Shown here: positions 1 to 32,962 of the stretch, piece after piece
How the letters are laid out: each line of letters begins with the position of its first letter
How positions within the stretch are numbered: the first letter of the stretch is position 1
Notes under the pieces: generated by a model
Database searches by the model: none
The model's input: the letters and a program-made list of their open reading frames with translations, nothing else
What the model was told of the DNA's origin: nothing
NCBI GenBank assembly: GCA_022767445.1
Contig: JALENJ010000036.1
Span: 1-32,962, forward strand
Direction of reading: 5' to 3'
Length of the DNA stretch: 32,962 nucleotides
Origin: Erysipelotrichaceae bacterium
GTDB lineage: Bacteria > Bacillota_I > Bacilli_A > Erysipelotrichales > Erysipelotrichaceae
Made by a program: the position numbers and the translations under genes

Positions 1-293
1 TTGCGAACCCATAAATATAACTGACCTAAATTAATTCCTGCTGAAAGTGATACAGAACTATAAGACTCACCAGCTATAACTCGTGCAACCAATTCATAGC
101 GTTCCTCTGGAGTCCATTTTCTTTGACAATCATTGTGTTTCAAAACCTGTGAGCCATGGCTTTCCTGTAACTTAACCCATAAGTATATTTGCTTGCGAAA
201 CGACCTCTGATTAACGCCTTTTGGAGTTTCTGGATACAATCCATGATGATACATCTCAATACATTTTCTTTTAAATTCATAGCTATAACGCAT
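1..293 (-). CDS. IS3-family transposase OrfA (HTH protein), partial at window edge
   Basis: This frame opens with ATG at 291-293 and runs off the left edge of the window without a stop (97 codons visible). The product begins MRYSYEFKRKCIEMYHHG and contains two helix-turn-helix style segments, roughly residues 1-50 and 60-97. The second contains WTPEERYELVARVIAGESY and ends in LGQLYLWVR, which is typical of IS150-like OrfA proteins that bind the element ends. The catalytic OrfB, normally made by frameshifting, is not in the window. The Shine-Dalgarno AAGGAGGG lies 6-7 bases before the start and is buried in the 3' arm of the terminal hairpin at 298-330. Confidence 0.75.
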   Translation of the reverse strand, partial: MRYSYEFKRKCIEMYHHGLYPETPKGVNQRSFRKQIYLWVKLQESHGSQVLKHNDCQRKWTPEERYELVARVIAGESYSSVSLSAGINLGQLYLWVR

Positions 294-297
294 AAAA

Positions 298-330
298 TAC
301 CCTCCTTACTGTTGTCCAGTAAAGAGGGTA
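298..330 (-). promoter_or_regulatory. IS terminal hairpin that sequesters the OrfA ribosome binding site
   Basis: On the minus strand the arms TACCCTCTTTACTG and CAGTAAGGAGGGTA pair over 14 positions with one mismatch, around the loop GACAA. The 3' arm contains the OrfA Shine-Dalgarno and is followed by TTTT. RNA entering from the murE operon would fold it, hiding the ribosome site and possibly terminating. Such shielding from impinging transcription is known for several insertion sequences; its action here is inferred. Confidence 0.6.
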
Positions 331-358
331 CATATCAACCAGTGTCCTTTCATTATGA

Positions 359-1879
359 TTACTGTATATGATACTTCTCTAATTCCATGTTTACACATTC
401 AACATCAGATGGAACCGTAATGTATTGCGTTCCTCTTTTTTGTCTTGTTTCTGCGCCCTTACCCGTCAACAAAATCACACTATCTTGTTGTAGAATACTA
501 GCATCACTGATTGCTTGATGAATTGCTTGTGGGCGATCAATGATGATTTCATAGGAACCATTTTCCTTCTGTACTGCTTGGGCAATTTCCTTACAGATGG
601 AAAGTACATCCTCCTCACCAGCATCTTCCTCTGTGATGTATGCATGGTCAGCATACTTGCCAACAATCTCGCCTAAGTCATGACGACGATCAAACGCCTT
701 ACCACCAGGACAGCCAAATACGATAGAGATATGATGATGTGGATATTCCTTCTTTACAGATTCAAATAACTTTTGGAAGGATAATTGATTATGTGCATAA
801 TCAACGATAGCAGTGATTTTAGAATCTTTGGATGTGTAAATCTCCATACGTCCAGGTACCCTAGCTACCTTCAATCCTTGCTGGATATCTTCAACTGGAA
901 TCTCAAAGATTCTAGCAATCGCTATCGCACATAATGCGTTAGACACATTGAATAAACCAGGCATGGATAAACAGAATTTTTCATCAAAATCCTTGCCACG
1001 TACCTGGAATTCAATGAGTTGACCACTTTTATGTACGTTATTTCCATAGATATCTGCACTTTCATCCTTTTCAGAGAAAGTAATAACTTGTTTGACATCT
1101 TTACTTGCATGCATAATTTCATCTGCGTGGTCTGAATCTAGGTTAACAACCGCAGAAGAACACTGCTTAAAGATACGTAATTTCGAATGGAAATAATCTT
1201 CCCAAGTTGGATGCTCAATCGCAGAGACATGATCATAACCAATATTCAAGAAAGCACCTACACTAAAATTCACACCCAATACACGATCATACTTCAATGC
1301 CTGGGAAGATACTTCCATTGTCAAATACTCAATATCTGAATTAACCGCATTGTGAAAGTGTTTCTGTAACTCAAGTGGCTCTGGTGTAGTGATATGTGAC
1401 TCATATCTTTCTACACCATCATATGTACCAATTGAAGAGACTACAGCACTTTCATTCTTGTTTAATCGATTTAAATATGTATCTAAAATCGATTTAACAT
1501 AGTAGGTTGTTGTAGACTTACCCTTGGTACCAGTAATACCAATCAGATTCAAGTCTTTCCAAGGATTGTTATAATACATGGTCGCAAAGACAGCCATGGC
1601 ATAACGAATATCATTTACAGGTATCCAAGGTAATTGTATATTTGGATATTCCACTTCACTGACATACGCAAAGGCACCAGCATTTTGTGCATCTAGTAGA
1701 TACTGTTCCTTAAAGTGCGCACCTTTACAGATAAACAAAGTGTTTTTTACAACTTCCTTTGAATCACAAGAAACAAGTTCAACAACAGTATTCATGCATG
1801 TATCAGATAAATGTATATCCCTTAATACATGTGAATCTTCTAGTAGTGCAATATATTCTTTTAATTGGTATTTAATCAT
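359..1879 (-). CDS. murE: UDP-N-acetylmuramyl tripeptide synthetase (MurE-type Mur ligase)
   Basis: This 506-residue cytoplasmic ligase adds the third amino acid to UDP-MurNAc-L-Ala-D-Glu using ATP. Visible signatures are the P-loop GTKGKST at about 117-123, TTPEPLELQ, the MEVSSQAL segment, DYAHN at about 360 and a Mur-ligase C-terminal domain. Where diaminopimelate enzymes carry DNPR, this protein reads TEEDAGEED (about 416-424), like the lactobacillal L-lysine type (TDDPGFED in the version I recall), so L-lysine is the likely substrate. A clear Shine-Dalgarno (GAAGGAGGA) precedes the ATG. It is the last gene of a three-gene operon, 14 bases behind the racemase, and an IS element starts just after its stop. 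Substrate choice is inference. Confidence 0.88.
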   Translation of the reverse strand: MIKYQLKEYIALLEDSHVLRDIHLSDTCMNTVVELVSCDSKEVVKNTLFICKGAHFKEQYLLDAQNAGAFAYVSEVEYPNIQLPWIPVNDIRYAMAVFATMYYNNPWKDLNLIGITGTKGKSTTTYYVKSILDTYLNRLNKNESAVVSSIGTYDGVERYESHITTPEPLELQKHFHNAVNSDIEYLTMEVSSQALKYDRVLGVNFSVGAFLNIGYDHVSAIEHPTWEDYFHSKLRIFKQCSSAVVNLDSDHADEIMHASKDVKQVITFSEKDESADIYGNNVHKSGQLIEFQVRGKDFDEKFCLSMPGLFNVSNALCAIAIARIFEIPVEDIQQGLKVARVPGRMEIYTSKDSKITAIVDYAHNQLSFQKLFESVKKEYPHHHISIVFGCPGGKAFDRRHDLGEIVGKYADHAYITEEDAGEEDVLSICKEIAQAVQKENGSYEIIIDRPQAIHQAISDASILQQDSVILLTGKGAETRQKRGTQYITVPSDVECVNMELEKYHIQ

Positions 1880-1893
1880 CTATCTTCCTCCTT

Positions 1894-2604
1894 CTATACG
1901 TGTAAAGGTGTACGTCCAAAGAAACGTATACATTCCTCAGCTAAAACTTCCATCGCATCAATGTAGAAGGATGGTAAGCCATGATACTCACGATAGACAG
2001 ACAATTCCGTACAACCAAGGATAGCACAGTCACAACCTGCTTTGCGCACTGCCTCATCGATACGTGCGAAGGTATGTCGATTACCCTTTTCTCCACGTTT
2101 GATTTCATCGTAGATTAATGACATCACTAACTTTTGCGTCTGCTCATCTGGTTGCCATGCTTGCATACCAGCTTTTTCAATTTCTCGATGATAGACTTTT
2201 GTCGCAAGGGTACCATCTGTGGCGAGTATCGCAACCTTCTTATGATTTGTATTTGCCAGTCTTTCGACGGTCTTTCGTGGCATATGAATGATTGGGGTTG
2301 AAATCTTTGCTTGTAGTCGATCTACGAAGTAATGCGAAGTATTGCATGGAATCGCAATACAAGCACAATCACAACTTTCTAGTGTATGTAAGTCCTTCAA
2401 CATGCGTGCATACACAGGCTCTTCATTACCAGATAGGATTGCCTGTGTGCGATCTGGCATCTGTGTATCAGAGATGATGACAGTTGGGATATGTTCTTGA
2501 TCGGTTGAGGCATCCGTACGATCAAGAATCCACTGGTATAAGATTTGTGTAGCCTGTGGACCCATACCACCAAGTATTCCTAGTTTATCTTTAACAGTTT
2601 CCAT
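1894..2604 (-). CDS. racD: Aspartate racemase (Asp/Glu racemase family)
   Basis: The 236-residue protein matches the cofactor-independent Asp/Glu racemase family, which inverts the amino acid alpha carbon with two cysteines acting as acid and base. It has the N-terminal GILGGMGPQAT motif, the first catalytic cysteine in IPCNTSH (Cys87) and the second in ILGCTEL (Cys198). The gene lies between a D-aspartate-ligase-like ATP-grasp gene (12 bases upstream) and murE (14 bases downstream). This is the arrangement expected if it supplies D-aspartate for a peptidoglycan cross-bridge. A glutamate racemase is less likely given the partner, but sequence alone cannot exclude it. Confidence 0.85.
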   Translation of the reverse strand: METVKDKLGILGGMGPQATQILYQWILDRTDASTDQEHIPTVIISDTQMPDRTQAILSGNEEPVYARMLKDLHTLESCDCACIAIPCNTSHYFVDRLQAKISTPIIHMPRKTVERLANTNHKKVAILATDGTLATKVYHREIEKAGMQAWQPDEQTQKLVMSLIYDEIKRGEKGNRHTFARIDEAVRKAGCDCAILGCTELSVYREYHGLPSFYIDAMEVLAEECIRFFGRTPLHV

Positions 2605-2616
2605 ACAAGTTAACCT

Positions 2617-3825
2617 CTATGATTTTTTGACTGCGTATGTTTCGTAATTCTTTCTTTGACGACGTAAGTTATACCATACCCATAATCGGTGTAATAGATT
2701 CATCTCACCTTTATACACCAAAGAATTATTCATCTTGCCTTCTTTTTCAAGTTGGTCCATCTTGCCATGATATTGAGATTGGATAAAGTCCTTTGCAACA
2801 TCCTTTGGTACAACGCGCCATAGACTTTCATTCTCACAGATTGTAAATGGGAGTTCTATGTTTTCAATATAATCTTCTACTAAATATCGTGCAATATTGA
2901 AACCAGCTCCTGTTACATAATAATTACTTCTGCCCTGACGACAGTTGATTTCAAATAACTTGAGCTTGCCATCACGTTCATCATACTTCATATCAAAGTT
3001 GGAGAAACCTACATAGTGAATATCCTCCAAGAAAGCTTTGAGTTTCATACAGATTTCTTCGTTCTTCTCTGTCATGATGACCGCATGATTTCCTAGTCCA
3101 TGTGGTGTATGTTCTTCAAGAAGTACATGTCCTAAGCACATCATCTTTACTTTGCCATGTTGATCAGAGTAATTCGTCAATACGCGCATGTAGGAATCAT
3201 CCCCAGGGATACAATCCTGAATGATCATGGAATCTGGATATCCTGCCCCATAACAACGGTCCAAGACATCGTAGAGTTCCTCTAATGTGTTGAGTAAGAA
3301 TACCTTATCATTGCCAGTGAATGGATGTTGCCAATAGGTCACTGAGTTTGAAGGTTTACAGATATATGGTGGATTGAATGGCAATGAGAAATCATGACCC
3401 ATCTCTTTACGGTAGATAAAAGTTGCTGGATGATCAATGCCATATTGATCACACATTTCATAAAACTTCTCTTTGTTGATTAGCGTATTCAACATATCCG
3501 CATCAATTCCAGCAACGATACAATTCTGTGGAAACTGCTTCTTGTTTTCAGCAGCTAGCTTTACATACGCATCGCCACAGCCAACTACAAACACTTTTCC
3601 ATCCTGATGTGAATTCGCAAAGTCAATGACCGTCTTTAAGTACACATCCTTTTCTTCAATCTGCTCATTGGCGTGATAGTCAATAATCGAACTTCTATAT
3701 GCTGGACCTGATAGATATTTACCGTAGCAAGTCGACTTTAAGCCATATGCCTCATGAAAAGCACGTGCTACGGAATACACGTTGATATCTCCACCGAACA
3801 ATAATGGGTAAATTTTCTCACTCAT
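2617..3825 (-). CDS. ATP-grasp ligase, probable D-aspartate ligase for the wall cross-bridge
   Basis: This 402-residue protein is an ATP-grasp carboxylate-amine ligase. The ATP/Mg motif FEINCRQGRSNYYV lies at about residues 291-304 and an ATP-lid region is seen around HPFTGNDKVFLLN. The N-terminus contains YPLLFGGDINVYSVARAFHE. Relatives such as enterococcal Asl attach D-Asp through its beta-carboxylate to the lysine side chain of the wall precursor. The neighbouring aspartate racemase and L-Lys-type MurE support that role. It is the first gene of the operon; a minus-strand TATAAT (3856-3861) lies about 30 bases upstream of the start, with only a poor -35. Amino acid specificity is inferred from context. 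Confidence 0.75.
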   Translation of the reverse strand: MSEKIYPLLFGGDINVYSVARAFHEAYGLKSTCYGKYLSGPAYRSSIIDYHANEQIEEKDVYLKTVIDFANSHQDGKVFVVGCGDAYVKLAAENKKQFPQNCIVAGIDADMLNTLINKEKFYEMCDQYGIDHPATFIYRKEMGHDFSLPFNPPYICKPSNSVTYWQHPFTGNDKVFLLNTLEELYDVLDRCYGAGYPDSMIIQDCIPGDDSYMRVLTNYSDQHGKVKMMCLGHVLLEEHTPHGLGNHAVIMTEKNEEICMKLKAFLEDIHYVGFSNFDMKYDERDGKLKLFEINCRQGRSNYYVTGAGFNIARYLVEDYIENIELPFTICENESLWRVVPKDVAKDFIQSQYHGKMDQLEKEGKMNNSLVYKGEMNLLHRLWVWYNLRRQRKNYETYAVKKS

Positions 3826-3855
3826 AAAGGACCTCTTTTCTAAACATGTATTTCT

Positions 3856-3882
3856 ATTATACTACATGCCATTTACATCCAA
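3856..3882 (-). promoter_or_regulatory. Possible promoter of the wall operon
   Basis: A perfect minus-strand TATAAT (3856-3861) lies 30 bases before the ligase start, with TTGGAT (3877-3882) at a short 15-base spacing. The -10 is convincing and the -35 is not. The 200-base divergent region 3826-4031 holds this and the L,D-transpeptidase promoter, and nothing else was recognised in it. Confidence 0.4.
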
Positions 3883-3973
3883 CGCATATATTTATGGCTT
3901 AGCAGGATTCCTTAACAATATCTTTAGTATATCCTTAATTTTGAAGGTAAATACGCAGATTATTGTAGACAAC

Positions 3974-3984
3974 TATGCTATACT
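3974..3984 (+). promoter_or_regulatory. Extended -10 promoter for the L,D-transpeptidase
   Basis: TATGCTATACT places TG one base before a TATACT hexamer (3979-3984), an extended -10, about 48 bases ahead of the start codon. No good -35 is present at 16-18 bases. Confidence 0.45.
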
Positions 3985-4031
3985 TTCTTATATATTTATA
4001 GCATTTATCAAGAACTTTAAGAGGTGTGTAT

Positions 4032-5492
4032 ATGTCCGATAGAACAAACCAAAAAAAGCCAAAAAGTGGTATTGGTAAAATACTGCTCATCATTCTTTCA
4101 GTAGTCGTTGTATTGACTGCGGTTGTCTATATTACAGGTGTGATTTACTTTAGAAATCACTTCTTCTATAGAACCAATGTTGGCAGTACCGATGTCAGCT
4201 TTAAAAATGTGGATGATACCATCTCAACACTAAATGATGCGGTTAACGTATACAAGATTAAGATCACTGCCCCAGATACAACCTACGAGGTCAAAGGAAA
4301 AGATATTTCCTTAAAACTCGATAGCAGCACAAAACAAGTGATTGAAGATGATATCGCAAGCCAGAATGTATTTATTTGGCCTATCACTTTATTCCAACCA
4401 CAAAACAAGGATATCAGAGTAGATTACAGCGAAAGTGAATTAAAAGAGAAACTTTCAGATTTATTAACGCTAGATAAAGATCCAGTCAACGCAACCATCG
4501 CTATCGATGGTAATAACTACAAAGTTGTCAAAGAAAAATACGGTGCAGATACTGCAGCTGTAGAAAAAGAAATTGATGAGGCAATCAACAAACAAGAATA
4601 TTCCCTCACATTAAATACCGCAAACTTTACAGAACCACAAATCACCACAACATCAGATGAAATCACCAATGCCACAAAGACAATTGATAGTTATCTCAAA
4701 GGCATTGTCTCCTATACAATCGGTTCTTCTAAGGAAGTTACAGAAAAAGGATCTATCTTGAATCTTTTGGATATCTCTGATACCTATGAAGTTACCCTCA
4801 ATGACGATAAGTTACTAGCCTATGTTGATGAGCTAGCTGCTAAGTTTAATACCTATGGCAAAGTTCGTAAGTTTACAACACAAGCTGGCGATGAAATCGA
4901 AATCGGCGGTGGTGACTATGGTTATATCCTTGATAAAGACGCTGAATTTGCTCAACTCAAACAAGATTTAGTTGGTGGTAAAACTGTTGAAAGACAACCA
5001 GTGTGGTCCCAAACAGCCAATGGTACATTGGACAATGATATTGGTGATAGATATGTAGAACTAGATTATACAAATCAAGTGATGTATTACATACTCAATG
5101 GTCAACAAGTATTCTCTACAGATATTGTTTCTGGTAATAATACTGTTGGTCAAGGTTCTCCAGATGGTATTTTTAGAATTAAGTATCGTGTGAAAGATAC
5201 ACATCTAAAAGGAAAGAACCTTGATGGCACAGACTACGACTCACCAGTTAACTACTTCATCGTATTTGCGTATGATGTAGGATTCCACGATGCGCCATGG
5301 CAACCATGGTTTGGTGGCAATCGTTACCTATATGCAGGCTCTCATGGATGTATCAACCTATCCAACAGTGCCGCACAATATACATATGAAAATATTCCAG
5401 ATGACTTACCAGTTGTCGCATACTACCGCACACCAACAACACTTGTTGGTACTGCCAACCGCAATTCTAATGCATTTTCATACCGTGGATAA
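4032..5492 (+). CDS. Membrane-anchored L,D-transpeptidase (YkuD domain)
   Basis: The enzyme makes 3-3 wall cross-links or attaches wall-linked molecules outside the membrane. An N-terminal basic stretch and one membrane segment (about residues 16-38, ILLIILSVVVVLTAVVYITG) anchor it. A large extracellular region of the peptidoglycan-binding type follows, with a C-terminal YkuD domain from about residue 335. The catalytic signature is HDAPW followed by SHGCINL, with the nucleophile at about Cys440 of 486. I place the start at ATG 4032, because the in-frame GTG at 4026 would overlap the Shine-Dalgarno (AAGAGGTG). It is monocistronic, divergent from the wall operon, and ends at a strong terminator. 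Confidence 0.88.
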   Translation: MSDRTNQKKPKSGIGKILLIILSVVVVLTAVVYITGVIYFRNHFFYRTNVGSTDVSFKNVDDTISTLNDAVNVYKIKITAPDTTYEVKGKDISLKLDSSTKQVIEDDIASQNVFIWPITLFQPQNKDIRVDYSESELKEKLSDLLTLDKDPVNATIAIDGNNYKVVKEKYGADTAAVEKEIDEAINKQEYSLTLNTANFTEPQITTTSDEITNATKTIDSYLKGIVSYTIGSSKEVTEKGSILNLLDISDTYEVTLNDDKLLAYVDELAAKFNTYGKVRKFTTQAGDEIEIGGGDYGYILDKDAEFAQLKQDLVGGKTVERQPVWSQTANGTLDNDIGDRYVELDYTNQVMYYILNGQQVFSTDIVSGNNTVGQGSPDGIFRIKYRVKDTHLKGKNLDGTDYDSPVNYFIVFAYDVGFHDAPWQPWFGGNRYLYAGSHGCINLSNSAAQYTYENIPDDLPVVAYYRTPTTLVGTANRNSNAFSYRG

Positions 5493-5516
5493 CGCTCTAA
5501 CAAGAGCGTTTTTCTT
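5491..5516 (+). terminator. Intrinsic terminator after the L,D-transpeptidase
   Basis: A perfect 8-bp stem AACGCTCT/AGAGCGTT with loop AACA is followed by TTTCTT, starting within the stop codon. Confidence 0.85.
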
Positions 5517-5518
5517 AT

Positions 5519-5541
5519 GAAAAAAGGTGTCATAGACACCT
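5519..5541 (-). terminator. Intrinsic terminator of the MBOAT/ACP/SGNH operon
   Basis: On the minus strand AGGTGTC-TAT-GACACCT forms a perfect 7-bp stem followed by six T. The stem overlaps the stop codon of the SGNH gene. Confidence 0.85.
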
Positions 5542-6496
5542 AGTATAGATTGAGTTGTGCTTCCTGTTGGTCCCAAATATCATACGCAGATTCCCCACGA
5601 TGATCAGGAATATCATATGTATCCTTGAGTAACTTACCAAGATAAGTATTTACCTTTGTGGCTCCTGCCTTGTTTAAGTGATCGCCATAGTCAAGTGTAT
5701 CCTTGGACCAATCAAGACCTAACGTATCATCAATTTCATTTAAGTCATAGTACACGATGCCATACTTCTCACATAGATTGGCAATGACATCATGACGTTC
5801 ATTACTCCAGTTTTTTGGTGAAGGTGAACTTACCATGATTAGTTCAATATTGTGCTCCTTGCATAGATCGACAATCTTTTCAAAATATTCCATCGTTTCA
5901 GGATAGATCGTCGTCTCACGCTGATTTGTCTTCATGTATTGGTTTGATCCCTTATAAGGGCGCACCTTAGAACGTGGATAATATCCTTTACATAAATCCG
6001 CATACGCATTCTCATTCGAGGCACCGATTAAATTAACACCCAAGTTAATCGACTTATACGCATTGTGATGATGTAGTACAGGGAATACTTTCTCTGCCAT
6101 CATCAATACCACATCCTCTTTGTTATAGATGGCATTCTTACGGAATAATGTATTTGGCTCAAGAACCACAACCTTTGGTGATTGTCTTTGTAGAACATAT
6201 TCCAATACCGCATAACAATCATTGATACGCTGTGCACTGCCACCCAAGTTATAGGAGGCGATGCCTTCTTCTTTCCAGTATTGGAAAGGAGAAAACGTAT
6301 TACTGGATTCACTATCCCCAGTAAACAATACATCCAAAGAATTCTCTTCTTCTTGATCGGTTGCCTTCATCTTTCGCTTGACCAGTTCAATGTCGTAGAC
6401 ATCCTCAAACCCCTTATGGGCTATCAGGAATGAACTAGCCACCAATAGACACACAAGCACAAATATGAACCCAATTGGTTTCCATATTTTCTTCAT
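5540..6496 (-). CDS. DltD/AlgJ-like SGNH-fold acyltransferase partner
   Basis: The 318-residue protein starts with a membrane anchor (about residues 7-26) followed by an extracellular SGNH-type domain. The nucleophile block reads FTGDSESSNTF with Ser62, and the C-terminal acid/base pair is in DYGDHLNKAGA. In DltD and AlgJ-like systems such a protein works beside an MBOAT channel and receives or transfers an acyl group onto a surface polymer. It begins 5 bases after the acyl carrier gene and is the last gene of the operon. Sequence does not tell the polymer or acyl group. Confidence 0.7.
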   Translation of the reverse strand: MKKIWKPIGFIFVLVCLLVASSFLIAHKGFEDVYDIELVKRKMKATDQEEENSLDVLFTGDSESSNTFSPFQYWKEEGIASYNLGGSAQRINDCYAVLEYVLQRQSPKVVVLEPNTLFRKNAIYNKEDVVLMMAEKVFPVLHHHNAYKSINLGVNLIGASNENAYADLCKGYYPRSKVRPYKGSNQYMKTNQRETTIYPETMEYFEKIVDLCKEHNIELIMVSSPSPKNWSNERHDVIANLCEKYGIVYYDLNEIDDTLGLDWSKDTLDYGDHLNKAGATKVNTYLGKLLKDTYDIPDHRGESAYDIWDQQEAQLNLY

Positions 6497-6501
6497 GAAC
6501 T

Positions 6502-6729
6502 TTATTCTGCTTGTAATCTTTCTACCATCTTAAGTAAGGAAGCTGCACTGTTGAAGTTTGCAGGTACGATATCTGATGCAGGAATCTGAATGTCATAATG
6601 ATCATTCAAAGCACTGATAATCGATAAAATATCAAATGAATCCAATACACCATCATCAATCAATGTTGTGCAGTTTTCAAAATCCGCATCATCTTTAATA
6701 TCATTTAGTATTTCTAATAATTCATCCAT
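6502..6729 (-). CDS. Acyl carrier protein, DltC-like
   Basis: The 75-residue acidic protein is a small carrier. The phosphopantetheine site is Ser31 in DGVLDSFDILSII, and the fold continues with the helix-rich SALNDHYDIQIPA. DltC proteins have the same length and a similar GLLDS site, and carry D-alanine from DltA to DltB. Here the gene sits between MBOAT (20 bases upstream) and SGNH (5 bases downstream) genes, so it probably delivers an acyl or aminoacyl group to the MBOAT protein at the membrane. No adenylating enzyme is encoded in the window, so the loaded group is unknown. Confidence 0.82.
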   Translation of the reverse strand: MDELLEILNDIKDDADFENCTTLIDDGVLDSFDILSIISALNDHYDIQIPASDIVPANFNSAASLLKMVERLQAE

Positions 6730-6749
6730 TTTACTTTCTCCTTTTGACG

Positions 6750-8291
6750 CTAGAAACCAGCGTACATCATTTTGATAATATCATATCCCGGTCCATACGC
6801 ACCAAAGAATATGATATAGAATATCACAAGATACAACATACTCCAACGTATCACGATAGGCTTACTTTCAAAAGTCTTACGAATTGGGAACCTTATTTCC
6901 TTGAGGATATCCACAATCACCACAATTACAAACGCAATTGCCACAGTGATATAATCCCAGGCATCCATACCAAGATATGGAATCGTATTCCAAGCACTGC
7001 TCCAGTTAAAGTTAGTAAATAGCGATGTAAACATCGTCACGATCTGATCCCAACTAGAAGTCGCAAACACCGTCTCACCCACAACCACAATTATCAACAA
7101 CTTGATAAAGCGGAAGATACGATAGCCAACACCCTCTTGGGATATATGCAGTCTCTTACATAGATTCTCTACAGGTTTTTCCAACAGTAATTCCGCAAAG
7201 ATCAACACAAAGTAATACAAACCATACAGGATGTAATTCCATTGCGGTCCATGCCATAGACCATTGGAAATCCACACACATAACAACGCAATCATTGGAC
7301 CGATATACTTCGCTACAGCCTTACCAAGATGTTTCTTTGACCACTTCGTCAGTTTCATAATTGGCTTTGATAATGAAACTGGATAAAAGATATAGTCACG
7401 GAAGAATGTACCTAGTGTAATATGCCAACGATGCCAGAAATCCGAAGCACCCTTCGCAAAGAATGGCTGTGTGAAATTCTCTGGCAAGGTAATACCAAAC
7501 ACCTTTGCACTACCAATTGCGATATCAATCGAACCAGAGAAGTCCATATACAACTGAATCGTACAGAAGATACCACCCAGTAGCACAAGTCCACCAGTCG
7601 TCGTATAGCGATCAAATATCGCAGTGACTACCGGCGCCATATGATCAGCTATAGCCACCTTCTTAAACATACCCCAAAGAATACGTTCAAAGCCAACGAT
7701 GACATTCTCCTGTTTGATCGCATTACCCTCTAGTAAAGGATTCCCAATTTCCGAATACCGCGCAATTGGACCCTCAACAAGTGTTGGAAAGAACGTCGCA
7801 AACAACAGCAAATGAAAATAATTCTGAACAGGTTCAATCTTACCACTGTTGATATCCGCCAAATACGATACCAACTGCAAGGTATAATAACTAATACCAA
7901 TCGGCACCAGTATCGTAAGTGGCGTAAAAGACTTCTGCAACAAACCGAACAACCCACTGGCAAAAAAGTTTGTATACTTTAATGCAAGTAAAACACCTAA
8001 GTTCAACACGATACCCAGTGTTAAGATACGTCTTTTCTGTTTCTTGAACAGCTTCTTATCTACACCCTCAGGTGCTTTTTTCATACTCCCTAATTTTCGA
8101 CCGATGAAAAAAGTAATGCCTACTGTCACAAGACAATACGCGATCAACCAAGTCGACCATATTCCAAAGAATACAAGACTGGCAACCAACAATACAATCC
8201 AACGATACTTCTGCCTTACGAGTTGATACAACAACATCGTTAAGGGTAAAAATATAACTAAATAACCTAAAGCGTTATACGATAAATTCAT
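6750..8291 (-). CDS. MBOAT-family O-acyltransferase (AlgI/DltB-like)
   Basis: The 513-residue protein has about ten or more membrane segments and the MBOAT hallmarks: DFWHRWHITLGTFFRDYIFYP (about residues 284-304, first part shown) and NGLWHGPQWNYILYGLYYF with the likely catalytic His347. Such proteins pass acyl groups from a cytoplasmic carrier across the membrane to a surface polymer. The next genes encode a carrier protein and an SGNH partner, matching the dltBCD order without dltA. It is the first gene of the operon behind a recognisable promoter. D-alanyl transfer to teichoic acid is possible, but O-acetylation or another acylation fits equally well. Confidence 0.85.
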   Translation of the reverse strand: MNLSYNALGYLVIFLPLTMLLYQLVRQKYRWIVLLVASLVFFGIWSTWLIAYCLVTVGITFFIGRKLGSMKKAPEGVDKKLFKKQKRRILTLGIVLNLGVLLALKYTNFFASGLFGLLQKSFTPLTILVPIGISYYTLQLVSYLADINSGKIEPVQNYFHLLLFATFFPTLVEGPIARYSEIGNPLLEGNAIKQENVIVGFERILWGMFKKVAIADHMAPVVTAIFDRYTTTGGLVLLGGIFCTIQLYMDFSGSIDIAIGSAKVFGITLPENFTQPFFAKGASDFWHRWHITLGTFFRDYIFYPVSLSKPIMKLTKWSKKHLGKAVAKYIGPMIALLCVWISNGLWHGPQWNYILYGLYYFVLIFAELLLEKPVENLCKRLHISQEGVGYRIFRFIKLLIIVVVGETVFATSSWDQIVTMFTSLFTNFNWSSAWNTIPYLGMDAWDYITVAIAFVIVVIVDILKEIRFPIRKTFESKPIVIRWSMLYLVIFYIIFFGAYGPGYDIIKMMYAGF

Positions 8292-8318
8292 AGCTCAAAC
8301 TTTCTAATACCCTTCAAT

Positions 8319-8346
8319 ATTATAAAGAACTTTTTTCAAATGTCAT
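8319..8346 (-). promoter_or_regulatory. Promoter of the MBOAT/ACP/SGNH operon
   Basis: On the minus strand ATGACA (8341-8346) and TATAAT (8319-8324) are separated by 16 bases, about 30 bases before the MBOAT start. Confidence 0.6.
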
Positions 8347-8430
8347 GAAAAAACGAGAAATACCTCATGATTTTCACAAAGAATTCACACGTATCATAAT
8401 CATATATCAACATATCTTGTCAAAAAGGAC

Positions 8431-8436
8431 TATAAT
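8431..8436 (+). promoter_or_regulatory. -10 element of the aldolase promoter
   Basis: A perfect TATAAT lies 42 bases before the start. The best -35 partner is the weak TCAACA (8407-8412, 18-base spacing); TTGTCA at 8417 is too close. The promoter is probably activator-helped or weak, and the palindrome at 8449-8464 covers its early transcribed region. Confidence 0.5.
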
Positions 8437-8448
8437 ATATGTATATTT

Positions 8449-8464
8449 GTTAGTTATGACTAAC
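8449..8464. promoter_or_regulatory. Palindromic operator before the aldolase gene
   Basis: GTTAGTTATGACTAAC has perfect 6-bp arms (GTTAGT/ACTAAC) around TATG. It lies between the -10 element and the Shine-Dalgarno TGGAGG, where a bound repressor would block transcription. A near-identical site stands before the NrdI-like gene (10874-10887). The regulator is unknown. Confidence 0.6.
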
Positions 8465-8477
8465 TGGAGGTAAAACT

Positions 8478-9368
8478 ATGAATGAGAAACAGTTAAATCG
8501 TATGCACAATGATCCAGGCTTTATCGCAGCACTAGACCAATCAGGAGGATCCACACCAAAAGCACTACTAGCTTATGGATTAGATGAGACTGCATACTCC
8601 AATGATGAAGAAATGTTTAATCGTGTTCATGAGATGCGTACACGTATCATCAAGACACCATCCTTCAACTCTGATGGAATCCTAGCAGCCATCTTATTTG
8701 AGAACACGATGGATAGACAGATTGACGGCAAGTATACTGCAGACTATCTTTGGGAAGAAAAAGGCATTGTTCCATTCCTAAAGATTGACAAAGGTCTAGC
8801 AGAAGAAGAAAACCATGTTAAACTCATGAAGCCAATTCCAAACCTAGCAGAGACAATGACTCACGCTGTCCAAGACCGCCATATCTTCGGCACAAAAGAA
8901 CGCTCTGTCATCTATGATTACGACGAAAAAGGAATCCGTGACGTCATTGCCCAACAGTTTGATATCGCCCTACAAGTATGGGCAGCAGGTGCTGTGGCTA
9001 TCATTGAACCAGAAGTCGATATCCATAACCCACACAAAGCAGAATCCGAAGAATTCATGTTGAAGGTAATTCATGAACATCTTGATAAGCTAGATGCTGA
9101 TGTGAAAGTCATGTTCAAGCTAACGATACCAACTGTTGATAATCTCTACGCAGACTTAATGAAGAATCCACATGTTGTACGTGTTGTCGCTCTATCAGGT
9201 GGATATTCACAAGATGATGCTTGCCAACGTCTATCACATAACCATGGTATGATCGCATCTTTCTCACGTGCATTCGCACAGGATCTTAAATACAAGCAAA
9301 CAGACGAAGAGTTTGACTCAACCGTCAAAGCCGCAATCAAGAAGATCTACGAAGCATCCGTTGCTTAA
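8478..9368 (+). CDS. fda: Class I fructose-bisphosphate aldolase
   Basis: The 296-residue cytoplasmic enzyme cleaves fructose 1,6-bisphosphate to dihydroxyacetone phosphate and glyceraldehyde 3-phosphate through a lysine Schiff base, without a metal. The N-terminal GFIAALDQSGGSTPKAL block, EMRTRIIKTPSF and VMFKLTIPT (which holds the likely Schiff-base lysine) match the staphylococcal-type class I enzyme, and the length is normal. The Shine-Dalgarno TGGAGGTAAA is strong. It is transcribed alone and ends at a bidirectional terminator. A palindromic operator shared with the NrdI-like gene lies in the leader. Confidence 0.93.
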   Translation: MNEKQLNRMHNDPGFIAALDQSGGSTPKALLAYGLDETAYSNDEEMFNRVHEMRTRIIKTPSFNSDGILAAILFENTMDRQIDGKYTADYLWEEKGIVPFLKIDKGLAEEENHVKLMKPIPNLAETMTHAVQDRHIFGTKERSVIYDYDEKGIRDVIAQQFDIALQVWAAGAVAIIEPEVDIHNPHKAESEEFMLKVIHEHLDKLDADVKVMFKLTIPTVDNLYADLMKNPHVVRVVALSGGYSQDDACQRLSHNHGMIASFSRAFAQDLKYKQTDEEFDSTVKAAIKKIYEASVA

Positions 9369-9375
9369 CCTATAT

Positions 9376-9401
9376 AAAAGACCAGTCAAGGCTGGTCTTT
9401 T
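9376..9401. terminator. Bidirectional terminator between fda and msrB
   Basis: A perfect 10-bp stem AAAAGACCAG/CTGGTCTTTT with loop TCAAGG serves the convergent aldolase and msrB genes. Confidence 0.9.
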
Positions 9402-9404
9402 ACT

Positions 9405-9872
9405 TTACTCATCTAACAGATTCATCAAATATCCATATCCCTCTTCCTCCATGGATTCATAAGGGATAAAACGCAACGCTGCACTATTGATACAATAGCG
9501 CAAACCTCCTTTGTCCCTTGGACCATCAGTAAATACATGGCCAAGATGACTATTCGCACAGCGGCTACGCACTTCTGTACGCAACATACCAAACTGCGTA
9601 TCCACCTTTTCATGAATGACATCCGGGATAATCGGTTTACTGAAGGCTGGCCATCCACAACCAGATTCATACTTATCCGTGGATAAAAACAGAGGTTCCC
9701 CACTGACAATATCGACATAGATACCCTTATCCATGCAGGTATCATAGCGATTATCAAACGGTTTCTCCGTCTTTGAAAGTTGCGTAACGGCATACTCCAA
9801 AGGTGTTAACTTCTGTTTTAACTGTTCATCTGTATATGATTCATACTGCTTTTCTAACAATTCCTTATGCAT
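9405..9872 (-). CDS. msrB: Peptide-methionine (R)-S-oxide reductase MsrB
   Basis: The 155-residue enzyme reduces methionine-R-sulfoxide in oxidised proteins. The catalytic cysteine is in [12 protein letters not shown] (Cys127) and the probable resolving cysteine in SGCGWPAF (Cys72). The usual 55-residue spacing is kept. The CxxC pairs that bind zinc in many MsrB proteins are absent (SGEPLF in that place), so this is the zinc-free form. The family's SRHADSHLGH block reads [10 protein letters not shown], an extra cysteine. There is no fused MsrA. It is divergent from pyrR across 56 bases. Confidence 0.93.
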
Positions 9873-9904
9873 AGTTTCACCTGTTACTTTCTATTAAATT
9901 TGGT

Positions 9905-9910
9905 TATAAT
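9905..9910 (+). promoter_or_regulatory. -10 element of the pyrR promoter
   Basis: TATAAT lies only 18 bases before the start codon, so the leader is about a dozen bases, with the Shine-Dalgarno ACGAGG. There is no room for a PyrR-binding attenuator. The -35 is weak. Confidence 0.5.
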
Positions 9911-9928
9911 GTGAATACGAGGTAATTT

Positions 9929-10468
9929 ATGGAACTCATTACACAACTGATGGATCAAGCACAAATTGGAAGATCACTTGCGCGTATCGCACATGAAATC
10001 ATTGAAAAGGATAGTACATCCTCTCATGTATGTTTGGTTGGTATCAAACGTAGAGGAATCCCTCTAGCTCAAATACTCAGTGACAACATCAAGAAGTTCA
10101 CTGGGGTATCCCTTCCTGTTGGTGAGGTAGATATCTCCCTGTATCGAGATGATTTAACAGAGTTAAGCCAAACACCACAAACAACAGGAATTAACCTACC
10201 TGATAACATCCAAGACTACATTGTCATCCTGGTGGATGATGTCATCTATACAGGACGAACAATACGCGCTGCCATTGACGCCGTCTTCTCCAAAGGAAGA
10301 CCAAAGGCAATACAACTAGCTGTATTAATTGATCGTGGACATCGTGAGTTACCAATACGACCAGACTTTGTCGGTAAGAATGTACCGACATCACGTGATG
10401 AGATGATTGATGTTTCTATCCTTGGTATCGATTCTGAAACCAGTGTTAAATTGTATAAGCTTTCCTAA
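9929..10468 (+). CDS. pyrR: PyrR: pyrimidine operon regulator / uracil phosphoribosyltransferase
   Basis: The 179-residue protein matches PyrR, which binds pyr mRNA in response to UMP and also makes UMP from uracil and PRPP. The PRPP-binding loop VILVDDVIYTGRTIRAA is at about residues 93-110, and the N-terminal LVGIKRRGIPLAQ and C-terminal ELPIRPDFVGKNVPT blocks are typical. The gene stands alone between its own short-leader promoter and a terminator. No pyr biosynthesis gene or attenuator is in the window, so any regulation it exerts acts elsewhere. Confidence 0.93.
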   Translation: MELITQLMDQAQIGRSLARIAHEIIEKDSTSSHVCLVGIKRRGIPLAQILSDNIKKFTGVSLPVGEVDISLYRDDLTELSQTPQTTGINLPDNIQDYIVILVDDVIYTGRTIRAAIDAVFSKGRPKAIQLAVLIDRGHRELPIRPDFVGKNVPTSRDEMIDVSILGIDSETSVKLYKLS

Positions 10469-10495
10469 AAAACATCGGAACATATCCGATGTTTT
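10469..10495. terminator. Bidirectional terminator between pyrR and the NrdI-like gene
   Basis: A perfect 11-bp stem AAAACATCGGA/TCCGATGTTTT with a 5-base loop reaches the stop codons of both convergent genes. Confidence 0.88.
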
Positions 10496-10856
10496 ATAAT
10501 GCGCTAATACCAGCCTTGATTGTTTCGTAATCAGCTTCTGTGCCTTGACCATCAACCTTAGCGATTAGTACACCACCAAACTCCTTGACAACCTTATCAC
10601 CCGCAAAGGCAAACGTCTCCGCATGTCGAGCCATAGAGCCAGTCGCAACAACTCCCTTAAGACCTTCTTTATTGTTGTCTAAGAAACTTTCAACCACACC
10701 AGGTATTTCTCCATAGCCATCTGTATAAGTGAATAGTACATAATCACCATCTACCTTTTCACTTCCATCAACAATCAATAAAGCATCTGTATATCCTAAC
10801 TTCTCTTTGACTAGGATATCTGTGTTTCCCATTCTAGTAGCATAAACAATTTTCAT
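10494..10856 (-). CDS. nrdI: NrdI-like flavodoxin
   Basis: The 120-residue protein has a flavodoxin FMN phosphate loop near the N-terminus (YATRMGNTD). It also has the NrdI-type pattern FTYTDGYGEIPGVVESFL, GVVATGSMA and GQGTEADYE. NrdI donates oxidant to build the dimanganese-tyrosyl cofactor of class Ib ribonucleotide reductase. No nrdE or nrdF is adjacent, so it could instead be a short electron-carrier flavodoxin; the GTEAD ending favours NrdI. The Shine-Dalgarno AAGGAGGAA lies next to a perfect palindrome shared with the aldolase gene, and a second palindrome is directly upstream. Transcription may also enter from the ECF gene 82 bases upstream. Confidence 0.7.
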   Translation of the reverse strand: MKIVYATRMGNTDILVKEKLGYTDALLIVDGSEKVDGDYVLFTYTDGYGEIPGVVESFLDNNKEGLKGVVATGSMARHAETFAFAGDKVVKEFGGVLIAKVDGQGTEADYETIKAGISAL

Positions 10857-10873
10857 GATATATTCCTCCTTAA

Positions 10874-10887
10874 TTAGTTATAACTAA
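10874..10887. promoter_or_regulatory. Palindromic operator before the NrdI-like gene
   Basis: TTAGTTATAACTAA is a perfect 14-bp palindrome, 17 bases before the start and just ahead of the Shine-Dalgarno. On the minus strand the wider site differs from the aldolase operator at only one core base. Its regulator is unknown; the shape recalls DtxR/MntR-type metal-regulator sites. Confidence 0.6.
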
Positions 10888-10904
10888 CTTATGACTATAA
10901 GTTA
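10885..10904. promoter_or_regulatory. Second palindrome overlapping the NrdI-like operator
   Basis: TAACTTATGACTATAAGTTA has perfect 8-bp arms around GACT and shares three bases with the first palindrome. It could be a second operator for the same or another regulator. Confidence 0.45.
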
Positions 10905-10938
10905 TCATTTCTAATCAGGAACTACAAATGAAATGCTT

Positions 10939-11565
10939 CTAAGACTTATCAAGATTTAACTTTGTAAATACAGGTTGTAAAAAGCGCATCAACATTGGTA
11001 GTACAACACCAGCCACCAACATTTCAAGAAGACCATTGCTGGTGAGTACCACAAGAATCACAGCCCCTACCGCTACACCTGTTACCTGTGCATACGTACC
11101 ACCAAAGAAAACCCATATCATACCCATCACCATCAGTGTATGTAGTAAAGTCATACCAATCGCAATGACACTCGTCGCAAGCATCTTATTTTTGGTTAAT
11201 TTCTTAGCATGTCTATATAACAAACCTGATAAGTATCCAAGTAAAATTCTAGGCACAAAGGCAATCACCAAACTCCAGAAGTTTCCATGGATATTCCCTA
11301 GGGAATAAAACGGAGAAAAACAAAAGCTCGTAATGTTTGGCGCAAACGTAGCCTTTAAAAAACTCGTTAAGCCAAACACAAACCCCAGTATAGAACCATG
11401 AACCTCACCCAGTAACATCCCTGCAAAAATAACTGGGATATGCATTGTTGTAATAGAAATAAAACCCAAGTTCAAATATCCAAGCGGCGTAATCGATAAA
11501 ATAATTTCTATCGCAACAAACATACTTAGAATAGTCATCTTCTGGATTCTTGTTTTATTCCCCAT
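10939..11565 (-). CDS. ECF transporter substrate-binding (S) component
   Basis: The 208-residue hydrophobic protein has about five or six membrane segments. It carries the pattern ITTMHIPVIFAGMLLGEVHG followed by GFVFGLTSFLKA, typical of ECF S components of the pantothenate/vitamin group. These proteins bind a vitamin or metal and dock onto a shared EcfAAT energising module, which is not encoded here, as usual for group II systems. The substrate cannot be read from sequence and no riboswitch was recognised upstream. The gene is 51 bases downstream of the DUF349 gene, with a long palindrome between them. Confidence 0.75.
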   Translation of the reverse strand: MGNKTRIQKMTILSMFVAIEIILSITPLGYLNLGFISITTMHIPVIFAGMLLGEVHGSILGFVFGLTSFLKATFAPNITSFCFSPFYSLGNIHGNFWSLVIAFVPRILLGYLSGLLYRHAKKLTKNKMLATSVIAIGMTLLHTLMVMGMIWVFFGGTYAQVTGVAVGAVILVVLTSNGLLEMLVAGVVLPMLMRFLQPVFTKLNLDKS

Positions 11566-11584
11566 AACGATCCTTTCTTACCCA

Positions 11585-11614
11585 TTGAAACCCCACTATA
11601 TAGTGAGGTTTCAA
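11585..11614. repeat. 30-bp inverted repeat between the DUF349 and ECF genes
   Basis: Arms TTGAAACCCCACTAT and ATAGTGAGGTTTCAA pair at 14 of 15 positions with no loop; the one mismatch becomes a G-U pair in minus-strand RNA. It starts 2 bases past the DUF349 stop and lacks a U-run, so it is not a classic terminator. It could be an operator or an RNA-processing hairpin. Confidence 0.6.
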
Positions 11615-11616
11615 AG

Positions 11617-12960
11617 TTATGCGTTTAATTTCTTTTCGATATCTTCGATATCGCTCTTCAACTTCTCAATGAAAGCTTTCTTATCTTCTACTTGACGTTG
11701 AATACTGCGAATTTTTTCAAAGTCACTTGTTTCATATTCCATCTCTTGTAGAGAGTTGATTTCTTCTCTGATGACAGGAAGTTGAGATTTCTTGAATTCA
11801 TAAGTTTGCTTCAGACGAGCTTGACTCTCTTCACGTTTTGCATTCCAGAATACTTCCTTGGCAGAGTTGAATTCATCCCATAGGGCATCATTCTTACTGT
11901 TACCGGAATATCCAGCTGCACGCCATTCCTTATCAAGCTGCTTCATACGATTTGTATTTTCTTGACCATACTCTTTCTTTGAAGAAATAGTCTTAGCTTC
12001 TTCAATGAGTTCCTTCTTTATACGGATACTCTCTTTTTGTTTTTCATCACGCTCTGTAAAGAAAGCATTTCTTTGATCATAGAATCCTTGGCGTGCATCA
12101 TTAAACGCATTCCAAAGTTCATCATCCTTCTCACGACCAGCACTACCAACAGCCTTCCAAGCATCCATTAATGCATTCATCTTCTCAGAAGTTGCACGGA
12201 AATTATCAGTTTGCTTCGCTGTTTCTTTTACTTGGTTGATTAATTCTAACTTCTTAGCTTCATTTTCAGTATGTACCTGTGTGAGGTTATCAAAGTAATT
12301 ACGACGTTTGTCGTTGAACTGATTGCGATATCCCTTGAATTGTTTCCAGAGTTCATCATCCTCAACCCCAGCATTACCAAGCATATCCCATTCATCCTGA
12401 AGGTCTCTAAATGCCTGTTGTGTTTCTTTCCAACTAGAAGAATCTGCGATACTAGCTGCCTTTTCTACAAGCTTCTTCTTTTCTTGTGCATTTTGTTCCT
12501 GATGAGCACTTCTTTCCTTAAACTTTTCTAGTGTCTTGCCAAACCATACAGCGTATTCCGCATCTTTTGGTGTCTTCCAGTCTTCGATTGCGTCATATTG
12601 TTTGCGAATCTCTTCGAACTCTTCTACAGATACGACATTCTCAGCTTGACGGCATAACTCCTGTTTCTTACGAAGATCATTCTCCATATCCTCTAAAGCA
12701 GTTGCCTGGTGAGATGTACCATACTCCACCTCAGTTGAGCCAGCCTTCTGTAGAGAGAACATTCTGTATTCGCCATTTACTTCAATACCGAACCATCTAC
12801 CATGGCCATCGTTTACGCCTTCTTTTGGCAATACTGCATTTCCTTGGTCATCCTTAGCACCGTATAATACTTCTACTACTTTTCCATCAAAGGTTTTATG
12901 TGTCTTATAACTCACCTTTGCAAATTTCTCATCAAATCCTTCTAGTGTCTTCCAATCCAT
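11617..12960 (-). CDS. DUF349 domain coiled-coil protein
   Basis: The 447-residue, highly charged protein has at least three repeats of the DUF349 pattern. In each, a helix ends in W(K/R)..G, followed by DELW..F......F and an NYF or NAFF segment (for example DDELWKQFKGYRNQFNDKR and KDDELWNAFNDARQGFYDQ). The C-terminal 60 residues are coiled coil, and the N-terminal 70 residues form a separate small domain (GRWFGIEVNGEYRMFSL). No signal peptide is seen, so it is probably cytoplasmic. DUF349 has no firmly established function. The gene has its own TATAAT and a strong Shine-Dalgarno (AGGAGGTAAA). Confidence 0.82.
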   Translation of the reverse strand: MDWKTLEGFDEKFAKVSYKTHKTFDGKVVEVLYGAKDDQGNAVLPKEGVNDGHGRWFGIEVNGEYRMFSLQKAGSTEVEYGTSHQATALEDMENDLRKKQELCRQAENVVSVEEFEEIRKQYDAIEDWKTPKDAEYAVWFGKTLEKFKERSAHQEQNAQEKKKLVEKAASIADSSSWKETQQAFRDLQDEWDMLGNAGVEDDELWKQFKGYRNQFNDKRRNYFDNLTQVHTENEAKKLELINQVKETAKQTDNFRATSEKMNALMDAWKAVGSAGREKDDELWNAFNDARQGFYDQRNAFFTERDEKQKESIRIKKELIEEAKTISSKKEYGQENTNRMKQLDKEWRAAGYSGNSKNDALWDEFNSAKEVFWNAKREESQARLKQTYEFKKSQLPVIREEINSLQEMEYETSDFEKIRSIQRQVEDKKAFIEKLKSDIEDIEKKLNA

Positions 12961-13004
12961 GGATTTACCTCCTATGTTATCTAATCTTAAAATCTCTACT
13001 GACT

Positions 13005-13010
13005 ATTATA
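13005..13010 (-). promoter_or_regulatory. -10 element of the DUF349 gene promoter
   Basis: A minus-strand TATAAT preceded by TG lies 45 bases before the start, overlapping the 3' end region of the tetR gene. The -35 is weak. Confidence 0.45.
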
Positions 13011-13021
13011 CATGATAATCA

Positions 13022-13552
13022 CTACGTTTGATGTTCACGTTTTACATGTTCATAAACAATTTTTGCAAGATCCTGTACATCCTCATGCATACCAGTACGC
13101 ATCCACTCTGTATAAATATTAAATAGAGCACCTGAATAATAGTAAAGATGATACTTTCTCATCACATCCTCACCAGCTTGCAATACATACTGATCGATGT
13201 AGTAGTTAATCCCATCCTGTAAGATGGATGATAAGTTTGCTTGGTGTAGACATTCAATAAATCTTTGATAACTGCGGAAATACAAAAATCCAGCCAGTAT
13301 CATTTCATAAGAACGCTGTTGTAGACCCTTAGATTTTTGTACCTGAACAAATTCATCCACAATCATCTTCATATAATCACTGAAGATCTCTCGCTTATTA
13401 CTATAATTGCGATAATAGGTCATACGAGATACACCAGCCATCTGACAGATTTGTGTTACCGTAATCTCATCATATTCTTTTTGTTCCATCAAACGTATCA
13501 GTGCTTCACTGATACATTGACGATTAAATGCGTTTGTTTTTTCTTGTTGCAT
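13022..13552 (-). CDS. TetR/AcrR-family transcriptional regulator
   Basis: The 176-residue protein starts with a TetR DNA-binding domain (about residues 8-55: ISEALIRLM, DEITVTQICQMAGVSRMTYYRN, NKREIFSDYM). Its helical C-terminal domain resembles the DhaS-like group. Its ligand and targets are unknown. Neighbours are the DUF349 gene downstream (61-base gap) and a decayed gene upstream, neither an obvious target. The Shine-Dalgarno is TAGGAGACTT. A minus-strand TAAAAT about 20 bases before the start may be its -10. Confidence 0.85.
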   Translation of the reverse strand: MQQEKTNAFNRQCISEALIRLMEQKEYDEITVTQICQMAGVSRMTYYRNYSNKREIFSDYMKMIVDEFVQVQKSKGLQQRSYEMILAGFLYFRSYQRFIECLHQANLSSILQDGINYYIDQYVLQAGEDVMRKYHLYYYSGALFNIYTEWMRTGMHEDVQDLAKIVYEHVKREHQT

Positions 13553-13597
13553 AAGTCTCCTAGTAGCTATTTTACCACAACTACCTTTGATAGCTGA

Positions 13598-14060
13598 TTA
13601 TCCATTGTCATTTTCATATCCAGCTTCCAAAGTAAAGATACCTGTATTCACTTTGAAATTAACATGAAACTTGTATGCATGGTTTCCTTTTTGACTCTCT
13701 AGTTCCATCAACGATTTACCATGTGAGGTAATCGTTGCTTAATACAACTGTGTTTCCATTTGATTGACATCAAATATCGATACCATCGCATTCTCAATCA
13801 GATACGATATCCATCTTTCATCTCATCAGTGGACATTCCCCATCTAATCTGATGATAATCAACACCCTGCTTAAGTTGGATAATCATATCCATTAGATAA
13901 CATAGACGAAAAGCGTACATGGTTGCCATTTACAATCATCCGGAATGATCCATCTACCTCTATCATCCTTTTCAACCAATGGAATCACACCTGAAGCACA
14001 ATATTGGCTTACTACTCTACTTGTACAATTCCATTTTCTACTCGCTTCTTTCGTGTTCAT
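13598..14060 (-). pseudogene. Decayed helix-turn-helix gene
   Basis: A good start (ATG 14058-14060, Shine-Dalgarno TAGGAGAT, -10 TATAAT at 14083-14088) opens a MerR/excisionase-like HTH beginning MNTKEASRKWNCTSRVVSQY. After about 47 codons (GRWIIPDDCKWQP) the frame breaks. Coding continues in a second frame (QLKQGVDYHQIRWGMSTDEM), then a third (LIENAMVSIFDVNQMETQLY). It then meets an in-frame TAA, continues (ATITSHGKSLMELES) and stops at 13598. Two frameshifts plus an internal stop within about 150 codons mark it as broken. The intact N-terminal piece (63 codons) could still be translated. It fills the 600-base stretch between tetR and the PTS cassette. Confidence 0.65.
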
Positions 14061-14104
14061 AGTAGATCTCCTAATTAGCCACATTATACCATTTCATGCA
14101 TGGT

Positions 14105-14133
14105 AAAAGAAAAGATACCTCATAAGAAGTATC
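14105..14133 (-). terminator. Terminator after the SIS gene
   Basis: On the minus strand GATACTTC-TTAT-GAGGTATC (one G-U pair) is followed by TTTTCTTTT. It lies about 20 bases past the SIS stop codon. Confidence 0.8.
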
Positions 14134-14140
14134 CAATCTT
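14105..14140. repeat. 36-bp direct repeat, copy A (left flank of PTS cassette)
   Basis: This stretch is identical to 19110-19145 except for one base (C at 14134, T at 19139). It includes a minus-strand terminator. The two copies bracket the whole AAT-PTS operon and are 5005 bases apart. Confidence 0.85.
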
Positions 14141-14153
14141 AGTAAATCCAGTT

Positions 14154-14900
14154 TTAAAACTTATAGTGAATGACATCTTTATATTGTTCAAATAGTTGCT
14201 TGTTCTTTTCATCACCACCATCGACATTTGCACTATAGAATACTGGCGGCGTAGAAATCCCGATGTCTACCAAGCGGTTCACTGTTTCTGAGTAAATCGT
14301 ATTCAATAAGATTGATCCTACGACTGTTGAAGTTGGAGCACATTTTTGTGATGTATTCTTGATAGGTACACAGGCATCTCCAATTTCACCATGATTATCG
14401 AGAACTATATCGCAATACTCAAATAAGTTCTTACCATCCGGATGACGAGATGTAACTGATTTGGAATAAGTTAAATTAGTGATTCCAATGACTTTCATTC
14501 CAGCTTTCTTAGCTGATATCGCAATCTCTATTGTTACTGGGTTTCTACCAGATACCGAATGAACAATTAATACATCATTTTCTTTAAATGGATAGTTAGA
14601 AGCAACTAGTGTTCCATAGCCTAAACATCTCTCCATCTTACTAGTGAATGTAATTGGCTCTCTATCAACCATTGTCTCTTTTGCAAAGATTGGTGTAATT
14701 GGCATTAAACCACCAGCTCTATAAAATGACTCTTGTGATAATATGCCTGCATGACTTGCCCCAAAGATATAGATTGATCTTTTATTTGCGATTGTATCTG
14801 TCAGTAACTCAATTGCTTGTTCAATCGATTCATTATCCTTTTCTTCGATCATTTCTATCAGGTGCTTAATTTCATCAATATATCTATATGTCATACTCAT
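14154..14900 (-). CDS. SIS-domain phosphosugar-binding protein (UPF0309 family)
   Basis: The 248-residue protein has the sugar-isomerase (SIS) fold that binds phosphosugars. Visible family motifs are IYIFGASHAG, ESFYRAGGLMPITPI, VHSVSGRNPVTIEIA, TSRHPDGKNLFEYCD, the block APTSTVVGSI and the C-terminal VDGGDEKNKQLF. These match UPF0309 proteins, often called putative phosphosugar isomerases, with no proven substrate here. It is the last gene of the AAT-PTS operon, 39 bases behind IIC, so it probably acts on the imported phosphosugar. Confidence 0.82.
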   Translation of the reverse strand: MSMTYRYIDEIKHLIEMIEEKDNESIEQAIELLTDTIANKRSIYIFGASHAGILSQESFYRAGGLMPITPIFAKETMVDREPITFTSKMERCLGYGTLVASNYPFKENDVLIVHSVSGRNPVTIEIAISAKKAGMKVIGITNLTYSKSVTSRHPDGKNLFEYCDIVLDNHGEIGDACVPIKNTSQKCAPTSTVVGSILLNTIYSETVNRLVDIGISTPPVFYSANVDGGDEKNKQLFEQYKDVIHYKF

Positions 14901-14939
14901 ATACCTCTAATGTACAAATGAAAAGCAGATTCTTTCTCG

Positions 14940-16217
14940 TTATACAAACAATCTAGCAATAATACCTTCAATAATTCCCCACAAGGAGAAATCCTGACCG
15001 CCATAAACTAACATCCACGGTTGAATAGTATGGTTGAAGAAATATGCTCCTAGTCCAACTAGCAGAACCATTACAACACCATTTACAGCTGTACCAATTA
15101 TGCATCCACGTCTTCCGCCATATGCATTAGCTATAATTGCAGCACATCCATTTTCAAAGAAGCATGTAACCACTAAAGGAATCACAATTGTTGGGAAACG
15201 ACCTGCAGTAATAATGATAGTAATTGTCGATGTGATCATCGCTACGATAAATCCAATGATTAGTGAATTAGGACCAAATCCAAAGATGACTGGACAATCT
15301 AATGCAGGAATTGCTCCAGGAACAACCTTCTCAGCAATGCCTTTAAACGCAGGTACGATTTCTGCAATCAACATACGTACACCCTGTAGCATTACAGTCA
15401 TGCCAACACCAAAATAAATTGCATGAGTGAATAGATATGTGAAGAAACCAGTTGTACCACCAGCATATCCCCAAACTTCAGCAGGAACTAGACCTCCGCC
15501 TAAAAGAAGGAAATAGAGAATTATATAGACAAATGCAATTGTGATAGAACCAGTAATCGAAACTTCACGTAAAAATCCTAGTGGTTTTGGTACCTTAATA
15601 TCTTCCATGCTTTTTGATGGATCGCCAACTACTTTTGCAATACCTGCTGATATTAGCGAAAGAGTAGTTGTAGGGTGTCCAATTGTAAAATCATCCTTTC
15701 CAGTAACTTTTTTAACTAATGGATGCATTAAGTTTGGTGCTATTACCATATATAGCGCCGTGAAAATAGCAGCTAATAATATTAATTTACCACCAGTTAA
15801 ACCTGCATCAACACCGGCAGCTATAAATACAAATGGGAACCAATATAACATGTGACCTGTTAAGAATACTGATTTCCACTTAGTAAATCTCGCAACTAGT
15901 AGATTAATACCAAATGCAACAAGCATAACGATACCAATTTGTGTTCCGTATGTTGCTCCAATCTCAACTGTAGCTGGTGGTGTTGCTTGTGCAGGTAATA
16001 ATGCATTAAATGCTTCAGAAATACCACCAATCGAATTACTAATAATTAATCCCGTTCCGGCATTCAATACAAAGAAACCAATTGCTGTCATTAGAGTTCC
16101 GCGAATAATATCAGAAATAGATCTCTTTTGCAAAATCAATCCAATCATCGCTACCAATGCTAAGAAAATAGCTCCTTGTCCAAATATTTCATTAATCACA
16201 AAATTCAAGATACTCAT
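14940..16217 (-). CDS. PTS ascorbate-type (UlaA/SgaT) IIC permease
   Basis: The 425-residue membrane protein has about eleven hydrophobic segments. Its blocks LMTAIGFFVLNAGTGLII, FGINLLVARFTKWK and IAEIVPAFKGIAEKVVPGA are characteristic of the UlaA/SgaT family. It forms the sugar channel of a PTS of the ascorbate-galactitol superfamily. IIB lies 25 bases upstream and the SIS gene 39 bases downstream. The ascorbate pathway enzymes (UlaD, E, F, G) are absent, so ascorbate need not be the substrate. Confidence 0.9.
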   Translation of the reverse strand: MSILNFVINEIFGQGAIFLALVAMIGLILQKRSISDIIRGTLMTAIGFFVLNAGTGLIISNSIGGISEAFNALLPAQATPPATVEIGATYGTQIGIVMLVAFGINLLVARFTKWKSVFLTGHMLYWFPFVFIAAGVDAGLTGGKLILLAAIFTALYMVIAPNLMHPLVKKVTGKDDFTIGHPTTTLSLISAGIAKVVGDPSKSMEDIKVPKPLGFLREVSITGSITIAFVYIILYFLLLGGGLVPAEVWGYAGGTTGFFTYLFTHAIYFGVGMTVMLQGVRMLIAEIVPAFKGIAEKVVPGAIPALDCPVIFGFGPNSLIIGFIVAMITSTITIIITAGRFPTIVIPLVVTCFFENGCAAIIANAYGGRRGCIIGTAVNGVVMVLLVGLGAYFFNHTIQPWMLVYGGQDFSLWGIIEGIIARLFV

Positions 16218-16242
16218 AAACCTTCCCCCTTTCCTATTCTGT

Positions 16243-16533
16243 TTATGAATTCAATGAATTAAAATACGATGTAACGTGCGTCTCAATTTCAGAACTGTCC
16301 ATAAAATTATCAACAATGATAATTGGTACTTCAGCTCTGTCACTAATTCTTTCTGCTAAATCTCTAGAGATAAAAATTACATCACACGGGTTACTCAAAC
16401 AGGTCCCAACATCACCCGTAAATGTTTCGGCTTCCAGACCATTCTTCTTGAGTACATCATCAATCGCCATGCGTAGCATTAATGACGATCCGCACCCAAA
16501 GCCACATACGCACTGAATTTTTGGCACTGACAT
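16243..16533 (-). CDS. PTS ascorbate-type IIB component
   Basis: The 96-residue cytoplasmic protein carries the phosphorylated cysteine in IQCVCGFGCGSSLML, most likely Cys10. It passes phosphate from IIA to the incoming sugar at IIC. Length and fold match SgaB/UlaB. Its start overlaps the IIA stop by one base, which indicates translational coupling. A cysteine-rich loop (Cys8, Cys10, Cys14) is somewhat unusual. Confidence 0.88.
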   Translation of the reverse strand: MSVPKIQCVCGFGCGSSLMLRMAIDDVLKKNGLEAETFTGDVGTCLSNPCDVIFISRDLAERISDRAEVPIIIVDNFMDSSEIETHVTSYFNSLNS

Positions 16534-16985
16534 TAGATTTCTTCCTCCTTTCTGTCATTCAACAATAAATACATCTCATCAATTGTTTTACAGTTCTTCA
16601 TTTTTTCTATGATTCCTTTTTGCATTAACACTCTCGCAACTCTCTGCAAATATGCCATATGTCCTTCTTTATCCACACAGGATAAACACATGACAATTGA
16701 TACAGGATCATTTGGGCTTCCAAACGAGACAGGTTTTTTCAAAGTGATAATCGAAGTTGCAGTATTTATTACTTCAGGTGATGGGGCAGCATGCGCCATT
16801 GCAAAACCTTTTGTCAGTACAATATAAGGCCCCATTTCTAATACACTATTAATCATTTCATCAATATAAACTTTTGTTATATTACCAGTCTCTACAAGTA
16901 AACTTCCCGCAGCTTTAATTGCCTCTTTCCAATCATTCACCTCCATATCTAGTAAGATGTTTTCTCTTCTAATTAGTTCTTCCAT
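16533..16985 (-). CDS. PTS IIA component (mannitol/fructose-type fold, AAT system)
   Basis: The 150-residue cytoplasmic protein is an EIIA with the phosphorylatable histidine in GFAMAHAAPSPEV (His65). The block LKKPVSFGSPNDPVSIVMCLS is typical of IIA proteins paired with UlaA-type permeases. It receives phosphate from HPr and hands it to IIB. It follows the PRD regulator by 11 bases and overlaps IIB by one. Confidence 0.88.
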   Translation of the reverse strand: MEELIRRENILLDMEVNDWKEAIKAAGSLLVETGNITKVYIDEMINSVLEMGPYIVLTKGFAMAHAAPSPEVINTATSIITLKKPVSFGSPNDPVSIVMCLSCVDKEGHMAYLQRVARVLMQKGIIEKMKNCKTIDEMYLLLNDRKEEEI

Positions 16986-16996
16986 GCTTTAAACCT

Positions 16997-18937
16997 CTAT
17001 ACACTATGCAAATTAATTACTATTTCTTTTGTAATACCATCTGAAGCTAATATCCTACGATTTGATTCTTTAGAAAGAATATCCACTAGATCCAGCATCA
17101 ATGTTGTTTCTTTATCCTTGTTGCCAATAACAACTATATTTCTAACTATCTTTGCATTGTGAGCACCAAATACAATTGGCTTTTTCAATATAAGTAATGC
17201 CATGCAATTATCAATGACACCATCCTCGCTTCCAGCATGTACAAATGCCGTTTCAGGAATCAATACCATATACGCTCCAAGTTGATATACTGCATCAATC
17301 ATCTTATGGATATATCGTTCTTCTATCTTTTGATTCACCAAAAGTGGATTAGCCGCCAATTTTATTGCATGTTCCCACGTATCACATGATTCTATAATTT
17401 GAACACAATTATCATCCATTAAATTTCCAATTGTAATCTCATCTGGATCTCTAGTCGTTCTATACTTCCGCAAAAATTCATTACACATTTTTGCGTATGA
17501 CAGTTGAGATATGGCCGATCGGATTTTGTCTAAATCATCAACATTTAATAGTGGATTAACCATAATTCTTTGTTTTGTACTAAGATTTAATTCTGCTGTT
17601 GTAACAATTAAATCTATCTCATTAATTTTTTCGAATTTTGATAATTCTTCTTTAGAAATTGGGCCAAATAATTTGCAATCAGAAAAGTTTTGATCGAGTC
17701 GACTGTGTAATATTGTACTCGTAGTATTACCGTACGAACATACCACCAAGATATTAATCACCAATTTTATCTTTAAACTAGATTCATATGCACTTGCTAT
17801 ATACATAGCAATATATGCCATTTCATTCTCATCAAAATTTAAACCATATATTCTTTCACACTCTAATAGTTGAACTTTAGTATATTCATATATTAAAGGG
17901 ATCATGATTTTGATTTGCTCTAACAACTCATTTCCAATTGGAATCTTATTTTTAATACGATATATAGCAACACTCAGGTGAGAAGTTAGTCCTTTAATAA
18001 ACTTTTCTTTTTCATCATTTTTCAATGGATGTAATATCTCAAGTTTCTCCATTAGGTAATTAGCAATCGAAACTGACTCTTCACTTGTATCAAGTACATT
18101 GCTATTATTCTTAATCTTTGCTCCCATCAACAAACTAGTGATGTATATTTTTTCAATATAAGAAATAGGTAGTAAATCTAAGGTCTCATAATACGCTTTA
18201 AACATTGGATATGACTCAGTGATCATTAATTGATTATTTAGATCATTATCATCAAATGTTCTCCCTTTTGAAATTTGATAAAGTCCAAAACATATTTCAA
18301 TTTCTAACAGAGTTATCTCGAGAAAATGTATATTTAATCTTTTTTCAACATGACTGATAATTTGCTTTGCAATAGTTATGTTTGGCTCACAATAGCAAAA
18401 ATGTAGTCTATTAAGAATTTCCTGATTCAAATGTCTGCTAAATAACAAATTATTAAAAGCATTTCTAAAATCAAATTCGCTCCCTTTCAACAAGAGACCT
18501 TTACCTTTTTCCTTTACTATTTTTAGATTTAAGGAGTTAGCAATTTTTTCTGTCTCCTTAAAGTTGTTGATAACTGTTTGTCGACTAACTTTTAAATCAT
18601 CAGCAAGAGACTGATAAGTTCTCGAATGATATTCCAATAATTTAATAATGATCATCCAATTTCTTTCTTCTACAGATAATTCTTCAATTTCCCCTTGCAA
18701 TGTATAAATTTCATGTAATTTCTGCAAATCCTCTTTATGAATTCCATAACCCGTTTTACGTGAAAACATCATATGTATTCCATAACTATCAAAGTAGGAT
18801 TTTACCTTTTTCATATCATAAAGAATTGTTCTACTACTGACTTCAAAAATTTGTGACATACTTTGCACTGTCAGAGAATGATTATTTTCAAGAAGCATTC
18901 TGATAATCTCAGACTGCCTTTTATTTGTTAAAAACAT
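16997..18937 (-). CDS. PRD-containing PTS-controlled transcriptional activator (BglG/MtlR type)
   Basis: The 646-residue protein contains, in order, an HTH_11-type N-terminus (NKRQSEIIRMLLENNHSL), a second HTH (TYQSLADDLKVSRQTVINNF) and two PRD domains (about 190-390). A IIB-like domain with a cysteine (INILVVCSYGNTTS) and a C-terminal EIIA domain with His567 in FVHAGSEDG follow. PTS phosphorylation of these domains tells it whether substrate is present. It heads the operon it probably activates. Its DNA is strikingly AT-rich: the 60 bases from 18301 have 15 G/C, against 23 in the 60 bases from 26041 of the other PRD regulator. This suggests transfer. Confidence 0.87.
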   Translation of the reverse strand: MFLTNKRQSEIIRMLLENNHSLTVQSMSQIFEVSSRTILYDMKKVKSYFDSYGIHMMFSRKTGYGIHKEDLQKLHEIYTLQGEIEELSVEERNWMIIIKLLEYHSRTYQSLADDLKVSRQTVINNFKETEKIANSLNLKIVKEKGKGLLLKGSEFDFRNAFNNLLFSRHLNQEILNRLHFCYCEPNITIAKQIISHVEKRLNIHFLEITLLEIEICFGLYQISKGRTFDDNDLNNQLMITESYPMFKAYYETLDLLPISYIEKIYITSLLMGAKIKNNSNVLDTSEESVSIANYLMEKLEILHPLKNDEKEKFIKGLTSHLSVAIYRIKNKIPIGNELLEQIKIMIPLIYEYTKVQLLECERIYGLNFDENEMAYIAMYIASAYESSLKIKLVINILVVCSYGNTTSTILHSRLDQNFSDCKLFGPISKEELSKFEKINEIDLIVTTAELNLSTKQRIMVNPLLNVDDLDKIRSAISQLSYAKMCNEFLRKYRTTRDPDEITIGNLMDDNCVQIIESCDTWEHAIKLAANPLLVNQKIEERYIHKMIDAVYQLGAYMVLIPETAFVHAGSEDGVIDNCMALLILKKPIVFGAHNAKIVRNIVVIGNKDKETTLMLDLVDILSKESNRRILASDGITKEIVINLHSV

Positions 18938-19052
18938 AGATGGCTCCTAACTTTCCTAAATCATAATATTTCCAGTGTATCTCATCAATAACAATTTTTT
19001 TCAATTTTCCATGCAAGCTTTATTCTTATCATCTATATTTTGTTCTTTTTTC

Positions 19053-19079
19053 ATGCATGTTAAATGATTTAACATGCAT
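19053..19079. promoter_or_regulatory. 27-bp perfect palindrome upstream of the PRD regulator
   Basis: Arms ATGCATGTTAAA and TTTAACATGCAT are perfectly complementary around TGA. It is 116 bases upstream of the PRD regulator start, in the 210-base region 18938-19147, and has no T-run on either side, so an activator or repressor site is more likely than a terminator. Confidence 0.5.
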
Positions 19080-19109
19080 TCATATTATTAACTAATAGTT
19101 CTCGCAGGC

Positions 19110-19138
19110 AAAAGAAAAGATACCTCATAAGAAGTATC
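19110..19138 (-). terminator. Terminator of the AEC/dehydrogenase operon
   Basis: On the minus strand the stem GATACTTC/GAGGTATC with loop TTAT is followed by TTTTCTTTT, 9 bases past the dehydrogenase stop. Confidence 0.82.
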
Positions 19139-19145
19139 TAATCTT
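19110..19145. repeat. 36-bp direct repeat, copy B (right flank of PTS cassette)
   Basis: It matches 14105-14140 at 35 of 36 bases and starts two bases past the D-2-hydroxyacid dehydrogenase stop codon. This is probably the original terminator location. Confidence 0.85.
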
Positions 19146-19147
19146 TG

Positions 19148-20149
19148 TTATTTAACGATGTTCTTTGTAGTACCTGTTGTGAGTACTTCATTGAAGTTAT
19201 CCATGGAGTATTCAATCATGTTAGCTAGTGCCTCATCTGTATTGGAACCGATATGAGGTGTAACAATGACTTTTGGATACATCTGTACTAACTCACGTAC
19301 ACTTTCATCTGGAATTTCTTCCGCACTGTTAAACTTCTTGAAGAAGAACGCTGTTTCATTTGCGAATACATCTGTTCCATATCCACCGAGTTTACCAGAT
19401 TTTAGAGCGTCGATGATTGCTTGATTATCCTGCAATTCACCACGTGCTGTATTTAAGAAGATTGCGCCGTCCTTCATCTTACTGAAGAATTCTGCGTTTG
19501 CCATCTTATCATTCTTGCCTGGAAAATATGGTACATGCAAGCTTACGATATCGCATTGTGCTAGTAGTTCATCTTGAGATACATAGTCAAGAACTTCTCT
19601 ACATGCATCATTTTCGTAGACATCGTATCCTAGTACCTTCGCACCTAATCCTTTGTAGAGTTTTGCTTCTGTAAATCCAATTCTACCTGTACCGATAATA
19701 CCGACTGTGCAGTTGCGGATTTCCTTTGAGAAGTATGTAGGAGATACAATAAAATCTCCCTTGGCTGTTGCGCTTGTTGCGGCAGCTGTATGACGTAGTA
19801 ACATCAATCCCAATGTGAGTGATAACTCAGCGATTGCGTTTGGTGAATATCCTGGTACACGAGCAACCATCAAACCTAACTCTTCAGCAGCTTTAAGGTC
19901 GATGTGGTTATAACCAACGGAACGTGTAAATACATACTTGATTCCGTATTCTTTAATCTTTTCAAGATTCTGACGATCACCTACGCAATTACCACGCATT
20001 AATACTGCATCTGCGCCTTCACATTCTGTGATGTTCTCATGTGTTGTTAGTCCTTCTACAAGCTTTAAATCATATCCATACTTGTTATACTTTTTGAAGA
20101 ATTCGACTTCGTTTGGACGAACACCATAACATACAACTTTAAATGACAT
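19148..20149 (-). CDS. D-2-hydroxyacid dehydrogenase, probable D-lactate dehydrogenase
   Basis: The 333-residue cytoplasmic NAD enzyme reduces a 2-keto acid such as pyruvate to the D-hydroxy acid. The nucleotide-binding GIIGTGRIG, the arginine in FLNTARGEL, the glutamate region GYGTDVFANE and the catalytic histidine in VTPHIGSNTDEA form the family triad. The N-terminal VGYNHIDLKAAEELG block is also typical. It follows an AEC transporter by 42 bases, as expected for lactate formation coupled to export. Branched-chain 2-hydroxyacids remain possible substrates. Confidence 0.85.
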   Translation of the reverse strand: MSFKVVCYGVRPNEVEFFKKYNKYGYDLKLVEGLTTHENITECEGADAVLMRGNCVGDRQNLEKIKEYGIKYVFTRSVGYNHIDLKAAEELGLMVARVPGYSPNAIAELSLTLGLMLLRHTAAATSATAKGDFIVSPTYFSKEIRNCTVGIIGTGRIGFTEAKLYKGLGAKVLGYDVYENDACREVLDYVSQDELLAQCDIVSLHVPYFPGKNDKMANAEFFSKMKDGAIFLNTARGELQDNQAIIDALKSGKLGGYGTDVFANETAFFFKKFNSAEEIPDESVRELVQMYPKVIVTPHIGSNTDEALANMIEYSMDNFNEVLTTGTTKNIVK

Positions 20150-20191
20150 ACTTTAATTCCTTCTTCCTTTTATTACTTATATTCTAATCTA

Positions 20192-21259
20192 TTAAAAGAT
20201 ACCTAAATGTCCAATCATCTCTACCACAACAATCCATACAGGGGCCATAATAACAGCCACAAGTGTTGCGATTAATGAAGTATTAGATGCTAATAGCGCA
20301 CCCTTGTCAAAACGGATTGCATATGAAGCAGCTACCGTAGCTGGAGGTGTTGCCATCATGATTACTGTTGTTCCAAGGGAAACTAAGTTAACAGGTAGAA
20401 TATGTGTAACTGTTAATATAACCAACACAACAATATTGATTGCAGGAACAATTAACAACTTAACGATAGTATAGTAGATCGCTCTCTTGTCAGTCATCGC
20501 ATCCTTGAAGCTTACGGAACCTAGTGTAGAACCGATTGCCAACCACGCTAGTGGAGAAGCTAGACCTGCAAGATATGTAAGAATCTTCGTAATCTGTGGC
20601 GAAGTTACATCCAAACGCATAAAGGAAACGGTTTGATTTACAACCTCACCTGAAGCATTTGTGACCGCAACTGTTACCTGTGGTAGATAACCTTGTGCTA
20701 ACCATAGGAATAAACCTAAGAATGTTGCGATAACAATTGGATTTAAGAACATGGAACGAAGATTCTTCGTTGTCATCTTCAATCCACTCATCTTGATATA
20801 TCCATAGGAGTATAAGAAGATACGATATCCAATATTGAAGATTGATGCATATAACGCACCCTCTGCACCATAGATTGCACTGACAATTGGAATACCAAAA
20901 AATGTTGTTGATCCAAAGATACTCAATACACGTAAAGTATCTTTTTCATCACCTTCATACTTGTGATATAGAGGTATTGTTACAAATATCAACAATACAT
21001 AAATGAGAATACCCCAGATTAATACATTCAATCCCTGTGTGAATGTCTCTGGTTTGATTGGTGCCATAAACGAATTAAACGCTAATGCCGCAACCGAAAC
21101 TGATAGTACTACTTTTGTTAAAACCTTGGCTGTTTGATCATCGAATATTTTCTTACGACGTAAGAAGTATCCTAACAGGATAATCACTACGCTTGAGATA
21201 ATAGCCGAATTGATTCTTTCATTTGATAATGTCGTTGCAAATATATCAAAGAAATTCAT
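20192..21259 (-). CDS. AEC-family transporter (malate/lactate-type permease)
   Basis: The membrane protein has about ten hydrophobic segments with the family patterns LGYFLRRKKIFDD at the N-terminus, FFGIPIVSAIYG and MMATPPATVAASYAIRF near the C-terminus. AEC (auxin efflux carrier) proteins in bacteria carry organic acids. Its gene partner, a D-2-hydroxyacid dehydrogenase, suggests lactate or a related acid. I set the start at ATG 21257-21259 (355 residues) because AAAGGGGGA lies 8 bases before it. The longer frame from 21403 would run through the promoter and add 48 unlikely residues. Confidence 0.82.
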   Translation of the reverse strand: MNFFDIFATTLSNERINSAIISSVVIILLGYFLRRKKIFDDQTAKVLTKVVLSVSVAALAFNSFMAPIKPETFTQGLNVLIWGILIYVLLIFVTIPLYHKYEGDEKDTLRVLSIFGSTTFFGIPIVSAIYGAEGALYASIFNIGYRIFLYSYGYIKMSGLKMTTKNLRSMFLNPIVIATFLGLFLWLAQGYLPQVTVAVTNASGEVVNQTVSFMRLDVTSPQITKILTYLAGLASPLAWLAIGSTLGSVSFKDAMTDKRAIYYTIVKLLIVPAINIVVLVILTVTHILPVNLVSLGTTVIMMATPPATVAASYAIRFDKGALLASNTSLIATLVAVIMAPVWIVVVEMIGHLGIF

Positions 21260-21308
21260 CGTTAAATCCCCCTTCTTTCTGATAAATATTTTCATATTTA
21301 CGCATGTA

Positions 21309-21336
21309 GTATAGCAGAGGTATTTTTTGATTTCAA
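21309..21336 (-). promoter_or_regulatory. Promoter of the AEC/dehydrogenase operon
   Basis: On the minus strand TTGAAA (21331-21336) and TATACT (21309-21314) are exactly 17 bases apart, with TG one base before the -10. The -10 lies about 50 bases before the start. Confidence 0.8.
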
Positions 21337-21372
21337 TCATTGATAAAATAGTGTAAATACTAACAAATATAT

Positions 21373-21387
21373 TGTTAACGCTTTCAT
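21373..21387 (-). promoter_or_regulatory. CcpA cre site upstream of the AEC promoter
   Basis: ATGAAAGCGTTAACA on the minus strand fits the cre consensus WTGNAANCGNWNNCW at every fixed position. It lies about 36 bases upstream of the -35, a place where CcpA activates rather than represses in known cases. Confidence 0.65.
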
Positions 21388-21408
21388 ACATATAAACATG
21401 CATGCATA

Positions 21409-21445
21409 TTAAAACCTCTCCAATATTACACTAGAGAGGTTTTAA
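21409..21445 (-). terminator. Terminator after the RDD gene
   Basis: A perfect 12-bp stem TTAAAACCTCTC/GAGAGGTTTTAA with a 13-base loop starts one base after the RDD stop region. The run of T lies inside the 3' arm. Confidence 0.75.
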
Positions 21446-21446
21446 C

Positions 21447-22061
21447 TTAGAACACTTTTCCGTTAGAAACAAATTCATCTTTCATGTATGTCTTTGCGAT
21501 ACGATCATGAAAGAAACGATACTGTCCTTTATCCAGTAATGCAAATATCAAGGATGCGATCGCTGTGATTGCACTGATTGCATAGATGATACGACTAATA
21601 CTTCCAGCTTGGAAGATACCAAAGAAAACACCATTGAGGATAACCGCAAATGCATCATAGAAGATACCTTCACATACAAGCGATCCTACATAGTAGCGTA
21701 ACAGGAAATCTTTGAAGGTTGCTGGTGTGGCATCTTGTCTTACAACCTTTACCTGCATGACTTTTTGCATCATAGTGGAACCACCAGTGATCTTTGCAGG
21801 TAAAAACACAAAGTAGAAACCATGCACTACCAATACACTGATCAACAATATAATAATCTGACCGGCTGGTATGTTTTCAAACCCCTTTAGTACTTGGATA
21901 TCTCCCTTGTTTAACATTCCGTATACAATACCTGTTACAAACAAAGATAGTCGATTGGTCACAATGTAATCAACGATGAATGCGAGTGCTCTTCTGCCGA
22001 GATAAGAATTTTGATTTTTCGTCACTGCTTGGGTGGATGTTACTCTCTTTTGTTTAGCCAT
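21447..22061 (-). CDS. RDD-family membrane protein
   Basis: The 204-residue protein has the RDD hallmark near the first helix (GRRALAFIVDYIV, R...D pattern) and KITGGSTMMQKVMQVKVVR between helices. Three or four membrane segments are present. RDD proteins are widespread small membrane proteins with mostly unknown roles; some move ions or compatible solutes. It is the last gene of the YitT operon, 3 bases after the PTS IIA gene. Confidence 0.82.
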   Translation of the reverse strand: MAKQKRVTSTQAVTKNQNSYLGRRALAFIVDYIVTNRLSLFVTGIVYGMLNKGDIQVLKGFENIPAGQIIILLISVLVVHGFYFVFLPAKITGGSTMMQKVMQVKVVRQDATPATFKDFLLRYYVGSLVCEGIFYDAFAVILNGVFFGIFQAGSISRIIYAISAITAIASLIFALLDKGQYRFFHDRIAKTYMKDEFVSNGKVF

Positions 22062-22064
22062 GCG

Positions 22065-22367
22065 TTATCCTTCCAAGTATGCGATTTCTTCTTCAGCAAT
22101 GAGTTTCAGTGTTTCCACACTCATCAGCTGGTCTTCTGCATGTACCAACAATAGATTGACTTGTACACTTTCCTCATTGGCTTCTTGTGTAATTAGTTGT
22201 GCATGTGCTTCGTGTGCTTTGTTGAAAAACTCATCACCATCCGCAAAATATTTCTTCGCATCTTCTAATTTTTTTCGCTTTGCGTTACGATAGCTTTGTA
22301 AAAATGAATTTCTAGCTTCTCCCACAGATGCGATAATCTTAAAGCATACTAATTCTAATCCTTCCAT
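22065..22367 (-). CDS. PTS lactose/cellobiose-family IIA component
   Basis: The 100-residue helical protein matches the lactose/chitobiose IIA family, a trimer of three-helix units. The phosphorylated histidine is His76 in VNLLLVHAEDQLM. It takes phosphate from HPr and gives it to a lactose-family IIB. No IIB or IIC is in this operon; the only matching ones in the window are at 31875 and 30520, in a different operon, so the three probably form one transporter. It is one base from cutC and 3 bases from RDD. Confidence 0.9.
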   Translation of the reverse strand: MEGLELVCFKIIASVGEARNSFLQSYRNAKRKKLEDAKKYFADGDEFFNKAHEAHAQLITQEANEESVQVNLLLVHAEDQLMSVETLKLIAEEEIAYLEG

Positions 22368-22368
22368 A

Positions 22369-23112
22369 TTACTTACCTCTCAATTTTTCTGCGACTTGTT
22401 TTACTAAATCTAAGCTGACTGCTTCATAGTCATCTTTGTTGTGGAATGCAAAGGATACATTTCCTGTTGTCGTTGTTGGATCAATTTCCCACATCTTACA
22501 ACTGCTATGAAATTGATGCATGCATGTATGTTCACGCAATTCATTGATGTTATTTGCGTTAACACCACTTCCTGCCAGCAGCTGAATCTGTTGTCCATAC
22601 TTAGCTTGTAGTGTTTTTAGCATGTCTTTTCCTTCATACGCTGTTGGTTGTAATCCACTTGTTAGGATACGATCAACACCACACTGTATCAATTGTTGAA
22701 TTGCGGTATTAGGATCAGATACACAATCAAACGCTCTATGGAATACTGCATCCCCTTGGTAGCGATGTACAAGTTCTACCATCTTCTTTGTGCTTTCTAC
22801 ATCGATTGTGGCATCTTTATTTAAGAATCCAAATGAGATGCCATCTGCACCATGTTTTAACAGTTCTTCTGCATCTTTGAACATCACTTCTTTTTCTATC
22901 TCATTGTAACAAAATCCTGCAGCTCTTGGACGAACCATGCAGACAATTTTAATTGTAGTTTTTTCTTTTACCATCTTGAGTGTACTGATGGTTGGAGTTA
23001 ATCCACCAATGGAGAGTGCACTGTTTAACTCTGCTCTATCTGCGCCTCCAAGTTGTGCGTTGATACAATCTTGTACGCCACCTGTACACACTTCAAATAC
23101 ATAGTCTTTCAT
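22369..23112 (-). CDS. cutC: CutC family TIM-barrel protein
   Basis: The 247-residue protein has all the CutC signatures: EVCTGGVQDCINAQLGGADRAELN, VCMVRPRAAGF, DGISFGFL, VFHRAFD and RILTSG. CutC was named for copper tolerance in E. coli, but its biochemical role is doubtful. Its place here between a glycosylasparaginase (ATGA overlap) and a PTS IIA argues for a part in amino-sugar or glycopeptide breakdown. The position is seen; the role is inference. Confidence 0.9.
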   Translation of the reverse strand: MKDYVFEVCTGGVQDCINAQLGGADRAELNSALSIGGLTPTISTLKMVKEKTTIKIVCMVRPRAAGFCYNEIEKEVMFKDAEELLKHGADGISFGFLNKDATIDVESTKKMVELVHRYQGDAVFHRAFDCVSDPNTAIQQLIQCGVDRILTSGLQPTAYEGKDMLKTLQAKYGQQIQLLAGSGVNANNINELREHTCMHQFHSSCKMWEIDPTTTTGNVSFAFHNKDDYEAVSLDLVKQVAEKLRGK

Positions 23113-24062
23113 TCTTCTATCGGTACTATCCTTTCTTTCATATAGTTATCCATCCACTCTTGGCTTGCGGGATAGATTTCTGTTTGATTTCCAACTGGAT
23201 TTGCTAGGTATACAATTGGTTCTTCTCCTTGGCGATAGACGACAAATGAGAAATTCTTGATATTGGTAGCACAACCAAAGTTACCATCTTTATCGATTGC
23301 GACCACACTTAAATCGCCGGCAAATCCTCTTGATTTCTTGAGCTTCGCATCTAATTCATTGACTGTCTTTTGGCAAGCTTCTTGTGGGGATAATCCCTCT
23401 TTCATCTTACGTACAATCTCATAAGAGATACATCCCTTCATCAAGTCCTCACCAAGTCCTGTAGCAGTCGCTCCACCGACTTCAGAGTCCGCATAGAAAC
23501 CTCCACCAACAATTGGGGAATCTCCGATACGTCCAGCCTTCTTCATGAATAGTCCACTAGTGGATGTTCCAGCAACGATCTTTCCTTGGCTATCTAGTGC
23601 TACCTCACCAACCGTATCATGACCATCATATGGTTTTAGCTCTTCTTCTTTGAGAAGTTTGATACGCTTGCGATAGTGAATTTTCGCTCTATCCGTCAAC
23701 ATGGTCTTTCTTTCAAATCCTTTTTTACTTGCGTACTTCTCTGCACCTTCTGCCACAAGTACGCAATTGACGGTATCCTTGGATAAATCCTTTGCGATGG
23801 AGATTGGATTGGCAAAGTCCTTAATACCTGCTACAGCTCCCATTGCCATGGTACTGCCATCCATATATCCTGCATCAAGCTCTACAACCATCTCTTCATT
23901 TGGCAAACCGCCATATCCTACGGATTTGTAGTATGGGAAATCCTCCACACATCGAATCGCATGTTCAATCGCTTCGCCACTGCTCTTTCCTTCTTGTAAT
24001 AATTTTCCTGCTTCACTGACACCTTCCAGTGCCATGCGCCATGTCGCAATCATCGCCCACAT
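23109..24062 (-). CDS. N4-(beta-N-acetylglucosaminyl)-L-asparaginase (Ntn hydrolase)
   Basis: The 317-residue enzyme belongs to the family that cuts the bond between GlcNAc and asparagine in degraded N-glycoproteins, giving aspartate and the amino sugar. The N-terminus MWAMIATWRMALEG is typical. Self-cleavage before Thr150 in DGHDTVGEVALD would create the catalytic N-terminal threonine, and TSTSGLFMKKAGRIGDSPI and GATATGLGED form the active site. A cytoplasmic location is likely, as there is no signal peptide. It lies 10 bases after yitT and overlaps cutC by 4. A plain beta-aspartyl peptidase is possible. Confidence 0.85.
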   Translation of the reverse strand: MWAMIATWRMALEGVSEAGKLLQEGKSSGEAIEHAIRCVEDFPYYKSVGYGGLPNEEMVVELDAGYMDGSTMAMGAVAGIKDFANPISIAKDLSKDTVNCVLVAEGAEKYASKKGFERKTMLTDRAKIHYRKRIKLLKEEELKPYDGHDTVGEVALDSQGKIVAGTSTSGLFMKKAGRIGDSPIVGGGFYADSEVGGATATGLGEDLMKGCISYEIVRKMKEGLSPQEACQKTVNELDAKLKKSRGFAGDLSVVAIDKDGNFGCATNIKNFSFVVYRQGEEPIVYLANPVGNQTEIYPASQEWMDNYMKERIVPIEE

Positions 24063-24072
24063 AAGCTACCTC

Positions 24073-24954
24073 CTAGTCAATTGGCTTACGGTAGAACCCA
24101 CCATAGAAATCATCCGTACGATATACATTGATAATTGCATGGGGATCTACCGATAATATTAATTGTGCAATCTCCTTTACTTCTAAAGTCGATACAACGG
24201 TATTTAACATAAAGTTCTGTTGATGAGAATATCCACCATAGCTTTGCCAAACAGATATACCATGGCGATACTTCTGCGTATATTTCTTAACAATCTCCTC
24301 TGGTTTTGTACTGGTAATTTGAATTGTACTGCGATCATACCGATGATACAAACTATCAATTACCTTGGTCGATACGAACTGCATAATGATTGAGTAACAT
24401 GCCATCTTCCAACTAGACACGAAACCAAACACACATAACAAGATACAGTTGTATACAAAGACATAAAACCAAATACTTTTTCCAGTTTTATTCGATACAT
24501 ACAAAGCGATAAAATCAGTCCCACCAGTACTTGCATTGGCATATAAGGCACATACAATACCAAATCCATATACCGCACCACCGATGATAATATTCAACAT
24601 CATGTCATTAAATAATATTTTGAACCGAAATATAGATAAGAATATTGACACACAAACAAATTGCAAAGATGATAATACTGTAAACTTAAACGAAATCGAT
24701 TTACCACAGAGGATCGCTACTGGTAAATTTAACAAGACAATCATCAATGAAATCGAGATATTGATATTGTTTAAAGCACCAATATGATTGATCAATATCG
24801 CCAGACCAGTAAATCCACTGGATAAAAGACCTGCTGGTTTTAAGAGTACTTGTAATGCATAAGTTTGTATCAAAGCAGATAAAACAACAAGACAAAGACT
24901 GATTATAAAACGTACCCATTGTTTTTCTTGATAGCTTAACAGTCTTTCTTTCAT
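24073..24954 (-). CDS. YitT-family membrane protein
   Basis: The 293-residue protein has five or six N-terminal membrane segments with the YitT patterns LKPAGLLSSGFTGLA and STGGTDFIALY. A soluble C-terminal DUF2179 domain follows (VVSTLEVKEIAQLILSVDPHA, NVYRTDDFYGGFYRKPID). Function is not established; transport is often suggested. It is the first gene of the operon with the glycosylasparaginase, divergent from the PRD regulator across 95 bases. Confidence 0.87.
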   Translation of the reverse strand: MKERLLSYQEKQWVRFIISLCLVVLSALIQTYALQVLLKPAGLLSSGFTGLAILINHIGALNNINISISLMIVLLNLPVAILCGKSISFKFTVLSSLQFVCVSIFLSIFRFKILFNDMMLNIIIGGAVYGFGIVCALYANASTGGTDFIALYVSNKTGKSIWFYVFVYNCILLCVFGFVSSWKMACYSIIMQFVSTKVIDSLYHRYDRSTIQITSTKPEEIVKKYTQKYRHGISVWQSYGGYSHQQNFMLNTVVSTLEVKEIAQLILSVDPHAIINVYRTDDFYGGFYRKPID

Positions 24955-25016
24955 GTATACCTGCCTTCTATTCTAAGTTTATATTACTCAATTCTTGTAT
25001 GAATTAACACGCATTG

Positions 25017-25036
25017 TTTTCCTACTATTAGGAAAA
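25017..25036. promoter_or_regulatory. Palindromic operator in the yitT/regulator divergent region
   Basis: TTTTCCTACTATTAGGAAAA has perfect 8-bp arms around CTAT. It lies just before the regulator's Shine-Dalgarno and close to the yitT promoter. A similar 20-bp site is at 32282-32301, upstream of the PTS IIB operon. Confidence 0.55.
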
Positions 25037-25049
25037 AAGGGGATATCAT

Positions 25050-26954
25050 ATGAACAAACGCCAAGAGAAAATGATTCGTATTCTACACGAAGAAAATAAA
25101 TGGTTCACTGCCAATGAACTGGCAAAGCTTTTATCCGTTTCCAATCGTACAATACGTTCGGATATCGACACCATCAATAAGACGACCACTCATAAACTCA
25201 TTCAATCAAATCTGAGAAACGGATACGCTATCATTGAGGAAAATTACAAACAATTCCGAGTAGAATATCAACATACACTCAGCACCTCATTAGATCGTAA
25301 TCTATTTATCTTAAAGACTTTACTTCTATCGCGAGATTCTGTTTTCATTCCTACTCTTTTAGGCCGACTATGCATATCTGAATCCACATTGGATACCCAT
25401 CTAAAAGAGATACGAAAACAGCTAACACGCTACCAAGACATCAAGCTGAAAAAAGCAGCCAACTATCTCATCTTACTTGGCCCAGAAAATGAAATACGTA
25501 AGCTATATAAACATCTTCTCATTGATGAAACCAACCAGAACTTCTTAAACATCAATGAGCTAGCAAACCTATATCAAAACTTCGACTTACTCAAATGCAA
25601 ACAAGAACTAGAAGCACTGCTCGAACAACAGCATTACGATATTAACGCCAATGCACTACCTTCAATTTTATTGCATATCAGTATCTCCATCGATAGAATC
25701 CTGAGTGGCAAGTATATTGAATCTATCTACTCCAGCAGTAAACTACACGATGCGGTTGAGTATGTCATTGCCAAACAGTTCTATGAACGCATCGCCAAAC
25801 TCTACCAAGCACAAATCGTAGAAAGCGAAGTCATCATCCTTGCATTACTGTTGATGGGCAACAGTAATACCAAAGTCAACGAAACACAGATTGCCAACTA
25901 CATGCCAGATGGCTTGTTATGTAGTGATATAGTCAGTGAACTGATTGCCTTTATCTATGGACATCACGGCATAGACTTCTCCAAGGACGAAGACTTTAGA
26001 CTAGGGATTACACTTCACTTACAATCCTTAATCGAACGCAGTATCTCCCAAGCAAACACCACCAACTTATACCTACAAGAAATCAAACGAAAATTCCCAT
26101 TGATCTTTGAGGTAGGTGTCAGTGCAGCTTCCTTCTTATCCAAACGACTACACATCGAAATCAGTGAAGATGAGATTGGATTTATTACATTACATCTCGG
26201 TATGGCATATGAACATACTTACCACTCACAAAAGATTCGTACTGTGTGGATATACCCACTCGGAGAAAACGCCTTCTTTCATCAACGCAGAAAGATTGAG
26301 ACCATCTTCTATGAACATATTGAGATTATCAACGTCTACGCATACTTCCAGGAAGAGTTGATATTACAGGATCAACCAGATTTAATCGTATGTTCCATGC
26401 CATTACGGCATAAGTTATCCATTCCAACCGTCGAAATTTCTCTTCTATGTTCAAAAGATGATGAAGCCAAACTATTTTCAACCATCCATGAAATTGAAAA
26501 GAAGCGTATGCAAAAGACATTCCATACAAACCTGAATGGATTAATCACAGAGAAACATTTTTATATCCATCAAAACTTTGATACACCGCAAGAGATTATC
26601 TCGTTTATGTCTCTTAAATTAAAAGAGGATGGTATCGTAACAGATTCATTCTATGACTCCGTCATGCAAAGAGAAGCACTCTCACCAACCTCTTTTAACT
26701 TTAATTTTGCGACACCACACCCAATTGATTCAACATGCATGCAATCAGCGATTGCGATTATGTTGTTGGATAAACCTGTATTATGGGGCAGTTATGAAGT
26801 ACAACTTGTTTTCTTACTGGCGATTGATCAACCTGAAACCATCAATATGAAACCATTCTTTGATTGGGTAGCTTCATTAAGTGAAGACTATGAAAAACTA
26901 TCCCACCTAATCGCCAGTAACTCCTTTGAAGAATTTACTTCATACTTAGTCTAG
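25050..26954 (+). CDS. PRD-containing PTS-controlled activator (LicR-like)
   Basis: The 634-residue protein contains an N-terminal HTH_11 (NKWFTANELAKLLSVSNRTI), a middle HTH-like region, two PRD domains (about 190-400), a degenerate IIB-like domain (RTVWIYPLGENAFFHQR, no cysteine at the usual place) and a C-terminal EIIA domain with His557 in FATPHPIDS. Such regulators activate a sugar operon when the cognate PTS is drained of phosphate. It lies between two operons holding the pieces of one lactose-family PTS, so both are the likely targets. It ends in a CTAG shared with the convergent gene. Confidence 0.88.
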   Translation: MNKRQEKMIRILHEENKWFTANELAKLLSVSNRTIRSDIDTINKTTTHKLIQSNLRNGYAIIEENYKQFRVEYQHTLSTSLDRNLFILKTLLLSRDSVFIPTLLGRLCISESTLDTHLKEIRKQLTRYQDIKLKKAANYLILLGPENEIRKLYKHLLIDETNQNFLNINELANLYQNFDLLKCKQELEALLEQQHYDINANALPSILLHISISIDRILSGKYIESIYSSSKLHDAVEYVIAKQFYERIAKLYQAQIVESEVIILALLLMGNSNTKVNETQIANYMPDGLLCSDIVSELIAFIYGHHGIDFSKDEDFRLGITLHLQSLIERSISQANTTNLYLQEIKRKFPLIFEVGVSAASFLSKRLHIEISEDEIGFITLHLGMAYEHTYHSQKIRTVWIYPLGENAFFHQRRKIETIFYEHIEIINVYAYFQEELILQDQPDLIVCSMPLRHKLSIPTVEISLLCSKDDEAKLFSTIHEIEKKRMQKTFHTNLNGLITEKHFYIHQNFDTPQEIISFMSLKLKEDGIVTDSFYDSVMQREALSPTSFNFNFATPHPIDSTCMQSAIAIMLLDKPVLWGSYEVQLVFLLAIDQPETINMKPFFDWVASLSEDYEKLSHLIASNSFEEFTSYLV

Positions 26955-27484
26955 TCATCCCTAGCAGGATCTGTATACAACTCAAAGGAAGTCATATACC
27001 CATCTTTAACAAGGATATACGTCGGATACCCCATGGTAGGTTCCTGATGTACATATCCTTTTTTGATTGTGATACTACGATTCCAATCATACTTTAGATA
27101 ATCACCACTACTCAGATACTCATCATACTTGCTAGAACTAGCATTTTCTTGTCTAACGTACAGATCATATCCAGCTTCATGTATCTGTTCTGCAGTTGTC
27201 TTGTTCATGGTCATCGTTAGATGATCTACCTGAATACTTGGAGCCTTTGGTGGTAAACCGATCATGTAATACACAAATACAAAATACAAGAAAATCAAAA
27301 ACGTAGCTAATACCACCATTAAAGAATGCCCTGTACGCTTACGTGCATTAAAAATCGATACACCCAAAGGAATGATAATAGCTCGAGAGATGACTTCTGC
27401 ACTTTGTCCACCAAGATGAAAAACATCAAACAAGAATAAACCACTAATCACCAGTAATAACCCATATACAACTATCTCACCCAA
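26951..27484 (-). CDS. Hypothetical membrane protein, TTG start downstream of an in-frame TGA
   Basis: The 177-residue product has two N-terminal hydrophobic segments (about 5-22 and 56-75) and an extracytoplasmic C-terminal domain with SSGDYLKYDWN and GYPTYILVKDGYMTSFELY. I do not recognise the family. There is no ATG near the 5' end: translation would have to start at TTG 27482-27484 with no clear Shine-Dalgarno. The small upstream ORF (27491-27646) is in the same frame, separated by TGA and two codons. Either the two are translationally coupled or one gene has been split by a nonsense mutation. Its stop overlaps the stop of the convergent regulator. Confidence 0.6.
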   Translation of the reverse strand: MGEIVVYGLLLVISGLFLFDVFHLGGQSAEVISRAIIIPLGVSIFNARKRTGHSLMVVLATFLIFLYFVFVYYMIGLPPKAPSIQVDHLTMTMNKTTAEQIHEAGYDLYVRQENASSSKYDEYLSSGDYLKYDWNRSITIKKGYVHQEPTMGYPTYILVKDGYMTSFELYTDPARDD

Positions 27485-27490
27485 AGAGAA

Positions 27491-27646
27491 TCAACTCTGT
27501 CGATCTTGTGTATTGACTGCCTCATCAATCACTCTTGTACCATCTGATTGTGTACGTGTAATGTATCGATAGAATAGTGCATATAACAAGATATAGAAGA
27601 TACCCAAACCTACAAACGAACCGATAAATATGCATCTCGCACTCAT
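27491..27646 (-). CDS. Small single-pass membrane protein (51 aa)
   Basis: This short frame begins MSARCIFIGSFVGLGIFYIL with one membrane helix (about residues 5-26) and a polar tail ending NTQDRQS. It has a strong Shine-Dalgarno (AGGAGG, 5 bases before ATG 27644-27646). It is in frame with the 177-residue ORF that follows after TGA TTC TCT, so it is either a separate small protein or the N-terminus of a broken gene. Family unknown. Confidence 0.55.
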   Translation of the reverse strand: MSARCIFIGSFVGLGIFYILLYALFYRYITRTQSDGTRVIDEAVNTQDRQS

Positions 27647-27667
27647 ATATCCTCCTACTCAAAACTT

Positions 27668-27704
27668 AAAAGGGATATTGTCATCCAATGACTATATCCC
27701 TTTT
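27668..27704. terminator. Strong bidirectional terminator after mupG
   Basis: An outer stem AAAAGGGATAT/ATATCCCTTTT, one mismatch and an inner stem GTCAT/ATGAC with loop CCA form a 16-bp hairpin. It terminates the PTS IIB-to-mupG operon. Confidence 0.88.
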
Positions 27705-27723
27705 ATATCTCACTACATCACTA

Positions 27724-28812
27724 TTAATTCGTGAAAACAAATCTTTGCCAAGGTTGTAAACAATCTAGAATGAATTGTTCATCCTCACGGATATGACCAA
27801 CAACATTCGTTCTACCATCGTTATCCATATCCGTCAAAGCAATCTGAAGCTCACCAGCATAACTGCCATATAAGCTACTATCAATCAAGATATCACCACG
27901 ACGAATCTTATTTGGTGCATTGAAGACATCAAACTGATGCCCTCTATACTTCACGCGACTTTGGCTAGAGCGTATGTAACATGGATTCACATCCCCACGA
28001 TAACAATGTAATTCCTCAAGTACAATCTTCTTTTCTACCTCTGGGATATTATCTTCTAACTCCACATGGAAATTAACAACATCCAAGCGTACTTTCTTTA
28101 AAGCTTCTACTTCTTCCTTGGATGGATAGCAATTGGCAATGATGATATCATCAACACTATCTAACGCAACCAAGTGCTTGAGTTGTACATCAATTGGTAG
28201 ATGGCGATGCATCTCCAAGGTGACTAACCCATCCGTTGTAGGCCATGGTCCAAACGCACCCTTTTGTAGTGTACCGATAAAGGCTGCAGTTGTTAAACCA
28301 TAGCTTCTAAATTTCTTAGATGTTTCCACAAAGAAATCTAAATCCAATCCAGAGTGGTCATGCGGATAGAAGTTATGGCAGGCACATAGTTGATAGCGAT
28401 TTGGCTTAAAATCCATAATCGTATCAATCGTATGTGTATTCGTACTCATATTAATCTCAACCTTTAATCCATATGGATTATAAGTCATCGTCGCTTCCTC
28501 AAAACCAGTAAAGCCACCATCCATACGAATACCATCTGCATGAATATCATGGAAGAAACGCAAATCCGTATAACTGATACCTAAATCCCGAAATACATTT
28601 GGATTGACATCCAAGATAATCTCATAGCCTAACTCTTTGGCGTATGTATGAATCTGTGTAAAATCCTTCTTGATTTCATCAGCTGGTTTATTCACCGATA
28701 ACAAGCAAGAAAAGATTCTTGAGGCACCGATATCACGCATCTGTTTTAAGTAGGCAAAGATTTCCTCAATTGTACTCTTTTCTGGATAAATTGAAATTCC
28801 TAATTTTCTCAT
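27724..28812 (-). CDS. mupG: MupG-family 6-phospho-N-acetylmuramidase (GH170, DUF871)
   Basis: The 362-residue protein matches the DUF871/MupG family, a TIM barrel followed by a small C-terminal domain. Blocks seen are LGISIYPEKS, ISYTDLRFFHDIHADGIRMD, LCACHNFYPHDHSGLDLDFF and the C-terminal KIRRGDILIDSSLYGSYAGELQ. Characterised MupG cuts MurNAc-6-phosphate-GlcNAc after PTS uptake of wall disaccharide. It is the last gene of the operon with PTS IIB and IIC, which fits hydrolysis of a 6-phosphorylated disaccharide in the cytoplasm. The exact substrate here is unproven, and murQ is not present. Confidence 0.8.
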   Translation of the reverse strand: MRKLGISIYPEKSTIEEIFAYLKQMRDIGASRIFSCLLSVNKPADEIKKDFTQIHTYAKELGYEIILDVNPNVFRDLGISYTDLRFFHDIHADGIRMDGGFTGFEEATMTYNPYGLKVEINMSTNTHTIDTIMDFKPNRYQLCACHNFYPHDHSGLDLDFFVETSKKFRSYGLTTAAFIGTLQKGAFGPWPTTDGLVTLEMHRHLPIDVQLKHLVALDSVDDIIIANCYPSKEEVEALKKVRLDVVNFHVELEDNIPEVEKKIVLEELHCYRGDVNPCYIRSSQSRVKYRGHQFDVFNAPNKIRRGDILIDSSLYGSYAGELQIALTDMDNDGRTNVVGHIREDEQFILDCLQPWQRFVFTN

Positions 28813-28821
28813 ACTTTCTCC

Positions 28822-29943
28822 TTATAGTGGATTCTTTGGAATTTGTTGTGTACATAACCGATAGAGTGTCCATGCATATATTTTTGCATAGGCAACCAGA
28901 TCATCGATATTCACCCACTCATTTGGCTGGTGGGCAATCCCATTTTGTCCTGGGAAGCTTGGTCCATATGGGATGATTGAATCACATACATGTGCATATG
29001 TTCCACCTGTTGTAGTTGTAGGCTTGCATGTAGTATCTGTAGCTTCTTCATATGCCTTCTGCATGGTCTGTACCAACCACGAATTCTTGTTGTGTAAAAC
29101 AACAGGAGAATTCGAAATCACCTTAACAGTTAAACCAACAGCTCTTTTACGTATACGATCGATGATATCATCGATATCACAAGTTGGATAACTGAGTGAG
29201 AAGCGAATCCCCATTTGGTGATCATCATACAGTAGATTTTTACTACGTATCTTCATTTCACCAAAATCATCATCTCTTACATCAATCTTTAAGCGATCAC
29301 CATTACTATTTGCGTTCATGAAGTACATATTCGCAAAATCAACAAGCTTATCACACGCACCCCAAACCTCAATCACAGCTCTACCACGCTCGCCATAAAT
29401 CGCCGGGAATTTATTATCCGGTGTAAATCCAACAAGAGGTTTTTGTTCATGTTGTAAGTAGTAACGCATATCATCCATGCCAGTCTCTTCATTCGTGCCA
29501 AAGATGATGCGTATCGCAGTCTTTGGCTCAACACCTAAATCCTTGAGTGCTAACATGCCATACATCGCTGAAATCAGTGGTCCTTTATCATCCAAAGCAC
29601 CACGTCCCCAGATTCTTCCATCATGAATCGCTGCTGAAAATGGAGGATCATTCCATCCTTCGCCAACCTCAACAACATCTAGATGACCAACGATACCGAT
29701 ATACTCCTCACTATTTCCAAAGGTACCATATGCCATATATCCATCGACATTCTTTGTCGATAAACCCTCTCTTTGACAGATGGCTAATGCCTTTTGTACC
29801 GCATCATTGGGACCTTTACCAAAAGGCATCCCCTCTTGTGGTGTGCCCCTTGTCGAATCAATTTGAACCAGGGCACAGATATCATCAATCATATCCTGTT
29901 TACGTTTTTCAACTTGGGCAAATATCTCTTCTTTATTCATCAT
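28822..29943 (-). CDS. M20-family metallodipeptidase (PepV/Sapep-like)
   Basis: The 373-residue cytoplasmic metallopeptidase has the metal ligands in GIVGHLDVVEVGEGW, GRGALDDKGPL and FGTNEETGMDD. It also has the GERGRAVIEVWG lid region and TTGGTYAHVCDSIIPYGP. PepV-like enzymes (about 460 residues) cut dipeptides with an unblocked N-terminus; this one is shorter. The double ATG start allows either codon; GAGGTG is best spaced for the second. It lies between the GrdB-like gene and mupG, which suggests release of amino acids from an imported glycopeptide or muropeptide. Confidence 0.85.
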   Translation of the reverse strand: MMNKEEIFAQVEKRKQDMIDDICALVQIDSTRGTPQEGMPFGKGPNDAVQKALAICQREGLSTKNVDGYMAYGTFGNSEEYIGIVGHLDVVEVGEGWNDPPFSAAIHDGRIWGRGALDDKGPLISAMYGMLALKDLGVEPKTAIRIIFGTNEETGMDDMRYYLQHEQKPLVGFTPDNKFPAIYGERGRAVIEVWGACDKLVDFANMYFMNANSNGDRLKIDVRDDDFGEMKIRSKNLLYDDHQMGIRFSLSYPTCDIDDIIDRIRKRAVGLTVKVISNSPVVLHNKNSWLVQTMQKAYEEATDTTCKPTTTTGGTYAHVCDSIIPYGPSFPGQNGIAHQPNEWVNIDDLVAYAKIYAWTLYRLCTQQIPKNPL

Positions 29944-29956
29944 TCACCTCTATAGA

Positions 29957-29993
29957 GATGAAGCCCAGACTTTCTATTGTCCAGGCTTTCATC
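29957..29993 (-). other. Hairpin between the GrdB-like and M20 genes
   Basis: On the minus strand GATGAAAGCCTGGAC and GTCTGGGCTTCATC pair with one bulge and G-U pairs around an 8-base loop, just after the GrdB-like stop. There is no U-run, so it may adjust transcript processing rather than terminate. Confidence 0.45.
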
Positions 29994-30518
29994 TTAATAA
30001 CAATATTCCTCTTTTACTTTTGCAAGATTTTCTGGATGATTCACGGATGTATCAATAAACTTAGCCATGTTTTCAAAGGATTCACTCAAACCTGTGCCGC
30101 CCTTCTTAGGCATCTTCAGGATTGCGATATCATCCTTAAACCGGTCAATGATATTCTGATTTTCAATTGCCATCATACTCGCAGTTTTCACAGTTGTCTT
30201 TTCCGTGATTAACTTTGCGGTATTTGCGGCCATCTCACTAAATTCAGGGAAGTTAAAGCATGGTCCGCATAATGCAAAATCAGGACTTAACTTCTTAACC
30301 ATCGCAGCAAGCTTTGTGACAACTTCCTCTTTATTTTGTTTGTAGTAATCCATACCACAATACAAAGTAGCCACAATCTCAGCATCAATCGCCTTTAGAT
30401 GAGGTTCCAGCAACATCGCTGTTCCAGCAATCTCACGAGTGGCAGTTAATGCACAATCAGGATTACTCTTACCACCAGCTCCTGCTAAACCTGAATCAAA
30501 TATCAATACAACTTTCAT
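29994..30518 (-). CDS. GrdB-like domain protein (truncated reductase-B fold)
   Basis: The 174-residue protein begins MKVVLIFDSGLAGAGGKSNP and includes EIVATLYCGMDYYKQN and FALCGPCFNFPEFSEMAAN. This resembles the N-terminal part of the glycine/sarcosine/betaine reductase B subunit (GrdB). Full GrdB is over 400 residues and carries selenocysteine; here the frame ends at TAA and no in-frame TGA was found, so this is a stand-alone N-terminal domain. It follows PTS IIC directly (1-base gap) and precedes M20, so a role in the same catabolic pathway is likely. The family match is from memory and uncertain. Confidence 0.45.
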   Translation of the reverse strand: MKVVLIFDSGLAGAGGKSNPDCALTATREIAGTAMLLEPHLKAIDAEIVATLYCGMDYYKQNKEEVVTKLAAMVKKLSPDFALCGPCFNFPEFSEMAANTAKLITEKTTVKTASMMAIENQNIIDRFKDDIAILKMPKKGGTGLSESFENMAKFIDTSVNHPENLAKVKEEYCY

Positions 30519-30519
30519 A

Positions 30520-31869
30520 TTAGTCCAACTTCAAATCGTCAAAAGATAGATCATCCAATTCATCTTTCTTCTTATCGTTAGCTGACTTCATCTCTTCTTC
30601 TAGATACTTATTATCCTGCATCTTAAAGAATGGATAGTATACAGCCATGTTCATCAATAACATCAAGAACTGTAGAATAATAGCATTGATAGAACCTGTT
30701 GTTAAATAACCAGAGATAAAGATTGGTGTTGTCCATGATAACTGAACACCAGTGGTTACTGGGATGAAGTGAATCGCTGTAGCGATTTGTCCTACGATTG
30801 TATTTAATACAGGACATAGGATAAATGGAATGACCATGATAACATTCAATACCATTGGGAAACCAAAGATAATAGGCTCATTGATACCGAAGATACCAGC
30901 AGGTAGTGCCATTCTTCCTAAAGTCTTTAGACGCTTGGACTTTGCCATGAAAGTCATCATAATTACAAGACCTAATGTAGATCCTCCACCACCGAAGTTG
31001 CAGAAGAAGTCAGAGAATGCGGATGTAAATACATTTGTCATTGGTAAGCCAGCCTTGGCTAATTCATAGTTCTCCAATGTTAATGCCTTATGAATTGGCG
31101 CAAAGATTGTATTTGTAACAGCTGGACCATTGATACCAAAGAACCAGAACAATGTACTTAAGAACTGATAGATAACCTCAAATCCTTGAGACTTACCTAA
31201 ACCTACAAGAGGTGCCTGCAATACTTCATATATGAATGCATGTGCATTACCAAATGAAGTATTTACAAATAACATATTCACAAAGAAGAATACAAGCATT
31301 GCAAGGCCTGCAGGAATTAAAGCCGCAAAGGAATCCATAACTGCTGGTGGAACACCTTCAGGAAGCTTAATGACCAACTTCTTCTTAATTGCAAACGCAA
31401 AGATTTCCGTCGCAACAATCGCAACGATCATTGCTAAGAAAATACCTTTAGTACCTAAATTACTGAACGCAAATCCACCGAATACCTTACCATCAGCATT
31501 TGTAAATGCTGTATGAGCCATAGGTGTAATCATCAAGAAGCATACAAGAGATACGACTGCGGATTCGATCTTGTCTACTCCCTTTTCACGTCCATATGCA
31601 TAACCAATACCTAAAACAGATAGTAATGCATAGCAATCAAATGTAACGGATATAACTGCATCAAAATACTTCTCCCATCCCTCACCTGCAAATGACGCAA
31701 TCATTTCTGACCAACCATCGATTGGGAAGTTGGAAATTAATAGGAATAATGAACCAACGATAACTACAGGTACTGCATACATGAATCCATCACGAATCGC
31801 GATTAAAACCTTATTCTTAGACAAGGCATCAGCGATCGGGATAAGAAACTTTTCTAAACCCTTCATCAT
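30520..31869 (-). CDS. PTS lactose/cellobiose-family IIC permease
   Basis: The 449-residue membrane protein has about ten segments. The family blocks are FGINGPAVTNTIFAPI, CNFGGGGSTLGLVIMM and GIFGINEPIIFGFPMVLN, the last being the conserved NEP sugar-binding region. It moves a disaccharide or glycoside while IIB phosphorylates it. The gene lies 5 bases after IIB and one base before the GrdB-like gene. The matching IIA is 8 kb away at 22065. Chitobiose-type or GlcNAc-containing substrates are suggested by the neighbours. Confidence 0.92.
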   Translation of the reverse strand: MMKGLEKFLIPIADALSKNKVLIAIRDGFMYAVPVVIVGSLFLLISNFPIDGWSEMIASFAGEGWEKYFDAVISVTFDCYALLSVLGIGYAYGREKGVDKIESAVVSLVCFLMITPMAHTAFTNADGKVFGGFAFSNLGTKGIFLAMIVAIVATEIFAFAIKKKLVIKLPEGVPPAVMDSFAALIPAGLAMLVFFFVNMLFVNTSFGNAHAFIYEVLQAPLVGLGKSQGFEVIYQFLSTLFWFFGINGPAVTNTIFAPIHKALTLENYELAKAGLPMTNVFTSAFSDFFCNFGGGGSTLGLVIMMTFMAKSKRLKTLGRMALPAGIFGINEPIIFGFPMVLNVIMVIPFILCPVLNTIVGQIATAIHFIPVTTGVQLSWTTPIFISGYLTTGSINAIILQFLMLLMNMAVYYPFFKMQDNKYLEEEMKSANDKKKDELDDLSFDDLKLD

Positions 31870-31874
31870 AAAAA

Positions 31875-32213
31875 TTATTTACCTTCGCTTTCTGCTTTCT
31901 TCTTTTTAATCTCTAAAATTGCTTGTTTTAGGACTCTTTCACCATCCATGTTACCGTAATCCTCAGAGTTGATAACAAAGATAGGCTTTCCCAGATGACC
32001 ATATCGAGTAACGACTTTATCGTAAATGTGCTTTACCTGTGGTCCAAGTAAGATAGCATCTGGGTTCTGTTCTGTAATAATTTTGTCCAATAAATTATCA
32101 GAGAATGCTTTTACTTCCATGTTTAATTGATGCTCATCCGCAACTTTCTGCATCTTACTTGCCATCATGGAAGTAGACATACCTGCATTACAAAACAAAT
32201 AAATCTTATGCAT
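31875..32213 (-). CDS. PTS lactose/cellobiose-family IIB component
   Basis: The 112-residue cytoplasmic protein has the phosphorylated Cys8 in YLFCNAGMSTSMM, followed by a C-terminal acidic-basic tail (KKKKAESEG). It transfers phosphate from IIA to sugar at IIC. It is the first gene of the operon, with a very strong Shine-Dalgarno (AAAGGAGG). A possible operator related to the yitT/regulator palindrome lies about 70-90 bases upstream. Confidence 0.92.
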   Translation of the reverse strand: MHKIYLFCNAGMSTSMMASKMQKVADEHQLNMEVKAFSDNLLDKIITEQNPDAILLGPQVKHIYDKVVTRYGHLGKPIFVINSEDYGNMDGERVLKQAILEIKKKKAESEGK

Positions 32214-32281
32214 AATTTTAACCTCCTTTCGCTACTCTACCATTATCCTAAAGCACAACAACCATCCATTAACTTTAATTA

Positions 32282-32301
32282 TCTTCCGCATACTAGGAAA
32301 T
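32282..32301 (-). promoter_or_regulatory. Candidate operator upstream of the PTS IIB operon
   Basis: On the minus strand ATTTCCTAGTATGCGGAAGA aligns without gaps to the reverse of the 25017-25036 palindrome, sharing TTTCCTA, TA and GGAA at the same spacing. It is less symmetrical, as a weaker site would be. Confidence 0.4.
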
Positions 32302-32334
32302 CGTTACCCATCAAAAGTACAAACAAGAAATACC

Positions 32335-32363
32335 AAAAAGCAACCTCCCTTAGAGTAGGTTGG
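32335..32363 (-). terminator. Possible terminator abutting the transposon-like element
   Basis: On the minus strand CAACCT-(loop)-AGGTTG followed by CTTTTTGG forms a short 6-bp hairpin with a U-run. It would end transcription coming out of the element before it reaches the PTS operon. Confidence 0.45.
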
Positions 32364-32366
32364 TAT

Positions 32367-32446
32367 TGTAAATAATTGTAGGGTGGCACCCCCACCTGTA
32401 AATAATTGTAGGGTTTTCGAAATTTCACTGTAAATATTTATAGGGT
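32367..32446 (+). repeat. Left-end iterated 18-bp sites (three copies)
   Basis: Copies start at 32367, 32397 and 32429. The first two are identical (TGTAAATAATTGTAGGGT) and the third is TGTAAATATTTATAGGGT. Spacing is 30 and 32 bases, about three helical turns, which places them on one DNA face. Confidence 0.8.
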
Positions 32447-32464
32447 GCCACATACAAATAGAAC

Positions 32465-32516
32465 GCCTCCCTTCTTAGAATGGGCTTAAATCACATTTTA
32501 AGAAAGGAGGCTTTTT
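32465..32516 (+). terminator. Terminator-like hairpin inside the element
   Basis: GCCTCCCTTCTTA and TAAGAAAGGAGGC pair at 12 of 13 positions around a 21-base loop and are followed by five T. The 3' arm contains AAAGGAGG, a ribosome site 9 bases before ATG 32520, so the hairpin could both terminate and hide it. Confidence 0.6.
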
Positions 32517-32519
32517 ACT

Positions 32520-32796
32520 ATGAATGATTACGTGTTCATTACACCCATGTAGAACAGATAGACCACTTAATTTACATTCTATAGTGAGCAATACCAATCA
32601 GTGTATTTTTAACGATATTGCTGTCGTTATCATAGAAACAGTCATCTCTATACCCTTATACTACTTAAGAGTTTTAGGTAATTATGACATGGTTTTTAAT
32701 CGATATACTGACACTACTCATTTAGTGTTATGTTCATTAAACAATTACTATCAAAATAAAGTACAAGGACTCTTTAAAGGTTCAAAAAATGGATAG
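32520..32796 (+). pseudogene. Decayed reading frame inside the element
   Basis: A well-placed ATG (MNDYVFITPM) stops after 10 codons. A frameshifted piece (HVEQIDHLIYIL) and then a longer open piece ending YQNKVQGLFKGSKNG at 32796 follow, finishing just before the right-end sites. I do not recognise the product. It may be the remains of the element's own gene, or no gene at all. Confidence 0.3.
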
Positions 32797-32830
32797 CAGC
32801 TTATCACTACTACCCACTTCCAATTGGAAA

Positions 32831-32903
32831 ACCCTACATTTATTTACAGGGTTACCCTACAAATATTTACAGGTTTTATTTTTTGACCCTACAATTATTT
32901 ACA
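32831..32903 (-). repeat. Right-end iterated 18-bp sites (three copies, inverted)
   Basis: On the plus strand these read ACCCTACATTTATTTACA (32831), ACCCTACAAATATTTACA (32854) and ACCCTACAATTATTTACA (32886). The outermost is the exact reverse of the outermost left copy. Confidence 0.8.
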
Positions 32904-32962
32904 ATACCATTTTCCTTATAAGCGCATCAACTTTAATCCATATATTTGACTAAAAAGTTGAC

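Follow-up and report, generated by a model that had tools for sequence, protein, structure and literature searches.

A five-gene PTS operon of an Erysipelotrichaceae bacterium lies between two almost identical copies of what looks like a single transcription terminator. How did the operon come to be bracketed in this way? We addressed this question in the window, the whole stretch of 32,962 nucleotides analysed here (contig JALENJ010000036.1), and by comparison with other genomes of the family. The answer we reach is that the operon was very probably inserted, in this lineage, at the terminator of a D-2-hydroxyacid dehydrogenase gene, and that about 42 bp of the target were duplicated around it.

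The terminator pair and the operon between its copies

The preliminary description of this locus had noted a 36-mer at 14105-14140 that recurs at 19110-19145 with 35/36 positions identical. Those coordinates are exact, and the likeness extends further, to a 42-nt direct repeat in which 39/42 positions agree and whose start-to-start spacing is 5005 bases (Table 1). By chance alone, the expectation for a 35/36 pair in a 33-kb window is about 2e-10. All the genes involved lie on the minus strand. Read on that strand, each copy consists of a 9-bp stem with a 4-nt loop and, behind it, a U-rich tail, and the predicted fold energy of both is about -14 to -16 kcal/mol. Both look like genuine stem-loop terminators. 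The first base of one copy, T_dh, is also the final base of the stop codon of the dehydrogenase gene. The other, T_sis, starts 10 bases past the stop codon of the SIS gene and is the sole apparent terminator of the operon.

Table 1. Features at and around the terminator repeat (positions in the window; G075 is the sister species discussed below)
Feature	Position	Strand	Basis or remark
Remnant of native downstream HTH-like gene	13598..14065	-	Broken; the G075 ortholog (155 aa) is intact
Terminator copy T_sis, left bracket	14102..14143	-	Alignable on its downstream side to the empty site of G075
SIS-domain sugar isomerase	14154..14900	-	Above NCBIfam cut-off, PRK02947.1
PTS EIIC, EIIC-GAT, ascorbate-type	14940..16217	-	Above NCBIfam cut-off, PRK09410.1-1
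PTS EIIB, ascorbate-like	16243..16533	-	PTS_IIB; Pfam/NCBIfam
PTS EIIA	16533..16985	-	PTS_EIIA_2
BglG/PRD-type transcription regulator with EIIA domain	16997..18937	-	Pfam HTH_11, PRD, PTS_EIIA_2
Near-perfect 27-nt palindrome, just inside the insert	19053..19079	.	Sequence symmetry
Terminator copy T_dh, right bracket	19107..19148	-	39/42 identical to T_sis; directly after dehydrogenase stop
D-2-hydroxyacid dehydrogenase (D-LDH/VanH-like), native upstream gene	19148..20149	-	Pfam/NCBIfam; 88% ortholog in G075

The pair is unique. With up to three mismatches allowed, the 36-mer occurs in the whole 1.91-Mb genome at these two places only, and its 30-nt core is absent from all others of the 272 family genomes searched. 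A dispersed terminator repeat family, which the preliminary description had named as another way to read the pair, is ruled out by these counts. We also compared, pair by pair, 63 predicted terminators in a 304-kb sample of stretches from the same genome. T_dh and T_sis score 31 against each other, and the best other independent pair scores 13. The sole pair above 31 lies inside a 1.65-kb duplicated stretch, and the two members of a pair scoring 18 are a single palindromic terminator, counted once on each strand.

Repeats of other kinds are present in this genome. About 40 nt, identical and palindromic in character, are shared by window positions 298-338, L118:2903-2943 and L134:862-901 of the same genome, apparently as a dispersed intergenic repeat family. 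Near the end of the window, two 27-nt segments (32395-32421 and 32824-32850) form an inverted repeat pair at 93%, with ~400 bases between them.

What lies between the terminators is, as had been proposed, one operon: a complete cluster of five genes on a single strand in the order BglG-type regulator, EIIA, EIIB, EIIC and SIS. No ascorbate-degradation genes lie beside the transporter. The palindrome just inside the insert is possibly the operator of the BglG-type regulator, judging by its symmetry and position; no palindromes with arms of at least 8 bp were found upstream of the homologous operons compared. An 11-nt part of this palindrome together with its flank, CATGCATGAAA, recurs right after T_sis in the native flank.

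The segment had also been described as low in GC, with codon usage as a further check. GC is indeed lower in the insert (33.4% vs 38.1% in the remainder of the window), but codon usage overall is unremarkable and not clearly foreign. Most of the drop is due to the regulator (29.7% GC); this and the ordinary codon usage make composition alone a weak sign of foreign origin. The GC3 of EIIC and the regulator is about 3 SD low.

An empty site in a sister species

The dehydrogenase gene is patchy in the genus (close orthologs in 2 of 70 genomes). Its only other carrier there is G075, a sister species with a complete genome on a single contig. Outside the genus, the dehydrogenase has a match of about 70% identity in Gemella.

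Most of the window is collinear with G075 at 74-78% DNA identity, falling to 68% over a decayed HTH gene. The sister genome lacks the PTS segment and matches window positions 19161-31194 on one side of it and 11585-14118 on the other side. At the junction, the dehydrogenase stop codon is followed by one stem-loop with a U-tail, a promoter and, ~80 bases on, the start of a 155-aa HTH-like gene. The two genomes differ, then, by presence and absence at a syntenic site. A junction with a single terminator and no segment had been anticipated between strains; we found it in a sister species. Nor is the operon conserved at this locus in all relatives: the site is empty in G075, and the distribution of the operon is patchy.

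The two ends of the insert can be matched to the empty site. T_dh is contiguous with the dehydrogenase gene in the window, and the T_sis side aligns with G075 from the terminator tail through the promoter and start of the HTH gene. The target, single in the empty genome, is directly duplicated around the insert, the G075 terminator having diverged in sequence. Of each window copy, only the 3' stem arm and the tail align to the terminator of G075. Because the window copies are far closer to each other than to that of G075, the duplication is younger than the split between the two species; barring gene conversion, duplication and insertion are placed in the window's lineage, after that split. 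No flanking repeats comparable to the terminator pair were found at other indels between window and G075. At the level of sequence, one genome from each of two different species thus demonstrates a filled site with two copies, an empty site with one, and the relative age of the duplication.

The native gene downstream of the site has not survived. Set against its G075 ortholog, the HTH-like gene is a pseudogene, spread over three reading frames and broken by one stop. Its promoter region outlasted the insertion. The interval between the HTH and TetR genes is variable in more than one way, since G075 carries there a GNAT acetyltransferase gene, a small kinase-like gene and a cation-type ATPase gene (L044:12092-15954, opposite window 13577-13598) that the window does not have; no flanking repeats were found at this extra segment. 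Elsewhere, a 177-aa ORF of the window (26951-27484, minus strand; no Pfam match) is missing from the collinear stretch of G075.

Distribution of the operon and its other loci

Highly similar versions of the operon's EIIC are present in 5 of the 70 genus genomes and in 29 of 244 genomes from the order. Nine other loci, spread over several genera, have the complete set of five genes, and the regulators there reach only about 22-40% identity. In a tree of EIIC the window groups with G050. G007 is placed differently, and with strong support: it belongs to the window's genus but groups with a member of a second genus, with a third one alongside. Patchy presence within the genus, occurrence in other genera and an EIIC tree incongruent with the genera together indicate that the operon moves horizontally. 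A search for a donor with the regulator, covering the entire family plus 395 genomes of the class, returned nothing above 42%. Carriage by a plasmid, phage or virus was considered and rejected: EIIC matches on plasmids and phages were all below 60% identity, and viral contigs held none.

The preliminary description had raised the wider idea that terminators serve as integration points for metabolic cassettes. As a general rule this is not borne out. None of the operon's other complete loci examined has a terminator bracket, and the 304-kb sample of the window's own genome holds no second spaced terminator pair comparable to T_dh and T_sis. Alone among the other complete loci, that of G007 has a close flanking direct repeat, of 120 nt at 77%, on both sides of the operon (L045:4877-4996 and 10205-10324). 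This repeat is the 3' end of a neighbouring thioredoxin-like lipoprotein gene and not a terminator; the neighbour has no close ortholog in the genus. The layout suggests that the G007 operon is possibly a second, older insertion with target duplication.

Routes of insertion

We propose that, after the split from G075, the horizontally moving operon entered at the intrinsic terminator behind the dehydrogenase gene, and that about 42 bp spanning this terminator were duplicated as it did so. Insertion with duplication of the terminator, the central claim of the preliminary description, is strongly supported by the single-terminator site of G075, the uniqueness of the 36-mer and the patchiness of the operon. 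The second terminator copy would derive from the host's own terminator through target duplication in a recombination or break-repair event; the absence of the terminator sequence elsewhere in the family argues against a foreign donor for it. On the most economical view, recombination or repair at the terminator may have captured a DNA fragment bearing the operon and copied ~42 bp of target, and probably no element-coded enzyme took part. Indeed, neither the insert nor the window proteins scanned include a transposase or integrase. Judged by transposase, terminal inverted repeats (best match 6 bp) and flanking IS, the insert is neither a transposon nor a composite transposon. A duplication of 42 bp is also much longer than ordinary transposon target duplications.

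From this anatomy, the operon would have come without a terminator of its own. It now appears to end at the copied host terminator, since only 10 bases of insert follow the SIS stop codon, and the dehydrogenase gene retains the other copy. With a terminator on both units, read-through into either neighbour should not occur. As far as geometry goes, recombination between the repeats could remove the operon cleanly, but no strain with such a deletion was seen.

Insertions with long target duplication are known from Helicobacter pylori (Nobusato et al. 2000, as cited in PMC1643837, PMC3874152 and PMC3031569). In the passages that cite them, they often involve restriction-modification genes (PMC1643837, PMC3874152, PMC3031569), and the duplications are of the order of 100 bp (PMC3874152). 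As far as those passages describe it, the likeness is close: a unit without mobility genes has on either side a direct copy of a target of which the empty relative has only one. The Helicobacter examples given there mostly carry restriction-modification genes and differ between strains, whereas here a sugar PTS operon differs between species; the target here is a transcription terminator, unlike in those cases. Association with restriction-modification genes, absent from this cargo, is frequent in the class and does not define it. At 42 nt (39/42), the duplication is longer than those of ordinary transposons, in a range that reaches up to the order of 100 bp. We file the insertion with this class, which is descriptive and implies no shared enzyme.

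Two other kinds of element invite comparison. The minimal mobile elements of Neisseria are likewise small cassettes without mobility genes that vary between relatives at a fixed spot amid conserved genes; unlike the present case, they are exchanged through homology of the flanking genes and do not depend on a duplicated bracket. Integrase-type elements also have direct repeats (attL and attR) at both ends beside the 3' end of a gene. Here, however, the element consists of the regulator, three PTS genes and the SIS gene, with no integrase and no other element genes.

The same bracket could arise by other routes. A more specific one, which overlaps with the capture we favour, is single-crossover (Campbell-type) integration, in which a circle bearing the operon and this terminator recombines by homology at the chromosomal terminator. 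Its exact expected product is the order seen here (dehydrogenase, terminator, operon, terminator), a length of 42 bp comes close to the minimum that homologous recombination needs, and the G007 operon, flanked by a repeated 3' end of its neighbour gene, has a similar layout. But replicon genes are absent, and the terminator is in no other family genome, so that the circle would need a source in the same species and the first insertion would merely be moved elsewhere. We regard this route as a real but minor possibility. It is improbable that an integrase acted on the terminator as an att site, the recombinase working in trans or having since been lost and the repeats being attL and attR. Repeat length, the inverted-repeat core and the position at a gene 3' end do fit att sites generally, yet neither the insert nor the scanned window proteins next to it include a recombinase, and the operon's other loci have no terminator repeats.

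Three further readings deny an insertion after the split. The operon and both terminators could be ancestral and G075 could have lost the operon by recombination between the repeats, a deletion that leaves exactly one terminator, as in G075. The window copies, however, are 35/36 alike and each is unlike that of G075 over half its length, which would require gene conversion, and the EIIC of the operon is missing from 65 of the 70 genus genomes at the cut-off used; we consider this very unlikely. The assembly is fragmented (74 contigs, with a contamination estimate of 2.3%), and an operon from another strain or a contaminant might have been joined at a short shared repeat. Such a misassembly is extremely unlikely, given that the two copies differ in sequence and that both outer flanks are collinear with G075. 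As for two unrelated look-alike terminators, or members of a dispersed family, a stem with a U-tail is a design common to terminators, but here the similarity spans 42 nt, beyond stem and tail, genome and family hold two copies only, and other independent pairs reach at most 13 against 31. The chance of this is practically nil.

A broader view of capture at the terminator would be that hairpin terminators are preferred break or template-switch points at which operons are caught, and that selection enriches such insertions as the duplicated terminator insulates both units. We found no literature tying terminators to duplicated brackets, and we hold this generalization to be quite improbable.

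The locus provides a clean pair of filled and empty sites for gene gain without a visible mobile-element enzyme, in which the duplicated unit is a complete terminator. As a mode of gene gain it is already known and, going by the passages cited above, poorly understood; metabolic cargo and a terminator as target set this case apart from the Helicobacter restriction-modification examples described there. The short direct repeats would permit precise loss of the operon, an event that could be sought in populations. The arrangement also points to a route by which an operon may arrive without a terminator of its own and still be properly ended.
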